Source: a virus | DNA: 64,000 bases | Direction: 5' to 3' (one strand) | Virus record (IMG/VR): IMGVR_UViG_3300020201_000458 | Coordinates: 1 to 64,000 of that record | Shown here: piece by piece, positions 1-64,000 of the stretch | Layout: every line of letters starts with the position of its first letter | Numbering within the stretch: the first letter of the stretch is position 1 | The notes under the pieces: generated by a model | Databases searched by the model: none | Told to the model about the DNA's origin: nothing | What the model saw: only the letters and a program-made list of their open reading frames with translations | Translations under genes and position numbers: made by a program

Positions 1-1
1 A

Positions 2-178
2 TACAGAACGCGTGTCCTTGCAATGTCAGTCGCGATCGACATTCCATTGACCGAAAACGAGTTGAAGTTTGTTCCACCCGAAGAGAAGGATGAAGATGAG
101 ATTACACCTGATGTTGATCCTGTTGTCGCTGACGTCGTGTCGGAACAGCGTGAAGCTGAATCCGATCCTGCCGTGTGA
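2..178 (+). CDS. C-terminal end of an upstream gene (partial)
   Basis: An open frame enters from the left edge and stops with TGA at 176-178. The visible 58 residues end in a strongly acidic tail (PPEEKDEDE, then more D/E residues). I do not recognise the family. The tail overlaps the next gene, which starts about position 96 in another frame. That lipoprotein start is convincing, so either the overlap of about 80 bases is real or this frame is partly chance. The first 30 residues look like normal coding sequence. Confidence 0.4.
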   Translation, partial: YRTRVLAMSVAIDIPLTENELKFVPPEEKDEDEITPDVDPVVADVVSEQREAESDPAV

Positions 179-1112
179 ACCGCAGAAAGAAGTCTGCGAC
201 GGACGGGACAACGACTGTGATGAATTGGTGGACGAGAATCTCTCAGAGGCATGCTCAAGCATCTGTGGTTCCGGGAAGAGCATATGCACCAAAGGCGAGT
301 GGACAGAGTGTAGCGCTCAAAAACCAAAGACGGAAGTTTGCAACGGAAAAGACGACGACTGCAACGGTCAGGTAGATGAGGGACTGGAAGTAAAGCCTTG
401 CTACCCTCGTAGCAATCTGGAGTTGCTTAATGGTGTCTGTAGGTTTGGTGTAGAGAGATGCACAGGAGGAGCGTACGTGTGCGTCGGTTGGATCGGACCA
501 AAGGCAGAAGAGTGTAACGGGCTGGATGATGACTGCGACGGTGACGTCGACGAGGGGAAAGGTTCCCCGTTAGATCTGGTCTTCGTCATCGATTACTCCG
601 GGTCGATGACGCAGACCATCTCATCCCTACAGGCTGCGACCGTCACGTGGGCCACCAAGTACGCCACCCGGGTCGACTTGAAATTCGCGTTGGTTGGTAT
701 CCCGACGGATGCCATTGGTGATGACGGGCACGTCAAACTCATGTCAGACCTCGGTACGTCGGCGTCATTTGTGACCGAGCTGAACAAGCACCCACATGCA
801 TCTGGCGGAGGACAGGAAGCTTCTATCGACGCTGTGTATCAGCTTTCACAGCTTTCGAACCCCATAGGACTTCACTGGACTCCAGGCGCACGCCACGCCA
901 TCGTCATGTACACGGATGAGGAACCCCAAAGTTACCTTACCCCAGTCATCACATCGCAGCAGGCCCAAGATGAGGCGCTGCGCAATGGGGTAAGACTCTT
1001 CATCTTCTCGTCCAGTACTTCATGGGCTGGCTGGTCACCACGACCGTTCTACCAAGGCACGGCACTTGAGAACGAATTAGACAAGGTCATCGCCGAAGGG
1101 AGCTGCAAATGA
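96..1112 (+). CDS. Lipoprotein with MopE-type metal-binding repeats and a VWA domain
   Basis: A predicted exported lipoprotein of 338 residues. The chosen ATG at 96 follows AGAAGG; an earlier in-frame TTG at 69 is less likely. The N-terminus is a short lipoprotein signal (MRLHLMLILLSLTSC) with the acylated Cys at 15. Three copies of a C-N/D-G-x-D-x-D-C-x-x-x-V-D-E motif follow, near residues 34-47, 82-96 and 140-154; this matches the 'putative metal-binding motif' of MopE-like proteins. A von Willebrand A domain then starts with the MIDAS motif DYSGS (166-170) and runs to the end. Such proteins usually sit on the cell surface and bind metal or protein ligands. In a phage it could modify the host surface or block superinfection, but that is inference. 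It overlaps the next gene by ATGA. Confidence 0.85.
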   Translation: MRLHLMLILLSLTSCRNSVKLNPILPCEPQKEVCDGRDNDCDELVDENLSEACSSICGSGKSICTKGEWTECSAQKPKTEVCNGKDDDCNGQVDEGLEVKPCYPRSNLELLNGVCRFGVERCTGGAYVCVGWIGPKAEECNGLDDDCDGDVDEGKGSPLDLVFVIDYSGSMTQTISSLQAATVTWATKYATRVDLKFALVGIPTDAIGDDGHVKLMSDLGTSASFVTELNKHPHASGGGQEASIDAVYQLSQLSNPIGLHWTPGARHAIVMYTDEEPQSYLTPVITSQQAQDEALRNGVRLFIFSSSTSWAGWSPRPFYQGTALENELDKVIAEGSCK

Positions 1113-1339
1113 AGAAGAAACAACCAGATGGGATGTTCTTGGAACTGGACGGTGAGGTGAACATCATCACCAGGACGAAAGGGAAGGAGAAGCGGGAAGT
1201 CATTGATGGAGAGACCGTCCTCAAGTCTATCCTCTACATCATGGAGAGCGCTATCGACAACCTGGTGAAGAATCCCACGACAAAGGCGGAGATCAAGAAG
1301 TCGAAGAAGATCACCCGTTACGCTGGTCGTACGCTGTGA
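1109..1339 (+). CDS. Small basic protein of unknown function
   Basis: 76 residues, starting in an ATGA overlap with the lipoprotein gene, which suggests coupled translation. It is rich in Lys (KKK at the start, TKAEIKKSKK near the end) with a central predicted helix (ILYIMESAIDNLV). No domain recognised. It ends in an overlap with the next gene. Confidence 0.7.
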   Translation: MKKKQPDGMFLELDGEVNIITRTKGKEKREVIDGETVLKSILYIMESAIDNLVKNPTTKAEIKKSKKITRYAGRTL

Positions 1340-1647
1340 CCCGGTACCCGCCATACTTCAAGGACGCCATCGTTTCCATGAGAGAGCTCATGGAGATGCA
1401 CCCATACGAGTGTTTCTGTGGGGCGGGTCTCACCACGGCCAATGACTGCGTCTACTGCCAGACGTACGAGCGAACCGCTGAGCTCCTGGAGAAATGCGGG
1501 TTTCCATTGTCCTTCAGGCGTGGTAAAATGGAAACAAAGGAGACGCAAAATGGAAAACCTGTTGAGACTGTTGGGAATGATGACGACGATGAGTCCACAG
1601 CTGCTGGTAAAGATGGAGCTGTTGGTTCTCTCCCGAATTGCTCGTGA
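1336..1647 (+). CDS. Small Cys-rich protein, possibly with a shifted C-terminus
   Basis: Starts with GTG at 1336, overlapping the previous stop. Residues 27-40 hold a zinc-ribbon-like group (CFCG and CVYC). After about residue 65 the sequence becomes low-complexity (a DDDDE run) and overlaps the next gene, which has an excellent ribosome site at 1536-1542. So either the genes overlap by about 100 bases or this one is frameshifted near its end. Function unknown. Confidence 0.5.
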   Translation: MTRYPPYFKDAIVSMRELMEMHPYECFCGAGLTTANDCVYCQTYERTAELLEKCGFPLSFRRGKMETKETQNGKPVETVGNDDDDESTAAGKDGAVGSLPNCS

Positions 1648-1795
1648 GCTGGACAATTCCGCCACTCGCATCGAGGCGATCAGGAACTGCTTCCCGAGCG
1701 GCACGAGCATCCATACCAGGGTGGTGAACGCCAGTATGCAGGTGAAGGTGGCCGCCGGCAACCTCAAGATCATGGAAATCCCCGTGAGGCTCTAA
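1550..1795 (+). CDS. Small helical protein of unknown function
   Basis: 81 residues. The ATG at 1550 is chosen because AAAGGAG lies 7 bases upstream (1536-1542); an earlier GTG at 1418 has no such site. The protein begins MENLLRLLGMM and is mostly predicted helix with Leu/Met-rich segments. It ends in TAA directly abutting the MazG-like gene. No known domain. Confidence 0.65.
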   Translation: MENLLRLLGMMTTMSPQLLVKMELLVLSRIARELDNSATRIEAIRNCFPSGTSIHTRVVNASMQVKVAAGNLKIMEIPVRL

Positions 1796-2236
1796 ATGCA
1801 AGAGAAAATCTACGACCTGGATGAGTACCAGAAAGAGGCGATGAGGACCTCACCCCGTGTCCAGCGAGCCTACCGGATCCCAGAGACCATCCACGACGCC
1901 CTCCGTGACTTCGTCGGTGATGGTGATGGAGCAGACCAGGAGGTACTCAACCCGCTCCTGGACAACATGGACCAGATGATTTGGACCCTCGGTCTCACGG
2001 GAGAAGCCGGAGAGTTCGCCGACATGATGAAGAAACACCATGGTCATGGACATGATCTCGACGAGAAGAAGGCGGCCAAGGAGCTAGGAGACGTTCTTTG
2101 GTATCTCAGTGTCCTAGCGGACTCCATCGGCTACAAACTCTCGGACATTGCCAGCATGAACGTGGCCAAGCTACGGGAACGGTATCCAAACGGATTCTCG
2201 ATCGAGGAGTCAAAGGACAAGAGGGACATACGATGA
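1796..2236 (+). CDS. MazG-like nucleotide pyrophosphohydrolase
   Basis: 146 residues, starting immediately after the preceding stop. The MazG signature is clear: LTGEAGEFADMM (Glu70 and Glu73), then AKELGDVLWYL (Glu96 and Asp99), the four acidic residues that bind metal in this all-helical superfamily. Members hydrolyse NTPs, dNTPs or alarmones to the monophosphate plus pyrophosphate. In phages they are thought to clean up modified nucleotides or lower (p)ppGpp. The N-terminal 40 residues precede the catalytic domain and are not recognised. Overlaps the next gene by ATGA. Confidence 0.88.
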   Translation: MQEKIYDLDEYQKEAMRTSPRVQRAYRIPETIHDALRDFVGDGDGADQEVLNPLLDNMDQMIWTLGLTGEAGEFADMMKKHHGHGHDLDEKKAAKELGDVLWYLSVLADSIGYKLSDIASMNVAKLRERYPNGFSIEESKDKRDIR

Positions 2237-2535
2237 ACCCCGACGACCCCCGCTTGAAGCTACTCGAGGGGCTCAGCCGTGAGCAACTCATCGGAGTGGT
2301 GATGGCATTCAACCACTGCTATGGTCACCTCGAGAAGAAGCTCTGGGGAGGAACGTACATGACGTGTCTCCATTGCGCTGCGGTGGAGCGTGACAACGCT
2401 CTCTCCGAACTCGAATTGGCGGTGGACGACGCCGATGGAATCAAGAACGAGATGAGGTGCGCCTACTACGACTTCGACTACGACGTGGACCGGGTGGTGA
2501 GGAAGGTGAAGGCGAAAGTAAAAGAACGGCGGTAG
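2233..2535 (+). CDS. Small protein of unknown function
   Basis: 100 residues from an ATG in an ATGA overlap with the MazG-like gene. It has a CLHC pair near the middle and a basic C-terminus (VVRKVKAKVKERR). Likely cytoplasmic. Family not recognised. Confidence 0.7.
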   Translation: MNPDDPRLKLLEGLSREQLIGVVMAFNHCYGHLEKKLWGGTYMTCLHCAAVERDNALSELELAVDDADGIKNEMRCAYYDFDYDVDRVVRKVKAKVKERR

Positions 2536-2546
2536 AGGACGTAGAT

Positions 2547-2600
2547 GGCCTACGTCTGGAAGAAGAAACCGTTTTGGTTTCTTCCAGAAGACGTAAGGCC
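2547..2600 (+). other. Long imperfect RNA hairpin
   Basis: The arms at 2547-2570 and 2576-2600 are complementary over about 22 pairs, interrupted by small bulges, with a GTTTT loop. The inner part (GAAGAAACC against GGTTTCTTC) is perfect. No T-run follows, so it is not a classic terminator; it may be an RNase III site or mRNA stabiliser between operon segments. An open frame across it (from 2545) is probably not a gene. Confidence 0.7.
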
Positions 2601-2659
2601 AAAACGAGTATCCTCAGGTCGGTTGGACTCTGGCGAACTACTTAGAACAGGAGATAGAA

Positions 2660-2998
2660 ATGTCATTCGGATCCAGAATCGCCGGCACGTTAGGCACTTA
2701 CGTGGTTCCATTCTTTACATCGCCGATGATCGGTCTCCTCTGTTTCAGCATGGGAAATAGGAACGGTGCCAATTACCAATACGACCAAGACCAGGTCATG
2801 TTGGAAGTTTGTGTCGGAGATGTGCTAAAGCTCAAGGATGAAGTCAGACAGCTCCAGACTCTGGATGCCGGCCTCACTCCTGATAAAAAGTGTAGCAAGG
2901 TCTGCGAAGCAATAAGCATGGCTTCTGACGGCTTCATCACGGAGCATGTCTTCTTTCAGGGCTCCAACCGGCGAATTCGTCTGCTTCGTAATACCTGA
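2660..2998 (+). CDS. Single-helix membrane protein of unknown function
   Basis: 112 residues; AGGAGAT sits just upstream of the ATG. Residues about 7-30 form one hydrophobic segment (IAGTLGTYVV, then MIGLLCFSMG), consistent with a membrane anchor. The rest is soluble, has a helical stretch (VLKLKDEVRQLQTL) and two Cys (KKCSKVC). Function unknown. Confidence 0.7.
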   Translation: MSFGSRIAGTLGTYVVPFFTSPMIGLLCFSMGNRNGANYQYDQDQVMLEVCVGDVLKLKDEVRQLQTLDAGLTPDKKCSKVCEAISMASDGFITEHVFFQGSNRRIRLLRNT

Positions 2999-3052
2999 TC
3001 TATGATATTGCTGACTCCGCCATTCCTATTCATTCCAACAAGGAACTACATC

Positions 3053-3223
3053 TTGGCAAACCTTAAAGACGATCCTCCGAAAAAAAAGAGAGCACCTCCA
3101 ATCTTCAAGAAGAAAAAGAAGAATCTTGAAGACGAACTCAACGAATCGCTTGAAGCGACTGAGAGGGCCATCGACAAAGATGAACCATTTCAGTTTAGCT
3201 TTCCATTCACAGACATCTTCTAA
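3053..3223 (+). CDS. Very small highly charged protein
   Basis: 56 residues from a TTG start preceded by AAGGA; an upstream ATG at 3002 has no ribosome site. Composition is extreme: a Lys/Pro-rich N-terminus (DDPPKKKRAPP, then FKKKKK), followed by an acidic helix and an aromatic end (FQFSFPF). No family recognised. Confidence 0.55.
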   Translation: MANLKDDPPKKKRAPPIFKKKKKNLEDELNESLEATERAIDKDEPFQFSFPFTDIF

Positions 3224-3239
3224 AATATAGGGGAGGAGC

Positions 3240-3458
3240 ATGAACTTGTCCGTCACTAGAAATAGCGGTTCTATCGTAGAAGATGATCCCGATCTCGCGG
3301 TAGAGGTAGAAGATGGAAGCGACATTCTTCAGTACTGTCCAGGAGGCTGCAAGAAGAAAGTTCTCTTCTTCGGTTTCGATGCCAATTCAGATTGGGGCGA
3401 CCAGTTAAAAGATGCGATGTGTCTCGAGTGTAGGACCAAACTCGTGAAGGGGATGTGA
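3240..3458 (+). CDS. Small zinc-ribbon-like protein
   Basis: 72 residues with a strong ribosome site (GGGGAGGAG) before ATG. The C-terminal half has Cys pairs (CPGGC and CLEC) spaced like a zinc ribbon. The N-terminal half is acidic. Possibly a small nucleic-acid or protein-binding module; function unknown. Confidence 0.7.
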   Translation: MNLSVTRNSGSIVEDDPDLAVEVEDGSDILQYCPGGCKKKVLFFGFDANSDWGDQLKDAMCLECRTKLVKGM

Positions 3459-3459
3459 C

Positions 3460-3786
3460 ATGGACGTTAAGAAGATGATCGTACAGGAGAAGCGGGAACG
3501 GACGGTCGATCTCATCGCAGGTGGTCTTTGGGCCGTGTGTCTTATCACCGCCATCATGGCAAGCATTCCTATCCTTATTGCCGCTGGCGGACTCGGATTG
3601 GGTATGCGAATCAGGTCGGTCATCGACAGGGGTCGTGTCATCATCTACATGGATGCGATCTCGAAGCACGAGGCTGTGGTCGAGTACCTTCTCTCCAAAA
3701 TCGATGGTACCATACAGCCTGGTTCACAGGATGGCATCATGGACCTCGAGCAACTTCGAGCAACCCCTAAAAAGGATAGATCATGA
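3460..3786 (+). CDS. Membrane protein of unknown function
   Basis: 108 residues. Residues 19-50 are strongly hydrophobic (AGGLWAVCLITAIM, then IPILIAAGGLGLGM), enough for one long or two short membrane segments. A charged N-terminus (KRERT) suggests it stays cytoplasmic. Overlaps the following gene by ATGA. Not recognised. Confidence 0.7.
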   Translation: MDVKKMIVQEKRERTVDLIAGGLWAVCLITAIMASIPILIAAGGLGLGMRIRSVIDRGRVIIYMDAISKHEAVVEYLLSKIDGTIQPGSQDGIMDLEQLRATPKKDRS

Positions 3787-4040
3787 ACGACGAAAACGAC
3801 GAAGAAACCAGAGAGAATACTATGCAGGAGAAGGAGCAGAAACGCAAGGGAAATCTGGCCCTGGCCACTCTCGATGCTCAGTGCCAGGTAAATGGTGCTG
3901 CGTGCATTCGTTTCGAGGATGGACAAATGTTCATGTTCTCTCGTAAGACCATCGAGACCCTTTGTGAGAAGATGGACGCTGACAATCAGGACCGTTCAAT
4001 CATCTTCGTGAAAACCGGACCGATCCTCCGCGAGAACTGA
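3783..4040 (+). CDS. Small hydrophilic protein of unknown function
   Basis: 85 residues. The first 25 are almost entirely charged (NDENDEETREN), followed by a compact predicted alpha/beta part with two Cys. Translationally coupled to the preceding gene by ATGA. No family recognised. Confidence 0.65.
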   Translation: MNDENDEETRENTMQEKEQKRKGNLALATLDAQCQVNGAACIRFEDGQMFMFSRKTIETLCEKMDADNQDRSIIFVKTGPILREN

Positions 4041-4041
4041 C

Positions 4042-4227
4042 ATGTCCTTTGTCTGGGTCCTTTGTTGTAAATCATGTCACGTGACTTTCCCACCGTCTGA
4101 AGAGGAATGGGATGAAGAAATCACGTGCCCGTACTGCAAGACCATCGACTTTATCGAACATGAAGAATACGATGGACCCGTAAAACCGTTCCTTCAAATC
4201 GTTCGTGAACCACCAAAGGCCTCATGA
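4042..4227 (+). CDS. Zinc-ribbon mini-protein
   Basis: 61 residues. CKSC near residue 9 and CPYC near residue 29 form a classic two-knuckle zinc ribbon (CxxC-x17-20-CxxC). One of several mini zinc-ribbon proteins in this region. May bind RNA polymerase or nucleic acid, but nothing in the sequence proves it. Confidence 0.72.
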   Translation: MSFVWVLCCKSCHVTFPPSEEEWDEEITCPYCKTIDFIEHEEYDGPVKPFLQIVREPPKAS

Positions 4228-4550
4228 CCAGAAAACTTGTCATTGTCGATTGCACTTCTGAAGATACGACAACGGGTTTAATCTATCAGAAAGAAAAGCT
4301 ATCCGAAGAATTTGGTAGGAACCTGGATACTGTCGCAAAGGCTCGTCTCTGGCTGACAAATCCTTTTAACTGGCACGAAGGGAGTATTACCATCGTCAAA
4401 TGGAACGGTCTCATTCCGTCACTTAGTCGCCACCACGGACAACGTCTGACATTAGAAACATGGGATGATGGACTCCCGATGTGTATCGTGCGTCAACAGT
4501 ACGATCTCAGGAATGGAAAAAGAGAGCCGGAAGAGGAAAACGCTGAGTGA
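4224..4550 (+). CDS. Protein of unknown function
   Basis: 108 residues, ATGA-coupled to the zinc-ribbon gene. Predicted alpha/beta with Trp and Arg scattered along it and an acidic C-terminus (REPEEENAE). No motif recognised. Confidence 0.65.
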   Translation: MTRKLVIVDCTSEDTTTGLIYQKEKLSEEFGRNLDTVAKARLWLTNPFNWHEGSITIVKWNGLIPSLSRHHGQRLTLETWDDGLPMCIVRQQYDLRNGKREPEEENAE

Positions 4551-4705
4551 TGTCCTTCTCCATCGCCGACAAACTGAATGCAATCGATTCATATACACTC
4601 GGAGAGTTTGTGAAACAGTTGTCCATCGGAATCATAGGAGGAGTCGTCTTTATCATGGGACTTCTTTTCTTGGTGCTCTGGTCAGACATAAGGAATAGAA
4701 AGTGA
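4550..4705 (+). CDS. Small single-span membrane protein
   Basis: A 51-residue gene: ATG at 4550 overlaps the previous stop as TGATG, and TGA is at 4703-4705. It has a short polar N-terminus, one clear membrane helix (IIGGVVFIMGLLFLVLW) and a basic tail (RNRK), so the N-terminus is likely outside. Its size resembles small phage membrane proteins such as spanin or holin accessory parts, but there is no specific match. The next gene starts within its stop. Confidence 0.65.
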   Translation: MSFSIADKLNAIDSYTLGEFVKQLSIGIIGGVVFIMGLLFLVLWSDIRNRK

Positions 4706-4980
4706 CATTTTTCAAAAAATTTTTTGGTACGCTTGTAGAATCGAATCCAGATTACGTCGAGCAGGAAGTAGAAAAGATCAGCAGGGAGCGTGATGAAGCG
4801 CTCGACGAATTGCAGTTGATTAGAGATGAGTACGAGATACTCAAACGTGAGCTTCTTCGTATGATTGAAGCCCAGGAAGGATTGAACGTCGCTACGGCAA
4901 AACTTATTGAGGAGAACCATGCCCTCAAAGCTATGGCGCGCATTAACGCTTCTTTCTACAATGGTGGGATGATGCAATGA
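4702..4980 (+). CDS. Coiled-coil protein
   Basis: 92 residues from GTG at 4702 (GTGA overlap with the previous stop). Residues about 18-80 form one long heptad-rich coiled coil (VEKISRERDEALDEL and onward). Probably oligomeric. It follows a small membrane protein in the same coupled set, so the two may act together; no function known. Confidence 0.65.
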   Translation: MTFFKKFFGTLVESNPDYVEQEVEKISRERDEALDELQLIRDEYEILKRELLRMIEAQEGLNVATAKLIEENHALKAMARINASFYNGGMMQ

Positions 4981-5219
4981 GTGGTGCCGATCAGTGGTTG
5001 ATGAATTTTCATGAGCTGACCCGGATACGGGCTGAACATTTGGCCCGGGCTGAGATGGACAAGGGTGAGCTCGAGGCGGCCATGATGTTGCTTGGATCCA
5101 AGACCCTCACCATGTTTCCCGGGGACATCCCGGAAGGGGCCGAAATCCCGGACGTGATTATCAGACTCCTGGAAGAACTACACGGACGTCGTGAGAAGGA
5201 GAAAGTCAATGTTCTGTAA
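4977..5219 (+). CDS. Small helical protein of unknown function
   Basis: 80 residues, ATGA overlap with the coiled-coil gene. Mostly helix with a short central loop (FPGDIPEG). Its 3' end overlaps the ribosome site and start of the following gene. No family recognised. Confidence 0.65.
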   Translation: MSGADQWLMNFHELTRIRAEHLARAEMDKGELEAAMMLLGSKTLTMFPGDIPEGAEIPDVIIRLLEELHGRREKEKVNVL

Positions 5220-5688
5220 AGATTGTAAAGAAGATGCCGCCGCCTCGTTGCTCGAACAGAAGCTTAGTCTCTGTCTTCCGTGTATCGAGATCAGAGCTGT
5301 GAAGTACGAGGAACTCAAGGAAGAGAATGCCACGACGTGCGAGTCGAATGAGAACCTTAAGCAGGCCCTGAATGACTCGGAAGCGAAAGTGGATAAAATC
5401 GGGCACATGATGCACGCGGAACTCGCGGGGCAGAGCTCGGCGCAAAGCGGATTGGGAGAAGATCAGAATCCATTCTTGGCCGAAGACCAGAGACACATCA
5501 TGTGGTTATCCGGTTGGACCGCTGTCGACACGAGACGGAAGGCGCTGCAGGCTCATGCTGTCATGACATGGGCCGGTGGGGTACTCACGGCAGTCAACGA
5601 ATTGGCGAAGGGCTATGGCCAGGAGGAGATCGCGTCGAAGTTGGATGTCGTCATCTCAAAATTTGGACAGTTCGTACAAACGGAGTGA
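5209..5688 (+). CDS. Zinc-finger-like protein with helical C-terminus
   Basis: About 160 residues. ATG at 5209 preferred because AAGGAG lies upstream; an in-frame GTG at 5191 is the alternative. The N-terminus has CKDC and CLPC, a treble-clef or ribbon-type zinc site, followed by a coiled-coil stretch and a helical C-terminal domain with two Trp. Function unknown. Confidence 0.68.
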   Translation: MFCKDCKEDAAASLLEQKLSLCLPCIEIRAVKYEELKEENATTCESNENLKQALNDSEAKVDKIGHMMHAELAGQSSAQSGLGEDQNPFLAEDQRHIMWLSGWTAVDTRRKALQAHAVMTWAGGVLTAVNELAKGYGQEEIASKLDVVISKFGQFVQTE

Positions 5689-5691
5689 CGT

Positions 5692-6375
5692 GTGGATCTA
5701 GGCGAATGGATCGAACACATCTTCGAGAAGGTCGTCGAACACTTCTCGTCCCCTCCCCCGCCAGAGCCAATTGTAGTCGCTCCTCCACCTGTGCCACCGG
5801 TAGTCGAGGAGAAGCCCATGCCAGTACCAGAGATTCCGAAACCAACGGGGCTGTCTGACGAGCAGTTGAAGAAGATCATGCCGCTGCTGTCTGTCGCTAA
5901 GCGCACCTTGTACCTGCCGCTTCTCAATGCGGCCATGGAAGAGTTCCTTATCGACTCCCCACTCAGGATCGCAGCCTTCGTCGCTCAGTTATCCCACGAG
6001 AGTGCACAGCTTCGGTACTTCGAAGAGATCGCATCTGGTGCAGCTTACGAGGGACGCAAGGATTTAGGTAACGTCTTTCCTGGAGATGGAAAACTTTACA
6101 AGGGTCGTGGACCGATCCAGCTCACAGGTCGTTCGAACTATCGAGACGCGGGTAAAGATCTTGGTTTGGAGTTGGAAGCAAATCCTATCCTTGCGGCCGC
6201 ACCAGAAGTAGGATTCCGGACGGCTGGTTGGTTCTGGAAACGAAAAGCTTTGAATGCTCTTGCTGATGCCGGAGAATTCAAGGCCATCACCAAAAAGGTG
6301 AACGGTGGCTACAACGGACTTGAAGATCGCATTAAGTATTATACTGTTGCCAAGGGCGTGCTGGGGATCACATGA
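5692..6375 (+). CDS. Endolysin, GH19 lysozyme/chitinase-like
   Basis: 227 residues from GTG. After an amphipathic N-terminus there is a Pro-rich linker (about residues 20-50), then a GH19 domain to the end. GH19 marks include AQLSHESAQLRYFEE (candidate catalytic Glu103 with Glu111/112) and the YKGRGPIQLTGRSNY block at 136-150. GH19 enzymes in phages cut the glycan backbone of peptidoglycan at lysis. No signal peptide is seen, so it would need a holin or similar route. It is followed by peptide deformylase with an ATGA overlap. Confidence 0.88.
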   Translation: MDLGEWIEHIFEKVVEHFSSPPPPEPIVVAPPPVPPVVEEKPMPVPEIPKPTGLSDEQLKKIMPLLSVAKRTLYLPLLNAAMEEFLIDSPLRIAAFVAQLSHESAQLRYFEEIASGAAYEGRKDLGNVFPGDGKLYKGRGPIQLTGRSNYRDAGKDLGLELEANPILAAAPEVGFRTAGWFWKRKALNALADAGEFKAITKKVNGGYNGLEDRIKYYTVAKGVLGIT

Positions 6376-6884
6376 CTGCGCGTAAGATAGTCCGTTATCC
6401 ACACAGGTTCCTCACATGGCCAACATACGCTTGGGACTTCAATCACGAGGGTCCTTCAAGCGAAATTCACGAGATGCGTGCAATCCTCGTAGAATCTCTC
6501 AACAACGTCGCGAATGGTCTGGCGCTTGCCGGCAATCAGGTGGGGATTATGCATCGCATGTTCCTCATCAAGCCATCGTTGGCTGAAGAATATTGCATCC
6601 CGGACCTGATCGTCAACCCTGTCCTCCGGCAATTCGATGAAGGTTTGACGACAGAGCAGGAAGGTTGTCTTTCTTTCCCCGGGATCTTCTTAGATATTCC
6701 ACGCTGGGGAGCTATTGTGGCAGAATTCAAAGACATCGATGGACACGACCACAAAGTTATACTTGAAGACATTGGAGCCCGTTGTTTTCAACACGAAGTG
6801 GAGCACTTAGATGGCAAAGTGTTCATCGATAAGATCGATCGCATCAAACGTTTCCAGATCATTGGTAAGATGAGAAAAGGATAA
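6372..6884 (+). CDS. def: Peptide deformylase
   Basis: 170 residues. All three deformylase motifs are present: GLALAGNQVG (49-58), EGCLS with metal ligand Cys99, and QHEVEHLDG with His141, Glu142 and His145. The enzyme removes the N-formyl group from nascent proteins. Phage deformylases are known, mainly from cyanophages and some large phages. Its presence fits the other translation functions in this window (tRNAs, tmRNA). The start overlaps the endolysin stop. Confidence 0.92.
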   Translation: MTARKIVRYPHRFLTWPTYAWDFNHEGPSSEIHEMRAILVESLNNVANGLALAGNQVGIMHRMFLIKPSLAEEYCIPDLIVNPVLRQFDEGLTTEQEGCLSFPGIFLDIPRWGAIVAEFKDIDGHDHKVILEDIGARCFQHEVEHLDGKVFIDKIDRIKRFQIIGKMRKG

Positions 6885-6916
6885 AATGATTGACGCTGCC
6901 AAAATAAGGTGTATCC

Positions 6917-7429
6917 ATGAATCAGTTGTTTCGCATCATGACGAACAATGGATGGAGAGTTTTCCCGTCAACTATCGTCACACCGTACCTGCTGCAGATC
7001 CAAGCTGGAGACCAACCACACGAAGTGGCTGACAGCGCTCTGGTCGACATGCCTGGGATGATTATGGCCGATCGTACTTACCAGATGATCGAGCTCGAAG
7101 GGCTCGACCTGGAGATACCGACGACTGACTTCTCCATCATGTACGAACAGCTTAAGCATGCAGGTGAAGAATTTCTTCCAGGTGGCTCTTCTGTCTTCAA
7201 GTTGAGAGGGTGGTTGTGTGGTCTGGTACTCACACTCGAGCTGCGCAATGTCCTCCTGCAGAAGATGTCCGAGGTTCTTCCGGCAGTGAAGCTTATCTCT
7301 CAGAAAGAAAACGATGAATTCGTCCGACGTCTCGACATCGTCAACAAGAATTCTCCGGTGAAGGTCATCTCGTCCAGGGCCTTGATGGTCAAACAGAAGA
7401 AAGACGGAGACAAAGAGAAACCCAATTGA
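6917..7429 (+). CDS. Protein of unknown function
   Basis: 170 residues with a plausible ribosome site (AAGGTG) upstream. The N-terminal half looks alpha/beta, the centre is helical and hydrophobic (WLCGLVLTLEL), and the C-terminus is Lys-rich (KQKKDGDKEKPN). No domain recognised. A small hairpin (7434-7449, around the sequence CTACTA/TAGTAG) lies just after it. Confidence 0.65.
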   Translation: MNQLFRIMTNNGWRVFPSTIVTPYLLQIQAGDQPHEVADSALVDMPGMIMADRTYQMIELEGLDLEIPTTDFSIMYEQLKHAGEEFLPGGSSVFKLRGWLCGLVLTLELRNVLLQKMSEVLPAVKLISQKENDEFVRRLDIVNKNSPVKVISSRALMVKQKKDGDKEKPN

Positions 7430-7453
7430 TCTACTATGGCTACTTAGTAGAGG

Positions 7454-7741
7454 ATGTCTAAGACAAAGAACTCAAAATCTACGTCCATTGGATCAAATGA
7501 AATTACCACGACGGAGATGGTCAGGATCTACAAACGGATCCACAAGATACTATCTCAGCGAGTACGAGAGTCTAAGAAGGAAAAAGGAAGAGACAGAAAG
7601 CTCCTCAAGAAGTACGTTGATTCCACGAAGGACTTGTACGCCTACGTAAGGATTATGGACGTCTGCAAGAGTCTATCGAGAGACGTCAACGATCTTAAAG
7701 AAGTATTGGATACGCTCGTCAACAAGGGGAAACCGAATTGA
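7454..7741 (+). CDS. Small basic helical protein
   Basis: 95 residues, Lys/Arg-rich and helical, possibly nucleic-acid binding. The ribosome site is very close to the ATG. Its stop overlaps the TTG start of the broken SLOG gene. Not recognised. Confidence 0.6.
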   Translation: MSKTKNSKSTSIGSNEITTTEMVRIYKRIHKILSQRVRESKKEKGRDRKLLKKYVDSTKDLYAYVRIMDVCKSLSRDVNDLKEVLDTLVNKGKPN

Positions 7742-8207
7742 AGAAGGAGCTCAGGGTAGCGATCGTCGGAAGCCGTAGGCGTGCAAGCCTACGAGACCGG
7801 AAAAATCGTCTTCGACCTGGTAGAGCAACTCGTCGCTTCCAACCCTGATCGTGATGTTGTGCTTGTCTCGGGTGCCTGCCGCCTAGGAGCCGACAATTTC
7901 GCAGCGGAAGCGTCCAAGCTCTACAATATCACGATCAAGGAATTCCCGGTGCCGCCTGGTGAGTACACCCAGCGTTGGCAGTACTCACCAGGCGGCGTTC
8001 GCCAGGAACAAGCTCGTGGCAGAAGACGCAGACGTTGGATTCGCTCTCGTGGCATCAGACAGGAAGGGAGGGACAGAGGATACTGTCCACCACTTCCACG
8101 ACCTCAAGAAGAGAATCTTTCTGGTCGATGGCATGGGACGAACCTACCTATCCTTAATGGAGGAGAGGAACGTTTGTGACGTCACGAAGGACCCCGACAA
8201 GACTTGA
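7738..8207 (+). pseudogene. SLOG/DUF2493-like nucleotide-binding protein, frame broken twice
   Basis: Three adjacent frames together spell one SLOG-superfamily protein. Frame one (TTG 7738) gives the Rossmann start LRVAIVGSRR. Frame two (about 7781-7985) gives IVFDLVEQLV and VVLVSGACRLGADNFAAEA. Frame three (about 7985-8207) gives AAFARNKLVAEDADVGFALV and the GGTEDTV motif. Each junction needs a +1 shift. The second coincides with a perfect 16-bp inverted repeat (7951-7966 and 7981-7996, 14-nt loop). SLOG proteins sense or process nucleotide signals, including in defence systems. Either the gene is dead, it uses +1 recoding, or the sequence has two errors here. Confidence 0.72.
7951..7996 (+). 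repeat. Perfect 16-bp inverted repeat inside the SLOG gene
   Basis: GCCGCCTGGTGAGTAC at 7951-7966 is repeated exactly inverted at 7981-7996, separated by 14 bases. It lies at the second frame break, as expected if a template-switch copying error rewrote one arm. Confidence 0.9.
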
Positions 8208-8538
8208 GTTACACCGTCTAAAGTATCACTGGACGGGGAAGAAGTCTGCGCTCCTTACGTACGTTCAATTGGATATAGAAGAACGGCGACAGATTTCCGA
8301 GGTCGTCTTCAACTCCATATATCTAGACAATGGCGATCCATATTCAACCTACGCTCGAGTGTTTTCAGAGTGGGGTGTGGCATGTCCCCATCCACAACAT
8401 AAGCGGTATTATTCCGGTGACACCAGCTCAGTCGTGGCACTTCGAGATCACCGTTGGTATTGGTGTGACTGTTGCGGTTGCAGCTGCATGAACGAGGATT
8501 TTGACCCTCGCGTACCTCTAAAAAAGATAGCCAGGTGA
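8176..8538 (+). CDS. Cys-rich protein of unknown function
   Basis: 120 residues from GTG at 8176, which has GGAGGAG upstream but overlaps the preceding broken gene by about 30 bases. A Cys/His cluster near the C-terminus (HRWYWCDCCGCSC) suggests a metal site. The IscU gene starts four bases after its stop, so the two may be cotranscribed. Not recognised. Confidence 0.6.
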   Translation: MTSRRTPTRLELHRLKYHWTGKKSALLTYVQLDIEERRQISEVVFNSIYLDNGDPYSTYARVFSEWGVACPHPQHKRYYSGDTSSVVALRDHRWYWCDCCGCSCMNEDFDPRVPLKKIAR

Positions 8539-8541
8539 CGC

Positions 8542-8940
8542 ATGGCGTACAGTAAGAAGGTCCTAGAACACTACGAGAATCCGAAGAATGTCGGTAGTCT
8601 AGACAAAGAGGATCATAGTGTCGGGACCGGGCTTGTCGGTGCTCCAGCCTGTGGCGACGTGATGCGGCTTCAGCTAAGGATCTCTGAGGATGGGATCATA
8701 GAAGACGCGCGCTTCAAGACATTCGGCTGTGGATCGGCCATCGCCGCCTCTTCCCTGGTGACAGAGTGGGTGAAGGGGAAGAGCATCGAACAAGCCCAGG
8801 AGATCACTAATATTTCTATCGCCAGAGAGCTCTCCCTTCCTCCGGTGAAGATCCATTGCTCTGTATTGGCCGAGGATGCGATCAAGGCTGCGATCGCCGA
8901 TTTCAAGAAGAAGATGTCCTCTAGGGTTCCTGCAACCTAG
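8542..8940 (+). CDS. iscU: Iron-sulfur cluster scaffold protein IscU
   Basis: 132 residues and essentially full-length IscU. The cluster ligands fall at the bacterial positions: Cys37 (APACGD, with Asp39), Cys63 (GCGS), His105 and Cys106 (KIHCS). The chaperone-binding motif LPPVK is at 99-103. IscU receives sulfur from the desulfurase IscS and iron, builds a 2Fe-2S or 4Fe-4S cluster and passes it on. No IscS, HscA or ferredoxin gene lies nearby, so it probably plugs into the host machinery. A likely client in this window is the Cas4-type nuclease at 19.7 kb. It is very close to cellular sequences, suggesting recent acquisition from a bacterium. Confidence 0.94.
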   Translation: MAYSKKVLEHYENPKNVGSLDKEDHSVGTGLVGAPACGDVMRLQLRISEDGIIEDARFKTFGCGSAIAASSLVTEWVKGKSIEQAQEITNISIARELSLPPVKIHCSVLAEDAIKAAIADFKKKMSSRVPAT

Positions 8941-9260
8941 TTAGAAGAAAGGAGCCTTTGATTCTTCAGGTTCTCTCAGCATCACCTGAACTTTTCCTGT
9001 ACTTCGGAAAAGTCTCGTGATAAGATTTGAGCACAATCGCAGTAGAGCAGCTATATAACTTCAGGAGATACGGAACGTGTTAACCTCATGCCGAAAATAT
9101 CTCGTGGGAAGCTCCCGTCAAGATCGGAACGCCAGCATTATGCTCGCCTCCAATCCGGAAGGTTCGAAGCTCCCCGAGCAGCATGAGGGGTTTACCAACA
9201 CGACCTATCTCTGGTAAGCCCCTTCCAAATACAATAGAGACAGGTCGAAATGATGATCCT
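8941..9260 (+). ncRNA. Structured noncoding stretch before the tRNA island
   Basis: No gene of convincing length. Several hairpins are visible: TTCAGGT/ACCTGAA (8965-8990), directly followed by ACTTTTCC/GGAAAAGT (8990-9013), GAGATA/TATCTC around 9064-9105, TGCTCG/CGAGCA around 9139-9180, and GGGGTTTACCA/TGGTAAGCCCC (9187-9222). A TATATAA box-like sequence lies near 9051-9057. This could be a leader, promoter region or small RNA; identity unknown. Confidence 0.45.
9187..9222 (+). terminator. Hairpin ahead of tRNA-Gln, possible terminator or processing site
   Basis: An 11-bp stem (one G-T pair) with a 14-nt loop. Only a weak T-rich tail follows (TTCC), so RNA processing is as likely as termination. 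Confidence 0.4.
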
Positions 9261-9332
9261 TGGGGGATCGTCTAACGGTGAAGACCGCGGCCTTTGACTC
9301 CGTGTATGTGGGTTCGACTCCTACTCCCCCAG
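9261..9332 (+). tRNA. tRNA-Gln (TTG)
   Basis: Acceptor TGGGGGA pairs with TCCCCCA, with U1-A72 as in bacterial tRNA-Gln. The D-stem GTCT/AGAC is perfect; anticodon loop CTTTGAC gives TTG. T-loop TTCGACT. No CCA encoded. Confidence 0.88.
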
Positions 9333-9352
9333 CTTGATAAGGAAGTGATACC

Positions 9353-9835
9353 ATGTTAGAGAAGACTTGGAAGACGATGGAAGGTGCTCCGATCGTTGAT
9401 CTGGTCGGTACTCTACGCCATATACTAGCCGAGGGTGACCGTGAGGTCCACATCGGTTCCGACTCGCAGCAAGCCGGGAAGTTCACGGAGCTGGTGACGG
9501 TGATCGTCGTGTTGCACAAGGGGAAGGGTGGACGGGCTTTTTACATCCGGGAGAAGTTGACTCGGATCAAGTCGTTGAGGGAGCGACTGATGAGAGAGGT
9601 TTGGATGAGTGTCAACGTCGGACTTGAGCTCAACTCTCATGTCCCTGAGACAGTCGGGTTGACTGTACACATCGACGCGAACCCAAACCTGAAGTTCAAG
9701 TCGTCCAGCCACGTGAAGGAGCTGACCGCGATGGTCGCCAGCCAGGGATTCAGGACGTTGCTGAAACCTGACAGTTGGTGCGCGTCCCACGCGGCCGACC
9801 ACGTGGTGAAGCACAAGATCATAGGAGCAATGTAA
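9353..9835 (+). CDS. YkuK-like (DUF458) RNase H-fold protein
   Basis: 160 residues with AAGGAAG before ATG. The conserved blocks of the DUF458/YkuK family are present: HIGSDSQ near residue 33, HIDANPN near 106 with FKSSSHV following, and the C-terminal LKPDSWCASHAADHVVK. The fold is RNase H-like and the acidic residues suggest a nuclease acting on RNA or hybrids, but the cellular role is not established. Its place at the head of a tRNA island makes an RNA-processing role attractive; that is inference. Confidence 0.8.
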   Translation: MLEKTWKTMEGAPIVDLVGTLRHILAEGDREVHIGSDSQQAGKFTELVTVIVVLHKGKGGRAFYIREKLTRIKSLRERLMREVWMSVNVGLELNSHVPETVGLTVHIDANPNLKFKSSSHVKELTAMVASQGFRTLLKPDSWCASHAADHVVKHKIIGAM

Positions 9836-9840
9836 GAGAA

Positions 9841-10202
9841 ATGTTGAAAGACTCTAGCGTAGAAAATAGAAGACGTTATGCTAGAGAATACAGAAACAAA
9901 AACATTGAAAAAGCCCGTAGTTCTCTTCTTGAACAGAAAATAAAATACGAAATGAAATCCGTAAGTTCAAAGAAGAAAAAGGTTGTCAGGATTGTAGAAT
10001 AAAATACAGGTATCGGGTTCTCGATTTTGATCATCGATCAGGAGAAGTAAAAGATAAAGGAATTTCAAGATTAATGATTTCTCTTGACAGAGAAAAAATT
10101 TTTACAGAGATAGCAAAATGTGACGTGGTTTGTTCTAATTGTCATCGAGAACGTACGCAGAGAAGAATTCTGGAAGAGTCCGCTGATTTGGTCGGCAAGT
10201 AG
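9841..10202 (+). pseudogene. HNH homing endonuclease, frameshifted
   Basis: The N-terminal part (ATG 9841: ENRRRYAREYRNKNIEKAR) and the C-terminal part (KGCQDCRIKYRYRVLDFDHR, then KCDVVCSNCHRERT) are typical of small phage HNH nucleases but lie in frames one base apart. The break falls in an A-rich stretch, about 9935-9985. A GAAAAAG heptamer at 9975-9981 could in principle allow -1 slippage, but a simple indel is likelier. The C-terminal frame stops at 10200-10202, inside tRNA-Ser, so the element sits flush against the tRNA. Confidence 0.75.
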
Positions 10203-10256
10203 TTTTGAAAGCTACTGGGGTGAGAAATCACAGGGGTTCGAATCCTCACTCTTCCG
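10172..10256 (+). tRNA. tRNA-Ser (TGA)
   Basis: Acceptor GGAAGAG/CTCTTCC, anticodon loop TTTGAAA (TGA), long variable arm, T-loop TTCGAAT, discriminator G. Its first 30 bases also encode the end of the frameshifted HNH gene. Confidence 0.9.
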
Positions 10257-10268
10257 CTGTAGTGACAT

Positions 10269-10352
10269 GGATTGTGAGGCGTGATGGTCGCGCAGCCGCT
10301 TGGAAAGCGGTTTGGTCCTTCGGGGCTAAAGGTTCGATTCCTTCACTCTCCG
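10269..10352 (+). tRNA. tRNA-Ser (GGA)
   Basis: Anticodon stem GCCGC/GCGGT with loop TTGGAAA (GGA), long variable arm and T-loop TTCGATT. The acceptor GGATTGT/ACTCTCC has two internal mismatches, so it may be weakened. Confidence 0.7.
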
Positions 10353-10353
10353 C

Positions 10354-10435
10354 AGATGGTTTCGCTGATGGCAGCAAACCGGTTTCGAACGCCGGGACAT
10401 TGGAAACGATGGGGGTTCGATTCCTCAACCATCTG
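10354..10435 (+). tRNA. tRNA-Ser (CGA)
   Basis: Acceptor AGATGGT/ACCATCT, anticodon stem CCGGT/GCCGG with loop TTCGAAC (CGA), long variable arm, discriminator G. Starts one base after the preceding tRNA. Confidence 0.82.
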
Positions 10436-10470
10436 TAGAAAAGTAGTCGACGAGCATACATAGAATTCAC

Positions 10471-10539
10471 GGGCTGGGCACTGGGGTGCAGGGATGCTTT
10501 GCAAGCAACCCGCGATGAGTTCGATTCTCATTCGGTCCA
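10471..10539 (+). tRNA. tRNA-Ala (TGC), short D-arm
   Basis: Loop TTTGCAA gives TGC; T-arm ATGAG/CTCAT with TTCGATT. Acceptor GGGCTGG/TCGGTCC pairs with three wobbles. The D region is unusually short (GCAC/GTGC stem with a 4-nt loop), giving only 69 nt. Confidence 0.6.
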
Positions 10540-10568
10540 CAGTATCTTTGACAATTGAATAGCTGACG

Positions 10569-10587
10569 GGGGAATCATCAATTCCCC
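10569..10587 (+). terminator. Hairpin with short T-run between tRNAs
   Basis: GGGGAAT/ATTCCCC, 7-bp stem with loop CATCA followed by TTT. Weak terminator or tRNA-processing hairpin. Confidence 0.4.
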
Positions 10588-10594
10588 TTTGTAT

Positions 10595-10669
10595 GGCGGC
10601 CAGGGTGTAACTGGTAAGCACATGGGGCTGTGAACCCCAGGGAACGAGTTCGATTCTCGTTGGCCGCCC
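10595..10669 (+). tRNA. tRNA-His (GTG)
   Basis: Perfect acceptor GGCGGCC/GGCCGCC, anticodon stem TGGGG/CCCCA with loop CTGTGAA (GTG), and discriminator C as in bacterial tRNA-His. Confidence 0.92.
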
Positions 10670-10670
10670 A

Positions 10671-10729
10671 GAAGTCTGTACGACTTCATAGAGAGCGCGG
10701 AGACATGGGTTCAAATCCCATACTCACCT
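10671..10729 (+). pseudogene. Orphan 3' part of a tRNA-Tyr (GTA)-like gene
   Basis: An anticodon arm (GAAGT, loop CTGTACG, ACTTC), a long variable region, a T-arm (ATGGG, TTCAAAT, CCCAT) and a 3' acceptor strand ACTCACC are present, but there is no 5' acceptor strand or D-arm: tRNA-His ends one base before it. The strand complementary to ACTCACC is GGTGGGT, ten bases downstream at 10739. Confidence 0.65.
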
Positions 10730-10738
10730 TCGTAAGAT

Positions 10739-10815
10739 GGTGGGTTCGTCTAGAGGTCCAGGATACCGTGCGTTTTATTCAGCCGGAGTCACGGGTTCGA
10801 TTCCCGTAATGAGAA
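10739..10815 (+). pseudogene. Aberrant tRNA: Glu-like 5' half with unmatched 3' end
   Basis: Begins GGTGGGT with a normal Glu/Asp-type D-arm (GTCTAGAGGTCC) and contains a good T-arm (ACGGG, TTCGATT, CCCGT). The anticodon stem is poor and the 3' strand after the T-arm does not pair with GGTGGGT. That strand does pair with the orphan 3' half just upstream. Confidence 0.45.
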
Positions 10816-10845
10816 AGTACGTTGGCCGAGACCCATCACACGACA

Positions 10846-10859
10846 TGTCGCGACATGAA
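10846..10859 (+). repeat. 14-bp perfect palindrome
   Basis: CATGTCGCGACATG in the 115-base gap before tRNA-Lys. A second hairpin, GAGGT/ACCTC near 10900-10915 followed by TTTTTG around 10922, lies in the same gap. No gene seen. Confidence 0.5.
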
Positions 10860-10930
10860 ACGATGATGATACGCCCGCCGAGATCGAGTATCATGTAGAG
10901 GTAGTGGCAACCTCACCGGCATTTTTGTTT

Positions 10931-11004
10931 GGGTTTATAGCTCAATTGCGTAGAGCCACGGCCTTTTAAGCCGCCCGATCTCGGTTCGAGTCCGAGTGGA
11001 CCCA
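10931..11004 (+). tRNA. tRNA-Lys (TTT)
   Basis: Acceptor GGGTTTA/TGGACCC, D-stem GCTC/GAGC, anticodon loop CTTTTAA (TTT), T-arm CTCGG/CCGAG, discriminator A. Confidence 0.9.
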
Positions 11005-11017
11005 CTGTAGTATCCAT

Positions 11018-11101
11018 GGATGGGATGGTCGAGTGGACGGCCAGCCGCCTGTAAAGCGGCCGCCCTGCGGGGCATGGTGGGTTCGAACCCCACCCCATCC
11101 A
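11018..11101 (+). tRNA. tRNA-Tyr (GTA)
   Basis: Acceptor GGATGGG/CCCATCC, anticodon stem GCCGC/GCGGC with loop CTGTAAA (GTA), long variable arm, T-loop TTCGAAC, discriminator A. This is the complete tRNA-Tyr of the island. Confidence 0.92.
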
Positions 11102-11111
11102 CTTGTACTAT

Positions 11112-11184
11112 CCACGTATAGCCCAACGGTAGAGGCACGGCACTTAAAACGCTTTCAGTGTGGGTTCGAGTCCCACTACGTGGA
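11112..11184 (+). tRNA. tRNA-Leu (TAA)-like, short variable loop
   Basis: Acceptor CCACGTA/TACGTGG, D-arm GCCC...GGC, loop CTTAAAA (TAA), T-arm GTGGG/CCCAC. The variable loop is only about 5 nt (TCAGT), not the long arm normal for bacterial Leu, and the anticodon stem has mismatches. Confidence 0.65.
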
Positions 11185-11189
11185 CACAT

Positions 11190-11263
11190 ACCGCGGTAGC
11201 CCAATGGTAGGAGGCACCAGCTTTAAACACTGTTCAGTGAGGGTTCGAGTCCCTCTCGCGGTA
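11190..11263 (+). tRNA. tRNA-Leu (TAA)-like, second copy, short variable loop
   Basis: Acceptor ACCGCGG/TCGCGGT, loop TTTAAAC (TAA), T-arm GAGGG/CCCTC. Closely related to the preceding tRNA in its D-arm and variable loop (TCAGT), again with a short variable region and a three-pair core anticodon stem. Confidence 0.6.
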
Positions 11264-11276
11264 CAGAAAATTTCAT

Positions 11277-11347
11277 ACGCCCTTCGTCTAGTGGTAGGGC
11301 CCACGGCCGATTACCGTGAGATTGGGGTTCGATTCCCCCAGGGCGTA
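11277..11347 (+). tRNA. tRNA-Ile (GAT), C at position 33
   Basis: Acceptor ACGCCCT/AGGGCGT, anticodon stem CACGG/CCGTG, loop CCGATTA (GAT). Position 33 is C instead of the near-universal T. T-loop TTCGATT. Confidence 0.72.
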
Positions 11348-11498
11348 CTGGGGAGTGAAGGCTGAGAGTGTTCGATGCGACCTTCGGGACAAAGCGACCT
11401 ATTCGCCTTCCTCCTCAACCAGCGAAGCTGGGCGGTGACTATGCTTCCAGGACATGAGGGCCTGGCGCATCCTGGTGAAGACCTAGGTCACCTGTTTT
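11348..11498 (+). other. Noncoding gap in the tRNA island
   Basis: No gene recognised. Short hairpins such as CAGC/GCTG (about 11420-11430) and GGTGA/TCACC (about 11473-11492) are visible. Confidence 0.3.
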
Positions 11499-11569
11499 AC
11501 GGATTTCGTCCAATGGTAGGACGGCAGCCTCCAAAACTGCCTATGAAGGTTCGATTCCTTCAGTCCGTG
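11499..11569 (+). tRNA. tRNA-Trp (CCA)
   Basis: Acceptor ACGGATT/AGTCCGT, anticodon loop CTCCAAA (CCA) on stem GCAGC/ACTGC, T-arm GAAGG with TTCGATT, discriminator G. Confidence 0.88.
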
Positions 11570-11626
11570 CTCTTGCAAGACTCACGTGAGCTCTGGGCCG
11601 GTGTATGCCGGGAATCTCACAACCAT

Positions 11627-11698
11627 GGTCTTTTAGCTCAGCGGAAGAGCAGCCCTCTTACACGGGGAAGGTCGGGGGTTCAATCCCCTCAAGGACTA
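11627..11698 (+). tRNA. tRNA-Val (TAC)
   Basis: Acceptor GGTCTTT/AAGGACT, D-stem GCTC/GAGC, loop CTTACAC (TAC), T-loop TTCAATC, discriminator A. Confidence 0.86.
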
Positions 11699-11715
11699 CT
11701 GTAGCAGAAGCAAAA

Positions 11716-11788
11716 CGGGAAATGTTGAAGTCTGGTATCATCCGCGCGTCGGAAGCGCGTGTCCCCGGTTCAAATCCGGGTTTCCCGA
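11716..11788 (+). tRNA. tRNA-Pro (CGG)
   Basis: Acceptor CGGGAAA/TTTCCCG, perfect anticodon stem CGCGC/GCGCG with loop GTCGGAA (CGG), T-arm CCCGG/CCGGG, discriminator A. Confidence 0.86.
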
Positions 11789-11793
11789 CTTAT

Positions 11794-11865
11794 CTAGATG
11801 TAGCTCAGAGGCAGAGTACTCGGCTTGGAACCGAGGGGCCGGGATTTCGAAATTCCCCATCTAGA
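11794..11865 (+). tRNA. tRNA-Pro (TGG)
   Basis: Acceptor CTAGATG/CATCTAG, anticodon stem CTCGG/CCGAG with loop CTTGGAA (TGG), discriminator A. The T-arm has one mismatch around TTCGAAA. Confidence 0.84.
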
Positions 11866-11980
11866 CTTTAAGCATGCTCATGACATGCTAAAACGGGTAG
11901 CGACCCCTCGTTAGTTGATCGCTTCTGGCCAGATGATTGTCTGGACACGTGGTCCACTCGTGAAATTATGGGGATGTCTT

Positions 11981-12051
11981 GCGGCCATGGTATAGTGGTA
12001 ACACACGAACTTGCCAAGTTCGAGCGATGGGTTCGATTCCCATTGGCCGCT
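11981..12051 (+). tRNA. tRNA-Gly (GCC)
   Basis: Acceptor GCGGCCA/TGGCCGC, anticodon stem CGAAC/GTTCG with loop TTGCCAA (GCC), T-arm ATGGG/CCCAT. The gap before it (11866-11980) holds an AGCATG/CATGCT hairpin and nothing else recognised. Confidence 0.92.
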
Positions 12052-12053
12052 CT

Positions 12054-12125
12054 GCGGGAGGGAGGTATAGATCTGAGTCAGTCTCATAAGCTGAAACGCA
12101 AGAGGTGCAAGTCCTCATTACCGCA
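12054..12125 (+). tRNA. tRNA-Met (CAT)-like, copy 1
   Basis: Acceptor GCGGGAG/TTACCGC (one mismatch), anticodon stem TCAGT/GCTGA with loop CTCATAA (CAT), T-arm with loop TGCAAGT instead of TTCRA. The D-arm is short (AGGT/ATCT). CAT could be initiator or elongator Met, or Ile if lysidine-modified. Confidence 0.72.
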
Positions 12126-12126
12126 T

Positions 12127-12236
12127 CCATAGAAGAGCAAACCATATGTCTCGGTGTGATGACTGAGACTCCCGGCGAACTCTTCGAAGCGCCGTAGTAC
12201 AACTCAGGACATCACTCCCAGGGTTGCGGCGCGACT
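12127..12236 (+). other. Structured gap before tRNA-Arg (CCG)
   Basis: No gene. Hairpins GTCTC/GAGAC (about 12149-12170) and GGCG/CGCC (about 12175-12193) are visible; possibly an unrecognised small RNA. Confidence 0.3.
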
Positions 12237-12309
12237 GCTCTTATAGTGAAACTGGATATCATGTGCCCCTCCGAAGGGTGCGATGCAAGTTCGAATCTTG
12301 CTAAGAGCG
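12237..12309 (+). tRNA. tRNA-Arg (CCG)
   Basis: Acceptor GCTCTTA/TAAGAGC, anticodon stem TGCCC/GGGTG with loop CTCCGAA (CCG), T-arm CAAG/CTTG with TTCGAAT, discriminator G. Confidence 0.84.
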
Positions 12310-12401
12310 CTGAGGGAACGGAATGGAGAACCCGCGTTGCACCGATGTGTGCATTCCCGTAGCTTCTTTTACTACGTCAACCCTCTTTTTGTTTTGTATA
12401 A

Positions 12402-12474
12402 GCTCTTGAAGTTCAATTGGAAGAACACCCGGCTTCGAACCGGGAGAATGAGGGTTCGAGTCCCTCCGAGAGTA
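12402..12474 (+). tRNA. tRNA-Arg (TCG)
   Basis: Acceptor GCTCTTG/CGAGAGT, D-stem GTTC/GAAC, anticodon stem CCCGG/CCGGG with loop CTTCGAA (TCG), discriminator A. A CGTAG/CTACG hairpin followed by T-rich sequence precedes it (12357-12397). Confidence 0.9.
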
Positions 12475-12488
12475 CTGTAATTTTGTTT

Positions 12489-12563
12489 GTCCTTGTAGCT
12501 CAGTTGGATTAGAGCATTGCCCTGCGAAGGCAAAGGTCGTGAGTTCGAGTCTCACCATGGACA
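12489..12563 (+). tRNA. tRNA-Arg (GCG)
   Basis: Acceptor GTCCTTG/CATGGAC (one mismatch), anticodon stem TTGCC/GGCAA with loop CTGCGAA (GCG), T-arm GTGAG/CTCAC, discriminator A. Bacteria normally use ACG here, so GCG is unusual. Confidence 0.85.
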
Positions 12564-12565
12564 TT

Positions 12566-12637
12566 GCGGGAGGCAGGTATAGATCTGAACTAGTCTCATA
12601 AGCTAGAATGCAAGAGGTGCAAGTCCTCATTACCGCA
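12566..12637 (+). tRNA. tRNA-Met (CAT)-like, copy 2
   Basis: Nearly identical to the copy at 12054, with anticodon stem CTAGT/GCTAG. The stem differences from copy 1 are compensatory (two base pairs swapped), so both copies seem to be kept functional. The same unusual T-loop TGCAAGT is present. Confidence 0.74.
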
Positions 12638-12662
12638 ACCAATATGATGCATATTTACTTGT

Positions 12663-13202
12663 ATGAACTGTGAAGCGTGCAACAGTTATTTGACAGCAAA
12701 ATACGGTAGTGGAAGATTCTGCTGCGAAAAGTGTGCACGATGTTTTGCTACTTTGGCAAAACGAAATGAGATAAATGAAAAGGTTTCTCTCACTCTTACT
12801 GGCAGGGGTAAAATAAATCTTTGTAGGATATGCAACGCAAAGATTTTACTTAACGAAAAAGGAACGAGACGTCATTGCGGAAAATGCGCGCCCCTGCACG
12901 GATCTAAAATCAGTTTTGAAGATTTGCTAAAAGACAGTTCTCGAAGAAAACGATTAGTAGTTGAGAACGGCCATTTTTGCTGGTCGTGTAAACTCACGCT
13001 GTGGCAAGATCAACAAATTCCGCTAACCATCGATCATATCGATGGAAACTCTGACAACAACAACAACAAACGAGAGAATCTTAGAATTCTATGTTGGAAT
13101 TGTCACGCTTTGACTCCTTCTTTTGGTGGAAGAAATGCAAAGAAATTTCCTAATGCAAAAAGAAGAGCTTTGTACAAAAGACTTTATCTAAATTCAAAAT
13201 AA
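12663..13202 (+). CDS. HNH homing endonuclease with zinc knuckles
   Basis: 179 residues. Three CxxC-type pairs in the N-terminal half (CEAC/CCEKC, CRIC/HCGKC, CWSC/CWNC) look like metal knuckles. The HNH core is LTIDHIDGNSDNN, then ENLRILCWNCH. These free-standing nucleases cut a DNA site lacking the insertion and spread by repair. It sits between tRNA-Met and tRNA-Leu, its stop three bases from the next tRNA. It is A/T-richer than its neighbours and looks intact. No clear ribosome site is seen upstream. Confidence 0.88.
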   Translation: MNCEACNSYLTAKYGSGRFCCEKCARCFATLAKRNEINEKVSLTLTGRGKINLCRICNAKILLNEKGTRRHCGKCAPLHGSKISFEDLLKDSSRRKRLVVENGHFCWSCKLTLWQDQQIPLTIDHIDGNSDNNNNKRENLRILCWNCHALTPSFGGRNAKKFPNAKRRALYKRLYLNSK

Positions 13203-13205
13203 TAC

Positions 13206-13278
13206 GCCGATGTACCCCAACGGTAGAGGGAGCTGGTCGAGAACCCGTACAGTGGAGGTTCGAGTCCTCTCATCGGCA
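13206..13278 (+). tRNA. tRNA-Leu (GAG), short variable loop
   Basis: Acceptor GCCGATG/CATCGGC, loop TCGAGAA (GAG, with C at position 33), stem GCTGG/CCCGT with one mismatch, T-arm with TTCGAGT. The variable loop (ACAGT) is short, as in the other Leu-type tRNAs here. Confidence 0.65.
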
Positions 13279-13286
13279 CTGATTAT

Positions 13287-13361
13287 AGACGCGTAGCCTA
13301 ATTGGGTAGCGGCCTTCGTCTTAGGACAGAAATTTTGTGGGTTCGAATCCCAACGTGTCTA
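13287..13361 (+). tRNA. tRNA of uncertain identity (Leu TAG or Lys CTT)
   Basis: Acceptor AGACGCG/CGTGTCT and D-arm GCC...GGC are good; T-loop TTCGAAT. The anticodon stem (TTCGT/CAGAA) is broken near the loop, so the anticodon reads TAG in one register and CTT in another. Confidence 0.5.
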
Positions 13362-13377
13362 TTAAAACATGAAACGT

Positions 13378-13389
13378 GGACCATATGGT
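13378..13389 (+). repeat. 12-bp palindrome between tRNAs
   Basis: GACCATATGGTC in a 60-base gap; possible processing hairpin. Nothing else is recognised in the gap. Confidence 0.35.
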
Positions 13390-13421
13390 CAGGAGCGCGT
13401 CTTAAAAATAAACAAAGGAAT

Positions 13422-13495
13422 GCTCACGTATCCCAATTGGTAGAGGACATCGATTTAGACTCGATGTGTTAGCGGTTCGACCCCGCTCGTGAGTA
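13422..13495 (+). tRNA. tRNA-Leu (TAG), short variable loop
   Basis: Acceptor GCTCACG/CGTGAGT, perfect anticodon stem ATCGA/TCGAT with loop TTTAGAC (TAG), T-arm AGCGG/CCGCT, discriminator A. The variable loop is about 5 nt (GTGTT), so this is a class I architecture with a Leu anticodon. Confidence 0.78.
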
Positions 13496-13504
13496 CTAGC
13501 ACAT

Positions 13505-13576
13505 AGGCACATACCTCAACGGTTAGAGGAGGCACCTTATAAGTGCCCCACGATGGTTCGACTCCATCTGTGCCTA
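13505..13576 (+). tRNA. tRNA-Ile (TAT)
   Basis: Acceptor AGGCACA/TGTGCCT, anticodon stem GGCAC/GTGCC with loop CTTATAA (TAT), T-arm GATGG/CCATC, discriminator A. TAT reads AUA directly, without lysidine. Confidence 0.88.
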
Positions 13577-13587
13577 CAGATTTTCAT

Positions 13588-13659
13588 GAGTTGCAAGCTT
13601 TAATGGTGAAGCACTCGCCTCTTAAGCGAGAGAACGGGGATCGTTACCCCGGCGATTCA
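13588..13659 (+). tRNA. tRNA-Lys (CTT)
   Basis: Acceptor GAGTTGC/GCGATTC, D-stem GCTT/AAGC, anticodon stem CTCGC/GCGAG with loop CTCTTAA (CTT). T-loop ATCGTTA departs from the usual TTC. Confidence 0.82.
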
Positions 13660-13663
13660 TAAT

Positions 13664-13736
13664 GCCTCGTAGATCAGCTGGTGCTGATACTCCCCTGTCA
13701 CGGGAACCGCGATGGGTTCAATTCCCATACGGGGCG
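13664..13736 (+). tRNA. tRNA-Asp (GTC)
   Basis: Acceptor GCCTCGT/ACGGGGC, anticodon loop CTGTCAC (GTC) on a TCCC/GGGA stem, T-arm ATGGG/CCCAT with TTCAATT, discriminator G. Confidence 0.9.
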
Positions 13737-13741
13737 CTGTT

Positions 13742-13816
13742 GTATCTCAAGCTAACCTGGTGAAAGCGACAGGCTGTTAACCTGTGTCAAGCAGGGTTCG
13801 ATCCCCTGGAGATACG
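13742..13816 (+). tRNA. tRNA-Asn (GTT)
   Basis: Acceptor GTATCTC/GAGATAC, anticodon stem ACAGG/CCTGT with loop CTGTTAA (GTT), T-loop TTCGATC, discriminator G. Confidence 0.92.
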
Positions 13817-13819
13817 CAT

Positions 13820-13891
13820 GGCCCCATCGTCTACTGGCTAGGACGTCTGCCTTTCAAGCAGATAAAGACGGATCGAAACCGTCTGGTGTCA
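13820..13891 (+). tRNA. tRNA-Glu (TTC)
   Basis: Anticodon stem TCTGC/GCAGA with loop CTTTCAA (TTC), T-arm GACGG/CCGTC. Acceptor GGCCCCA/TGGTGTC has one mismatch and one wobble. T-loop ATCGAAA. Confidence 0.86.
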
Positions 13892-13944
13892 CTGGGAGTT
13901 TATCATAGCTTGTCGTTCTCCCCCATCAAAAACGACGAGCACAT

Positions 13945-14017
13945 GCCTCTTAAGCTAATCTGGTGAAAGCGCCTGTCTGAAGAGCAGGAGAGCTCGGATC
14001 GAAACCGAGAGGGGGCA
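13945..14017 (+). tRNA. tRNA-Phe (GAA)
   Basis: Acceptor GCCTCTT/AGGGGGC, anticodon stem CCTGT/GCAGG with loop CTGAAGA (GAA), T-arm CTCGG/CCGAG with ATCGAAA, discriminator A. A TTGTCGTT/AACGACGA hairpin precedes it. Confidence 0.88.
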
Positions 14018-14022
14018 CATTA

Positions 14023-14087
14023 GATGTGAGGCTCGAAAGAGCGGAGCGTATGCCGGCGGCGGGAAGATCTACACAAACATCACATCA
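14023..14087 (+). ncRNA. Possible structured RNA between tRNAs
   Basis: GATGTGA is matched by TCACATC near the other end of this 65-base stretch, and a GCTC-GAAA-GAGC tetraloop hairpin lies just inside. No tRNA or ribozyme consensus fits. Function unknown. Confidence 0.35.
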
Positions 14088-14099
14088 CCGCTGCATCAT

Positions 14100-14172
14100 G
14101 GCCTCATCGTCTACAGGGCTAGGACACCTGGTTCTCAACTGGGAAAACGGAGTTCGATCCTCCGTGAGGCTA
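14100..14172 (+). tRNA. tRNA-Glu (CTC)
   Basis: Acceptor GGCCTCA/TGAGGCT, loop TTCTCAA (CTC) on stem CCTGG/CTGGG, T-arm CGGAG/CTCCG, discriminator A. Confidence 0.86.
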
Positions 14173-14177
14173 CAATC

Positions 14178-14249
14178 GGGTTCGTATTTCAAACGGGAGA
14201 ATTTTGGGATGGCATTCCAACGATAAGGGTTCGATTCCCTTCGAATCCA
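14178..14249 (+). tRNA. tRNA-Ala (GGC)
   Basis: Acceptor GGGTTCG/CGAATCC, anticodon stem TTGGG/TCCAA with loop ATGGCAT (GGC), T-arm AAGGG/CCCTT, discriminator A. Confidence 0.85.
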
Positions 14250-14269
14250 CAGTGTGATAGGATAGCAAA

Positions 14270-14710
14270 ATGAGAATCCTCGTACTTGATGACGATGACG
14301 AGCGACACGCCTACTTCCGACGCCAGTTGATCGGAAACGACGTGGTCCACGTCCACACCTACTCAGAGTGTCTCGACGCACTCCTTGGGCAGGAAATTTT
14401 TGAGGTGGTATTCCTGGACCATGACCTCAACGGCAACGGATACCAATCCTTGGTGTCGGAGCGACCCGGACACCAGGAACGGGCGATGACGCGGTACAGT
14501 CGGAAAGGCGAGCTCGACGGAAGGGACGTCGCCGAAGACATGGTTAAACTTCTCCCAGAAGAGAAGAGACCGTACCAGACGATCGTCCACAGTTGGAATC
14601 CGGACGGCGCAAAAGAGATGATTGCCATCCTCAAGGATGGGGGTTTCAAGAATATTCTACGGTGGGAATTCAACCCCAATGTAGATTTGAAGTTCAACTC
14701 AAGGGGCTGA
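14270..14710 (+). CDS. Receiver-fold protein, cyclic-phosphate-processing type
   Basis: 146 residues. The N-terminus (ILVLDDDDERHAYF) and VVFLDHDLNG show a response-regulator-like fold with an acidic pocket. The pattern matches the 'cREC' family proposed to process cyclic phosphates on nucleotides or RNA ends, with further conserved elements (DGRDVAEDM and IVHSWNPDGA). There is no effector domain. It lies between tRNAs and tmRNA; its stop codon falls within the first eight bases of the tmRNA. A role in RNA-end repair fits the context but is inference. Confidence 0.75.
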   Translation: MRILVLDDDDERHAYFRRQLIGNDVVHVHTYSECLDALLGQEIFEVVFLDHDLNGNGYQSLVSERPGHQERAMTRYSRKGELDGRDVAEDMVKLLPEEKRPYQTIVHSWNPDGAKEMIAILKDGGFKNILRWEFNPNVDLKFNSRG

Positions 14711-15073
14711 CCTGGTCTCGACGGGGGAACAGAAGAAGTAGATGCGAGCCGTGGTTGGTCTGCATACCACGTAAAAAGTAGACCAAAACAACAACAGCCA
14801 AGTCCAACGACATGGTTCCCGCCTGGATGATCGCCGCGCAAGCTGCGAGCGCCCCGGCCTTCGCCTAAACAGCGAAAAGGGATGTCTTCCGGCAAGGATG
14901 CCCGAGTAACCGGAAGGCACAACACTAGGGCAAAAACTTTCAAAGGCGGGCCGTCACCCGGAGAGAGTTTGCAAAGAGACGGAGTTTGACCCACGTCCAG
15001 GGGTAATGGACTATGCTCGTAGTATCTGCATCGGAAGATCTTTCGGACGTGGGTTCGATTCCCACCAGCTCCA
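14703..15073 (+). ncRNA. ssrA: tmRNA (transfer-messenger RNA)
   Basis: A one-piece tmRNA of about 371 nt. The 5' end GGGGCTGACCTGG is canonical, followed by CTCGACGGG. The 3' end has T-arm GTGGG/CCCAC with TTCGATT and acceptor strand CAGCTCC, pairing with GGGGCTG. The tag frame appears to resume at GCC (about 14803) and reads AKSNDMVPAWMIAAQ, then AASAPAFA and TAA. The likely tag is therefore about 23 residues ending in AFA, not the usual short tag ending in LAA. tmRNA rescues stalled ribosomes and marks products for proteolysis. Phage tmRNAs are uncommon. No smpB is visible in this window. Confidence 0.9.
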
Positions 15074-15107
15074 AGAATCAAAAGTGCCATGACGACATAG
15101 TTACATC

Positions 15108-15491
15108 GTGGCACGAGCAAGTAGAAGACGATTTCATTACGTCTACAAAACGATTCGATTGATTGACGGATCGTTTTACACAGGGATGCACAGCACCGAT
15201 AACTTGGACGATGGCTACCTGTGATCAGGGACACGAATCACTCGGTCGATTCGAAAGCACGGAACCCATCAACATCGAAGAGAAATTCTTTACGAACTAC
15301 CAGACAGAGTTAGTCTCTGCAAAAAAGAAAAAGAAGTTGTTGCCAGCTTCCGTGGAGATCCTCTCTGCATGAATTTGAATGAGGGCGGAGATGGTGGGTG
15401 GGATTTCGTCAATGAAAATGGTTTGAACGCGACTCGACCCAATCATCCCGAAACCTGTAAAATAAGCTCCCGTATACCCTTCGCCTTCTAA
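15108..15491 (+). pseudogene. GIY-YIG homing endonuclease with in-frame stop
   Basis: One frame from GTG 15108 spells a GIY-YIG-type protein: HYVYKTIRLIDGSFYTGMHS, then TDNLDDGYL, a TGA (15222-15224), then SGTRITRSIRKHG, EILYEL and CMNLNEGGDGGW. Related proteins have Gly-Ser-Gly at this point, so TGA probably arose from GGA by one substitution. The frame runs on into tRNA-Arg (TCT) and stops at 15489-15491. Located between tmRNA and a tRNA, a typical homing niche. Confidence 0.75.
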
Positions 15492-15542
15492 GCGAGTGAA
15501 AGGTTAATCGGATACATGCGGGTTCGAATCCCTCCGGGAGCA
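15466..15542 (+). tRNA. tRNA-Arg (TCT), D-arm apparently missing
   Basis: Acceptor GCTCCCG/CGGGAGC is perfect and the anticodon arm TCGC-CTTCTAA-GCGA gives TCT. Only seven bases separate the acceptor from the anticodon stem, so no D-arm can form, while the variable region is about 20 nt. T-loop TTCGAAT is normal. Its 5' half coincides with the end of the decayed GIY-YIG gene. Confidence 0.6.
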
Positions 15543-15564
15543 TTTCGTTGTACTATTTACTGAC

Positions 15565-16044
15565 ATGAAATACCAGAAGCATCCTTACTCTTGCGGTGCT
15601 GCGGCGGTGGTCAACGTATTACGATGCTTTGGAAAGAATGCTTCGGAGATGGCTGTCAGGGCGTTCTCTAACACTTCGGCAGAAAAAGGTACGGACGAAC
15701 ACGGGATCATCGCTGGTCTCCGTGGATTCGGTTTCGATGGGGAAGCATTTGACATCAAAAACTTCGATGAGGCATTTGGAGAGGTTGAATCTGAAATCAG
15801 AGAGGGATATCCGGTCATCCTGTGTACGTGGTCAATGCAGCATTGGGTCACGGTTATAGGATCATTCGGACGAGACCCCGGAAACGGAACTAGATTTGTT
15901 GTGGCTGATCCTTCCAATTCAGACAGGAACACTGCTGAAAACGGCGTAAAGATCTTTACGAAGAAGCAATTGAAAAAGTCTTGGCGATCCAGAGACGGTA
16001 AGTACTTCGGAATCGTGTGTTTCAAGAAACGAATGCCTTCGTAG
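15565..16044 (+). CDS. C39-like cysteine peptidase domain protein
   Basis: 159 residues, papain-like fold of the C39 type. The nucleophile is likely Cys10 in HPYSCGAAAVVNVL, the His is His93 in MQHWVTVIG, and Asp115 in VVADPS completes the triad. C39 domains usually cleave leader peptides at double-Gly sites; free-standing ones are common in phages with unknown targets. No signal peptide. Its last ten bases overlap tRNA-Arg (CCT). Confidence 0.75.
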   Translation: MKYQKHPYSCGAAAVVNVLRCFGKNASEMAVRAFSNTSAEKGTDEHGIIAGLRGFGFDGEAFDIKNFDEAFGEVESEIREGYPVILCTWSMQHWVTVIGSFGRDPGNGTRFVVADPSNSDRNTAENGVKIFTKKQLKKSWRSRDGKYFGIVCFKKRMPS

Positions 16045-16107
16045 TATAACTGGATAGAACGGATCTCTCCTAAAGATCAGGCCTGGGTTCGAGTCCCGGC
16101 GAGGGCA
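16035..16107 (+). tRNA. tRNA-Arg (CCT)
   Basis: Acceptor GCCTTCG/CGAGGGC, perfect anticodon stem GATCT/AGATC with loop CTCCTAA (CCT), T-loop TTCGAGT, discriminator A. Overlaps the end of the preceding gene. Confidence 0.9.
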
Positions 16108-16123
16108 CAAAGGAAGGTGGCAA

Positions 16124-16975
16124 ATGCGACGTAAAGACAAGATCGTGCTGAAGAGGGAAGGTATCTTCGGAGAATCCTGGAGCAAAAGGGTCGAGGACTA
16201 TGTCATCTCCGGCATCAGGGCTGGTGGACGGAAGGAGGGAGAGTTCCTCTGGCAGAACCGTAACGTCGACCTCAAGGTCGAGGGTGATGTCACACTCTTA
16301 GACCTGATCAAGATCTTGGCCAAGATGAACGTGGAAGAACTTCACGCCCTGAGCCAGCTGGCGAACGCTAATCTCGCCCCATACCTGATAGATTTTGCCA
16401 ACAATCCGACTCCCATCCCAGACACGGACAAGTTCGGAAAACTCACTCACATCGAAGTGTACAAGACGGTCGAGTTCGACAACCACGAGTCCGGAGACAA
16501 TCTATACGACTTCACTGTTTCCACCAGCGCGCACGGTATCGGTGAGGTGTGGGAAGACGTCATGAAGGAAGTCACGTCCGGTACGACTAAGCTCGAGGAT
16601 GCGAAGGCCTGCAATTCTTACGCCATCGAGTTCACTCCGTGGCAGCAGATGTTGGACATTCCTATCCGGATTCGACCAGAAACATACTACACGGAGATGA
16701 TCTGGAAGAAGTGCAAGCCTCGAGCCCTGGAATTCGGTATCATAGGCTCCAAGAGAAAAGTCAAGATGGGTATGATGGAACGTGATCTGGTCGAACGAAA
16801 GAACGACAAGAAAGTCAGAAGCACGATGACCCTCGCTGAGTTCTTTACCGGTCTCTTCAACGAGCTCTGTTACTTCGGAGCTCCAACGAGTCGGGATTCA
16901 CAGATGAATGTCATCAAGGGGCGCATGAACAACGTGGAGAAGTTGCGTACAAAGGGAAAGAAGAAAAAGAAGTAA
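16124..16975 (+). CDS. Protein of unknown function in the tRNA island
   Basis: 283 residues with AAGGAAGG before ATG. It has a basic N-terminus (RRKDKIVLKR), a helical segment (TLLDLIKILAKM), a predicted beta-rich middle (EVYKTVEFDNHESG) and a very basic tail (RTKGKKKKK). The charge suggests nucleic-acid binding. Not recognised. tRNA-Gln follows five bases after its stop. Confidence 0.7.
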   Translation: MRRKDKIVLKREGIFGESWSKRVEDYVISGIRAGGRKEGEFLWQNRNVDLKVEGDVTLLDLIKILAKMNVEELHALSQLANANLAPYLIDFANNPTPIPDTDKFGKLTHIEVYKTVEFDNHESGDNLYDFTVSTSAHGIGEVWEDVMKEVTSGTTKLEDAKACNSYAIEFTPWQQMLDIPIRIRPETYYTEMIWKKCKPRALEFGIIGSKRKVKMGMMERDLVERKNDKKVRSTMTLAEFFTGLFNELCYFGAPTSRDSQMNVIKGRMNNVEKLRTKGKKKKK

Positions 16976-16980
16976 TACAT

Positions 16981-17053
16981 GGCTCTTTCGTCCAACTGGC
17001 TAGGACACTCGACTCTGACTCGAGAAATGAAGGTTCGAATCCTTCGAGGGCTG
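16981..17053 (+). tRNA. tRNA-Gln (CTG)
   Basis: Acceptor GGCTCTT/GAGGGCT with wobbles, D-stem GTCC/GGAC, perfect anticodon stem CTCGA/TCGAG with loop CTCTGAC (CTG), T-arm GAAGG/CCTTC, discriminator G. Confidence 0.87.
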
Positions 17054-17066
17054 CAAAGGAGAACAC

Positions 17067-17387
17067 ATGAAACCAATCATCTGGAAGGCGTACTTAGAAT
17101 GTGCTTGCTCGACAAAAGCACATCTTATCTGTATCGAGTATGACGAAGATCTCGGTCTTACGATTTCAACCCAACTGAACCAGTGGCGTGGTTTTTTCAA
17201 GCGTCTAATTGAAGGCTTCAAGTATGTGTTCTTTAAGCCGCATTGTGGCTCTTGGGACACGTGTATGATAAAACCTGAGGATGTCGTCAAGGTGCAAGAA
17301 TGGTTGAATCACGCTCTTATCCACGGTCCAGGTCTTATCCACGGTCCAGGTTCTGATCATGAGGTAACGTTCCTTCTTCCCAAATAG
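17067..17387 (+). CDS. Small protein of unknown function with an internal tandem repeat
   Basis: 106 residues with AAGGAG before ATG. It has Cys-rich spots (LECACSTKAHLIC) and aromatic content. Near its end an 18-base unit is repeated twice exactly (17316-17351), giving LIHGPG twice. The gene lies between tRNA-Gln and an orphan tRNA 3' end. No family recognised. Confidence 0.6.
   Translation: MKPIIWKAYLECACSTKAHLICIEYDEDLGLTISTQLNQWRGFFKRLIEGFKYVFFKPHCGSWDTCMIKPEDVVKVQEWLNHALIHGPGLIHGPGSDHEVTFLLPK
17316..17351 (+). repeat. Two exact copies of an 18-bp unit
   Basis: CTTATCCACGGTCCAGGT occurs twice in tandem and in frame; probably a recent slippage duplication. Confidence 0.9.
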
Positions 17388-17391
17388 GAGT

Positions 17392-17417
17392 CCAGGGTTC
17401 GATTCCCGGTGGCCGCT
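17392..17417 (+). pseudogene. Orphan tRNA 3' end (T-arm plus acceptor strand)
   Basis: CAGGG-TTCGATT-CCCGG is a recognisable T-arm, followed by TGGCCGC-T, the same 3' acceptor end as tRNA-Gly (GCC) at 12044-12051. No 5' part adjoins it; a protein gene takes its place. Confidence 0.65.
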
Positions 17418-17429
17418 ATATTTATAGAC

Positions 17430-18035
17430 ATGAAAACATCCCAAAAAATTCTTGTCTTCTTTGCGAAGATCGGATCAACATTATATCTCGGTCTCGGAAT
17501 CTATTTGTTGTGGTCCACGATTCACAGGATCACCTCCGATCGACAGTGGAGGAAGGTAGTCTTAGACAAATTCACCACTATAGAGGCAGCTTCCAAAAAG
17601 ATGACGAGCTTCGTTTGGATCGCTGACGGCGCCTCCGAACTCTTCGATGCCGTGTGCACCCCTCAGAAGGTCCAAGCAGTTGGATTCGACGGCTCTTCTC
17701 CTCATGGAAACGACTGTGATGAAGAGGGCATTTATCTCGCCAACACGCTTCAGGTTCCAGGTATCACTCCGTACTTCTTCACCGTGACCTGGTACGAACC
17801 GGAGACTGGAAAGTTCGCCGGTCACAACGTATGTCTTCTTGAATCTGTCGAAGGGTTTAGATACATGGACTACGGAATGCCAAGCAGATATCTCTGGAGC
17901 ATTAAGGAAGTAGCTGAGCTCGTCATCAAAGACTATGCCGGATGGGATACAACGGGTCATGGTACACAACCGGCAGTGCTCATCACCGCGCTTGTTTCTA
18001 GTCCTAAGATGAGGCCGATCAAGATTCTGCTGTAA
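17430..18035 (+). CDS. Membrane-anchored transglutaminase-like cysteine peptidase
   Basis: About 201 residues from ATG 17430. One N-terminal membrane helix (about 7-30, ILVFFAKIGSTLYLGLGIYL) is followed by a papain/transglutaminase-like domain: Cys96 in GNDCDEEG, His132 in GHNVCLLE and Asp147 in YMDYG form a plausible triad. Such proteins act on the envelope or modify other proteins. In a phage it might aid lysis or host take-over; unproven. tRNA-Gly (TCC) follows directly. Confidence 0.65.
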   Translation: MKTSQKILVFFAKIGSTLYLGLGIYLLWSTIHRITSDRQWRKVVLDKFTTIEAASKKMTSFVWIADGASELFDAVCTPQKVQAVGFDGSSPHGNDCDEEGIYLANTLQVPGITPYFFTVTWYEPETGKFAGHNVCLLESVEGFRYMDYGMPSRYLWSIKEVAELVIKDYAGWDTTGHGTQPAVLITALVSSPKMRPIKILL

Positions 18036-18042
18036 GTAGAAT

Positions 18043-18113
18043 GCGGGTATAGCTCAATGGTAGAGTTACAGCCTTCCAAGTTGAAGACGAGGGTTCGATT
18101 CCCTCTACCCGCT
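18043..18113 (+). tRNA. tRNA-Gly (TCC)
   Basis: Acceptor GCGGGTA/TACCCGC, D-stem GCTC/GAGT, loop CTTCCAA (TCC), T-arm GAGGG/CCCTC. One mismatch at the base of the anticodon stem. Confidence 0.9.
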
Positions 18114-18120
18114 CAACATA

Positions 18121-18147
18121 GTTTACAGTAGGTTGTTTACTGTAAAC
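18121..18147 (+). terminator. 10-bp perfect hairpin between two tRNAs
   Basis: GTTTACAGTA/TACTGTAAAC with a 7-nt loop. No T-run follows, so it is probably an RNA-processing structure rather than a terminator. Confidence 0.5.
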
Positions 18148-18155
18148 GCCTGAAT

Positions 18156-18226
18156 GCCCCTATAGTTCAATGGCAGAACTCTAGTTTTGTAAACCTGAAA
18201 TCCCAGTTCGATTCTGGGTGGGGGCT
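18156..18226 (+). tRNA. tRNA-Thr (TGT)
   Basis: Acceptor GCCCCTA/TGGGGGC, D-stem GTTC/GAAC, loop TTTGTAA (TGT). The anticodon stem CTAGT/ACCTG has two mismatches. T-arm CCCAG/CTGGG. Confidence 0.78.
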
Positions 18227-18319
18227 CTCGATGCTGTCGGAGTGAAACAGTTTGGAAGCCATGGATACACTCATACTATTGTTTTAGTGATCTCTGATCA
18301 CATTCGGGAGGTCTGAGCT

Positions 18320-18820
18320 ATGGCTCAAATTGCACCACACGGACTCAAAGGCGTTAAGGCGGCATTCGGTGATTTCGAGTACCACGAAATGTCCGGCGGA
18401 AACATAGACATCGATGATGCCTGGGAAAAAGACAATCTGGTCATCATGAAGAACGTCGCTGGATCTGGAAGAAATATCCAAGTCCACAAGCTGATCGCCG
18501 CCGAGTTTGAGGAAGCATTGAAGGAAGCTATGGTGGTAGCACCGACATACAAGGTTCGGATGCTCGGTGGTCATTGTGGGCGTCACATGATGCATAACCA
18601 AAAGAATCCACTTTCCATTCACTCATGGGGGATCGCCTTCGATGTCAACTGGGACAAGAATCTGGTGGTCGCCGCTAATGCTAGCCTGATGGTTAAGGCG
18701 GCTGGATGTGACCTTCCAAAAGAATTCGTAGATGCTTTCAAGAAGAGAGGTTGGGAGTGGGGAGGTGATTGGAAGTCCGTCAAGGACTACATGCACTTTC
18801 AATTCGCGACCGGCTGCTGA
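18320..18820 (+). CDS. M15-family peptidoglycan peptidase (second lytic enzyme)
   Basis: 166 residues. The zinc-peptidase signature of the M15 D,D-carboxypeptidase / L-Ala-D-Glu endopeptidase group is present: SIHSWGIAFDVNW (His101, Asp108) and DYMHFQF (His159). It cleaves peptide cross-links, complementing the GH19 glycosidase at 5.7 kb. No signal peptide. GGGAGG lies upstream of the ATG. Confidence 0.86.
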   Translation: MAQIAPHGLKGVKAAFGDFEYHEMSGGNIDIDDAWEKDNLVIMKNVAGSGRNIQVHKLIAAEFEEALKEAMVVAPTYKVRMLGGHCGRHMMHNQKNPLSIHSWGIAFDVNWDKNLVVAANASLMVKAAGCDLPKEFVDAFKKRGWEWGGDWKSVKDYMHFQFATGC

Positions 18821-18977
18821 TATTTTATGAAGCGATGCAAAACTGTGTCATAGAGATTCCTGACAACCAGGCCCACTTGGTTTTGGCATGGAATTTGCAT
18901 ATAAGTTTGGTATGGTTAAGAGTGAAGTCCTCATCAGGATTAAAGATGAGCAGTTCCGACAGTAAGTTCAATTTCCT
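18821..18977 (+). other. Gap with no convincing gene
   Basis: Two short frames (one from about 18838, and ATG 18888 to TAA 18965, 25 codons) would join into one small protein if shifted by one base, suggesting a decayed small gene. Nothing recognisable. Confidence 0.25.
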
Positions 18978-19047
18978 GGCTCTTTTGGTCGTGGCGGCCA
19001 ACCGATCTGCAAAATCGGCGGAGAGGGTTCAATTCCCTCAGGAGCTT
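18978..19047 (+). tRNA. tRNA-Cys (GCA)
   Basis: Acceptor GGCTCTT/AGGAGCT, perfect anticodon stem CCGAT/ATCGG with loop CTGCAAA (GCA), T-arm GAGGG/CCCTC, discriminator T as in bacterial tRNA-Cys. Last tRNA of the island. Confidence 0.9.
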
Positions 19048-19140
19048 TTTCCTAAAATTGTTTGGTCGCTCTGTCGCAAGAATCCCCTAGTTACCATGCG
19101 GACTCCGCATAGAGCATAGACAATATAGTCTTTAAGTAAT

Positions 19141-19252
19141 ACAGTCTCTTCTATAGTCTCTAGGCTATACAGTCTCTTCTATAGTCTCTAGGCTATACAG
19201 TCTCTTCTATAGTCTCTAGGCTATACAGTCTCTTCTATAGTCTCTAGGCTAT
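19141..19252 (+). repeat. Four perfect 28-bp tandem repeats
   Basis: The unit begins ACAGTCTCTTCTATAGTCTC and ends TAGGCTAT, repeated exactly four times. Partial copies flank it on both sides (ATAGTCTTT at 19126-19134; ACAGTCTTG at 19253-19261). It lies just upstream of the gene at 19301. It could be a binding array for a regulator or replication protein. Confidence 0.95.
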
Positions 19253-19300
19253 ACAGTCTTGTAGTAGGAACTCTATATAGGCTAAAGGAGATTAACCAAA

Positions 19301-19726
19301 ATGGCTACTAAGCAAGAACTCGAAGTACAAGTCGCAGAATTGCAGAAGCAACTGGCTGATCAAACTCCACATGATGTCGACTTGCTTCAAGCAGAGATCG
19401 AAAATCTGAAGACTGAGCGGGAGCTTCTGGTGGCTGCGATTGCCGACAAGGACGAGGCTAACAAGACCAAAATCGACACTCTCATCAGCGAGTTCGAACA
19501 GACCCGACAGGAAGATGAAGCTGTCTACCAGGGAAAGCTTTCCAATCTCAAAGCAGAGATGACTGCGACTTCCGTTAAATCTGCGATCGCTGGCAACAAT
19601 CAGGTCGTTGTCGATGGGAAAACCCGCGAGATCCTTTTCAAGGACAGCGTTCTTGAATTGGTCGATGCTTGGCGAAAGAAGTTCGTCGACGAGACCGATC
19701 TGGCAGTCGTTATCCGGAAGGTCTGA
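19301..19726 (+). CDS. Coiled-coil protein downstream of the tandem repeats
   Basis: 141 residues with a strong ribosome site (AAAGGAG). Residues 1-90 are a long coiled coil (ELEVQVAELQKQLADQ and onward); the C-terminal 50 residues are a small alpha/beta part. Unknown function; possibly a scaffold or a partner of the nuclease that follows 12 bases later. Confidence 0.72.
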   Translation: MATKQELEVQVAELQKQLADQTPHDVDLLQAEIENLKTERELLVAAIADKDEANKTKIDTLISEFEQTRQEDEAVYQGKLSNLKAEMTATSVKSAIAGNNQVVVDGKTREILFKDSVLELVDAWRKKFVDETDLAVVIRKV

Positions 19727-19738
19727 TCCGGAGAATCC

Positions 19739-20578
19739 TTGAAGGATCGAATCTCATTCAGTGAGTGGATGCTATACCGCAACGGCTGTCAATGGCGGTG
19801 GAAGCTCGATTACCTGGACAAGCTCGGTGGTAAGGCGTACGGTGTTTACATGGACTTTGGTACTTGCGTACACGGAGCCATCGAAAAGCATAGGACCAGA
19901 AAGGACCCGATCTCTTTGAATGAAGCCAAGGATTTCTTCGAGAAGAGTTTCAAGGATACATTTGAGAAGAACAAGACAAAGTATCGAGAGCGTGAACGGA
20001 CGCTAGATATCGAAGATTTCGTCCTGGCTGGCAAACGGATCTTGGATCACTTGGTCCAGTGCATCGAGTTGACATCGGCCGATGTCGTGTACAACGAGCA
20101 CGAACTCCTACTTCCCATGGATAGATCTGACTCCATTCAGATCAACTTCAAGGGATTCATCGACATGGTCATCAAGACCAAGGACAAGCTTGGGAAGACG
20201 ATCCTGTACATCGTCGACTTCAAGACGTGCTCCTGGGGGTGGGACGGTGACAAGCGACAAGATCGTGATCTTCATTCCCAACTTTTTCTGTATAAACACT
20301 TCCTCTGCAAGAAGTTCAACTTGGATCCTAAACAGGTCAGGACAGCCTTCGTGTTGCTTAAGCGTCGTCCTTCCAAGAATACTTGTGCCGTGGAGTTCTT
20401 CCCCGTCAGCGCAGGTCCTGTCAGTGTCCAGCGGGCACTTGACAACCTGAATTCAGACCTAACTGATATGAACGAGCGGTTGGAGACGAATACTCTTGCG
20501 AAGAATCGTAAGCAATGTACTAACGAGTACGGAGACGTTTGTCCCTACTACAAAACCGAACACTGCCATGGTGAATGA
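19739..20578 (+). CDS. Cas4/RecB-type PD-(D/E)XK nuclease with likely Fe-S cluster
   Basis: 279 residues from TTG. Motifs in order: Cys17 (NGCQWR), His45 (GTCVHG), Asp142 (GFIDMVI), Asp160-x-Lys162 (IVDFKT), and Gln181/Tyr185 (SQLFLYKHF). A C-terminal Cys trio (KQC, DVC, EHC) with Cys17 matches the iron-sulfur 'staple' of Cas4/AddB-type nucleases. These enzymes resect DNA ends in recombination or replication. The phage IscU may help load its cluster (inference). No cas1/cas2 or CRISPR array nearby. Confidence 0.85.
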   Translation: MKDRISFSEWMLYRNGCQWRWKLDYLDKLGGKAYGVYMDFGTCVHGAIEKHRTRKDPISLNEAKDFFEKSFKDTFEKNKTKYRERERTLDIEDFVLAGKRILDHLVQCIELTSADVVYNEHELLLPMDRSDSIQINFKGFIDMVIKTKDKLGKTILYIVDFKTCSWGWDGDKRQDRDLHSQLFLYKHFLCKKFNLDPKQVRTAFVLLKRRPSKNTCAVEFFPVSAGPVSVQRALDNLNSDLTDMNERLETNTLAKNRKQCTNEYGDVCPYYKTEHCHGE

Positions 20579-20579
20579 G

Positions 20580-21908
20580 ATGACAGAGAAGAAAAAGATC
20601 ATGATGTTGTGTGACCACCCTCTCGTCCCAAGCGGTGTTGGTACCCAGGCGCGGTACCTGATAGAAGGTCTGCTCGCCACTGGCAAGTACAAGTTCCACG
20701 TCTTTGGTGGCGCCATGAAACACCCTGACTACAGGGAACAGAGGGTATCCCCTGACAAGTTCGGTGATGATGGTTGGATCATCGTCCCTGTCGATGGATA
20801 CGGGGACAAAGAACGACTCCGTGCAGCCATTGCGAAGGAGAAGCCTGATCTACTTCTTCTCTTCACTGATCCGCGACAGTTTGTGTGGGTCTGGGAGATG
20901 GAGGATGAGATCCGTCCCATCTGCCCGATCGCTTACTGGCATGTCTGGGACAACGATCCCACACCGAAGTACAACAAGGTCTTCTATGATTCGACAGACC
21001 TCTTGGTCCCCCTGTCTCTCAAGACGTACGGGATCCTTCAAGACATGAAACACCCAAACTTCAAGTACATTCCGCACGCCGTCTCATCAGAGCTCTTCAA
21101 ACCTCTGGACGAGGTGGAATGTCAGAAGTTCAAGCGTGGTCGTTTTGGTCCTCACGCCGATAAGAAATTCATCGTCTTCTGGAACAATCGCAATGCCAGG
21201 CGGAAGATGACAGGAGACGTGGTCGCCGTTTTCGCCAAGTTTGCCGAAAAGGTCGGTAAGGAGAATGTGGCCCTCGCGATGCACACAGTCGTGAATGATC
21301 AGGAAGGACAAAACATCGTAGAGGTTGCAAGGTGCTTTGACATCGAAAAGAATCTGATTATCTCAGAGGAACGCTGTCCACCAGATGTTTTGAATGGTTT
21401 CTACAATGCATGTGATATCACCATGAACATTGCCAATAACGAGGGGTTTGGCCTCTCGACTCTTGAATCCCTGATGGCCGGGTCTCCAGTGTTGCTCCAG
21501 ATGACGGGTGGTCTCCAGTTCCAGATTGGAAACTGGTGGGACGGAGTGAAGGACTTCACCGATCAGGACAAGCTGACTGAGATGGCTAAGAGGTTGTACA
21601 AGTCAAAGGGTGCCAACTTCTATGGTATTCCAGTCTTTCCTGCCTCACGATCTTGTACTGGATCACAACCGATTCCGTATATTTACGACGACCGTGTCTC
21701 GCACGAAGATGTTGTCAAGGGACTTATCCAACTTTACGAGATGGGACGTGAAAAACGACGTGAACTTGGGAAGGCTGGCAGTGTTTGGGCGGAGAAAACT
21801 TTCAACATGGCTAAGATGATCTCTGATTGGGACAGCGTGTTGTCGGAAGAGATAAGTAGGTCAGAGGCACGCAAGACCCGGTCGTCACTTCGGGTCGTCG
21901 GAATCTGA
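20580..21908 (+). CDS. GT4-type glycosyltransferase
   Basis: About 442 residues; ATG 20580 chosen (alternative ATG 20568 in frame). GT-B fold: N-terminal PSGVGTQARYLIEGLL and C-terminal EGFGLSTLESLMAGSPV, the E-x7-E-type donor-binding motif of family 4. It transfers a sugar from a nucleotide donor. First gene of the carbohydrate cassette, overlapping or abutting the nuclease stop. Confidence 0.86.
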   Translation: MTEKKKIMMLCDHPLVPSGVGTQARYLIEGLLATGKYKFHVFGGAMKHPDYREQRVSPDKFGDDGWIIVPVDGYGDKERLRAAIAKEKPDLLLLFTDPRQFVWVWEMEDEIRPICPIAYWHVWDNDPTPKYNKVFYDSTDLLVPLSLKTYGILQDMKHPNFKYIPHAVSSELFKPLDEVECQKFKRGRFGPHADKKFIVFWNNRNARRKMTGDVVAVFAKFAEKVGKENVALAMHTVVNDQEGQNIVEVARCFDIEKNLIISEERCPPDVLNGFYNACDITMNIANNEGFGLSTLESLMAGSPVLLQMTGGLQFQIGNWWDGVKDFTDQDKLTEMAKRLYKSKGANFYGIPVFPASRSCTGSQPIPYIYDDRVSHEDVVKGLIQLYEMGREKRRELGKAGSVWAEKTFNMAKMISDWDSVLSEEISRSEARKTRSSLRVVGI

Positions 21909-21917
21909 GGATAACAT

Positions 21918-22859
21918 ATGCCAGGAATTGCTGTCTTAGGTGGTGCGGGTTTCATCGGATCAAACCTCGTCGATGAACTGCTCGTTCAGGGTCACGAGGT
22001 GACTGTACTCGACAACTTCTCAGAAGGCAGACTGGAGAATCTCGAGAGGTGGAGGGGAAATCCGAAGCTTGAGGTCGTAAGGGGCGACATCAGGGAGTTC
22101 TCCCAGGTTCGACGGGCTGTTGACCACAAGGAGTGGGTCTTCCACCTTGCTGCCATGAGTCGCATTCAACCATCCATCACGGATCCACTGCTAGCTTTCA
22201 GCCAGAACGTCATGGGAACAGCGAATGTACTGGAAGCGTGTAGGCAGGGCGGAGTGAAGCGGGTCGTCTACTCCGCGTCCTCCTCAGCTTATGGTCTAAA
22301 AAATCCACTCCCAAATAGGGAGGACATGCCGACAGATTGTCTCAACCCGTACTCACTTTCCAAGAAGAACGGTGAAGAGCTAATGGACCTGTACGGAAAA
22401 TTGTACGGTCTTTCTACAGTCTCTCTCAGGTACTTCAACGTTTACGGACCTCGTCACCAGGAAGAGGGAAATTACGCGACAGTGATTGCGATCTTCCGTC
22501 GACAGAAGAGGATGGGACAGAAGTTGACCATTGTTGGAGACGGCGAACAACGTCGTGACTTCACGTTCGTCGGTGATGTTGTCCGGGCCAACATGCTAGC
22601 GGCCATGAATAGGGACGTCACTGGGATCGTGAATATAGGTACGTGTCAGAACCACAGTATCAACGATCTTGCCAAGATGATTGGTGGCGAGACGACCTTT
22701 ATCCCGGCACGACAGGCAGAGGCAAGGGAAACGTTGGCCGATAACACCCGAGCTCGTACGGTCCTGGGATGGACGCCACAAGTAGAACTGGCCAGTGGAT
22801 TGGCTGTAGTTGAAGCCTACGAGAAAAGAAATCCACCAGGACTGATCACGCTCGTCTGA
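21918..22859 (+). CDS. NAD-dependent sugar epimerase/dehydratase (extended SDR)
   Basis: 313 residues. Rossmann motif GGAGFIGSN at the N-terminus, SASSSAYG with the catalytic Ser region, and YSLSK as the Tyr-x3-Lys pair. Closest in pattern to UDP-glucose 4-epimerase and related enzymes, so it interconverts a nucleotide sugar. The exact substrate cannot be read. Confidence 0.88.
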   Translation: MPGIAVLGGAGFIGSNLVDELLVQGHEVTVLDNFSEGRLENLERWRGNPKLEVVRGDIREFSQVRRAVDHKEWVFHLAAMSRIQPSITDPLLAFSQNVMGTANVLEACRQGGVKRVVYSASSSAYGLKNPLPNREDMPTDCLNPYSLSKKNGEELMDLYGKLYGLSTVSLRYFNVYGPRHQEEGNYATVIAIFRRQKRMGQKLTIVGDGEQRRDFTFVGDVVRANMLAAMNRDVTGIVNIGTCQNHSINDLAKMIGGETTFIPARQAEARETLADNTRARTVLGWTPQVELASGLAVVEAYEKRNPPGLITLV

Positions 22860-22870
22860 CTGGAGAGACA

Positions 22871-25800
22871 ATGCAGAAGCTTCTTTTTTGGGGACCCGTA
22901 CTCACTGCTTCTGGGTACGGTGAACATGCTCGTCAACTCCTTCGATGTATTCTTGACTCCGGGAAGTTCGATGTCAGTGTATGTGGAGTGAAGTGGGGTC
23001 ACTGCTCCTTTCTGACTGGTGGCGACGAATTCATCGACAAGATTCGGGCGTTGGTACAGAAGTACGAGGTTGAGAAATCGAGTAACCAACAATATGATGT
23101 CTCAATACAGGTAACGATCCCGAATGAGTTCCAGAAGCTTGGACGTGTAAACATCGGTGTCACAGCCGGTATCGAGGTCGATCGGGTCTCTCCCGAATGG
23201 ATCAAGAAGGCCAACGAAGTCTGTGACCTGGTTGTTGTTCCATCCAAGCACTCAGCCCAGACGTTTGGGAGCGTTATCTACAAGGACCAGAGTGGCCAGG
23301 AGCTACGGCTCCAGAAACCGTTATTGATCGCCGCCGAAGGGTTTGACGCAGCTATTTTCAATACCACGCCGGACGAGAACGACGGACTGGGAGTGGATCT
23401 CGAAGCCGACTTCAATTTTCTCTCAGTCGGACTTGGTCTTGACAAGGGGATGGAGGAGGATCGCAAAAATATCAGCGGTCTCGTCAAGTGGTTCTGCCAG
23501 ACGTTCGCAGGCGATGAGCGTGTCGGTCTTGTTCTCAAGACGAACATGGTTAACAGCTCTCTCATGGATTTCGAGACGGCCAAGAGTCGGATCTCTCAGA
23601 TTAAGGCATCCACCGGTTGTGGACCTTTTCCGAGGATCAAACTCATTCACGGGCGTCTTTCCAAGAAGGAATTGGCAAATCTGTACCGTCATCCGAAGGT
23701 CAAGGCGTACGTTACCACGACCCACGGTGAAGGCTTTGGTCTCCCGACGATTGAGGCTGCAGCCTGTGGTCTTCCTGTGATCGCCACCAATTGGTCTGGT
23801 CACCTTGACTTTCTCCACTCTCCTGATGGAAAGAGAAAGTTCGTCCCTCTTGAATTCGACCTGAAGGAGATCCCTAAATCTTCCGTCTGGCCGGGAGTGA
23901 TGGAACAGGGAACCCGGTGGGCTTGCGTCAAGGAAGAAGATTTCCAGAATAAGATGAAGAAGGTATTTCTTAGCATCGAGAAGCCTAAGGAATGGGCTAC
24001 AGAGCTCGCAGCTCAATTGGCTGAGTCTCACGACGAGAGAAAGCTAGGAATTCAGTTCGTTTCCGCGATTGAACAGTTCCTGCGGGAGACTTCGAATGGT
24101 CCTAACTCCCAAAAGGTGAACGACCCGTGTGAGGTCAAGAGACGTCTACGAGAGCAGCTTCAGATTCCAGATGGAAAGAAGACACTCCTGTTCACGATGC
24201 CGATGTCGGCTGGCGACGTTTTCATGGCGACCGCAGTGGTCGATTCTCTCAACAAGAAGTTTCCAGAGCATCTGATCCTATTCGCCACTGATCCGAAGTA
24301 TGCTTCCATCCTGAAGGACAACCTGAAGATCTTCAAGATCATTCACTTTGATAATTGGATGACGAACATCACCTTCTGTGAATCTGTGTTCGATGAAGTC
24401 TACACTCCGAACCTCGCGATCCAAACAGTTCAATCAAACTGGGTGCATGGTGGAAAGGGACGTCTACTCGGTTATGAGATGGCCGCCCAGTGTCAGGTCG
24501 AGTTCGGCGACTACTTCATCAAGACTGAGCCGCTCTTCGAACCACTTCCGACGGAGAAGTACGTCGTCTTCCACCCGGGATCTGGAAAGGGTCAGTGGGA
24601 AGCTCGGAACTATCGTCACTGGCGGAAGGTCATCAGGAATCTCAAGAAGTCCGTCGACATCACGATTGTCCAGGTCGGTCTCGAGGACGATCCTGCCTAC
24701 GAGGGGTGCGTCGACCTGAGAGGTAAGACGACATACAACCAGTTAGCTATGGTGGTCCAGAACGCATCGTGCGTCCTCGGGATCGACTCTGTAACCATGC
24801 ACATGGCTGCAGCCTTCGGAACTCCCCACGTGGCCCTGTTTGGAAGTTCGTACTCTACCTCGACAGGGCCGGTCATTAAGATCAAGAAAGACAAGCCGTG
24901 GAGTTGCCTGCTCGAGACGACTAATCGGATGGGATGTGAGAAGGCATGCTACAAGTACCAGTGTGTTGTAGATCGTGAAAGCCCGTGTGTCAACGAGATC
25001 GATCCCAAGATGGTCGTCTCCTACGCGCTAGAAATGCTTTCACAGAACGTGACTCAGCTATCACCTGAGGCTGTGAAGTGGGACGACTGCCATCCGAAGA
25101 TCGCCGGATACACCCACGTCTTCAATGCGGAGACCCACGGGTTCCCATATGTCGAATCGATCAGTTCTATGTTGGGGTTCTGCGACGAGGTGATCGTTGT
25201 CGATGGCGGATCGACCGATGGGACTCTCGAGAAGATCAAGGCGCTCGGAAACGACAAGATCAAGATCTTCGACCGGGTATGGGACTGGAACGAGCCGGGC
25301 ATGGACGGTATGCAGAAGGCGTTCGGCCGGGCCATGGCCACAGTCGGTCCCGACGACTTCCTCTGGCAGCAGGATGCTGACGAGGTGGTCCACGAGGAAG
25401 ACTACGAGAAGGTCCGGAAGATGGCCGAGAGATTCCCAACGGGAGTCGACCTGGTCCACCTGCCGGTCGTGGAGCTCTGGGGAGTCAAGGACAACGTCCG
25501 GATCGATAGACACTCGTGGAAGTGGCGCATGAGCCGGAATAACTTCAGAGTTACACACGGCATCAACGGCCCAGCGCGAGTGTTCGACGAGAAGACTGGA
25601 CGGACCTACGCCAAGAAAGGTCAGAGCGACGGTTGTGAATACGTCGATATCATGACCAACGACCACATTCCGCACAAGGGCTTTTATTCTCAGGAGCTCG
25701 AGAATCTTCGGCAGACGAACCCAGATGAGTACGGGAAAAACATGAACCGGATCTTCAAGGAAATGCCGTCCATCTTCCACTACTCATGGGCCAACCTGCC

Positions 25801-26128
25801 ACGGAAGATCAGAAATTTCAAGGCATTCTGGAACAAGTGCTGGTCCAACCTGTACAATGATCCGAACCCAATTGATCGCTTCCCTGATGTACAAACGGAT
25901 GATGACGTGATAAAAAAGGCGAAGGAGCTCTTCACCCGCGGTGGTGAGCATGGACAAGCCAAGACATTCCTCCTCGAGAGGACCAATCCCTCCTCGATGA
26001 CCGAATGGCTAAATAGGATGGGGAAGGAGTACGAAAATGCCGCTCGTGGACCTATTCATAACGACGAAGGATCGGCCGCATCTTCTCAGGAAGTCCTTGG
26101 AATCCCTGGTCCAGTGCACGGACGGTAA
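22871..26128 (+). CDS. Three-domain glycosyltransferase (GT4 + GT9 + GT2)
   Basis: 1085 residues. Domain 1 (1 to about 410) is GT4-like, with TTHGEGFGLPTIEAAACGLP. Domain 2 (about 430-715) is GT9/heptosyltransferase-like: MPMSAGDVFMATAVVDSL, VVFHPGSGKG, and SVTMHMAAAFGTPHVALFG. Domain 3 (about 735-1085) is GT2-like: VIVVDGGSTDGTLEKI with the metal-binding QQDADEVV. One polypeptide could build three successive linkages. Such a GT4-GT9-GT2 fusion is unusual. Its last 92 bases overlap the next gene. Confidence 0.88.
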   Translation: MQKLLFWGPVLTASGYGEHARQLLRCILDSGKFDVSVCGVKWGHCSFLTGGDEFIDKIRALVQKYEVEKSSNQQYDVSIQVTIPNEFQKLGRVNIGVTAGIEVDRVSPEWIKKANEVCDLVVVPSKHSAQTFGSVIYKDQSGQELRLQKPLLIAAEGFDAAIFNTTPDENDGLGVDLEADFNFLSVGLGLDKGMEEDRKNISGLVKWFCQTFAGDERVGLVLKTNMVNSSLMDFETAKSRISQIKASTGCGPFPRIKLIHGRLSKKELANLYRHPKVKAYVTTTHGEGFGLPTIEAAACGLPVIATNWSGHLDFLHSPDGKRKFVPLEFDLKEIPKSSVWPGVMEQGTRWACVKEEDFQNKMKKVFLSIEKPKEWATELAAQLAESHDERKLGIQFVSAIEQFLRETSNGPNSQKVNDPCEVKRRLREQLQIPDGKKTLLFTMPMSAGDVFMATAVVDSLNKKFPEHLILFATDPKYASILKDNLKIFKIIHFDNWMTNITFCESVFDEVYTPNLAIQTVQSNWVHGGKGRLLGYEMAAQCQVEFGDYFIKTEPLFEPLPTEKYVVFHPGSGKGQWEARNYRHWRKVIRNLKKSVDITIVQVGLEDDPAYEGCVDLRGKTTYNQLAMVVQNASCVLGIDSVTMHMAAAFGTPHVALFGSSYSTSTGPVIKIKKDKPWSCLLETTNRMGCEKACYKYQCVVDRESPCVNEIDPKMVVSYALEMLSQNVTQLSPEAVKWDDCHPKIAGYTHVFNAETHGFPYVESISSMLGFCDEVIVVDGGSTDGTLEKIKALGNDKIKIFDRVWDWNEPGMDGMQKAFGRAMATVGPDDFLWQQDADEVVHEEDYEKVRKMAERFPTGVDLVHLPVVELWGVKDNVRIDRHSWKWRMSRNNFRVTHGINGPARVFDEKTGRTYAKKGQSDGCEYVDIMTNDHIPHKGFYSQELENLRQTNPDEYGKNMNRIFKEMPSIFHYSWANLPRKIRNFKAFWNKCWSNLYNDPNPIDRFPDVQTDDDVIKKAKELFTRGGEHGQAKTFLLERTNPSSMTEWLNRMGKEYENAARGPIHNDEGSAASSQEVLGIPGPVHGR

Positions 26129-26768
26129 TCTATTCCGTCTGACGATCGTCGCTGACGGTCATCACAACGCGACCAGCGAAGTCCTCAGAGAATTTGAACA
26201 GCTGTGGGATCATAAGATTGAGCATGCCATCTGCCAAGGTCTTGGACCCTCGATCAATCAGGCCCTCGCATATATCAATGCAAATAAACCATGGGACATA
26301 ACTCCGTCACCTCTGACCGTTTACGTTCAGGATGATGTGCAGTACTCCAGGGGATGGCTGGAGAAACTTTCCCAGAAGTTTCTCCAGCTCGAACGACCGT
26401 TGAACCTCGGATTTGCTTCGGGGATCGAATGCATTGAGCATCCTGTCAAGAAAGACATCGGTAACGGGATGGTTACCAAAGATTGGATCAGGGCCACTTG
26501 TATGATGGCCCGTCACGATTATTGGATGTCCATGTGGCCAATTCCCAGGATCGATCCTGAGACGGGGCGAGAGCGCGGTCGTCCTCACGATGGCCTGGGA
26601 AGTTCGGTCGATTGGTGGTTCATCAGAAATGCTGTCAACTCTGTTTGTAAGACTAGTCGGACGAATCTCGTCATTCCAGGTTTACTCCAACATATTGGTT
26701 ACAAGGAATCGACGTGGTTGAAGAGAGATCTCCCCGAGTCTAATTCTGACAAGGAGAAGATGAAATGA
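26037..26768 (+). CDS. GT2-family glycosyltransferase
   Basis: 243 residues. ATG 26037 has GGAAGGAG eight bases upstream although it lies inside the preceding gene. The N-terminal LFITTKDRPHLLRKSLESL and the VYVQDDVQY (Asp-Asp metal site) are GT2/GT-A features. Short for the family, so probably only the catalytic domain. Confidence 0.82.
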   Translation: MPLVDLFITTKDRPHLLRKSLESLVQCTDGNLFRLTIVADGHHNATSEVLREFEQLWDHKIEHAICQGLGPSINQALAYINANKPWDITPSPLTVYVQDDVQYSRGWLEKLSQKFLQLERPLNLGFASGIECIEHPVKKDIGNGMVTKDWIRATCMMARHDYWMSMWPIPRIDPETGRERGRPHDGLGSSVDWWFIRNAVNSVCKTSRTNLVIPGLLQHIGYKESTWLKRDLPESNSDKEKMK

Positions 26769-27796
26769 GACAGATCATTTTGATCTCGTATACTTCTCTG
26801 AATGCGGGTGGTGGCGTTCCACGTTGGAACCGTGACTTTGTTGCAGGATTTCCTGGAACTAAACACTATTCATGGGATGACATCCCGAAAGCTCCATTGG
26901 GCGTCCAGAACGAATGGGATGGAGCCTTTGCTCTCAACATGTGGTTGCATCTGACAAAGAAGGTGTCAAAGGACGACATCATCATCTCTGATGGCTTTTG
27001 GGGAGAACGACTGAGCGACCTGGGTTACAACGTCATTTCGATCGCTCATGGCATCTGGAGCCACCTGACCAAAGACGATGTAGACGCTGGGAAGGATCCT
27101 GAGTTTCCTTTCCACAATGCCGTCCAGGTAAAGCACCGTCATGATCATCTGGCCCGTGGTGGGAAGATCGTCGCTGTCTCCAGGTTCATCCAGGAGCAGA
27201 TGAAGCTCCAGTGGGGTTTTGAATCGAGTGTGATCAACAACGCCATCGATCTCGACAAGTGGAAAAGGCCGGTAGCTCGGATGCCGAACTGGACAGACTC
27301 GCGTCTGGTCATCCACGGGGTCACGACTGCCAACAAGGGTTTCGATCACATCGAAGCTGTTAAGAAGGCTCTACCAAACGACGACGTCTGGCTTCTGGAT
27401 GAGGCTGCCGAAAAGCTCGAACTATCAAAGGTCGACGCCCTCGCTAATGCCGATCTTGTCGTCCAACCATCTGCGTACGAGGGCAACAGCTATTTTGTAC
27501 TAGAGACTATGGCATGCGACGTCCCTATCGTAGCATACAACGTTGGTCTTCTTCACTCTATCTCAGTGATAGCAAAGGAGAATGGAATCGAAGCGTGTGT
27601 TGGGGCGATCATTGACAGGAAGTATCGTCGACCAGAAGAAACGGCAAAAGTTGCTAGCTTTATCCTGGACTCCGTCTGTCGTGATCGGAGTACGTATAAC
27701 CCGAGGCAGGTATCCGAGCTGTTCTCGGTGAAAAGATTCCACGAGCAGTGGCGAGAGTACCTGGAGGACTATGAGCGTAATATTACGAGTCGATGA
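26765..27796 (+). CDS. GT4-type glycosyltransferase
   Basis: 343 residues, ATGA-coupled to the preceding gene. Features: N-terminal AGGGVPRWNRDF, KIVAVSRFIQEQM at the domain linker, and C-terminal PSAYEGNSYFVLETMACDVP, the GT4 donor motif. Cytoplasmic. Overlaps the next start by 26 bases. Confidence 0.83.
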   Translation: MRQIILISYTSLNAGGGVPRWNRDFVAGFPGTKHYSWDDIPKAPLGVQNEWDGAFALNMWLHLTKKVSKDDIIISDGFWGERLSDLGYNVISIAHGIWSHLTKDDVDAGKDPEFPFHNAVQVKHRHDHLARGGKIVAVSRFIQEQMKLQWGFESSVINNAIDLDKWKRPVARMPNWTDSRLVIHGVTTANKGFDHIEAVKKALPNDDVWLLDEAAEKLELSKVDALANADLVVQPSAYEGNSYFVLETMACDVPIVAYNVGLLHSISVIAKENGIEACVGAIIDRKYRRPEETAKVASFILDSVCRDRSTYNPRQVSELFSVKRFHEQWREYLEDYERNITSR

Positions 27797-28421
27797 CTTC
27801 CCAGGTACGAAGCCTGAAGAATTCTGGAAACACAATCTGGATAACTTCAAGCTGTTCGATGCGGTGTTGGAGAAGTACGTCGATGAATATGTCCTTGGTG
27901 TAATCCCGAAATACACGACAGAAGAGATGATTCGTTACCTGGAGCAGAATGACAAGATCAGGGTCGCCCTCCACGGTGTGGAACACAATGAACGGTTTCC
28001 CAATGAATTCAGACCGTGGGAGACCACCGAACAGATCTTCAACAAACTTGTATCTGCCAGACAACCTTTCCAGAAGTGTAACGGCGCGCTCGATGTGGTT
28101 GACTACATCCCTCCGCACAACGTCATAGACATGAAGACAGTCGATGCTCTGAAGTTGGCTGGATTCAAGAGAATTTATGGAGGGCCCGGATCTGATGAAC
28201 ACGTAATCTGGCATGCCAAGGACGTGGGATTGAAGTTCGACTACAGCCAGTGGCCGTACTGGTATGGACGTTCAGATGAACTACTGAACCGAGACAAGGC
28301 TCATCTCATGATCAACAGCAATCCTGATCGTGTCGTGACATTGCATTGGCCGTGGGAATGGAACATCGGACTTGATAACCTCGAAAGGTTCCTCGAGGAG
28401 ATCAAGGGAGTACTACGTTGA
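27771..28421 (+). CDS. Polysaccharide deacetylase-like protein
   Basis: 216 residues. ILRVDDFPGTKP at the N-terminus, VALHGVEHNERFP (His pair) and YIPPHN resemble the metal site of NodB/DUF2334-type deacetylases (Asp-Asp plus two His). These remove acetyl groups from sugars. Not every catalytic residue can be confirmed by eye. Confidence 0.7.
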   Translation: MSVILRVDDFPGTKPEEFWKHNLDNFKLFDAVLEKYVDEYVLGVIPKYTTEEMIRYLEQNDKIRVALHGVEHNERFPNEFRPWETTEQIFNKLVSARQPFQKCNGALDVVDYIPPHNVIDMKTVDALKLAGFKRIYGGPGSDEHVIWHAKDVGLKFDYSQWPYWYGRSDELLNRDKAHLMINSNPDRVVTLHWPWEWNIGLDNLERFLEEIKGVLR

Positions 28422-29455
28422 AAAAAACTCTCTTCATAGATGCCAGAAAGGGCGGAGACTTCACTCTGGACGCGGTCTGGGCTGGGTTGGTAGATCGCAA
28501 TGGCTTTGAGAACATGATAGACTGGCCACCCTCCGAGAAGCACAGAGAGGGTATCCCGACGGTGACTGGAGATGTAGAACGCGATTACGGTGCAGAGCGG
28601 AGGTCCCTGTGCTACACGTCAGACCACGGACGGCTCCGCAACTACGATGCTCCGCAGATCAACGAACTCATCAAGTCTGGACAGATTGAGAGGATCTTCA
28701 TCGATGAACGAGAAGAATCGTACGTCCTCTACCTCCAACTGGTAGCCCGCTACTACGACATCCCGGTCGTGGTTGTGGCCGGTCACGATCGATTCTTGAA
28801 CACTATCCCGCAGCTTCACAAGTACTATGACAAGAACCTAGAGAAGATTTTTATGGACAATTGGCGTCCCGAATACAATTCGTCTTCTGGTGTTTGCCCG
28901 ATGTCATATGCCACAAATTTTGATCATCTATGGGATGTGTCAGAGAGGGATTCACTGCTGAATGATAAGGTGTACGACATCTGCTTCACGGGTTATAATA
29001 GCCACGGAGATAGAGGGAAGATCATCGACCACCTTGTCGAGAAGTACGGGGAGAAGGGTAACTGCCTCTTCGTAGAGAAGAGACCCAACACGATGGAATG
29101 TTTCTTACCAAAGCGGGAGTACTTCAAGAAGATCGCCAAGTCCAGAGTCTGTCTCAATCTCAGGGGCGCGGCCGAGTGTGGGAAGGCCCTGAGGTTCTAT
29201 GAGATTCCCTATGTTGGTTCGTACATGCTCTCCCAGAGGGACCAGGCAAACCAAGTCATGCCTTTCATCTCTCGTATCCACTGCGACTACTTCACGAACA
29301 TCGAAGAGATGGACGCGATGATCAAATGGGCCTTGGATAATCCAGTCGAACGGGAAGAGATCGCACGTTGGGGTTATAGGTACGCGATGGAACACCACAC
29401 TGCCCGGGCTCGTGTCGATCACATGTACTACAACCTTCGGAATGACTGGGACTGA
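28418..29455 (+). CDS. CgeB-like glycosyltransferase family protein
   Basis: 345 residues from TTG (overlapping the previous stop). The C-terminal block SRVCLNLRGAAECGKALRFY, followed by IPYVGSYML, resembles the donor site of CgeB/spore-maturation-type GT-B transferases. The N-terminal half is predicted alpha/beta. The substrate cannot be read from sequence. Confidence 0.7.
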   Translation: MKKTLFIDARKGGDFTLDAVWAGLVDRNGFENMIDWPPSEKHREGIPTVTGDVERDYGAERRSLCYTSDHGRLRNYDAPQINELIKSGQIERIFIDEREESYVLYLQLVARYYDIPVVVVAGHDRFLNTIPQLHKYYDKNLEKIFMDNWRPEYNSSSGVCPMSYATNFDHLWDVSERDSLLNDKVYDICFTGYNSHGDRGKIIDHLVEKYGEKGNCLFVEKRPNTMECFLPKREYFKKIAKSRVCLNLRGAAECGKALRFYEIPYVGSYMLSQRDQANQVMPFISRIHCDYFTNIEEMDAMIKWALDNPVEREEIARWGYRYAMEHHTARARVDHMYYNLRNDWD

Positions 29456-29456
29456 A

Positions 29457-29726
29457 ATGAAGACTGTACATGTCATCGGCAACAGCCATGCGTGGTACTT
29501 TGCGGGAGCAGAGGTCGGAGTAGACGTCGAAGAAATTCTCCAGAAAGACGATCCTCGACGACATCCGTTGATGATGTCTCTGGGAAGTGAGATAGTCGAC
29601 GCTCGTGGATTTATCAAAGAAGAGTACCAGAAATATCCTGGATCACGTGTTGATGTTCACGCGGCTCCTGCTAAGGTACAATTAATCGTTCTTGAAAAAC
29701 TAAAGGTGATACTTGGACAAAGCTGA
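29457..29726 (+). CDS. Small protein of unknown function
   Basis: 89 residues from ATG 29457, one base after the previous stop. It starts KTVHVIGNSHAWYF, which vaguely recalls the first block of SGNH-type hydrolases (GNSH), but the rest is too short for that fold. Possibly a truncated domain. Confidence 0.55.
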   Translation: MKTVHVIGNSHAWYFAGAEVGVDVEEILQKDDPRRHPLMMSLGSEIVDARGFIKEEYQKYPGSRVDVHAAPAKVQLIVLEKLKVILGQS

Positions 29727-30516
29727 TCTCTACAACCAGATGGCTGATCGGAAGTTCAAACCGAAGGATCTCGAGCCATACGCTGGCGACAACGGTCGAG
29801 TGAACAAGGCTTTTGCTCTCTATAAGAGCGGAAAGTTGAAGTCAGGTGGAACGCATGTAGACGTCGGAGGAGGGATAGGAGATCTTGGCTTTGCACTCCG
29901 TCAGGAGAGGCTCTTCGAGAAGACGCTCACTGTAGATATATCTGCCAAAAATCTACAGGCTGCCAGTAAGAAGGGAAACTTCGTGATGCTGGCAGACGTG
30001 GATAAAAGTGGATTTTCGTCAAACGTGTCTGATCCCGACAACTTCGGTGGTCCACCAGAATGGACGAACGACAGCTTTGGGATGAACAGTAACAATCGGA
30101 TTGATGCGATTTCTGCCCTGGACTTCATCGAACACATCATCGATCCAGGATCTTTCGCATATCACTGTGCGTATATGCTCAAATCTGGAGGAGAGGTATT
30201 CATCAACACTCCAAACATCCAGTATTGGCGGCACATCGAAAAGTTGATATTCGATGGTCGGTTTCCTCATACATCTGGAGATCGTGAGGTATACCACGGT
30301 GGTCACCTCGCCTTCTTTACGTATCTCGATCTTTGCGAGATCTTCGGTAATGCGGGATTTGAAAAGTTCGAACAGATCAAGGACGTGGAAGGATACTGCA
30401 ATCCGTCATCACTTTTCATCGGAAACATTCTGAAACCACAGAATCAACAGCAGTATACAGAGATGTGCATGAGGATGGGAAACCCAAACTTACTCTTTAA
30501 GGCGACCAAGCCTTGA
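29713..30516 (+). CDS. SAM-dependent methyltransferase
   Basis: 267 residues from TTG. The SAM-binding motif is HVDVGGGIGDLGFAL, then TVDIS. ISALDFIEHIIDP and MLKSGGEVFINTPN are typical of class I methyltransferases acting on sugars or lipids. The cassette context suggests O- or N-methylation of a sugar. Confidence 0.82.
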   Translation: MDKADLYNQMADRKFKPKDLEPYAGDNGRVNKAFALYKSGKLKSGGTHVDVGGGIGDLGFALRQERLFEKTLTVDISAKNLQAASKKGNFVMLADVDKSGFSSNVSDPDNFGGPPEWTNDSFGMNSNNRIDAISALDFIEHIIDPGSFAYHCAYMLKSGGEVFINTPNIQYWRHIEKLIFDGRFPHTSGDREVYHGGHLAFFTYLDLCEIFGNAGFEKFEQIKDVEGYCNPSSLFIGNILKPQNQQQYTEMCMRMGNPNLLFKATKP

Positions 30517-30641
30517 GTTGGCCAAAAGGTAAATCGTGGAATGAGGCTCGTCGAAAAGCTTTCGTATACCGTCCTCTTGGAAATCACACGGTACAGACAG
30601 CTTCGAGACTTCTCTCTTATCTCTCCGAGAGTTCGAAATGA
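30513..30641 (+). CDS. Tiny basic protein
   Basis: A 42-codon frame from TTG 30513 (overlapping the preceding stop) to a TGA overlapping the next ATG. It begins SWPKGKSWNEARRKAF and is Arg/Lys-rich. The double overlap fits translational coupling and fills a gap that would otherwise be empty. No family known. Confidence 0.45.
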   Translation: MSWPKGKSWNEARRKAFVYRPLGNHTVQTASRLLSYLSESSK

Positions 30642-31564
30642 GGATACTCTACGGACGTTGCTTTGGGATCGGAAATTGTGTGATGGCCGTACCCGCCATC
30701 AAGGCTCTCCAGTGGAAGCCAGACACGATCGTAGACATCCTCGTTGGGGACACGTCCGATGACGTCGGAGCCATCCAAGTGTTGTCCAAGGTGGTACAAG
30801 GTCCTGGGAAACTTTGTGTGAACAGCGCCCTCGAGCATGACTACGACGTGGCTGTGATGGCCATTCCATTTGATGGTCGCTGGCTCAACGGCGTTCACTT
30901 TCGAGCCAAGGAAGTCATGGACGGTCGGACCCGACCAGATCCGAAGACGACTGGACTCGTCTCGTGGAATGATCACGAGTCTGAGTATCAGATGGAGAAC
31001 GCTAGAAAGCTCGGTTACCTTGGATCGACCCCGTCGTCTCGTTTCCTCCCGTTCACCGGAGAGGCACTTCCGAATAGGATCTATATCGGAATGGGATACA
31101 AAAAAGATCAGTTGGGTTTCTGGAAGAGCAAACACTGGGGAAACGAGAACTACGCCGCACTCATCACCGGTCTTCTTAAGAACCTCCCTGAGGACTGGAA
31201 GATCGTGACGACAGGCGATGTAGGTGATCTCCAGCTTTCCATCGCCCCAGTGGCTCGGATGGTGAACGACAAGAGGTTTGAGTTCAAGCTTTCCGCCAAT
31301 TTAGATGAAGCATTCCGAGTAGTCGCCTCCTGCGGGCTATACGTGGGGAACGACACCGGGATGATGCATGTCGCCGCCTCCTGTGGGAGGAACGTCGTCG
31401 CAATGTTCTTTCTCGAGAACTCTATCGTGAAGAGTCGACCGCTTCTCTCCAGTCAATCAGATCGCCCCCTTCAGGAATGCCTCGTACTTGACGGCACCAT
31501 AGACCGTGCCAAGATTACTCCACAATACGTGCAGACGGCCGTCGAGGTGACACTCTGTGGTTGA
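30638..31564 (+). CDS. GT9-family (heptosyltransferase-like) glycosyltransferase
   Basis: 308 residues, ATGA-coupled. N-terminal CFGIGNCVMAVPAIKAL and C-terminal LYVGNDTGMMHVAASCGR are the two GT9 signatures. Family members transfer ADP-heptose to LPS core. With the heptose-type activation genes downstream, the donor may be a nucleotide-heptose (inference). Confidence 0.85.
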   Translation: MRILYGRCFGIGNCVMAVPAIKALQWKPDTIVDILVGDTSDDVGAIQVLSKVVQGPGKLCVNSALEHDYDVAVMAIPFDGRWLNGVHFRAKEVMDGRTRPDPKTTGLVSWNDHESEYQMENARKLGYLGSTPSSRFLPFTGEALPNRIYIGMGYKKDQLGFWKSKHWGNENYAALITGLLKNLPEDWKIVTTGDVGDLQLSIAPVARMVNDKRFEFKLSANLDEAFRVVASCGLYVGNDTGMMHVAASCGRNVVAMFFLENSIVKSRPLLSSQSDRPLQECLVLDGTIDRAKITPQYVQTAVEVTLCG

Positions 31565-32198
31565 GAAAGAACTGATCAAGGCTTTCAAGTTGATGGCATT
31601 AAGAAACGACGTCTTGCAGGACACACACGGGAACCTGTCTGTTTTGGCCAGCGATCAGATCTACATCAAACCCAGCGGAGTCCCATACGATGAGATCGAT
31701 ATCTGGTCAATCTGCAGGTTCCAGCTTCTCGAGAATGGATCAACGGTCAGCTCCAAGAACAATGGATACAAGCCTTCCGTCGATCTGATCCACCATGCTT
31801 CTATCTACAAGAACAACCCGCATATCAAGTCCATTTGCCACACACATTCACCGTATGCGGTCGCCCATGCGATCTGTGGCCTGCCGATTGATTGCCTTTG
31901 CACAGAGCACGCTGACTACTTTGGTTGGAGAGTTCCGTGCTTGAGTTACAAAGATCTCGACAGTTGGGGATCTGATGTGCGAATACTCGACGGAGCTCGA
32001 GCCGTCTTGCTGGAACATCACGGTGCCCTCACGTTCTCAGATGAGCCTGTGAAAGCGGTCAATCTTGCGATCCAGTTGGAGAACGTAGCGCGGAAGAATC
32101 ATCTTGCGATGACTCTCTATCCGAAGCTTCGGATGATGGCATACAATGAATCTCAGAAGTGGCATGAGAGGTACAATAATGTCTACGGACAACGGTAG
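31557..32198 (+). CDS. Class II aldolase (fuculose/ribulose-phosphate type)
   Basis: 213 residues from GTG. THGNLSV, IKPSGV, HTHSPYAVAHA (zinc His95 and His97) and LEHHGAL (His155) are the family's conserved elements. Members cleave or epimerise phosphorylated sugars (fuculose-1-P aldolase, ribulose-5-P 4-epimerase). Followed by RpiB and transaldolase homologues, pointing to supply of unusual pentose or heptose phosphates. Confidence 0.87.
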   Translation: MVEKELIKAFKLMALRNDVLQDTHGNLSVLASDQIYIKPSGVPYDEIDIWSICRFQLLENGSTVSSKNNGYKPSVDLIHHASIYKNNPHIKSICHTHSPYAVAHAICGLPIDCLCTEHADYFGWRVPCLSYKDLDSWGSDVRILDGARAVLLEHHGALTFSDEPVKAVNLAIQLENVARKNHLAMTLYPKLRMMAYNESQKWHERYNNVYGQR

Positions 32199-32631
32199 GA
32201 AGATTTTAATCTCGTCTGATCACAACGGGAATGCCGCCCGTGCGTACATTATCAAGTTCCTTAGGGCTGACGGTTACGATGTCCAGGATCTTGGCCCGAA
32301 CTACGATCAGAAGGTCGATTACCCAGAAATGGCTGCCGACCTTTGCCACGCGCTGGAGAAGATTTACGGTGCGCGGGGCATCCTTCTATGCGGTACGGGC
32401 ACTGGGATGTTGATCGCAGCCAATCGGTTTCCGCATATCCGCGCAGGATTGGCGACTGACCGAGCGACCGCCGAACTGATGCGCCAACACAACGATTGCA
32501 ACGTTTTAGTTCTTGGACAGTGGCGCACCCCGTTGGGGCAGATGGACGAACTCATCAGGACATTCTTGACCACGCCGTTTGAAGAAGGTCGTCACATCGA
32601 TCGGGTCGAATCTCTCGGTAGACTTCCATGA
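32179..32631 (+). CDS. rpiB: RpiB/LacAB-family sugar-phosphate isomerase
   Basis: 150 residues from ATG 32179. SSDHNGNAA at the N-terminus and GILLCGTGTGM with catalytic Cys71 are diagnostic of ribose-5-phosphate isomerase B. It interconverts aldose and ketose phosphates. The substrate may differ from ribose here. Overlaps both neighbours slightly. Confidence 0.88.
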   Translation: MSTDNGRKILISSDHNGNAARAYIIKFLRADGYDVQDLGPNYDQKVDYPEMAADLCHALEKIYGARGILLCGTGTGMLIAANRFPHIRAGLATDRATAELMRQHNDCNVLVLGQWRTPLGQMDELIRTFLTTPFEEGRHIDRVESLGRLP

Positions 32632-33569
32632 ATGTATTGGTCATCGGGGACGTCGTCATCGATCGGTACACACACGGCAATCGTCGGGGGATTTCCGCAG
32701 AGACCCCAACGATCGTAGCCAACTTCATCAAGGAAGACGTCTTCGTTGGTGGAGCTGGGTTGGTTACGCGGAACCTTCTACGTCTGGGAAACACGGTGAC
32801 CCTCCTCACTGTTGGAAACTGCGAAGAACTCCATCCACTCATGTTGAGGTCAGCCGATCCTATTGATAGATTCGAATCCGCAAGATTGAGTGTCATTATG
32901 ACAAATAAGAACGGGTGGAAGGTTTCCGAAAAACATCGGTACTATGTCGAGCAGTACAAGCTTCTGCAATACGATCTGATCAATCCTGGAAAGTGGACTC
33001 CACATGAAGAGGACCGTTACGCCGAACAAATCATGTACCAACTTGTAGCTTTGAGTTACGATGCGGTTGTGATATGCGACAATAGACACGGCGTGATGAT
33101 CGAACATTTCGCCAGCAAAATCATCGAACGTTGCCATGTCCAGAACAAACCGGTGTACGTAGACTCCCAGGTCTCTCAGGCAGAATCAAACCATCACTGG
33201 TACAAGGGTGCCAGTTTTATCTTCATGAATGAGATAGAAGCCGATTGCGCGGCGAAGAAGATTAAGAAACTCAAGAAGGGTGATGCCCAGCTCAACCAGC
33301 TGTCGAAGTTTCTCAAGGCAAGCATCGTTTACAAAAGAGGGGAACGTGGGGCCATCACTGTCTGCCAAGACGGGAAGACGATCGTGTCAGAAGGTTTTGA
33401 AGTAAACGCTGTCGATACGTGCGGTGCTGGTGACGCTTTCCTCGCAGCTTTCGTTCATCACGGGAACGACCTGGAAGCTGCGAACCGGTGGGCTGCGTTG
33501 TCAACTACTTATAAGGGGACCATCGTCCCTAGGACTGAAGACTTGCATCTTCGAAAGGTGACGCGATGA
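32628..33569 (+). CDS. PfkB-family sugar kinase (RfaE/HldE N-domain-like)
   Basis: 313 residues. VIGDVVIDRYTHGNRRGISA at the start matches heptose-7-phosphate kinase-type PfkB proteins, and TCGAGDAFLAAF holds the catalytic Asp near the C-terminus. It phosphorylates a sugar or sugar phosphate. A second, related kinase lies at 40363. Confidence 0.85.
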   Translation: MNVLVIGDVVIDRYTHGNRRGISAETPTIVANFIKEDVFVGGAGLVTRNLLRLGNTVTLLTVGNCEELHPLMLRSADPIDRFESARLSVIMTNKNGWKVSEKHRYYVEQYKLLQYDLINPGKWTPHEEDRYAEQIMYQLVALSYDAVVICDNRHGVMIEHFASKIIERCHVQNKPVYVDSQVSQAESNHHWYKGASFIFMNEIEADCAAKKIKKLKKGDAQLNQLSKFLKASIVYKRGERGAITVCQDGKTIVSEGFEVNAVDTCGAGDAFLAAFVHHGNDLEAANRWAALSTTYKGTIVPRTEDLHLRKVTR

Positions 33570-34237
33570 AATTGTTACTTGACACGGCAAACATCGATCA
33601 GATCCGTCTGTTCATGCAGAGCACTATGCTGGCTGGGGTGACCACCAATCCGTCCCTCATGGCGAAGGAATCTAAGGGAGATTACGTAGAGAAACTCAAG
33701 ACGATCGCTGAAGCTGTCCAAAATCAGTTGAGCGCCAGGCACCTAAGCGTTGAGGTGACTACACTTGATCCGAATGTGATGATCGTGGAAGCCCAAACTC
33801 TCAATGATGCTCTCGGAAGAAATGGAGTTGATGTTCACATCAAGATTCCAGTGATGATGGAGACCATGAGAGTGATATCCACGCTCAGGCGAAAAGACGT
33901 TAAGGTAAATGCCACCGCTTGTATGACCGCATTCCAAGCCAAAATGGCGATGGACGCTGGAGCAAATATCGTCTCGTTCTTTTATAACAGGATCAAGGAT
34001 GAAAATGAGAGTCCAGATAGTGTGCTTACGCTCTTCAATCAGATTAGAGTCAATCTAGAACAGACGAAGATAATTTGCGGTAGCATAAGAGAACCAGACG
34101 ATGTTCGGCGCTGTTTTCTTCAGGGAGCTGATTATGTAACCGTCAGCCCAGCCATTCTACAGAAGATGATCGAGCATCCTCAGACTACCAAAGCTATCGC
34201 CCAATTCCAGAAGGATATCGACTCATGGCTCAGTTAA
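33566..34237 (+). CDS. Transaldolase / fructose-6-phosphate aldolase-like
   Basis: 223 residues, the usual size of the short TalC/FSA subfamily. LDTANIDQI, GVTTNPSLM and VHIKIPV with Schiff-base Lys93; NATACMT and GADYVTVSP further on. It transfers or cleaves three-carbon units between sugar phosphates, for example to feed sedoheptulose-7-phosphate. ATGA-coupled to the kinase. Confidence 0.9.
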   Translation: MKLLLDTANIDQIRLFMQSTMLAGVTTNPSLMAKESKGDYVEKLKTIAEAVQNQLSARHLSVEVTTLDPNVMIVEAQTLNDALGRNGVDVHIKIPVMMETMRVISTLRRKDVKVNATACMTAFQAKMAMDAGANIVSFFYNRIKDENESPDSVLTLFNQIRVNLEQTKIICGSIREPDDVRRCFLQGADYVTVSPAILQKMIEHPQTTKAIAQFQKDIDSWLS

Positions 34238-34596
34238 CTAAGATTCCAATGGGTGGGCAGTTTCGTATGCTCCGAGGATGGGGGTATGAAACGTGGATTG
34301 AGAATCTCCCAGAGTACTGTGGAAAGATTCTGCATGTCTACAAGGGACTGCGCGGGTCCCTACACTTTCATATGAATAAGATGGAAACTATGTACCTCCA
34401 GTCTGGAAAGGTTCAGCTTCGTTTTGTAGACCCGGAGAAGGGTACCGACTATACGATCGACCTGAATCCTGGTGATTCGATTCTGATACCACGCGGGCAG
34501 GTTCATCAGATCATTGGAATTGAAGAGAGTGATCTCTTTGAGTTTAGCACCGTGCATGAAGAGTCAGACTCTCATCGAGTTCAGAAGGGGGACTGA
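34225..34596 (+). CDS. Cupin, mannose-6-phosphate isomerase C-domain type
   Basis: 123 residues. GSLHFHMNKMETMYLQSG supplies the cupin His/Glu metal site and PGDSILIPRGQVHQI the second motif. Resembles the type II phosphomannose isomerase cupin. Could be a sugar-phosphate isomerase or epimerase. Confidence 0.83.
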   Translation: MAQLTKIPMGGQFRMLRGWGYETWIENLPEYCGKILHVYKGLRGSLHFHMNKMETMYLQSGKVQLRFVDPEKGTDYTIDLNPGDSILIPRGQVHQIIGIEESDLFEFSTVHEESDSHRVQKGD

Positions 34597-35483
34597 TGCG
34601 TTGGAACATTGTCGGGGCATTCATCCGGAATAATCCCTTTGGGACAGAGATCGCTTTTCGGAAGGGTCTCGAGAGGATCGGAGAGACTGTGACGGCGGTG
34701 GACCCAGGTTACCCCAACCAACAGTTTGATGAAGCTCCAGACGTCACCTTGGTGTTCAAGTGGGTGGACACGGGACCGTATCGCGATAAAATCGTCTCTC
34801 TACCTGGGAAAAAGGTCCTCTACCAGGTTGATGATCTCCGTTTTCCGCACATTAAACAGATGATGCTCGAGATGAGATCGGTGTGTAACAATGCGCTGAC
34901 TTTCGATCAAGATGGAGCAAACCTTGCTCTTGAGTACGGGTACGATTCGGGGCAACGTCTATTGTTGACTGCCGATAATCTCCTTTACCGTCATATCACC
35001 GGAATGCAGAAGGATATCGATGTTAGTTTTGTTGGAAGTCTGTCGAATGGTCCGAATCATGCCAGCCGCATGAGGATGATTCAACTTGTTAAGGGAATCC
35101 CTGGCCTGCGAGTAGTGATCGCCAGCGAGCTCTTCGACATCGGAAAACTCTGTGAGATCTACAATCGTTCCAAGGTTGTCCTGAATCACGCGACAGATGT
35201 TGGTCAACCTTTCGGTCATGGGTTTGGGTATCAGTGTCGACACTTCGAAGCCGGGTTCACCAAGACTTGCATCCTTTCGAACAAGATTGACAACGACGAG
35301 ACATTGGGATTCATACCGTTCTTTTCGAATGAGTTGGAGCTCGTTGAACGTCTTAAGACACTTCTTAACGAACAGAAGCGCAGGGAGTTATATGCACAGT
35401 TGACTTACGATCAGCTCTATAAATCACACCTTCCAGAACACCGCGCCAAAGAGATGATCGAGTTTGTACGGAGTGTCCGGTGA
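34596..35483 (+). CDS. CgeB-like glycosyltransferase
   Basis: 295 residues. KVLYQVDDLRFP, DVSFVGSLSNG, YNRSKVVLNHA and RHFEAGFTKTCILS are typical of the CgeB/DUF3880-type GT-B transferases. ATGA-type overlap with the cupin gene and GTGA overlap with the next gene. Confidence 0.78.
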   Translation: MRWNIVGAFIRNNPFGTEIAFRKGLERIGETVTAVDPGYPNQQFDEAPDVTLVFKWVDTGPYRDKIVSLPGKKVLYQVDDLRFPHIKQMMLEMRSVCNNALTFDQDGANLALEYGYDSGQRLLLTADNLLYRHITGMQKDIDVSFVGSLSNGPNHASRMRMIQLVKGIPGLRVVIASELFDIGKLCEIYNRSKVVLNHATDVGQPFGHGFGYQCRHFEAGFTKTCILSNKIDNDETLGFIPFFSNELELVERLKTLLNEQKRRELYAQLTYDQLYKSHLPEHRAKEMIEFVRSVR

Positions 35484-36073
35484 AGATCAATCTTGGGTGC
35501 GGGCCCGATTTGAAAGATGGCCACGTGAACGTCGACTTCAGGGATCTTCCAGGAGTGACGAAAGTAGATCTCTCCATATTTCCGTGGCCATGGGCTGACG
35601 ATTCCGCTGATCAGATCTTGATGTTGGATTTTCTGGAACACTTCCCGTACAGGAAGACGACTACTATCCTTCGTGAGTGTTGGCGTGTCCTGAAGATGGG
35701 TGGGAACCTCGAAGTCCAGGTTCCAGACCTCGAACATTGCGCGCGCGCTGCAGCAATGACAGGACCATTCCTGTGTAACAGGTGTGGATGGCAGTATCCG
35801 ATGCACGACCTTCGGGCAGACTTCTTCATCTGCAAGCAGTGTAAGCAACCGTGGACAGAGTGTGCCCAAGCTGCCATCCACCGTTTGTACGGTGGTCAGG
35901 ACTACGAAGGAAATTGGCATCACACAGCCTTCACGACTCTCCAGCTGAACAGGTTGTTGCAGGGGCACGGGTTCGAAGACATCCGCGAGCTGGAGCACGA
36001 GCACCAGTACAAGAATTGGAATTTCAAGTTTTCTGCCACAAAGATGAAAGACCTGTGGGGTGATGAACCGTGA
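35480..36073 (+). CDS. SAM methyltransferase with an inserted zinc ribbon
   Basis: 197 residues from GTG. INLGCGPDLKDGHVNVD is the SAM motif and ILMLDFLEHFPY the following acidic loop, as in small class I methyltransferases of sugar pathways. In the C-terminal half a zinc ribbon (CNRCGWQYP, then CKQCKQPW) interrupts the domain, which is unusual. GTGA/ATGA-type coupling on both sides. Confidence 0.8.
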   Translation: MKINLGCGPDLKDGHVNVDFRDLPGVTKVDLSIFPWPWADDSADQILMLDFLEHFPYRKTTTILRECWRVLKMGGNLEVQVPDLEHCARAAAMTGPFLCNRCGWQYPMHDLRADFFICKQCKQPWTECAQAAIHRLYGGQDYEGNWHHTAFTTLQLNRLLQGHGFEDIRELEHEHQYKNWNFKFSATKMKDLWGDEP

Positions 36074-37029
36074 ACGACTGGAAAGGAAAGAACGTCCTTG
36101 TCACAGGGGCCGCCGGTTTCATCGGTGGCTGCGTAGCTCGTGAGCTTCTTGATCAAGAGGCTATTGTGACGTGTCTCATCAGGACGAAGGGAAAGAATCC
36201 GAATCTCCTGGGGGCGAAGATATTCGAAGGGGATGTGGCGGACTACGCCTTGATGTGTGAGATCATCTCTTCGGGAGAAATTGAGTACGTCTTTCATCTG
36301 GCGGCAAACGCCATCGTCAGGGTCGGGGCTCGGGATCCGATGAACACATACCGAATCAACGTGATGGGTACGGTCGCCCTCCTTGAGGCAGTCCGTACGG
36401 TTGGCCGATGCAAGAAGGTAGTCGTGGCTTCGAGTGACAAAGCCTACGGTGATCACGATATCCTTCCGTACAAGGAGGACATGGCACTCCAACCGAAGAA
36501 CACGTACGATACTTCCAAGGCTTGCGCAGACATGATCGCGCGCTCGTATGCCCACAACTACGATCTTCCGATCGTCGTCACACGTTGCAGCAACGTCTAT
36601 GGTCCTCGGGATCCTAATATGTCGAGGATCATCCCCAACACGATCAATCGAATTCTGGAAGGCAAGAAGCCGCAGCTTTATTCGGACGTCAGCGTCATGG
36701 AGAGAGAGTTTATCTTCATCGACGACGTGGTCGTTGCCAACTTGGCCCTCGCTCTATCTGGTCCAGAGACAAACGGGGAGGCATTCAACGTCGGTAGGAA
36801 CCACGCTCACATGGTTTCGACCGTGGTCGAACAGATCTCCAAGATGATGGGCTTCGAAGACGGAGTCGAGATCGTTCCTCGCGAGCCCTCCTTCAAGGAA
36901 ATCCAGAAGCAGTACATCAGCGCTCGAAAGCTCGAAGAGGCGACCGAATGGAGCGCGCGGGTCCAACTCATCGACGGTCTGAGGAAGACGATCGACTGGT
37001 ATAAGGTATTCGGGAGAAGTGACCGATGA
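36070..37029 (+). CDS. NAD-dependent sugar 4,6-dehydratase (CDP-glucose/GDP-mannose type)
   Basis: 319 residues. GAAGFIGGCVARELL (cofactor), ASSDKAYG, YDTSKACADMIARSY (Tyr-x3-Lys) and RCSNVYGPRD are close to CDP-glucose 4,6-dehydratases. It would make a 4-keto-6-deoxy sugar nucleotide. Coupled by ATGA to the preceding methyltransferase. Confidence 0.85.
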   Translation: MNDWKGKNVLVTGAAGFIGGCVARELLDQEAIVTCLIRTKGKNPNLLGAKIFEGDVADYALMCEIISSGEIEYVFHLAANAIVRVGARDPMNTYRINVMGTVALLEAVRTVGRCKKVVVASSDKAYGDHDILPYKEDMALQPKNTYDTSKACADMIARSYAHNYDLPIVVTRCSNVYGPRDPNMSRIIPNTINRILEGKKPQLYSDVSVMEREFIFIDDVVVANLALALSGPETNGEAFNVGRNHAHMVSTVVEQISKMMGFEDGVEIVPREPSFKEIQKQYISARKLEEATEWSARVQLIDGLRKTIDWYKVFGRSDR

Positions 37030-38063
37030 GAGTTGCCTTCGTCGGGGTCAAGCGTAAGTACCAAGAGTTGGCGCCTGAGTACAAAGACTTCTTCAATCAG
37101 TATCATCTGGAGCTTCCGTACTACTACGCTCGACATGGACAGAATCATGTCACGATCACGACCGTCGATCATGATTCTCCTCCCATCCGTTTTGCCCGAG
37201 ATTATTCCGATTTCCTGGAATGCCAGACGGAAGAGAAGTACAAGATCGAAGGTCGTAGATACGATGTCGTCGTGCACTGGCGTAAGTGGTTCCCCGAGTT
37301 ACGTAAAGAAGGTACCATCAATCTTCTCAACTGTCAGGATCACTCGTTCAGTCAAGAATGGAAAGACAGTGTCCGTCAAGCGATGAACGCTGGTCAGCTG
37401 CATGGAATACTCTGTTTTCCGACCTGGCACAAGCAGAATATCCACGAAGAGACTGGCATCCCGCTCGATAGGCTTTTCGATGGAGTCACCCTGGGAGTAG
37501 ACACTGAAGTTTATAAACCAGCTCTCGTTAAAGATCCATTCCAGATGCTGTGGGCATCCGATCCTGGGCGCGGTCTAACTCAAGCGATGTGTCTCGCTGC
37601 CGAACTCTTCCAGAGAGACAAGCGGTTTAGACTTCACGTCTGTGTTCCAGACTACGTCAAGATGAACTCTTCTCCTTTCAACCACCCAGCGATCGCCTGG
37701 CATGGGTGCGTCCCGAATGGTCCGAAGCTCTGGGAGCTCTTCAACAGTTCCGGGATCCTCCCGTACACTTCTTGCTTCAAAGAGCCGTCTTCCCGGGCCC
37801 ATCGGCAGGCCCAGGCGGCAGGGTGCCTGGTTCTCTACCCTCCTGGTATGGGAACACCCTCCGAACTCATCCAGCATGAACGGACGGGCATCGTGGAGCC
37901 AATCGGTCAATGGACGGAACGGATTCGAAACTTTGCCGTCCACAGAGAACGTACTGAGATCGGACCGCAGGCCCGTGAGTTTGCGATCACGGAAAACTGG
38001 GAAGTGCAGGCGCAGAACTTCAATCGTCTCATCGAAAAGATCAAGGGAGAACAAAATGATTGA
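37026..38063 (+). CDS. GT4-like glycosyltransferase
   Basis: 345 residues. GVTLGVDTEVYKP, MLWASDPGRGL and the C-terminal KEPSSRAHRQAQAAGCLVLY are GT4-like donor-site elements, although the canonical Glu motif is diverged. It ends just where a GIY-YIG element has been inserted. Confidence 0.74.
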   Translation: MRVAFVGVKRKYQELAPEYKDFFNQYHLELPYYYARHGQNHVTITTVDHDSPPIRFARDYSDFLECQTEEKYKIEGRRYDVVVHWRKWFPELRKEGTINLLNCQDHSFSQEWKDSVRQAMNAGQLHGILCFPTWHKQNIHEETGIPLDRLFDGVTLGVDTEVYKPALVKDPFQMLWASDPGRGLTQAMCLAAELFQRDKRFRLHVCVPDYVKMNSSPFNHPAIAWHGCVPNGPKLWELFNSSGILPYTSCFKEPSSRAHRQAQAAGCLVLYPPGMGTPSELIQHERTGIVEPIGQWTERIRNFAVHRERTEIGPQAREFAITENWEVQAQNFNRLIEKIKGEQND

Positions 38064-38692
38064 CATCAACGCGAAATCATATTTATCGTGTGAAGACGCG
38101 TTATGCGCTGTACCTTATTCTTGATCCATGTTCTGGTATGCCGCGATACGTTGGAATGACAACGCGCGGGTTTCATCGGAGAACGAGTGAACATCTAAAA
38201 GCAATTCACGACAAGCGATTTAAGACACATCTTTATTTCTGGCTGAGAGTTCTTCATAGCAAAGGATTGAAACCTTTCTTCGAACTTGTCCGTTGCTTTG
38301 AGGAAAGTACTCGAGGGGAAGAAGCTCTTTGCGACGCAGAGATTGATTTTATTTCTCTTCGTTCTGCGGGAGCGGACTTAACAAATACTGCTCGTGGTGG
38401 AAAGGGTAAATCGAGTAACGGTAGAGTGCCTTGGAATAAAGGAAAGTCGGGTGTGTCAGCAGAGACAAGTGAAAAGATGCGGTCTGAAAAAGTTGGGAAA
38501 GTCTCCCCGCGGAAAGGTGTCATTCTCTCTTCGGAAACAAAAGAAAAATTGAGAGTTTCTCATCTCGGAAAAGCTGCTTCACCAGAGACAAAAGAAAAGA
38601 TGAGTTTGACCCATAGGTTAATTTGGAAAAGGAGAAAAAATGCCAGTAGATATCAACTCGACGGACTTCATGCAGACATTCAAACTGGCTGA
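38060..38692 (+). CDS. GIY-YIG homing endonuclease with NUMOD3-like repeats
   Basis: About 200-210 residues; TTG 38060 or GTG 38090 as start. The GIY-YIG core is RYALYLILDPCSG, then PRYVGMTTRGFHRRTSEHL. The C-terminal half has repeated Ser-x-Glu-Thr motifs (SAETSEKMRSEKVGK, SSETKEKLRVSHLGK, SPETKEKMSLTH) of the NUMOD3 DNA-binding type. It is A/T-richer than its neighbours. Its end overlaps the dehydrogenase gene by 53 bases, suggesting it took over that gene's 5' end. Confidence 0.83.
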   Translation: MTSTRNHIYRVKTRYALYLILDPCSGMPRYVGMTTRGFHRRTSEHLKAIHDKRFKTHLYFWLRVLHSKGLKPFFELVRCFEESTRGEEALCDAEIDFISLRSAGADLTNTARGGKGKSSNGRVPWNKGKSGVSAETSEKMRSEKVGKVSPRKGVILSSETKEKLRVSHLGKAASPETKEKMSLTHRLIWKRRKNASRYQLDGLHADIQTG

Positions 38693-39563
38693 CGCCACTG
38701 TCGGGGTGGTCGGTCATGGATTCGTGGGACAGGCGGTCGCAGAATTCTTCAAGGGAACGTGCGGAAACATCGTCATCAACGACAAGGCGAAACCGGAACT
38801 GGCGACCCTGAAGGAGGTCGTGACCCGGTCCGAACTGATCTTCGTCTGCGTCCCGACCCCGATGCGGAAGGACGGATCATGCTACACAGGGTTCGTGGAA
38901 GAGGTGATCGCGAACATCAAGACCACCGCCCAGGAGATCAAGAGGAATTTCGATTCCTTCGTGGTCGTGGTCAAGAGCACGGTCTACCCGGGATTCATCG
39001 AAGATATGCAGAGCAAGCATCTCCCGATGAGGCTGACCTTCTCTCCCGAGTTCATTACGGAGAAGAATAGCGTCGAAGACTTCAAGAAAACAAACAGGAT
39101 CATCGTAGGTGGGGATGAGGACGACGCGATGATTGTCCTGAAATACTTTCACGATGTTGATCCAAAAAGGATCGAGGATGGTCGACGCGTCCTTCTTCAG
39201 TGCAATCCAACAACGGCCGAGATGGTAAAACTCTATGCCAACGGGATTTTGACCGCGAAGGTCATTTTCTCGAACGAGGTCTACCAGATCTGTCAGAAGC
39301 TTGGAGTTGACTTCGAAGAGGTCAGGGCAATATCAGTCCTGGATACTCGAATCGGAACGGGGCATACTCTTGTCCCTGGCCCAGACGGCCAACTGGGATA
39401 CGGTGGTCACTGCTTCCCCAAAGACATCCAGAACCTCAGAGCTACAGCTCGGGTGTGCGAAGTTCCGGAGAAGCTATTTACCGCGATGATCGATCGCAAT
39501 GAAGAGCTGAGAGAGAAGAAGGACTGGCTAGATATGAAAGAACGGGCTGTCACGGAGAACTGA
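38640..39563 (+). CDS. Short UDP-glucose/GDP-mannose 6-dehydrogenase-like protein
   Basis: 307 residues. NAD motif VGVVGHGFVG, VKSTVYPG, SPEFITEKN, the substrate-binding AEMVKLYANGI and the catalytic GYGGHCFPKD (Cys258) are all present. Full-length family members are about 390-450 residues and carry a third, C-terminal nucleotide-sugar-binding domain; this one stops shortly after the central domain. It may work with a partner or on a different substrate. AGGAG ribosome site just before ATG. Confidence 0.86.
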   Translation: MPVDINSTDFMQTFKLADATVGVVGHGFVGQAVAEFFKGTCGNIVINDKAKPELATLKEVVTRSELIFVCVPTPMRKDGSCYTGFVEEVIANIKTTAQEIKRNFDSFVVVVKSTVYPGFIEDMQSKHLPMRLTFSPEFITEKNSVEDFKKTNRIIVGGDEDDAMIVLKYFHDVDPKRIEDGRRVLLQCNPTTAEMVKLYANGILTAKVIFSNEVYQICQKLGVDFEEVRAISVLDTRIGTGHTLVPGPDGQLGYGGHCFPKDIQNLRATARVCEVPEKLFTAMIDRNEELREKKDWLDMKERAVTEN

Positions 39564-39895
39564 TGCCTACGCTTGTCATGGACATGGATGGGACAATCTG
39601 CGAGCAGATGCATGGCGATGGGTATTTTATCGCCAGACCCATTCAATTCGTGATCGATAAAATGAGATCATACAAACTCAAGGGATGGGATATTGTAATC
39701 CACACCGCCCGTGGCATGGGACGTTATGATGGAAACATCGCTCGCATCGAGTTTGAGTTTCGTTACAAGACGGAGAAGTGGTTACGAGATCACGGCGTCC
39801 CATATGATAAGCTGATCTTCGGGAAGCCTGCCGGAGACATCTACGTGGATGACAAGGGGATAGTACCTGATGACTTTGCGACCAGAGACGCTTGA
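39563..39895 (+). CDS. HAD-family phosphatase
   Basis: 110 residues. DMDGT (Asp7, Asp9), IHTARG (motif II) and the C-terminal PAGDIYVDDKG acidic motif. The size and lack of a cap fit small HAD enzymes of capsule or heptose pathways. It could dephosphorylate the heptose bisphosphate step, as GmhB does (inference). Confidence 0.84.
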   Translation: MPTLVMDMDGTICEQMHGDGYFIARPIQFVIDKMRSYKLKGWDIVIHTARGMGRYDGNIARIEFEFRYKTEKWLRDHGVPYDKLIFGKPAGDIYVDDKGIVPDDFATRDA

Positions 39896-40370
39896 AAGTG
39901 AATCCTACAAAGAGCTTTGCGAATCGATTCGTGCTGAGGGTCGCAAGAAATATGGTTCCCAGGGGTACTCTCGAGTGGTCTTCGCTAATGGCGTCTTTGA
40001 TCTTCTTCATTTGGGTCACCTTTCTCTCCTGAACGAGTGTCGAATCTTGGCTGGTCCAAATGGCGCCGTTGTCGTCGGAGTGAATTCTGATGCGTCTGTG
40101 AAGAGGATCAAAGGTCCCAACAGACCCATCCTGGACGAGGTCACCCGGTGTTCCACTTTGATCTTCATGAAGCCGGTGGATCACGTCTTGACATTCGATG
40201 AAGACACCCCACTCGAACTGGTGGAAGTTCTCCGTCCTGACGTTATCGTCAAGGGATCTGAATACAGAAACAAGAAGGTCGTCGGTTCACACTTGGCTGT
40301 CGTGACGTACGTCGATAGTAAGGAAGGCATCTCGACGACCCAGCTGATCGAGAGGATCCGCAATGGATGA
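39870..40370 (+). CDS. Cytidylyltransferase-like nucleotidyltransferase (HldE C-domain-like)
   Basis: 166 residues. FANGVFDLLHLGHLSLL is the HxGH nucleotidyltransferase motif and VIVKGSEYRNKKVVGS the partner block, as in heptose-1-phosphate adenylyltransferase. It joins NMP to a sugar-1-phosphate. Directly upstream of the kinase that in many bacteria is fused to it as HldE. Confidence 0.86.
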   Translation: MTLRPETLESESYKELCESIRAEGRKKYGSQGYSRVVFANGVFDLLHLGHLSLLNECRILAGPNGAVVVGVNSDASVKRIKGPNRPILDEVTRCSTLIFMKPVDHVLTFDEDTPLELVEVLRPDVIVKGSEYRNKKVVGSHLAVVTYVDSKEGISTTQLIERIRNG

Positions 40371-41277
40371 ACCAAAAAAGATACTCGTGGTTGGTGATGT
40401 GATGATCGACAAGTACATCTTCGCCATGACTTCTCGTCAAGCTCCAGAGGCGCCAATACCGGTGTGGGACGAGGTGGCATATGAGCTCCGTCTCGGTGGA
40501 GCGGCCAACGTCGCTAACAACCTGAAGGCTCTGGGCGGGGATGAGGTCGAAGTCTATCTGGCGGGTATCGTTGGTTTGATCGACAAGAAGATGATCTCCC
40601 GGGCAGGCATCAACACAATCTTGTGCGCCGGCAATGAGTCGATGTACAAGACCAGGTACATCGACTCACACAGCAAGAAGCACATGTTCCGTGTCGACAA
40701 TATTCGGACATTCTCTCCAGAGTCTAAGACACATTTTCTCCGTTGCCTACAACACTTTCTCAGGGGTCACGTGTTCGATGCGGTCATCTTCTCCGACTAC
40801 GATAAAGAGACCATCAATCTTGACGTGATGGAGATCGTCATCCCCACTTCCAAATTGACTGTTGTAGACTCGAAGCGGACAGATCTTTCCATGTACAAGG
40901 GTGCGCAATTGCTCAAGATCAATGAATACGAGTATGCGACACAACTTTCTCGTGGTCCGTATCTCAACGTCGAGAGTCTGTTCGACTACGTTGTCGTAAC
41001 CCATGGCTCAAAGGGCGCTGAGCTACGGCAGCATGAAGTGACAAAGAGTGATGAGAGACGATACATGGTCCATAGCGAAAACTTCGCCGTCGACCCTGTG
41101 AATGTTCAAGACGTGACTGGATGTGGTGACACCCACACGGCAGCCATGACGTTTTCTTTATTGAAAAACCAGGACGTCCGCTTGGCTGTTCGATTCGCCA
41201 ATGCTTGCTCTAGGAATGTCGTACAGAAGTTTGGCACCAGCGTAAGTGATGTCAGCTTGGCTAGCATTGGTGTATAA
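40363..41277 (+). CDS. PfkB-family kinase (HldE N-domain-like)
   Basis: 304 residues. VVGDVMIDKYIF, RLGGAANVANNLKALGG and VTGCGDTHTAAM (catalytic Asp; GCGD instead of the usual GAGD) match heptose-7-phosphate kinases. Overlaps the nucleotidyltransferase gene, so the pair acts as a split HldE. Confidence 0.85.
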   Translation: MDEPKKILVVGDVMIDKYIFAMTSRQAPEAPIPVWDEVAYELRLGGAANVANNLKALGGDEVEVYLAGIVGLIDKKMISRAGINTILCAGNESMYKTRYIDSHSKKHMFRVDNIRTFSPESKTHFLRCLQHFLRGHVFDAVIFSDYDKETINLDVMEIVIPTSKLTVVDSKRTDLSMYKGAQLLKINEYEYATQLSRGPYLNVESLFDYVVVTHGSKGAELRQHEVTKSDERRYMVHSENFAVDPVNVQDVTGCGDTHTAAMTFSLLKNQDVRLAVRFANACSRNVVQKFGTSVSDVSLASIGV

Positions 41278-41297
41278 TGGGAATACATGAGGGGATT

Positions 41298-41468
41298 ATG
41301 AAACTTAGCGAAGACGTTTTGGTAGAGATCATCGACATCGTACGCCAGGGGATTGCCGAAGGAAAGGACATCTCTGAACTCTTGAGAAAGATGGAGCTCG
41401 GCGTGGAACCCGACAGCGAGCTCGGTCCAGACGACAAGATCTTTCTCGAAAAGAATCGAGCGTACTGA
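41298..41468 (+). CDS. Small acidic helical protein
   Basis: 56 residues from ATG 41298, which has GAGGGG upstream; ATG 41277 is the in-frame alternative. Helical and acidic (DVLVEIIDIVRQGIAEG). Overlaps the next start. Not recognised. Confidence 0.6.
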   Translation: MKLSEDVLVEIIDIVRQGIAEGKDISELLRKMELGVEPDSELGPDDKIFLEKNRAY

Positions 41469-41695
41469 TGCCGACGTACGTGTACGAATGCTTGAGCTGT
41501 CAGACTCGACTGGAGGTTGTCCAGAAGTTTGACGATCCGGCGCCGATGTGTGAAAGATGCGAGTCACACTCGACTGAGTGTCCTGACGGATGCTCCAACG
41601 TTCCGTATATGGAGAGGGTCATCGTCCCCGGGACATTCATTCTGAAGGGACGTGGCTGGGCCAAAGACGGATATTCTGTAGGGAAGAAGAAATGA
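41468..41695 (+). CDS. FmdB-type zinc-ribbon protein
   Basis: 75 residues. PTYVYECLSCQTRLEVVQKF and a second CERC pair match the FmdB/CxxC regulatory-protein zinc ribbon. Small FmdB-like proteins occur in many phages near late regulators; function not established. Confidence 0.8.
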   Translation: MPTYVYECLSCQTRLEVVQKFDDPAPMCERCESHSTECPDGCSNVPYMERVIVPGTFILKGRGWAKDGYSVGKKK

Positions 41696-42030
41696 TCGGA
41701 ATCATCATAGGAATCCTGTTGTTCTTGTCACTTGTGGCGAACGGCGTCATGATCTACATCTGCTGGAAGTTTGCCAGGCGACTCTTTCAGTTCGATGATC
41801 TCTTCGTCATGTTGACAGACGACATCGACGTTAATGCGCGCTACCTTGAGAAGCTGACCAATACTCCGCTTCTGGAGAACTCTCCCGAGATAGTCACGGC
41901 ACACAACAACATGAAGATAGTCGGACAGCGCTTGGACGAGTTCATCGTACGCATGGAAGAGATCACGGGCCGCGAGCTGCGGAAAAAAGACGGACTGGAA
42001 GTTGGCAAGAATCCACCAGTTATCAGCTAA
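41692..42030 (+). CDS. Membrane-anchored helical protein
   Basis: 112 residues from ATG 41692 (ATGA overlap). An N-terminal membrane helix (IGIIIGILLFLSLVANGVM) is followed by a long helical, partly coiled-coil cytoplasmic part. Unknown function. Confidence 0.7.
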   Translation: MIGIIIGILLFLSLVANGVMIYICWKFARRLFQFDDLFVMLTDDIDVNARYLEKLTNTPLLENSPEIVTAHNNMKIVGQRLDEFIVRMEEITGRELRKKDGLEVGKNPPVIS

Positions 42031-42039
42031 AGGGGAAAA

Positions 42040-42714
42040 ATGGCTCAATACTTTACAAAAGATACAGACAAGGCTCTCGCGGCATTCCTGGCAACTGATG
42101 AGGTCGCCGACAAACATGAGATTTTTGACAAGAAGATCAGACCGGCTTTCGAGAAACTTGTCGAGAATCTCATCTTCGTTTACGGATTCTACACCATTGA
42201 TGACGTGGAGACACTGAAGCGAGAGGGTTTGTCTAACCTGTACGAGATGATCCCGAAGTTCGATCCAAACAAGGGGACCAAGGGATTTTCTTACTTCAAT
42301 GTGGTTGCCAAGAACTGGTTTGTCCAGAAAACCCGAGAGCGGAACAGAAAGCACAGAATTGAAAGCGAGCTTCACACCGACTTGGACAACGAGTCTGCAC
42401 AGAGCGATCCGAACTTCTCCATCAGTCCGCACGAAGATCTCCTCGAAGACAAGGAACAGTGGATCAAGTTCTACGAGGCGATGGAATCGTGGAGAGACCA
42501 ACTGCCGAAGAAATCCGAACGGCAGGTCCTGGAAGCTGTCATCTTCCTCATGAGAAATCCTGACCTCGTCACTATTTATAACAAGAAGGCAGTATACCTC
42601 TATCTTAGAGAGTTGACAAACCTGAATACAAAACAGGTCGTCGTCAATCTGAAAAAGATCAAGGCCTTGTACAACGAGTGGCAGGAGAAGTACTGTTCAA
42701 CAGGGGAATCGTGA
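42040..42714 (+). CDS. Late-transcription sigma factor, T4 gp55-like
   Basis: 224 residues. A region 2-like core is visible: LIFVYGFYTIDDVETLKREG, then MIPKFDPNKGTKGFSYFNVVAKNWF, the pattern of T4 gp55 and homologues in large myophages. It binds host RNA polymerase core and directs it to late promoters. The adjoining baseplate genes are the expected targets. No TATAAATA-type late promoter could be confirmed by eye. Confidence 0.85.
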   Translation: MAQYFTKDTDKALAAFLATDEVADKHEIFDKKIRPAFEKLVENLIFVYGFYTIDDVETLKREGLSNLYEMIPKFDPNKGTKGFSYFNVVAKNWFVQKTRERNRKHRIESELHTDLDNESAQSDPNFSISPHEDLLEDKEQWIKFYEAMESWRDQLPKKSERQVLEAVIFLMRNPDLVTIYNKKAVYLYLRELTNLNTKQVVVNLKKIKALYNEWQEKYCSTGES

Positions 42715-43035
42715 TTGGGAAAACGGACAGACGATCTCTTCCAAGAGATTCTGAAGAATGTCAGGAACGATCGTGAGAAGCTCACGAAGGTCCGAGATAA
42801 CATCATCAGTGGGATGAACGGTATCGAGTTACAGATCGAACCGTTGGCAATGCTCGGCATCGCCGAGGCTGTTGGAAAACTATCGGACGTCTTGACTAAG
42901 CAAAACGCGCAACTGGTCGAATTGACAAAGGTGAGTGTCAAGGAAGACGCCCCCGAAGAGGATGCCGACGCAGATCGCGACAGCCTCTACGACGAGATCG
43001 AGTCTTCAGGATCGACCGATGAGAAGGTCAACTGA
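42715..43035 (+). CDS. Helical protein following the sigma factor
   Basis: 106 residues from TTG directly after the sigma stop. Mostly helix (LFQEILKNVRNDREKLTKV) with a very acidic C-terminus. Could be a transcription co-regulator or baseplate accessory; not recognised. Confidence 0.6.
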   Translation: MGKRTDDLFQEILKNVRNDREKLTKVRDNIISGMNGIELQIEPLAMLGIAEAVGKLSDVLTKQNAQLVELTKVSVKEDAPEEDADADRDSLYDEIESSGSTDEKVN

Positions 43036-43046
43036 GGAATCGGTGA

Positions 43047-43661
43047 ATGGGAATCGACTCCTTCACAAGAGACAATTTTCGTAGACCAGAGCGTGCCCTC
43101 CAGGAGTTCATCCGGAAGGGCACGCAGGGAATGTTTGTCGAACGTGACGAGCACACACCCTTCTTGTATCGAGCCCTTGTCATCGGGGTCGACGTCGAAG
43201 GTGGAAAACTCGAGAATCCAGACGCTTCTGGTGGTGGGTTATCACACAACGTCAATGGCAAGAAGTTTGACGTGCCGCCGCGCTCAGGACCGAAGAACCC
43301 ACAGAACAGCATTAAGGCTCGTATCTTGTCTGACGGGCTCGACAAGTTCGCCAAGGACGAAGACCTCCGTGTGTTTTGGCCGTTCTTTCCGGAGAACATG
43401 TCGGTGCCCATCAAGCCGGGCGAGCACGTGTACGTAATATTCGAGGATTCGCAGATGCAACACGGTCTGTGGATCTCCAAGATCCCGGGACACCAGGGTG
43501 TTAACTACGCGCCGGGCAAGGACTACTACAAGCCGACCCAAGGTGGTCTATCCAAGAAGTTCAACGACACTGCTGCCGTTTCGAGCGAAGAGAAGAAGTT
43601 CGACAAAGACACGGACGCAGCTGAAACAAAACCTGGTAACAAGTTGAGTTCGCTCTTCTGA
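43047..43661 (+). CDS. Baseplate hub / spike N-domain (T4 gp5 OB-fold-like)
   Basis: 204 residues. VFWPFFPENMSVPIKPGEHV, then YVIFEDSQMQHGLWISKIPG, is the OB-fold block seen at the start of gp5-like hub proteins. It should sit at the base of the tail spike. The following gene provides the needle-like part. Confidence 0.8.
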   Translation: MGIDSFTRDNFRRPERALQEFIRKGTQGMFVERDEHTPFLYRALVIGVDVEGGKLENPDASGGGLSHNVNGKKFDVPPRSGPKNPQNSIKARILSDGLDKFAKDEDLRVFWPFFPENMSVPIKPGEHVYVIFEDSQMQHGLWISKIPGHQGVNYAPGKDYYKPTQGGLSKKFNDTAAVSSEEKKFDKDTDAAETKPGNKLSSLF

Positions 43662-43670
43662 GGTCACTCC

Positions 43671-44459
43671 ATGGCCGCCGACGTCGTCGTTGAGGCAGTC
43701 CCCAAGTTTACACGTCGCTACGGTGATTATGTGTTTGAGGGATCCAACAACACCATCTTCATCATGGGAACAGATCGTGCCAAGGCTGGTCCGGCCGGTC
43801 TTGGCGATGGAAATGGTCACGTCGGTGCGGCCAACAAAGGCGCCGGCACAGCCACTATCCACATCATCGCAGGGCGCAATGGAAAAGATCCAGACATGAA
43901 GGACGACTCGTCCTTCCTATACCTCAGCAAAAAAACGAAGGCCGACACCAACCTTGCCATCACTGGAGTGGCTGGAGTGTCGACTGACGACAAGCCAAGC
44001 GCAATCTTGAAGTCTGACGTCATCCGGATCATTGGTCGCAAGGATCTCAAGATCTGCGTGAATGACGATGAGAAGCACTACATGTTCATGAATGGATCGA
44101 AGTTTAAGGTCGAGTTCAACACAAATGCGACCATCGAGATCGTCGACAAGAAGATCACGGTTAAGATGGGAAGTGATACGATAGTGATGGACGATAAGAA
44201 AGCAGTCGTTACTATTGACAAGACGATCCTGACAATGGACGGTAAGAAAGTGAAGATAGATTCTCCAAAGATACATTTGACTGGTGGTTGCGAAGAACCG
44301 TGGGATACTCTTTTCGATAAAATAGATACGTTTTGTACTGGGCATAATCACATGTCTGCAGTTGGTCCAACGACTCCAGTTCCGGCCGGTCCTACTGCGA
44401 AAATGGCTGCCGATGTTAAGACTGCCAAAGGTGGTTGGGATACAAAGGTTAAGAGCTGA
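43671..44459 (+). CDS. Baseplate spike protein with repeated beta structure
   Basis: 262 residues. The middle (about 110-210) is a run of short beta-strand repeats rich in Asp, Lys and Val (IRIIGRKDLKIC, IEIVDKKITVKMG, AVVTIDKTILTMDGKK), as in the triple beta-helix of gp5/VgrG-type spikes. The C-terminus has GHNHMSAVGPTTPVPAGP, a motif common at phage spike ends. Together with the preceding gene it forms the central spike. Confidence 0.8.
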   Translation: MAADVVVEAVPKFTRRYGDYVFEGSNNTIFIMGTDRAKAGPAGLGDGNGHVGAANKGAGTATIHIIAGRNGKDPDMKDDSSFLYLSKKTKADTNLAITGVAGVSTDDKPSAILKSDVIRIIGRKDLKICVNDDEKHYMFMNGSKFKVEFNTNATIEIVDKKITVKMGSDTIVMDDKKAVVTIDKTILTMDGKKVKIDSPKIHLTGGCEEPWDTLFDKIDTFCTGHNHMSAVGPTTPVPAGPTAKMAADVKTAKGGWDTKVKS

Positions 44460-45001
44460 TGCCGTTAAGTAAATCTTCTCTAAAATCAGCCTTGAAAGCC
44501 GCTTTCGAGAAACAATTAACTGCCACATCTGGTCCAACCCTTGTTCCGAATATCACTCCCGCCCTAGCTGCAGATTTGGGGAAAGCATATCACGATTATG
44601 CTTCCGATGCTAAGATCGGCGCAGCGAAGTTGTCCAGCAAAGGAACAGCTTCAGCTGTTGCTGGTGCTTTGACTGGAAATGATTACTTCGACGGATGGGA
44701 AGCTGGTACTAAAGCTTGGTGGGACGCCGCATCGGCCGATAGTGGAAACGGCGTGTACATCACTGGTGCGAAACCAAAATCGGCAGGGCTCTTAGGAGTT
44801 AAGGCCGATATTAGGAAGCTTCTTCCGAAGCCAGCGGGAGATCTTGAAGATCCTCCTGCGACTGAGCTCGATGATTTTTGCGGAAAGCTTGCTGACGTCT
44901 TAAATAAGTTTACGACCAAGATAGAAGTTCCTACTGACGATGATAACTCGGCAAAGTCTTCCGGTCCAACTCCGACATCTCCTGTACCGAAGGTCAGCTG
45001 A
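44459..45001 (+). CDS. Virion protein of unknown function
   Basis: 180 residues, start overlapping the spike stop (TGATG). Ala/Lys-rich, with helical N- and C-terminal parts and a Pro/Thr-rich end. Probably a baseplate accessory by position. Confidence 0.6.
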   Translation: MPLSKSSLKSALKAAFEKQLTATSGPTLVPNITPALAADLGKAYHDYASDAKIGAAKLSSKGTASAVAGALTGNDYFDGWEAGTKAWWDAASADSGNGVYITGAKPKSAGLLGVKADIRKLLPKPAGDLEDPPATELDDFCGKLADVLNKFTTKIEVPTDDDNSAKSSGPTPTSPVPKVS

Positions 45002-45027
45002 TATCCATTCGGTAAGAATCTAAGAGG

Positions 45028-45055
45028 TTGTCCTACTTATACGAGAGGACGACCC
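45028..45055 (+). promoter_or_regulatory. Hairpin covering the ribosome site of gp25
   Basis: GGTTGTCC pairs with GGACGACC (one G-T), the 3' arm including part of the AGAGGA ribosome site just before ATG 45056. It could dampen translation of the gp25 homologue; prediction only. Confidence 0.4.
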
Positions 45056-45451
45056 ATGGGCATTGGTTTCACACTTCCATTTTCTAAGTCGACAACTGAG
45101 GTCGGGTACTTCGAGACTACCTCGAGCGATATCGCCGCGGTCAAGGAAAACCTGAAGTCTCTCCTCCTCACGAACTGGGGAGAGAGAGTCAACCACTACT
45201 ACTTTGGTTGTAATTTCAAGGAGTTTCTTTTCGAGAACATCCATCCCGCCGAACTGAAATCGAGGATTGGTGAACGTGTCTTGAGCCAGGTAGAGACCTG
45301 GTTGCCGTTTCTGGCGATAGAGACTTTGAACGTCAACCTCACGGAAGACGACTCAAACCTCCCGGAGAATGCCGTAGGTATACGGATCGACTTTAAATTG
45401 GTCTCCAAGCCTGATCTTTCAAGTCGTCTTGAGATAGTCGTAGCACAATGA
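45056..45451 (+). CDS. Baseplate wedge protein, T4 gp25-like
   Basis: 131 residues. The gp25/GpW-like pattern is clear: ENLKSLLLTNWGERV, then NFKEFLFENIHP, and the ending IRIDFKLVSKPD. gp25 is a conserved, lysozyme-unrelated wedge component at the sheath-baseplate contact. Confidence 0.88.
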   Translation: MGIGFTLPFSKSTTEVGYFETTSSDIAAVKENLKSLLLTNWGERVNHYYFGCNFKEFLFENIHPAELKSRIGERVLSQVETWLPFLAIETLNVNLTEDDSNLPENAVGIRIDFKLVSKPDLSSRLEIVVAQ

Positions 45452-45463
45452 TGGAGAACTGAG

Positions 45464-47317
45464 ATGTCAATCGACTTCAAAGAACGTACGATCAAGTACG
45501 TAAACAAAGACTTCCAGAGCATCAAGCGCGACCTGATGAACTTCACTCAGGCCCACCACAGCGGTGTGTTCCAGGACTTCAATGAATCATCACCTGGCAT
45601 GGCCCTTCTGGAACTCGTGGCATACGTCGGAGACGTCCTCTCATTCTATCAGGATCAGCAGTTCGAGGAACTTCGTCATGAGTCTGCTCGGCAGATAGAG
45701 AACGTCACTTCATTTGCAAAGGCTCTCGGATATAGACCATCCGGGAAGAGATCTGCTCGTGGAATTGTTTCGATCTTTGCCGAGGTCCCAGCATCAAACG
45801 TTGGAGGAGCCAGAGTTCCAGACGATGCATACTCTCCGATCATGAGGAGAGGCTCAAAACTTCAGGGACCTGCCGGGAACATTTTCGAAACGTTATCAGA
45901 CGTGATCTTTAGCGCATCTGCTCCGTCTGACAATACTGATAGCAACCGGATGGTGACTGGATCTCAATTTGACGACACCACTGGACTTCCGACGCACTTT
46001 GCTCTACGCAAAGATGTGGAAGTCATTGCTGGTGAAACAAAGACTGAGACGTTTACGATCGACCAGTTCGAAGCTTTCCGCACGATCGAGCTTACCGAAG
46101 AGGACGTCATCGAGGTACTTTCCGTCGTCGACAGTGATGGAAACGAGTGGCTGCAGGTTGACTACCTCACACAGGAAGTGATCTTCAACGCTTCCAATAA
46201 CGACGGCTCTGACAGTCGCGTCGTACCCTACGTCCTAAAGCTCAAGGCGGTACCAAGACGCTTCATTATAGATCGTGAACCTACGAATAACAAGACGTCC
46301 TTGATCTTCGGTTCTGGCGACGGCGTGAACTTTGACGATGAGTTGATCCCGAACATCGCAGACTTCGCGCTGCCAATCTCTGGACGTCAAGCATTCTCTT
46401 CGTTCAACATCGATCCACAGAACTTTTTGAAGACAAGAACGCTCGGGCTTAGCCCGTTTAGCACGACACTGACCATCACCTACCGAGTTGGTGGCGGAAT
46501 TCAAACAAACGTTCCACCAGGTTCAATCAAGTCCGTCAGTGAAGCGATACTAGAGTTCACGTCGACAAACGTCGATCCTATCAGAAAGTCTGACGTCGTT
46601 GGATCTATAGAATGCCTGAACGTCAAGAAGACGGAAGGTGGAGCTCCGGAGGAGTCAATCTCTGAGATTAAGGCGAACAGTTCAGCTTTCTTTGCAGCTC
46701 AGGATCGCGTCGTCACCCGCGAAGACTACCTTGCTCGTCTCTTCTCGATGCCGTCCAAGTTTGGAAAGGTCGAGAAAGCTTTCGTCCGCAAAGACGTCGT
46801 CAACGACACGGCGCTGGACATCCACGTCCTCTCGAAAGATGAATTCGGTCACATGGCCCAAGCCACTGCGACACTTATCAACAACATCAAGCGGTATCTC
46901 GCCAAATATAGGATGCTGACAGACGGGGTGAACATCCTCCAGACTGACATCATAAACATCAAGGTAAACTTCGGAGTCGTGATCTCTCCCAAGTACAACA
47001 GGAATGAAGTCATAGCCAAGTGTCTTAGCGTCCTCAAGGACAATTTGGAAATCGATATGATGCAGATCGGACAACCTATTGTGATCTCAGATCTCATCAG
47101 TCAGTTACAGAACGTTGTCGGCGTCATTTCTGTTTACGACATCCAAATCAAGAATGTCTTCGGAATACTTGGAGGACTTGACTACACAGACAATGTTGGG
47201 AACTCCGTTCGCTTCGACGTCCAGTCTTGGACGCAGAACGGTATCCTCTACTGTCCAGAGAACGCGATTTTCGAAGTGAAGTATCCGATGAAGGACATCA
47301 ATGGAGAATCGAAATGA
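45464..47317 (+). CDS. Baseplate wedge protein, T4 gp6 / baseplate J-like
   Basis: 617 residues. N-terminal DFNESSPGMALLELVAYVGD, then LSFYQDQQFEE is diagnostic of gp6/J family wedges. gp6 dimers form the ring of the baseplate. It comes directly after gp25, the usual order. A decayed GIY-YIG element sits at its 3' end. Confidence 0.9.
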   Translation: MSIDFKERTIKYVNKDFQSIKRDLMNFTQAHHSGVFQDFNESSPGMALLELVAYVGDVLSFYQDQQFEELRHESARQIENVTSFAKALGYRPSGKRSARGIVSIFAEVPASNVGGARVPDDAYSPIMRRGSKLQGPAGNIFETLSDVIFSASAPSDNTDSNRMVTGSQFDDTTGLPTHFALRKDVEVIAGETKTETFTIDQFEAFRTIELTEEDVIEVLSVVDSDGNEWLQVDYLTQEVIFNASNNDGSDSRVVPYVLKLKAVPRRFIIDREPTNNKTSLIFGSGDGVNFDDELIPNIADFALPISGRQAFSSFNIDPQNFLKTRTLGLSPFSTTLTITYRVGGGIQTNVPPGSIKSVSEAILEFTSTNVDPIRKSDVVGSIECLNVKKTEGGAPEESISEIKANSSAFFAAQDRVVTREDYLARLFSMPSKFGKVEKAFVRKDVVNDTALDIHVLSKDEFGHMAQATATLINNIKRYLAKYRMLTDGVNILQTDIINIKVNFGVVISPKYNRNEVIAKCLSVLKDNLEIDMMQIGQPIVISDLISQLQNVVGVISVYDIQIKNVFGILGGLDYTDNVGNSVRFDVQSWTQNGILYCPENAIFEVKYPMKDINGESK

Positions 47318-47501
47318 ACGGGATCATTTATCACGCTTTCGATACGAGCACTGGATGACAGTTCTGAATGCTACTCCCGAAACTAGATTAAACATGTCTC
47401 GAGCTGCCTCTTTGCGGAAAGCTTCTCTTGAAACAAAAATGAAAATGTCATCTTCACAAAAAGCAAGAAGAGAGCGCGAGCAAATCGGAGAACGACTCTA
47501 A
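47314..47501 (+). pseudogene. GIY-YIG homing endonuclease remnant
   Basis: The first 14 codons (ATG 47314) read MNGIIYHAFDTSTG and stop, matching a GIY-YIG start. Another frame then gives ATPETRLNMSRAASLRKASL, then ETKMKMSSSQKARRERE, a NUMOD3-like tail ending at 47501. The catalytic middle has been deleted. Confidence 0.6.
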
Positions 47502-48841
47502 TGTTCTATAGGATCTTCTCATCCAAAGATACGTTCATCACGAACGAACGACTAAACGGTGGAACTCCGCTCACGTCTTCCAACTGTGGCGCATCTGAGA
47601 TCCTGCATGTTCATAAGCAGGCTGGGTTTGACCTCACGGCAAGCTTTGCCCATGCCATTACAGAATTTGATCTCGCGGAACTCGTCGATGTAACTGGCTC
47701 TGCCACGAGTATCGCATACTGGCTTAAGCTGACAGATACACAGCACGACCAGACTCTTCCTTCCAGTTTTGATCTCGAAGTTCAAGCGCTATCTCAGGAT
47801 TGGGACGAAGGTCGTGGACGTGACGTCGATTTCTTCTCTGACAAGGGTTTCGCAAACTGGGATAAGGCCAAGTCGAATTCTTTCTGGTCAGTTCCAGGCG
47901 CTTCAGGATCTGGACCGATCATCTCGACTCACTTCGATACGGGCCATGAAAATCTGGATGTCGATGTTACATCAATTGTCCAAGAGTGGTTGAGTGGTAA
48001 CATCACCAACAATGGATTCCTTGTGAAGATCTCTTCGTCACTCGAGGCCGATGATAAAGATTACTACGTCAAGATGTTTCATGGTCGGTCGACTCACTTT
48101 CTTGACAAGCGTCCGTTCCTAGAGGCGAGGTGGAACGATGCCGCCAGCGACGATCGAAACAACTTTTTCTTCGGTATCTCCGGTAGTCTCTTTCTGAACC
48201 ACGTTGTCCATGGACAACTCGTGAACATTCCTGAAGTCGGGACTGGACAGATTGGTGTTAGAGTAGTTGATGCTTCCGGTACCGTCGGGATCTTCACGGG
48301 GTCGCACTATCTTCCAGGGCAGTACAGTGTTACCTTCGCATTGCCAAGTGCGAGCTTCTCCGGTTCTCTCTTCCGTGACATCTGGTTCGATCTGGCGACG
48401 ACCCCGCGTTGGTACATGACTGGATCGTTCGGGATCGCAAATGACCTGAACTCCACAAACGTTCAGACGAAGAGGTATTTCGTCAATGTTACGAACCTCA
48501 AAGATGTGTACGACCTGGACGAGTCACCGCGGCTAGACCTGTTCGTCAGACCAAACGATTACAACCCAGCCCGAGTGCTCACCGCTTCACTGGATGCCAA
48601 CGGGACCGTGGTGACCAGGGGATACTACCGGATCGTAAACGATCGCACCGATGAGGTCGTTGTGCCCTTCGGCACGGGTTCCCTTCAATACACAAAGATG
48701 TCCTACGATCAGAAGGGAAACTACTTCAAACTTTTCATGAAGTCTCTGTCTTTGGGGAACGTGTACCGAATCATGTTCCTTCTCGATGTAGATGGACAGA
48801 GGCAATACATAGATCAAGGTTTCAAGTTTCGCGTGATCTAA
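47501..48841 (+). CDS. Virion/tail protein with DNRLRE-like beta domain
   Basis: 446 residues. The N-terminal 220 residues resemble a DNRLRE-type beta-sandwich (DTFITNERLN, then DVDVTSIVQEWLSG and FLVKISSSLEAD). The rest is beta-rich with many Ser/Gly. By position it is a baseplate or tail protein, probably exposed. Starts exactly where the GIY-YIG remnant ends. Confidence 0.68.
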   Translation: MFYRIFSSKDTFITNERLNGGTPLTSSNCGASEILHVHKQAGFDLTASFAHAITEFDLAELVDVTGSATSIAYWLKLTDTQHDQTLPSSFDLEVQALSQDWDEGRGRDVDFFSDKGFANWDKAKSNSFWSVPGASGSGPIISTHFDTGHENLDVDVTSIVQEWLSGNITNNGFLVKISSSLEADDKDYYVKMFHGRSTHFLDKRPFLEARWNDAASDDRNNFFFGISGSLFLNHVVHGQLVNIPEVGTGQIGVRVVDASGTVGIFTGSHYLPGQYSVTFALPSASFSGSLFRDIWFDLATTPRWYMTGSFGIANDLNSTNVQTKRYFVNVTNLKDVYDLDESPRLDLFVRPNDYNPARVLTASLDANGTVVTRGYYRIVNDRTDEVVVPFGTGSLQYTKMSYDQKGNYFKLFMKSLSLGNVYRIMFLLDVDGQRQYIDQGFKFRVI

Positions 48842-49054
48842 TGAAACAATACGGGATTATCTATCATGCGCTTTGTATTAAGAATGGCAAAACCTATGTG
48901 GGCCAGACTATCAAATCACTCGATTGTCGGAAGGCAGCTCATCTCAAACCAACTGGAGGCTGCGCATATTGAGAGTCTAAAAAAATCACACCAGGGACTT
49001 TCCTGGAAAAAAGATCAGATCTCCGGCAAACTGATTTGGTCTAGGGTGGTGTGA
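48841..49054 (+). pseudogene. Truncated GIY-YIG homing endonuclease
   Basis: ATG 48841, overlapping the previous stop, gives YGIIYHALCIKNGKTYVGQT and an early TGA (48970-48972) after 43 residues. A second frame continues with SLKKSHQGLSWKKDQISGKL to 49054, a typical C-terminal end. Deletion and frameshift have removed most of the domain. Confidence 0.65.
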
Positions 49055-49242
49055 TGGACTCAGAGGAATTTCGTTTTGGCAAGAAGACAGAGTACGAGCT
49101 CGAACTGGCTCGTCTCCTTGCTGAGATAGGACAGCGACGCCGCCTGAAGCTTAGAATCACGAAACACGAAGAGAAGTACGAAGAGTTGGTGGAAGAGTAC
49201 GTGAGATTCTGCGGATCGGAGGAGGGAGATGGCCAAGAATAA
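49054..49242 (+). CDS. Small coiled-coil protein
   Basis: 62 residues. Highly charged helix (LLAEIGQRRRLKLRITKHEE) with an acidic end. Overlaps the next gene. No strong ribosome site. Unknown. Confidence 0.5.
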   Translation: MDSEEFRFGKKTEYELELARLLAEIGQRRRLKLRITKHEEKYEELVEEYVRFCGSEEGDGQE

Positions 49243-52165
49243 GCTCTTCTCTCTCTTCGATGAGAAGTTGTCACATCCTAACGAGCTGGTGTCCAGCCCG
49301 TCGCAGAACCTTGATTCGATCGGGAACGGTGTCGAGAGCTCTGATACTCTGCTTCGTAAGATCCAGCAGTTCGAGATCGTACGACCCAAGGTCGACTACT
49401 CAGATTTTGCGAACTTCGTATTCTTCAATTCGGCCCTTGACTACTTCAATATCACCGGCGAGAAGCTGCTGAACGAGTACCCTGTAGGAGGATCTAGCGA
49501 GAATCTGGAGTTCTTCCTGAATTCTCTGGACGATTACCAGCGAGATGTTGTCAGAGTATGGCCTAAGAGTCAAGGACACTTGAGGTTCCAGCCAACTTCT
49601 GGGTTTGCCTATATTGCCGTAGACGACGTGGGAAAGGATGCTGGTGTCTCACGCACGTCGATCATGAGTCCAGGTACTGGTTCTATCTCTATAGAATTCT
49701 GGGCCGTGTCTCCTCCGATATTAACTGGATCGAACAACGTTATGGTCGTCGCCCAGAAGGTGACCGGTTCTGGTGACGGATTCTCCGTTTTCTACTCTGG
49801 GTCAAATGCCTTTTTCACTATAAAATCAGGATCATCGACTGATTCGATTTCAGCTCCGCTTTCCCCGAACTCTCTACAGTACTTCTGCTTTGTATATGAT
49901 CGTGGCGCAGCCAGTCCTATCGTGAAGTCATTCACCGGCAGCGTTGGTGAATTTCCAGTACTGGTGTCATCTGTGACAGGATCAATCATGGGGTCCGTTG
50001 ATGCTGGTACGAGTCGCTTCAACATAGGGTCAGGTTCTCTTTCTTCAAAGGTTGTTCGTCCGTTTACAGGTTCTCTAGACGACGTTCGTTTCTGGCGTGC
50101 CGCTCGATCACTTGTTGATATAAGTTCAAGTTTTAACGCTCGTATCTACGCACAGGATGGACTATACGGTCTGTGGCGTTTCAATGAATCTGGATCTGTT
50201 CCATCTGGCGACGAGCGAACAATTGTCCAAGATCACTCAGGCTTCAAGCTCAATGGTCGGATTAAGAATTATTACACTGCGATACGTGGTTCAGGATCGA
50301 TCCTACCTTACGACTCGTCAGATCTGATCCTTTCATTGAACGCTCCAGAAGTAGCTGTATACATTGAGACGCAACAATTGTCTGGGACACTTTACGATAG
50401 ATACAATGACAACGGAATCACGCGACTTCTACCAGAGCAATTCTTCCTGTTAGAAGAATTCAAGAACACTGACGTCCTGAAGAATTTCCTATACGTCCTT
50501 GGCAGATACTTCGATTCAATTAAGGTCCGCATTGACCAGTTCGCGCATATTTTGCGTAGCAACTACGGTCAATTCAACCAGACACCAGATGCACTCCTCC
50601 AAGACATCGCAAAATTCTTTGGATGGGAATTCACAGGAAACTTCCTCAATTCTGACGTCATCCAGTACATCATCGGTAAGCAGGTACTTGCTAATACTGA
50701 GAGTAACAAACAACTTGATGTGAAGTTGTTTGAGATCAAGAATGAGTTCTGGAAGCGCACGCTCATAAACCTGATGCACCTATACAAGACGAAGGGGACC
50801 AGGGAGAGCGTGGAGTCGTTGCTACGAATCTACGGTGTGAACAAGAACTTTATCAGATTGAAGGAGTACGGATCCAAGCCAAATGCGGGCATCAGTACGT
50901 TCCGCATTTCTTCGGAGAAATCAGTACCCGCCATCACGTTCGGCAGTGGTAGTGCCATATCGACCAACAAAGTGACGTCAAAAGAGTTCAGAGGTCCAGT
51001 GAGGACGATAGAGACTCGGCTAAGATTTCCGACTGATCTCTCAGTCGAGATGACAGCCAGTCTTCTAACCGGCTCTATCTGGTCGATGAATACGGCGTCA
51101 GACGGATCTATGAAGCAGCGGTTGTACTTCACGAAGTCGTCTGTTTCTTCGACCACTGGAAGCCTCATCTATACAGGTTCCGAAGGAAACGTCGTCCTCG
51201 CGTCAGTTCCGATCTTCGACAACAAATGGTACAATGTCGTCGTCCTTAAAGACTATCTCTCATCTTCAGTGAGGATTGACGTACGAAAAATCGATCAGGG
51301 AGAGGTCACGTATCACTCGACATCCAGCCTGTTTACGCCACTCACATCAGATTCCAGTTCAGTCTACAAACTTCTGCTTGGATCTACAGGATCGTTACCT
51401 AGCCAACAGTGGATGCAGGAAGTCAGAGTGTGGACCGAGCCTCTCAGTGAAACGGAATTGAACGATCACGTCTTGAATTTCCAGAGCTACGGAACAGAAG
51501 AGATCAACGGACTCACTGAACTTACCTTGCACTGGAGACTCAACGAGAACGTGGAAGCTGGACTGACCGGTCAACTCTACAATCTGATCTTTGATTTTTC
51601 GGGACAAAATGTCACCGGTTCCGGTGAGGGATTCATCCCAGACATAACCCCGTATAAGAAATTCCTGAATGAATTCAACTACATTGCCTCGCCGGAGTAT
51701 GGCTGGAATGAAGAGAAGATCCGAAGTCTGGAGACTTCTACGGTGCTGCCCGCTGATGCATTCGTCGACAACCCACTGATCGGTCTAGAATTCAACCTGA
51801 CCGATGCACTCAATGAAGACATCTCCCAGATTTTGGCCACGATGGATGGCTTCAATGAATCTATGGGAGCTTCAGTGAACCTATACCGGGACAGCTATCA
51901 AGATCTTGATGTTCTCAGAGAGAACTATTTCAAGAGATTGAATGGATCGATCAACTTCCGGGTCTTCGCTGACCTCTTGGAGTTCTTTGATCGTTCCTTC
52001 ATCGATCTTATACGAAGGCTCATTCCAGCGAGGGCCACATTCCTCGGTGACGAGTTCGTGGTCGAGAGCCATATGCTAGAACGTCCGAAGCTTCAGTGGA
52101 ACTATCGGAGACGTGAAAGAGAGTTTCAGCCAGAAGGCGTGATCAAAGTCTTCATTAGATCCTAA
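49229..52165 (+). CDS. Large baseplate/tail protein with LamG-like domains
   Basis: 978 residues. Two concanavalin/LamG-like blocks: about 115-330 (ISIEFWAVSPP, FTGSLDDVRFWRAARSL, LYGLWRFNESG) and about 600-780 (KWYNVVVLKDYLSSSVRIDV, QEVRVWTEPLSETEL). Between them RVTLINLMHLYKT-like helices (ELINLMHLYKTKGTRESVES region) recall P2 gpI-type baseplate proteins. LamG folds often bind sugars, so it may contact the host surface. Confidence 0.75.
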   Translation: MAKNKLFSLFDEKLSHPNELVSSPSQNLDSIGNGVESSDTLLRKIQQFEIVRPKVDYSDFANFVFFNSALDYFNITGEKLLNEYPVGGSSENLEFFLNSLDDYQRDVVRVWPKSQGHLRFQPTSGFAYIAVDDVGKDAGVSRTSIMSPGTGSISIEFWAVSPPILTGSNNVMVVAQKVTGSGDGFSVFYSGSNAFFTIKSGSSTDSISAPLSPNSLQYFCFVYDRGAASPIVKSFTGSVGEFPVLVSSVTGSIMGSVDAGTSRFNIGSGSLSSKVVRPFTGSLDDVRFWRAARSLVDISSSFNARIYAQDGLYGLWRFNESGSVPSGDERTIVQDHSGFKLNGRIKNYYTAIRGSGSILPYDSSDLILSLNAPEVAVYIETQQLSGTLYDRYNDNGITRLLPEQFFLLEEFKNTDVLKNFLYVLGRYFDSIKVRIDQFAHILRSNYGQFNQTPDALLQDIAKFFGWEFTGNFLNSDVIQYIIGKQVLANTESNKQLDVKLFEIKNEFWKRTLINLMHLYKTKGTRESVESLLRIYGVNKNFIRLKEYGSKPNAGISTFRISSEKSVPAITFGSGSAISTNKVTSKEFRGPVRTIETRLRFPTDLSVEMTASLLTGSIWSMNTASDGSMKQRLYFTKSSVSSTTGSLIYTGSEGNVVLASVPIFDNKWYNVVVLKDYLSSSVRIDVRKIDQGEVTYHSTSSLFTPLTSDSSSVYKLLLGSTGSLPSQQWMQEVRVWTEPLSETELNDHVLNFQSYGTEEINGLTELTLHWRLNENVEAGLTGQLYNLIFDFSGQNVTGSGEGFIPDITPYKKFLNEFNYIASPEYGWNEEKIRSLETSTVLPADAFVDNPLIGLEFNLTDALNEDISQILATMDGFNESMGASVNLYRDSYQDLDVLRENYFKRLNGSINFRVFADLLEFFDRSFIDLIRRLIPARATFLGDEFVVESHMLERPKLQWNYRRREREFQPEGVIKVFIRS

Positions 52166-52186
52166 TTAAGGAGCGAGGAACAAGAG

Positions 52187-54028
52187 ATGGCTGACTTCAT
52201 TATCACAGGTGGTACCAATTCCGGGACTTTGAACTTCCCGAAGACGGATCGTCACGCCACTCCACCCGGGACCGATCCTACCAAGATCATCTCTGGTTCG
52301 GAGTGGAACTCGTTGTGCCAAGCAGCTGTCGACATCCGGACGAATATCATCTCCGGATCTATCTTCGGCTTCGGGACACGATACGCCAATGCCGGTTCTA
52401 TTCCGAGCATTCCGGGCCACAGCAAGGCCACCGGCGATTACTTCTGGATCGATACTGATGCAGAGTTGAACTTCCACAAGAGAGACAATACTGACCATCA
52501 GATGGTCAGTATTGTCGTCTTCAATAGGATCGGCCTAAACGTTTTGGTCGCCTCTGGAACTGTGCACGCATATAGTGACGGCACAGATGCCAGGATGTTG
52601 ATCCTCCAGCAGGCGAACGTCTCCTCGATAAAGAACACGGCCGAATTCTTCCGAGAAGTAACTAACCACAAGATCCGCATCGGACAGTTCCAGAATGCCA
52701 CGGATGGTTGGGTCCCAGCGAATGCGATGATCGTTGAAGTGTTCGACGGTTCGACAACTCGTAACGTCATGCATGCCGACGTAGGTGGCACCCGAATCAC
52801 CCTGGGTCACACCACATCCTCCCCACAGTTGAGGGTTGGGATCAACACCATCACCCCGCTCAAACGTCTGGATATCAACGGTGACCTTCGAGTCGCCCAG
52901 ACCTCTTCCTTCGAAGATTCCGTCTACGTCACCGGTGCGTTGGGAGTCACTGGATCTTCAGACGTCATCGGACCGCTATCGGCATCAAGCGTAAGCGCCG
53001 GTGGAGCAAGACTTCAACCGCTTAACAACATCATCAACGGAAATTTCCAATTCTGGCAGCGTGGTGTCACTCCCGTCGTCCAGAATACGTCAAGTCCAAC
53101 GAGGACCTTCCATTCTGATCGTTGGTACTCTTACACACTAAAGTTTGGCGCTCCTGATACGCAGTTCACGACTTCCAAACAGACCTCGAGTCTTCCCAAC
53201 GACTATTGCGTTCGCATCAAGTGCGACACTTCTTCGGGAATCTTCACGGACAATTGGGGACTCATCGTACAAGAGGTTGACCGAGATCTTGTAAAACTCA
53301 TGCGCGGGAAGCGTGTCACTCTGACCGCCAAGCTGCGGACAGGATCTTCCTTCAGTGATTTCATTACCGCGTATATCGTTGAGAACACCGGATCTTCGAC
53401 TCAGAATCTGACGACATTTGGCGGCAGCAACGAGTTAAGTGCCAATTTCATTTCTACTGGTCTGACGACGTCATTCAAGAAGTTCTCCGTCACTTCGGCC
53501 AATCCCGTGTCGTCGATCGCGAATGGAGTAGCTATCTATTTCGGTTACGTTATCCAGGGTGGCCATCCTGGAACTGCTGATGACTACATTGATGTTTCCG
53601 AGGTCATGCTTACGATCGGAGAGTCGGTCCCCGAATTGTACGAGATGACTGGACAATCAGAAGCCGGAGAATTTAATCTCTGTCAGAGATACTACGAGAA
53701 ATCGTACGAACAAGATACCGCTCCCGGAACGAGTACTAGTTCTGGTTACCACGTCACTAACGTGCTCGCCATTACTGCTAACGACACTGATGCATGGTTC
53801 GTTGGTGCAAATCCTCGCTTTTTGGCAGATAAGCGCGTCGCCCCAACAGTATCTCTTTGGGACACCGACGGATCATCTGGGCAATGGCAGCTCGGCGGTG
53901 ACTATCTCTCTACTTCCGCCATCGCACTTAGCACTAAGGGATTCGTTATTGCGAATAATACGGGAGGTCCTGTGACCCCAACAGCAGGATATGCCTTTGG
54001 TCAGTGGATCGCTGACGCGGAGATTTGA
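52187..54028 (+). CDS. Tail fibre / receptor-binding protein
   Basis: 613 residues. A beta-rich N-terminal half ends in a fibre-like repeat region (LRVGINTITPLKRLDINGDL). From about residue 285, LQPLNNIINGNFQFWQRGV, followed by DRWYSYTL, is the carbohydrate-binding-like domain seen at the C-terminus of many phage fibres. It should bind a host glycan. A 33-base perfect palindrome lies in the coding region at 52484-52516. Confidence 0.78.
   Translation: MADFIITGGTNSGTLNFPKTDRHATPPGTDPTKIISGSEWNSLCQAAVDIRTNIISGSIFGFGTRYANAGSIPSIPGHSKATGDYFWIDTDAELNFHKRDNTDHQMVSIVVFNRIGLNVLVASGTVHAYSDGTDARMLILQQANVSSIKNTAEFFREVTNHKIRIGQFQNATDGWVPANAMIVEVFDGSTTRNVMHADVGGTRITLGHTTSSPQLRVGINTITPLKRLDINGDLRVAQTSSFEDSVYVTGALGVTGSSDVIGPLSASSVSAGGARLQPLNNIINGNFQFWQRGVTPVVQNTSSPTRTFHSDRWYSYTLKFGAPDTQFTTSKQTSSLPNDYCVRIKCDTSSGIFTDNWGLIVQEVDRDLVKLMRGKRVTLTAKLRTGSSFSDFITAYIVENTGSSTQNLTTFGGSNELSANFISTGLTTSFKKFSVTSANPVSSIANGVAIYFGYVIQGGHPGTADDYIDVSEVMLTIGESVPELYEMTGQSEAGEFNLCQRYYEKSYEQDTAPGTSTSSGYHVTNVLAITANDTDAWFVGANPRFLADKRVAPTVSLWDTDGSSGQWQLGGDYLSTSAIALSTKGFVIANNTGGPVTPTAGYAFGQWIADAEI
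52484..52516 (+). repeat. 33-base near-perfect palindrome (16-bp arms, 1-nt spacer)
   Basis: GACAATACTGACCATC at 52484-52499 is repeated exactly inverted at 52501-52516 with a single A between. It lies in frame within the fibre gene. Confidence 0.95.
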
Positions 54029-54030
54029 CG

Positions 54031-54273
54031 ATGGCCAATAAGAGAGTCTACTACGCAGTCATAGTCTCAGGGTCGACGGTCTGTCTTGTCGATACGTTCA
54101 TGTCTGGGAATATCCCGTTGGCGGCGAATAACAAGGATTATCAGCAGTATCTACTTTTGTCCGCATCTAATAGGGCGATCGCAGTGGTAGATGAGGGATC
54201 GATTCCGAGCGGAACGATCAACAGTCCAGAAGTCTATTCCGACTTCACTGTTCCAGTGACATCTTCGCTCTAA
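54031..54273 (+). CDS. Small virion-associated protein of unknown function
   Basis: 80 residues from ATG 54031. Short beta-rich protein (RVYYAVIVSGSTVCLVDTF) directly after the fibre gene; possibly a fibre chaperone or cap. Not recognised. Confidence 0.6.
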   Translation: MANKRVYYAVIVSGSTVCLVDTFMSGNIPLAANNKDYQQYLLLSASNRAIAVVDEGSIPSGTINSPEVYSDFTVPVTSSL

Positions 54274-54313
54274 ATGCGATCGACATAAGCGGTTCGGAGA
54301 ACCTGTAAATCTG

Positions 54314-55867
54314 ATGCCTGCTTCATACTCTTGGAATCTCGTTTCTGCCCCTCTATCAGGATCTCCTCCGAACGTCGGGACGTTTGTACCTCAAACCCCA
54401 TCTGGTATTGATCAACGTCGGAAACAGTTCGAAAGAGGAATCAAGTTCGCCAATGTTCCTGGCGGACGAGCAGATTTCGTAGTTCATGGCGGACCACGTG
54501 TCCATCATGTGAATAGTCTCCTGAATGTCTACCATGGACCTGGAGATGTAATCGTCGAAGATGGTCGATACAGCGGTGTCGTGAAGTTCAGGTTCAGAGA
54601 TTACCGTCGTTTCAAGATGCCTGATAGCATCAATAATCTTGAATTTCGGTCATCTGACAGATTTACCAATCCGGTCTTTCCGTTTACTGGACAATACTCT
54701 GCTGACCATATTTTCTTCACAGTCGCCTCTGGGTCTGTTTCTTTCCAGGGATCGATGAATGTGGGGAGATCTCGATATGTCTCTGGTCGTCTTCTCACTG
54801 ATCTGGCGATAGTGGCAGGTGGTTGGCTCTCGAACGGAATCACAGGAAGCGCTCTCAATTCAGCGCAGACTTTCTTCTCCGGGACTGGTCTGTGGACGAC
54901 CATAGCTACGATGCCGTTTTTCAAGAGTCAAGCGGCGGGAGTAGTTCTTTCAGGATCTGGAGACTTTGTTGTCTTCGGTGGGACGACTTCTAGCTTCTGG
55001 GATGCTGCTGAAGGTGCACGTGCCTGTCGGTACATAAGCGCAAGTGGCACATGGATTCCTACTGCCAACTCCGCCTCCGTGTCACGGCGTGACTTTGAAG
55101 TGGTTCAGATCCCAGATGGAAGGGTATTCCTACCGGGCGGCTTAGGACCATCCTTCACCGGAAGTGAGTTTTACAATCCAGCGACCAACACTTTCTCTGG
55201 AACTTCAGCTCTTCCACTCCCACCACTCAATCGGGAATCTTTTACCACGACGCTTTTGAGTGACGGAACCGTACTTGTCTGCGGCGGTCGTGATCCAGTA
55301 GATCTGGAGCCTTCAAGACATGCATTTAGATTCTATCCGACGATCCAGAGCTGGTCCATTGAACCATCGATGTCTGTCGGTAGAGCAGCTCATCAGGCAA
55401 CGTTCATCGATGGACAAGTCGTCGTCATGGGAGGATTTACTTCTGCGGCGACTGCTTCATTTCCATTCGGATTCCCGGGCCCAATCGGTGGGACTGGAGA
55501 TGACTTCGGAGCTAACGCTGACGTGGAGATGTATGATCCGAACTTAGGAACATGGCGGACCACTGCCCCGATGCCAGTGCCACGAGCTAGGTTTTCGACG
55601 TTCGGATATATCAAGGACGGTGGTCGGATCATTGTTTTCGGTGGGTATGGAAACGCTGAAGATCCAATCGAGCAGGTTGATTTGTACGCATTCGAAAATG
55701 ATGATTGGACGACTGTCACTCCATTGCCATCTGGAGTTTTCGATATAGACGTTGTTCAACTCAATTCTGTCGGTCAGACAACCCTTGATTTCAAGATACT
55801 AATTCCAGGAGGAGCTCTCTCAGGTTCGACATTCAGCGGTTCTCAACTGTACAGAACTTCTGGATGA
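54314..55867 (+). CDS. Kelch-repeat beta-propeller tail protein
   Basis: 517 residues. From about residue 160 on, Kelch-type repeats recur: DLAIVAGGWL, DFVVFGGTTS, RVFLPGGLG, TVLVCGGRDP, QVVVMGGFTS, RIIVFGGYGN and KILIPGGALS, each Gly-Gly preceded by hydrophobics, each blade containing a W. About seven blades would close one propeller. Kelch propellers are common in cell-surface and sugar-oxidising proteins but rare in phage virions. Probably a host-binding or stalk domain. Confidence 0.85.
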   Translation: MPASYSWNLVSAPLSGSPPNVGTFVPQTPSGIDQRRKQFERGIKFANVPGGRADFVVHGGPRVHHVNSLLNVYHGPGDVIVEDGRYSGVVKFRFRDYRRFKMPDSINNLEFRSSDRFTNPVFPFTGQYSADHIFFTVASGSVSFQGSMNVGRSRYVSGRLLTDLAIVAGGWLSNGITGSALNSAQTFFSGTGLWTTIATMPFFKSQAAGVVLSGSGDFVVFGGTTSSFWDAAEGARACRYISASGTWIPTANSASVSRRDFEVVQIPDGRVFLPGGLGPSFTGSEFYNPATNTFSGTSALPLPPLNRESFTTTLLSDGTVLVCGGRDPVDLEPSRHAFRFYPTIQSWSIEPSMSVGRAAHQATFIDGQVVVMGGFTSAATASFPFGFPGPIGGTGDDFGANADVEMYDPNLGTWRTTAPMPVPRARFSTFGYIKDGGRIIVFGGYGNAEDPIEQVDLYAFENDDWTTVTPLPSGVFDIDVVQLNSVGQTTLDFKILIPGGALSGSTFSGSQLYRTSG

Positions 55868-55882
55868 ACCTACTTACTACAA

Positions 55883-58800
55883 ATGGCTGACAACTTCGGT
55901 GTATACAATCTGACTGGACGTGTTGAGTCCGTCATATCGAGTTCTCTCGAGACGGCGTTGCAACCGGTGTCTGGGAATATCAACATCCGTCGGTTGCCAG
56001 AAAGACATCTTCGAGATTTGGCAGAATTTGATCTACAAGACGAATCGTTCGCGAAAATCAAAAATTCGTTTGTCATCGCCGAGCTGTCGTCCTCTCAACA
56101 TGAAGTGACGTCTAGGAATGCCTTCCTAAGTGGAACGGAACAACTTGAGTTCACCGATGTTCCAGCAACTGGTTCCGTATATTACTCCAAGACTAACAGA
56201 TTTCGGCAGTTGACGTACAAATTGTCGGCTTCTGCTAATCTTCCGATTGTCCCAGGAAATACTCGTGACCCAAGCACTATTGAGAACGTTTCTCGCGGAA
56301 CATTCCACCCAGTTTCTGGTTCGTACAGGAACAATAGTTACTTCGATCCCGCTGTTTTTACGATTGATGTTCCCGAATATGGGAAGATCCGTGACATCAA
56401 GGTGTGGGTCGAACTCGTCCATGATCATCGTGGCGGAACGGGTCAGTGTCTGACGGCGTCCAGTCCTTTCTACGGTGGTGGCTCCGGGACGTTAGAGGAC
56501 GATCTAAAACACGGACTTCAAGGACTTCAGATTGCTCTTCGCAGTCCTAACACAAACTTCAAATACTCCCATCCTCTTTGGAATGATCCTACGACGTTTG
56601 GTTTCGAAAAACGTCCAGACTCTGTCGTAGACGGCCGTTTCAAGGGAGTCCCAGATCTACTTAAGAATTCATATCTTCTGTGGGGCGGTCACTCTTTGGA
56701 GAGTGATCTTGGTATTACTCTTGGTTCGCTGACGTCTTCTTCGCCATCCGAATATACACTGGGCATCGTTGTGACTGGGTCATTCGACAATCAGATTACG
56801 TATCCATCCATGCAAGTCGACAAAGATGATCAGCCAGTGATCATCTTCGACATGCCCTTTGAAGGAAAGATGAAGATCCGTCGGTCATATTTCGACGGTG
56901 TCAATCCTCTTCTCTTTGCGGAAGAGGTAGTCACTTCGACATTCAACGTTGCGGGTATGACACTACTTTTAGGGTCAGACAAGAGGACCCCGCATATCCT
57001 CTTTGCAGAGAATGGGAATACAAGTCTTCGTTACATTCGGTCAAGTCCGACCGGCTGGGTCGGACCAGACGTCGTGACCGCGTGTACTAACCAGTTGGCT
57101 CACGACTTTGCTATAGATTCCAACAACAAGGTCATGATTTTCAGTCGTGGTAATGATTTCATTCCAAGTATCTTTGTCTCTTCTTCGGTCGCAGGCTGGG
57201 AGAGAAATAAAGTCGGAAAAAACTCAGCGTATTTCTTTTTCCACTCTATCCAAGTAGATTCAAACGATGTATTCCACTTCTCTTATCTAGATCATGACGA
57301 TGCTGGAGATTGGGTCTTCTACGGTACGACAGGTTCGGCAGGATTGACAATCGAGAAGGCTACCATTGTTGATTTCACACTATCGGCAAATCCGTTTCTC
57401 GCTTTGGCGTTAAATTCGCGTGGTGTACCAACGATCGCCATCGGCGCAAACGAGAGCGGAATACGACTTATTACGTCTGGTACCACCGGGTGGTCTTCAA
57501 AGGTTCACTTCGACAATATTCTCTTTTCTCCCAAGTTTTTTCCGAAAAACGCAGTATTCGATAGTAACGACGATCTTCACATCATCACAGACATGTACAA
57601 GTACAGAGGGGTGAATAATTTCGATCTCGGAATTGTAAGATCGAGTTCGAACGGGATGTCTCTTGAACCTGTCGTGGATAGAACTGTCAATACGGGTAAC
57701 GGCGGATATCCTGATCGATCTGTCGACTTTGATTCGGTCGGTAATCTTCATATCATGCACAATGAGGCCTCCGGCTTAGGGGTTTTTGGAAGCATCCATC
57801 ATTTGAAGAAAAATTTTCACAACTACAACGATGCTGCGTACTATGAGTATGATACCGACATCGATATGCGCACTGTTTTTACGGATTCATCTCGAGTGTC
57901 GAATCCTAGGCATCTTGAGGACAACTACGAAAGTTCCACGTCCATCTCGCCTGGTCCATCGTCCATTCAGGTGGAGCGAGTTAGGAAAGAAGGTTCATAC
58001 CCTAGCCCCACGTCGGCATCCGTCAAATTGTTCAACTACGGGTATCTAGACACCCCGTATTTCCAGAGTGCGTGGATGAGTGGCGCCAACTTTCCGTGGA
58101 TGTTAGATTCTCGTGTTCCGCCAGGAAATTTTCAGGGACGCAACTTTAGCGCGACCTCGTCTTTGAACATCCCAATTCCTCCAGGCTGGTTGTCAGGACC
58201 AGCATACACTCCCACGGCCGGGGAATTCCCGACCAGCGGCTCTCAGATTGGTCCCGCTAACATCAAGCCCGTGTATCCACTGCTGGATGATATCTTTGCA
58301 GAGAATGTCGTACGGCAGTCTTCTTTGACGTCCACCCCAGCACCTGATTCGTTCTCCAAGAAAATCGTAGGGTTTAGACCAGGGTTGAGAGGGACCGAGA
58401 TCAATGGGAAATGGCAACTGCTGATCGGGAATAACGCTGACTACATTACCGGAAACATGACTGGGAGTCTACGTGGCGGGTATTGGTTTAGACAATTCAG
58501 GATCGAATTTCTCGTTGATCAGGGAGAAGATGACCAGTACAAGTCGATGCCAAGTCGAGCATTCAAGTACAAGAAGCCAGGATACGTGACTGGTGGCGCA
58601 GGACGACGTCTCTTCCACATCGTGTCTGGTAGTGCTGCTTGGGACATAGGCGTCAATAACATTTTTACGGTCCAACGAGATGAATACGGTAGAAGCGTAG
58701 GGATTACCAGCGTGACCGGGTCTACCCAGTTCGCCGTTTTCTCTCAATTGACTGGTGTCCTTCCCGATATTCTCTCGGCCGCTGGTTCGTACGATCAGGT

Positions 58801-59047
58801 CCAGTCCACGTATCTCTCGAACGAGTTCGGGACACCATACGTGCCCATCACTTCAGGTTCTGCCGAAATTCCGTCCTTCGATGTATTCGACGTCGACGAA
58901 GCGAAGAAGTCTCGTTTGGTCTTCGATCAAGTTCTAAACCCGAAGACTTTGATTCCTAAGGACAACACTCTCCGTGCTTCCTTGGCTCGGGCTGACATCG
59001 TAAAATCTACCCGCGACTTCATTCTGACCAAGATCGGTAAGGGTTGA
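55883..59047 (+). CDS. Very large tail protein of unknown fold
   Basis: 1054 residues. The region near 165-225 (IRDIKVWVELVHDHRGGTG, then LQIALRSPN) and the one near 840-880 (GKWQLLIGNNADYITGN) resemble halves of a P/proprotein-convertase beta-sandwich. Between them is a long segment with recurring (S/N)DDLHI-like and VDSNDVFHF strings, suggesting a propeller. No signal or coiled coil. Tail fibre or adhesin by position. Confidence 0.65.
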   Translation: MADNFGVYNLTGRVESVISSSLETALQPVSGNINIRRLPERHLRDLAEFDLQDESFAKIKNSFVIAELSSSQHEVTSRNAFLSGTEQLEFTDVPATGSVYYSKTNRFRQLTYKLSASANLPIVPGNTRDPSTIENVSRGTFHPVSGSYRNNSYFDPAVFTIDVPEYGKIRDIKVWVELVHDHRGGTGQCLTASSPFYGGGSGTLEDDLKHGLQGLQIALRSPNTNFKYSHPLWNDPTTFGFEKRPDSVVDGRFKGVPDLLKNSYLLWGGHSLESDLGITLGSLTSSSPSEYTLGIVVTGSFDNQITYPSMQVDKDDQPVIIFDMPFEGKMKIRRSYFDGVNPLLFAEEVVTSTFNVAGMTLLLGSDKRTPHILFAENGNTSLRYIRSSPTGWVGPDVVTACTNQLAHDFAIDSNNKVMIFSRGNDFIPSIFVSSSVAGWERNKVGKNSAYFFFHSIQVDSNDVFHFSYLDHDDAGDWVFYGTTGSAGLTIEKATIVDFTLSANPFLALALNSRGVPTIAIGANESGIRLITSGTTGWSSKVHFDNILFSPKFFPKNAVFDSNDDLHIITDMYKYRGVNNFDLGIVRSSSNGMSLEPVVDRTVNTGNGGYPDRSVDFDSVGNLHIMHNEASGLGVFGSIHHLKKNFHNYNDAAYYEYDTDIDMRTVFTDSSRVSNPRHLEDNYESSTSISPGPSSIQVERVRKEGSYPSPTSASVKLFNYGYLDTPYFQSAWMSGANFPWMLDSRVPPGNFQGRNFSATSSLNIPIPPGWLSGPAYTPTAGEFPTSGSQIGPANIKPVYPLLDDIFAENVVRQSSLTSTPAPDSFSKKIVGFRPGLRGTEINGKWQLLIGNNADYITGNMTGSLRGGYWFRQFRIEFLVDQGEDDQYKSMPSRAFKYKKPGYVTGGAGRRLFHIVSGSAAWDIGVNNIFTVQRDEYGRSVGITSVTGSTQFAVFSQLTGVLPDILSAAGSYDQVQSTYLSNEFGTPYVPITSGSAEIPSFDVFDVDEAKKSRLVFDQVLNPKTLIPKDNTLRASLARADIVKSTRDFILTKIGKG

Positions 59048-59094
59048 TCCGAAGAATGCCTGGCGGACCCATACTTAGAAGGGGATGATTTGAC

Positions 59095-59745
59095 TTGGCT
59101 GGATTTCTAGACAAAAATACTCGTATCATCGACATGGTCTTGACCAGTCATGGGAAACGTTTGTTTTCGAAGGGAGAGCTACATTTTTGTTACTGGATTC
59201 CCTACGACGATGAGATCGACTATCAACCCTTCATCGCCGAAAGTGGATCCCTGAGCGCTGATCAGCTGAGCGCTTCTATTTACCAAGCCATTGAGACGAC
59301 ACCTCTTCGTGAAGCTACGACAGGCTACAGAAACTTCAATGGCAGTGGATCAGACTTCACCAATGTCAACAATCCGATCTTTACTATGGCTCAGGGACAA
59401 GAGGTACTTCCACGAACTGTTTTCCCCGAGAATTTCCAGAGGACAATCGAGTCTAAACAGAGACAGGTGGAGCAGATCTTCCAAGATCGAGATGACAGGG
59501 GAAAGTACGACAATCCTCTTGAATCTAGAGATCTCGGGATCGAGAGGTATGATTCCTCGACATTCGTTCTAGAATTCACGTATTCGAAAGATAGTTTTCC
59601 TACTGACTTTCAGCCTTATGGGTTTTTCCTAAGAATGCTTCGTAGTGGTTCGAACGGGTGGACTGAAGTACTTTCTCGAAGGGACATGAGTAACGATCTC
59701 TCGTACAACAACGATGTTCGTATCTTCACGGGTAGGAGGGGTTGA
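59095..59745 (+). CDS. Conserved phage virion protein
   Basis: 216 residues from TTG. The opening AGFLDKNTRIIDMVLTSHGK, followed by RLFSKGEL, is a recurrent start in structural proteins of large phages ('FLDKxxRIxDxVLTxxGR'). Function unknown; usually in the tail or neck module. Confidence 0.72.
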   Translation: MAGFLDKNTRIIDMVLTSHGKRLFSKGELHFCYWIPYDDEIDYQPFIAESGSLSADQLSASIYQAIETTPLREATTGYRNFNGSGSDFTNVNNPIFTMAQGQEVLPRTVFPENFQRTIESKQRQVEQIFQDRDDRGKYDNPLESRDLGIERYDSSTFVLEFTYSKDSFPTDFQPYGFFLRMLRSGSNGWTEVLSRRDMSNDLSYNNDVRIFTGRRG

Positions 59746-59748
59746 TAA

Positions 59749-62700
59749 ATGCCATTTTTCTTCGGGACAGCTCCGGGAACGTCGACGAACATCGACTCTG
59801 ATGCGGCCAAACGCTTTCCGAGCACGGGCACTGGGCAGAGGAAATTTTCAGGTCCCGATCTTTCTTCAGAGCAAGAGACCAGAGATGTAACTGTAGTCTC
59901 AAACGGCGAACACCTCGTCGAACAAGCTTCTTCTATGAAGGGTGTAGCCATGGTTGCCGAGCACATCGCCGCCGCGGCTCGTTCAAGCCTCCAACTGGCC
60001 CGGACACAGATCTTGTCTACTCCTGGTCTGCTGTCGCTTGACATCCGTGAGACACTCTCAAATTTTACCGAAGACGATCTTGCCCATTCCAGAGATCTAA
60101 AGGCTAGAGAACTTGTGACTCGCACGCCAGTCGGATTTCTTGATACTGGAAGAATCTCCGCCGATCTATATAAGCGACTGCCATCTTCAGTTTTTCAAAC
60201 AAGAATCCAGGACTCATCACCAAAGATGTTCAATCCAGCTGTTCCGCAACTCGATAACATTCGTATAGAGATGAGTAAGAATAAAGGAACGGTAGACTGT
60301 TTCTTTTCAACATTGAAGTTCAGTCTTCCGTTGGCTCAAGTTTGGGATGGAAGGGTGAAAGCCATCCGGATATTTCGGACGACTATACTTAATCCCATCT
60401 TCCAGCGTGGGGAACCTCCTGTCATTACCCTTCACGGGATGGAGAAACTTTCGGTCGACAAGATGCGTTCGCGCTCAAAGAGCAATGATCTATTGGGAGC
60501 CATGGAACACCGATTCCGCGAAGCTGGCGTTTTGAATGCAATCTCCGTTTTGAATCCGATCAATCCCGGGACAAACCTGCGTCTGTCGACCAATTCGTCA
60601 GATATCTCTGCTCAGCCCATACAAAACCCTGCGGGGGTGTCATCAGTTCTACCTGGCGCCATTCCTCACATCGAATCATTCATGGATCCCGTGAAGTTTG
60701 GAAGTATTGATTCGGGAGTGGCACAGGATCTGAATGTTCTACAAAATATTCGAAACCAGGATCCCGCTGGATTGATTCCCACCTTGACTCACCTGACGAC
60801 TCTAAATGTATTCTCTCCGTTGAAGCAGGGGCTTCTGAACAAAACTCAGGTCAAAGATCTCCGTTCAAATCCACTTGCTGGACTGGTCGTCGATTCCAAC
60901 AACGCCGCCGAGTTTAGAGAGCTCGCCTTCATCTCTTTGGACAAGCTCAAGTCTGTAGTTATTGGGGATCACATTGAGTACACACACAATGATGAGTCAG
61001 TAGGCTATGGTCGCGCATATCGGTACTATGTCTTGTCGGTCGACAAAGACATGGTTGAAAGTATTCGATCTAGAATAATCGATGTAACTGTAGAAGGTCT
61101 GCGAATCCCGGAACGTCCGAAGCGTGTGTTCGCGTACAACATCTCCGACGCTGTAGCAATGAACATCATCGTGGACGACCAGTTGGTCGAGAAATTTGAA
61201 TTGTTCCGAAAATCGACAGATACGTCACTCGGCGCGAATCTTCGTCTAGTTTCGTTTGACGTCGGTAACATCAAGGGATTCAATACTGGAAACAGTATCT
61301 CTTCCAGACTTGAGAACAACTACATCAAGATCGGCGAGTCGTTGAATGGTACTCGGCAGACGGGGGCGACGTTCTACGATCGGCGTGTGACTCCTGGTAG
61401 GAAGTACTCGTACCGAGTGTACTCAGTCGATGTCTTTGGCAACAAATCGGAGAGTCCATACGAATTTGAGATGTACTTGCCAGAGCAGATGAGACCAAAC
61501 GAACTTCTCAAACCATCTTTAACGGTTGAGATCGACGCGCAGACAAGCAAGGCCCGTGTCTCTTTCCGTTGTAACGATGCGAGAGTTTCCACTCTCTTCC
61601 TCGCACGTCGAGATCTAACAATCAAGCAGAAAGCTTTCACTACTCCCGGGCAGGTCAACATCATTAAGTTGGGAGCTCCGACTTCCGGACACAGCGCCAT
61701 CCAGTTCGAAGACGTTATATTGAGGGGAGACAATAAGGACACGATCTGGACTGGGTACTTCCCCAATGACACTAACGATAACGTGTTCATCGATCGGACC
61801 GTTTCTATCGATCATGTCTATCAGTATCAAGTCTATGGCATCGATAAGTTCGGTAATTCGACACCGTACGAAGTATCTAGACCCGTGATGATGATCCGTC
61901 GTCCGCTCATCGATGCACCTTTGAACCTCCTTGCAGAGGTCGTCCAGGGGCCTAAGTTCACTGTCGGAGGGATTAAGCTTTCCTGGCAGGATGGTAATGT
62001 GGACATTTCATCCGAGGATCGCCTTGGCAGTCGTGGCGATCTTAGTAACTCTTCAGTACGGACTCTCTATCAGATCGAGCGGAGACGTGTCGGGGAGGAA
62101 CGTTGGATCGAATTTCCGATGATCGAAGACAAGCGGTTTTTCGATCCTTCGGAATCGACAGCTGCCCCAGTGTCTAGGAAGACACTGTCCAGTCGTATTG
62201 GTATCGAACATGCTCGCTTCCGTCCACCACTCGTAGAAGCCAACCAGACGTATGTCTACCGTGTGAAGGCGTATCAGACAGGATCGTACCAAAGCAACTA
62301 CGGAAACTTCGTAGAAGTCTTCGCCGCCCTACCTGTAGCCGTGCCAACCAATTTCAGGTTAAAGGCCAGCGATACGAAAATCAGTCCGTTCTACGTTGTC
62401 CTCAATTGGGACACTCCGAATGGCTCAGGAGTTATTGACAAATGGGAGATCGAACGATCGGCTGTTAACAACTTCGCCGCAAGCAAGTTAAATGTAAAGA
62501 ACCCCCGAGATTTCCAGTCTCTTCACTTTCAGACGTTTCGAACTATTTTTCATGAGTCCAGCAGATTCCGAGCGCAAGCTGTCGATAACGTCGCAACGGA
62601 GCGGGCGCTGACCAGACAGTTCAAGTCTCCTCCCACCGTCTTCACGGGAGACCATCATTTCCAAGATACGAGCGTGAGCTTCGGGAATACATACTTCTAT

Positions 62701-63057
62701 AGGATCAGGTCGATCGCTCTCAACGGCGTTGCTTCGGCATGGACATACAGAGGATTGAAACTCACTGAAGAGTCGTTCGAAAGAAAGATCGTTCCGTTCA
62801 TCAATTCGGACGTCAAATTGAATCTCGTCAAAAATTTCACTCCGATCTTGATTCCAGCCATGACTTTGGTGCATGGGGCATCATCTTTTACCTTCCAGCC
62901 TTCTTTTTCACAACCGATGATTCTACCTACAGTATCCATCATTGTCGCTTCGAACGTTCCGATTACGCTGAATCCTGTTGCACTTCCTACTTACAATCCT
63001 CCTGTCGTGGCCGCTTCTTTCACCAAACAAAGAACGACAGTCTTCGGTAAGAAATAA
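59749..63057 (+). CDS. Very large tail protein with fibronectin-like domains
   Basis: 1102 residues. Repeated beta-sandwich blocks carry YRYYVLSVDKD, YSYRVYSVDVFGNKSESP, YQYQVYGIDKFGNSTP and YVYRVKAYQTGSYQSNYG, the last strands of fibronectin type III domains. At least four such domains are likely from about residue 420 on. The N-terminal 300 residues differ. Probably an extended tail component or adhesin. Confidence 0.75.
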   Translation: MPFFFGTAPGTSTNIDSDAAKRFPSTGTGQRKFSGPDLSSEQETRDVTVVSNGEHLVEQASSMKGVAMVAEHIAAAARSSLQLARTQILSTPGLLSLDIRETLSNFTEDDLAHSRDLKARELVTRTPVGFLDTGRISADLYKRLPSSVFQTRIQDSSPKMFNPAVPQLDNIRIEMSKNKGTVDCFFSTLKFSLPLAQVWDGRVKAIRIFRTTILNPIFQRGEPPVITLHGMEKLSVDKMRSRSKSNDLLGAMEHRFREAGVLNAISVLNPINPGTNLRLSTNSSDISAQPIQNPAGVSSVLPGAIPHIESFMDPVKFGSIDSGVAQDLNVLQNIRNQDPAGLIPTLTHLTTLNVFSPLKQGLLNKTQVKDLRSNPLAGLVVDSNNAAEFRELAFISLDKLKSVVIGDHIEYTHNDESVGYGRAYRYYVLSVDKDMVESIRSRIIDVTVEGLRIPERPKRVFAYNISDAVAMNIIVDDQLVEKFELFRKSTDTSLGANLRLVSFDVGNIKGFNTGNSISSRLENNYIKIGESLNGTRQTGATFYDRRVTPGRKYSYRVYSVDVFGNKSESPYEFEMYLPEQMRPNELLKPSLTVEIDAQTSKARVSFRCNDARVSTLFLARRDLTIKQKAFTTPGQVNIIKLGAPTSGHSAIQFEDVILRGDNKDTIWTGYFPNDTNDNVFIDRTVSIDHVYQYQVYGIDKFGNSTPYEVSRPVMMIRRPLIDAPLNLLAEVVQGPKFTVGGIKLSWQDGNVDISSEDRLGSRGDLSNSSVRTLYQIERRRVGEERWIEFPMIEDKRFFDPSESTAAPVSRKTLSSRIGIEHARFRPPLVEANQTYVYRVKAYQTGSYQSNYGNFVEVFAALPVAVPTNFRLKASDTKISPFYVVLNWDTPNGSGVIDKWEIERSAVNNFAASKLNVKNPRDFQSLHFQTFRTIFHESSRFRAQAVDNVATERALTRQFKSPPTVFTGDHHFQDTSVSFGNTYFYRIRSIALNGVASAWTYRGLKLTEESFERKIVPFINSDVKLNLVKNFTPILIPAMTLVHGASSFTFQPSFSQPMILPTVSIIVASNVPITLNPVALPTYNPPVVAASFTKQRTTVFGKK

Positions 63058-63060
63058 GAC

Positions 63061-64000
63061 ATGGGCTTCAATTTCTTCGGCATAAACGTCCCGACCACAG
63101 TCCAAGATTTCGTCGACATCTTTCTCCCTACAGATAAGAGCAAGGAAAATTCAGACAGTTCATCCAACGCCGCTTCTCCCGTCACCAATCCGACTCAAGC
63201 TCCTCCACCGGCTCCAGAAATCAAAGAGACTGCAGGTACCTCTGGAGCTGCCGTTGAGCCACCTTCACCGCCTCCTGGTGTGGCATATCCGGCAGGAACG
63301 CTTCCTGACCTCTCTGGTCGGTATATCGGAAACTACGAGAAGGAGATAGTCCTAGATTTGATTGATTCACTTCAACGTCCGCCACCGAGCATTAATTCAG
63401 AGTACATCACCATCTTGAGTCGTACTCTCTCGTGGTTGGCTCGGGAAGCTCCTTCTTCTCCAGATGCTCTCTTCAATGCCACTGGTGCGCAAGCCATGTG
63501 GAACGCTGTTGCTTTCGCTGAATCCAAAGCGTTCGGATTCCCGCTCAATGTCCTACAGCCTATTTTCGCTGGAAACGGTCTCGATTCTCAAGAGAAGATG
63601 AGAAATGAAGCCAACAGGATTAGGAACATCATATACGATGTTGTCAATCGTGTGAATTCGTTTCTTGCGCGCGCAAAGAATGCTGGTTTTATCCCTCCAG
63701 AGAATCCATTCGCTCTCGCAATGTCACTCAACGTTGGCCGTCTCGGATTTTCTCCGGTAGATCTGCAAGGGGACGTCGCGACACGCGTATCGTCTAATGT
63801 CCAGACGTATCTGACTCTTTTGGAAGCCGAAGCTACCGGAAAATTGAATCTCGATCAGAATTCTTTCAAAGCTGCGCAGTTGTCATCCGCAAACTTTTCT
63901 CTGGATGGTTACGGTGGCACTGGCAACTCATCCGTTGATCTCTCGAAGCTTCTTCCAGATGCGGATGCGATCAAGGCTCAGAAGTCTTTGGAAGCGCTGT
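63061..64000 (+). CDS. Virion protein, partial (runs off the right edge)
   Basis: The open frame from ATG 63061 continues to the last base (313 codons seen). A short N-terminus (GFNFFGINVPTTVQDFVDIF) is followed by a Pro/Ser-rich linker (about 35-85) and a helical domain. No family recognised; by position part of the tail module. Confidence 0.75.
   Translation, partial: MGFNFFGINVPTTVQDFVDIFLPTDKSKENSDSSSNAASPVTNPTQAPPPAPEIKETAGTSGAAVEPPSPPPGVAYPAGTLPDLSGRYIGNYEKEIVLDLIDSLQRPPPSINSEYITILSRTLSWLAREAPSSPDALFNATGAQAMWNAVAFAESKAFGFPLNVLQPIFAGNGLDSQEKMRNEANRIRNIIYDVVNRVNSFLARAKNAGFIPPENPFALAMSLNVGRLGFSPVDLQGDVATRVSSNVQTYLTLLEAEATGKLNLDQNSFKAAQLSSANFSLDGYGGTGNSSVDLSKLLPDADAIKAQKSLEAL

Follow-up and report, generated by a model that had tools for sequence, protein, structure and literature searches.

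Gene content of the sugar block

The window, the whole 64,000-nt stretch that was analysed, is part of a 75-kb viral record (IMGVR_UViG_3300020201_000458), itself a fragment, from a tRNA-rich, contractile-tailed phage. A glycan locus of ~21 kb encloses a block of sugar enzymes at 31557-41277, which is co-directional on the + strand, with overlaps of 1-53 bases between neighbouring genes (Table 1). The original prediction had placed an aldolase, RpiB, a transaldolase, two HldE1-like kinases, a HAD phosphatase and an HldE2-like nucleotidyltransferase together here, and all were confirmed as open frames. The GT9 transferases that it also listed comprise a gene just outside the block and a second GT9 domain in the 1085-aa protein. 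It had overlooked the cupin, a truncated NDP-sugar dehydrogenase, two SDRs, two methyltransferases and about ten glycosyltransferase domains. The succession of a PD-(D/E)XK nuclease and glycosyltransferases is also seen in cultured relatives.

Table 1 Features of the glycan locus and enzyme block in the window
Feature	Position	Strand	Evidence and remarks
GT4 glycosyltransferase, opens glycan locus	20496..21908	+	Pfam; after PD-(D/E)XK nuclease
SDR NDP-sugar epimerase/dehydratase	21918..22859	+	Pfam Epimerase; best NCBIfam GalE
1085-aa multi-domain glycosyltransferase, GT4 + GT9 + GT2	22871..26128	+	Pfam; kept in relatives
GT2, GT4, DUF2334 and Glyco_trans_1_2 genes	starts 26037, 26765, 27771, 28418 (span 26037..29455)	+	Pfam; syntenic
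GT9 (heptosyltransferase-family) glycosyltransferase	30638..31564	+	Glyco_transf_9 7e-11; just outside block
AraD-type class II aldolase-fold 4-epimerase	31557..32198	+	Pfam Aldolase_II 4e-36; best NCBIfam L-ribulose-5-P 4-epimerase
RpiB-fold sugar-phosphate isomerase, Arg113->Trp	32146..32631	+	Pfam LacAB_rpiB 1e-43; above PRK05571 cut-off
Kinase 1, HldE1-like pfkB (RfaE domain I), operon clade	32628..33569	+	TIGR02198 3.5e-34, below cut-off
TalC-type transaldolase, catalytic Lys93, Glu63	33566..34237	+	TAL_FSA 7e-41
Cupin, single-domain	34225..34596	+	Cupin_1/Cupin_2 (Pfam)
GT	start 34596, within 34596..38063	+	Pfam
Methyltransferase	start 35480, within 34596..38063	+	Pfam
SDR, 4,6-dehydratase-like	start 36070, within 34596..38063	+	Pfam
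GT-B protein	start 37026, within 34596..38063	+	AlphaFold model; no Pfam match
NDP-sugar 6-dehydrogenase-like	38640..39563	+	UDPG_MGDP_dh_N + central domain; C-terminal domain not matched
HAD phosphatase, EcbF/BcbF-like	39563..39895	+	TIGR01689 5.9e-25, below cut-off
HldE2-like nucleotidyltransferase (RfaE domain II, HxGH)	39870..40370	+	TIGR02199 1.3e-39, below cut-off
Kinase 2, HldE1-like (RfaE domain I), canonical-HldE clade	40363..41277	+	TIGR02198 4e-50, below cut-off

Enzyme families and catalytic residues

HMM assignment, one of the checks proposed with the original prediction, placed the enzymes in families, but every Hld-type match lies below its equivalog cut-off. Both kinases match TIGR02198 best (118 and 171 bits; cut-off 345) and fall into two clades: kinase 1 clusters with 37 operon kinases, and kinase 2 with 45 viral HldE kinase domains, that is, with canonical viral HldE. 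The nucleotidyltransferase (TIGR02199, 135.3 bits, cut-off 181.5) conserves the HxGH motif as H47-G49-H50 and, in its tree, does not join the fused group or the HldE group with any clarity; where the window copies of this gene and of the phosphatase came from could not be read from their trees. The predicted HAD phosphatase is present with its catalytic Asp residues conserved, but matches EcbF/BcbF (TIGR01689, below cut-off) instead of GmhB. Neither SDR is an HldD equivalog; their best matches are GalE and dTDP-glucose dehydratase, and they score 134.5 and 105.3 bits against heptose_epim (cut-off 274.6). GmhA (SIS_2) is absent from records G000-G005 and from 37 fusion-operon records, all fragments. 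Since SIS_2 is likewise absent from 39 control records of viruses with a complete HldE, the lack of GmhA is weak evidence, and we discarded it as an argument in its own right. Taken together, the absence of GmhA and HldD and the EcbF/BcbF-like phosphatase argue against a standard ADP-heptose pathway; the claim that the phage carries most of a nucleotide-heptose pathway holds only for the logic of the route.

The predicted aldolase has the aldolase fold, but its catalytic residues are those of an AraD-type 4-epimerase, with a 4-epimerase score below the equivalog cut-off. D76, H95, H97, D120, H155 and Y210, which correspond to the residues that bind Zn in AraD 4-epimerases and to their catalytic Asp120/Tyr229 (E. 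coli numbering), are invariant in four phages and kept, one gap excepted, in 32 distinct operon copies. The transaldolase retains Lys93 in 36/36 and Glu63 in 35/36 operon copies. Glu63 occupies the position of FSA Gln59, where Glu marks a transaldolase and Gln a fructose-6-phosphate aldolase, and the solved chains closest to the window TAL/FSA protein are transaldolases. AraD, transaldolase and cupin in the same block suggest a sugar other than, or more elaborate than, standard heptose.

The operon RpiBs carry a substitution at a phosphate-binding position. In an alignment-based count, the position of Arg113 is Trp in 58/58 operon RpiBs (W115 in the window) and in 0/11 others, all 11 of which have Arg or Lys; five solved RpiBs that were aligned all have Arg. 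The catalytic Cys and His and the phosphate-binding Arg137/141 are retained in the window RpiB and the 57 other operon copies. Arg113 binds the substrate phosphate in MtRpiB (PMC3755991). The Arg113Trp change predicts a new substrate for the operon enzyme. LacAB, a hexose-phosphate isomerase of the RpiB family with a longer pocket, also lacks Arg113 (PMC3755991), which would fit a pentose or hexose product, for example of L-ribulose/L-arabinose type made from D-xylulose 5-phosphate by AraD and RpiB, both canonical pentose-phosphate enzymes, or of tagatose/galactose type, with heptose-derived kinase and transferase of changed specificity. We consider such a product rather unlikely, given the heptose association of RfaE-type kinases, transferases and GT9 domains, and given that the Synechococcus phage Bellamy joins RpiB and a close cupin relative with an HddA-like heptose 7-phosphate kinase. 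The Bellamy cupin, 52% identical to that of the window, lies between HddA-like and HddC-like genes.

Fusions, synteny and relatives

RpiB is fused to an HldE2-like nucleotidyltransferase at 51 viral loci (37 distinct sequences). The usual order there is fusion-kinase-AraD-cupin-transaldolase-phosphatase, identical across all six genes in 27/51, and the partners are the kinase at 49 loci, cupin at 48, transaldolase and phosphatase at 47 each, and AraD at 44. In cultured phage Bellamy, RpiB is fused to an unrelated, non-homologous NTP_transferase. The 51 fusion loci and the Arg113-to-Trp change tie RpiB to the activation steps. Together with the Bellamy fusion, the 51 loci strongly support the suggested role of RpiB in the activation pathway. 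For viral rpi and talC of ocean viromes, an auxiliary pentose-phosphate role that raises ribose 5-phosphate for nucleotide synthesis has been proposed (PMC4053976), and talC is common in cyanophages. For RpiB and transaldolase here such a role is highly improbable: RpiB has lost a phosphate-binding Arg and lies amid glycosyltransferases, and zwf and gnd were not seen among the block genes scanned; on account of the fusion to a sugar nucleotidyltransferase in relatives, of Trp113 and of the gene context, we reject a purely auxiliary function. Where viral rpiB and transaldolase genes have been assigned to pentose-phosphate nucleotide supply, our analysis offers an alternative.

The fusions, together with the HldE1-like kinases, HldE2-like transferase and GT9 domains, would also suit a standard NDP-D-glycero-D-manno-heptose pathway, with RpiB standing in for GmhA on sedoheptulose 7-phosphate and with AraD and cupin as incidental genes. 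However, AraD and cupin are conserved nearly as well as kinase and transaldolase, and the AraD catalytic residues are intact, so they are not incidental; an HldD equivalog is lacking and the phosphatase is other than GmhB. We therefore regard the standard pathway as unlikely.

Block order is conserved in six further viral lineages (L084, L085-L088, L089, L115/L136, L135 and L137), so the arrangement is not due to chance; in L089 and L135 the phosphatase gene was not matched at the corresponding place. The seven syntenic lineages, window included, span GC 0.35-0.61, and the DTGxxH motif of GT9 is found in 7/7 cassette lineages. Viral relatives were recovered by an alignment-based scan, unlike single-sequence queries of viral data with kinase 1, AraD and transaldolase, which found none. 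No near-DNA match to the block occurs in GenBank phages, and in GenBank phage and PLSDB plasmid records the fusion had no match covering at least 80% of its length. When genomes were scanned with the window RpiB alignment, only Bacilli RpiBs came up (37-39% identical), and among 295 sampled genomes from the phylum of the Bacilli MAG the full-length fusion was absent at E 1e-40. The compact operon, present in dozens of viral contigs, is not evident as such in the annotated phage and plasmid records searched. Dozens of environmental viruses have relatives of the enzyme set, which suggests that a sugar pathway unlike the known bacterial one is widespread among viruses. Synechococcus phages Bellamy and SynMITS9220M01 carry a related cluster, and public records name laboratory hosts for them.

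Proposed pathway and known systems

On balance, we lean slightly towards a GmhA-independent variant of heptose-type activation, in which the block would supply a phage-encoded glycan with an activated sugar, probably a higher-carbon (heptose-like) one. We infer its substrates, reaction order, chain length, nucleotide and destination as follows: (i) three-carbon transfer by transaldolase would build or remodel a ketose-phosphate; (ii) the AraD-type enzyme would set the C4 configuration; (iii) Trp113 RpiB would interconvert ketose- and aldose-phosphate, the place of GmhA in bacteria, although the cupin could be the ketose-aldose isomerase instead; (iv) kinase 1 would phosphorylate C1; (v) the HAD enzyme would take off the terminal phosphate; (vi) the nucleotidyltransferase would form the NDP-sugar; and (vii) GT9-containing and other glycosyltransferases would build a methylated glycan, acting in the cytosol and most likely on virion proteins. 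Kinase 2, the phosphatase and the nucleotidyltransferase probably activate a second, canonical heptose-type substrate from the host. The fused isomerase-transferase, as a single protein, makes the pathway directly testable. More tentatively, many environmental phages may possess a virus-specific pathway: an RpiB-derived isomerase, in many cases joined to the HldE2-like enzyme, would act on a transaldolase-built, AraD-epimerised C7 or C8 sugar phosphate and so lead to an NDP-sugar that is not known from cells and would serve virion glycosylation.

Virion, LPS and DNA had been named as possible attachment sites. LPS is disfavoured because the 75-kb record has no open frame with at least two strongly hydrophobic segments. 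Thymidylate synthase/hydroxymethylase, a hint of DNA glycosylation, was found in none of six fragmentary records, an uninformative result. Judging from gene context, virion decoration is probably the purpose of the glycan. The AlphaFold model of the GT-B protein (mean pLDDT 84.6) matches GT4 structures (best E 5e-15).

With the ADP-heptose pathway (GmhA, HldE, GmhB, HldD) the block shares the sequence of a putative C1 kinase, a phosphatase and an HldE2-like nucleotidyltransferase followed by GT9 transferases, but GmhA and HldD were not detected, an EcbF-like phosphatase replaces GmhB, AraD, transaldolase and cupin are extra, and many viruses have the RpiB-transferase fusion. In lincomycin biosynthesis, the transaldolase LmbR makes an octulose-phosphate for an isomerase-kinase-phosphatase-nucleotidyltransferase route (PMC5854111, PMC4351081). 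The lincosamide octose pathway (LmbR, LmbN, LmbP, LmbK, LmbO) has the same transaldolase/isomerase/kinase/phosphatase/nucleotidyltransferase logic, and the likeness is one of logic, whereas the phage block has HldE-type kinase and transferase, RpiB isomerase, AraD and cupin; lincosamide-type SIS isomerase (SIS_2) is absent from G000-G005, and the block kinases are pfkB rather than GHMP. In marine viruses and cyanophages, HldE cassettes resemble the window in having HldE1/HldE2 homologues next to SDR and cupin genes, but in them kinase and transferase are fused (HldE), and the loci mapped lack the AraD-RpiB-transaldolase block. The window RpiB shares the fold and the catalytic Cys/His/Asp/Arg residues of the RpiB/LacAB family, and every operon member differs from it in having Trp for the phosphate-binding Arg113. 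The Bellamy sugar cluster (genes 200-222) differs in its PF00483-type transferase, GHMP (HddA-like) kinase and Lys at the RpiB 113 position; it also encodes an HddC-like transferase, and no transaldolase was matched among the genes scanned. It has in common with the viral operons an RpiB-nucleotidyltransferase fusion, an AraD-like protein, a HAD enzyme and the closely related cupin.

Genomic setting of the glycan locus

The parent virus record is 75,068 bases long, 64 kb of which form the window, and the gene order within it runs from a dense tRNA array through a PD-(D/E)XK nuclease and a glycan locus to baseplate/tail-family genes. Some ten glycosyltransferase domains are encoded in the glycan locus, including two of family GT9. 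It also has two genes each for SDRs and methyltransferases, and one each for a cupin, a DUF2334 protein and an NDP-sugar dehydrogenase. A 345-aa protein without a Pfam match has a GT-B glycosyltransferase fold in its predicted model (mean pLDDT 84.6; best PDB match MshA, E 5e-15). The domain search returned no match for the C-terminal domain of the NDP-sugar dehydrogenase, which is conserved across all cassette lineages and may act on an unusual substrate. The NUMOD3-containing gene, probably homing-endonuclease-like, was not found at the equivalent place in relatives, one of which (virus record G004) has a weak relative of it elsewhere.

Positions of features in the window and in related viral loci
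Sequence	Feature	Position	Remarks
Window	tRNA array and tmRNA	9261-19047	34 predicted tRNAs; tmRNA tag AKSNDMVPAWMIAAQAASAPAFA
Window	predicted tRNA	13286-13362	two-letter anticodon, undetermined
Window	glycan locus	about 20.5 to 41.3 kb	co-directional genes
Window	sugar enzyme block	31557-41277	neighbouring genes overlap by 1-53 bases
Window	kinase 1	32628-33569
Window	345-aa protein	37026
Window	NUMOD3-containing gene	38060-38692	inserted between glycosyltransferase and NDP-sugar dehydrogenase
Window	NDP-sugar dehydrogenase	38640-39563	N-terminal and central domains; catalytic Cys motif GGHCFPKD
Window	kinase 2	40363-41277
L204 (phage Bellamy)	gene 206	4589-5746	NTP_transferase~RpiB
L120 (viral contig)	SIS gene and transaldolase region	9358-10666	weak SIS (GmhA-like) match
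L143 (virus)	second nucleotidyltransferase-kinase-cupin set	13667-14799	just after RpiB-fusion operon
L151 (virus)	second nucleotidyltransferase-kinase-cupin set	13376-14524	just after RpiB-fusion operon

The entire gene order was found again in viral contigs L084 (GC 0.43), L085-L088 (counted as one lineage; 0.61), L089 (0.61), L115/L136 (0.43), L135 (0.35) and L137 (0.47), the window having a GC of 0.50. Since this order recurs across such divergent base compositions and RpiB identities of 55-73%, the cassette is not a chance assembly. The compared genomes also correspond outside the glycan locus, and the larger two have 35 and 31 tRNAs in their arrays; the key relatives are all metagenomic contigs, most of them fragments. 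Two distant cultured relatives, Microcystis phage Mel-JY01 and Flavobacterium phage immuto, have a baseplate protein in common with the window (33-37%) and carry a glycosyltransferase cassette after or near a PD-(D/E)XK nuclease, with sugar enzymes different from those of the window. Therefore, the glycan genes appear to occupy a fixed genomic address, with a sugar chemistry that varies from phage to phage.

Enzymes of the cassette and the role of RpiB

All the enzymes of the original prediction are present in the block. Judged by its residues, the predicted 'aldolase' carries the AraD pattern: D76, H95, H97, D120, H155 and Y210, which we take to be the catalytic positions of E. coli AraD, are invariant across four phages and kept, one gap excepted, in 32 distinct operon copies. 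Lys93 and Glu63 of the transaldolase fit the transaldolase pattern and not that of fructose-6-phosphate aldolase. For the kinases and the nucleotidyltransferase the best matches are RfaE domain I and domain II, and for the phosphatase EcbF/BcbF, all with scores under the curated cut-offs. GmhA (SIS_2) was found neither in six related records nor in 37 records with the fusion operon described below; since it was likewise not found in 39 control viral records selected as HldE-type, its absence by itself proves nothing. Many marine viral contigs (L004-L083) encode a complete HldE, its kinase fused to the nucleotidyltransferase, with SDR and cupin genes next in line, and SIS_2 was not found in those records tested. 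In one viral contig (L120), which also has a nucleotidyltransferase, a weakly matching, GmhA-like SIS gene lies directly 5' of a transaldolase, as if SIS stood in place of RpiB.

Scanning viral sequences with an alignment of the transaldolase recovered two loci (L117 and L121) in which RpiB and an HldE2-like nucleotidyltransferase share a single open frame, both domains being recognised by Pfam. Using this fusion as the query, we identified 51 viral loci (37 distinct sequences), flanked by genes for the kinase (49), cupin (48), transaldolase (47), phosphatase (47) and AraD protein (44), with the identical order fusion-kinase-AraD-cupin-transaldolase-phosphatase in 27; none of 50,697 phage and 72,556 plasmid records matched the fusion over at least 80% of its length. 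As an independent case, gene 206 of Synechococcus phage Bellamy, annotated 'phosphatase', probably wrongly, joins RpiB to an unrelated PF00483-type nucleotidyltransferase, and phage SynMITS9220M01 carries this gene too. The cluster around gene 206 encodes an HddA-like heptose 7-phosphate kinase and a transferase resembling HddC, as well as one AraD-like and one HAD protein; the cupin encoded there shares 52% identity with that of the window. Because RpiB is joined to two different nucleotidyltransferase folds, there is strong evidence that the cassette RpiB works in sugar activation.

The substrate of this RpiB has probably changed. Arg113 binds the substrate phosphate in MtRpiB and is absent from the C6 enzyme LacAB, whose pocket is longer (PMC3755991), and for the Leishmania enzyme it is listed as one of the residues in contact with the substrate (PMC4783025). 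Five solved RpiBs that we aligned have Arg at this position. In our alignment of viral and bacterial RpiBs, each of the 51 fusions and each of the seven stand-alone cassette RpiBs has Trp there, and all 11 RpiBs without the cassette have Arg or Lys. The Trp-bearing proteins retain their catalytic residues. We infer that they act on a different substrate, one that is probably bigger than ribose 5-phosphate.

Two kinase groups

A tree of 100 kinases separates into two groups, the HldE-type group with a support of 1.0. In this latter group, kinase 2 of the window clusters with the kinase domains of 45 viral HldE proteins; the other group unites kinase 1 and 37 kinases of the operon. This suggests that two activation modules were joined, which seem to share one phosphatase and one nucleotidyltransferase; trees of these two enzymes did not show the module of origin. 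Both kinds of kinase are carried by viruses L143 and L151, in which a second activation set lies beside the fusion operon.

Proposed pathway and comparison with known systems

The nucleotide-heptose-like pathway originally proposed holds in so far as the cassette would work like heptose activation, but it departs from the standard ADP-heptose pathway, as features of GmhB and HldD are lacking in the window and GmhA was not found. Transaldolase and AraD both act at the C3-C4 bond of ketose phosphates. Enzymes of the RpiB fold convert ketose phosphates to aldose phosphates and back, and an NDP-sugar would result from the action of the kinase, the phosphatase and the nucleotidyltransferase. The conserved DTGxxH motif of the GT9 domains is compatible with a heptose-type donor. 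When + strand frames in the 75-kb record were scanned for hydropathy by a simple method, no open frame had at least two strongly hydrophobic segments. This result speaks against the phage encoding a flippase or polymerase of its own and favours glycosylation in the cytosol. The glycan may be attached to the virion; some actinobacteriophage virions are reported to be glycosylated, in work cited in PMC13313380. What is new here is the widespread viral operon and the diagnostic Arg-to-Trp change in RpiB. A proven precedent for a transaldolase leading into such a series exists in the lincomycin route, where LmbR feeds an isomerase, kinase, phosphatase and nucleotidyltransferase to build a C8 sugar (PMC5854111, PMC4351081).
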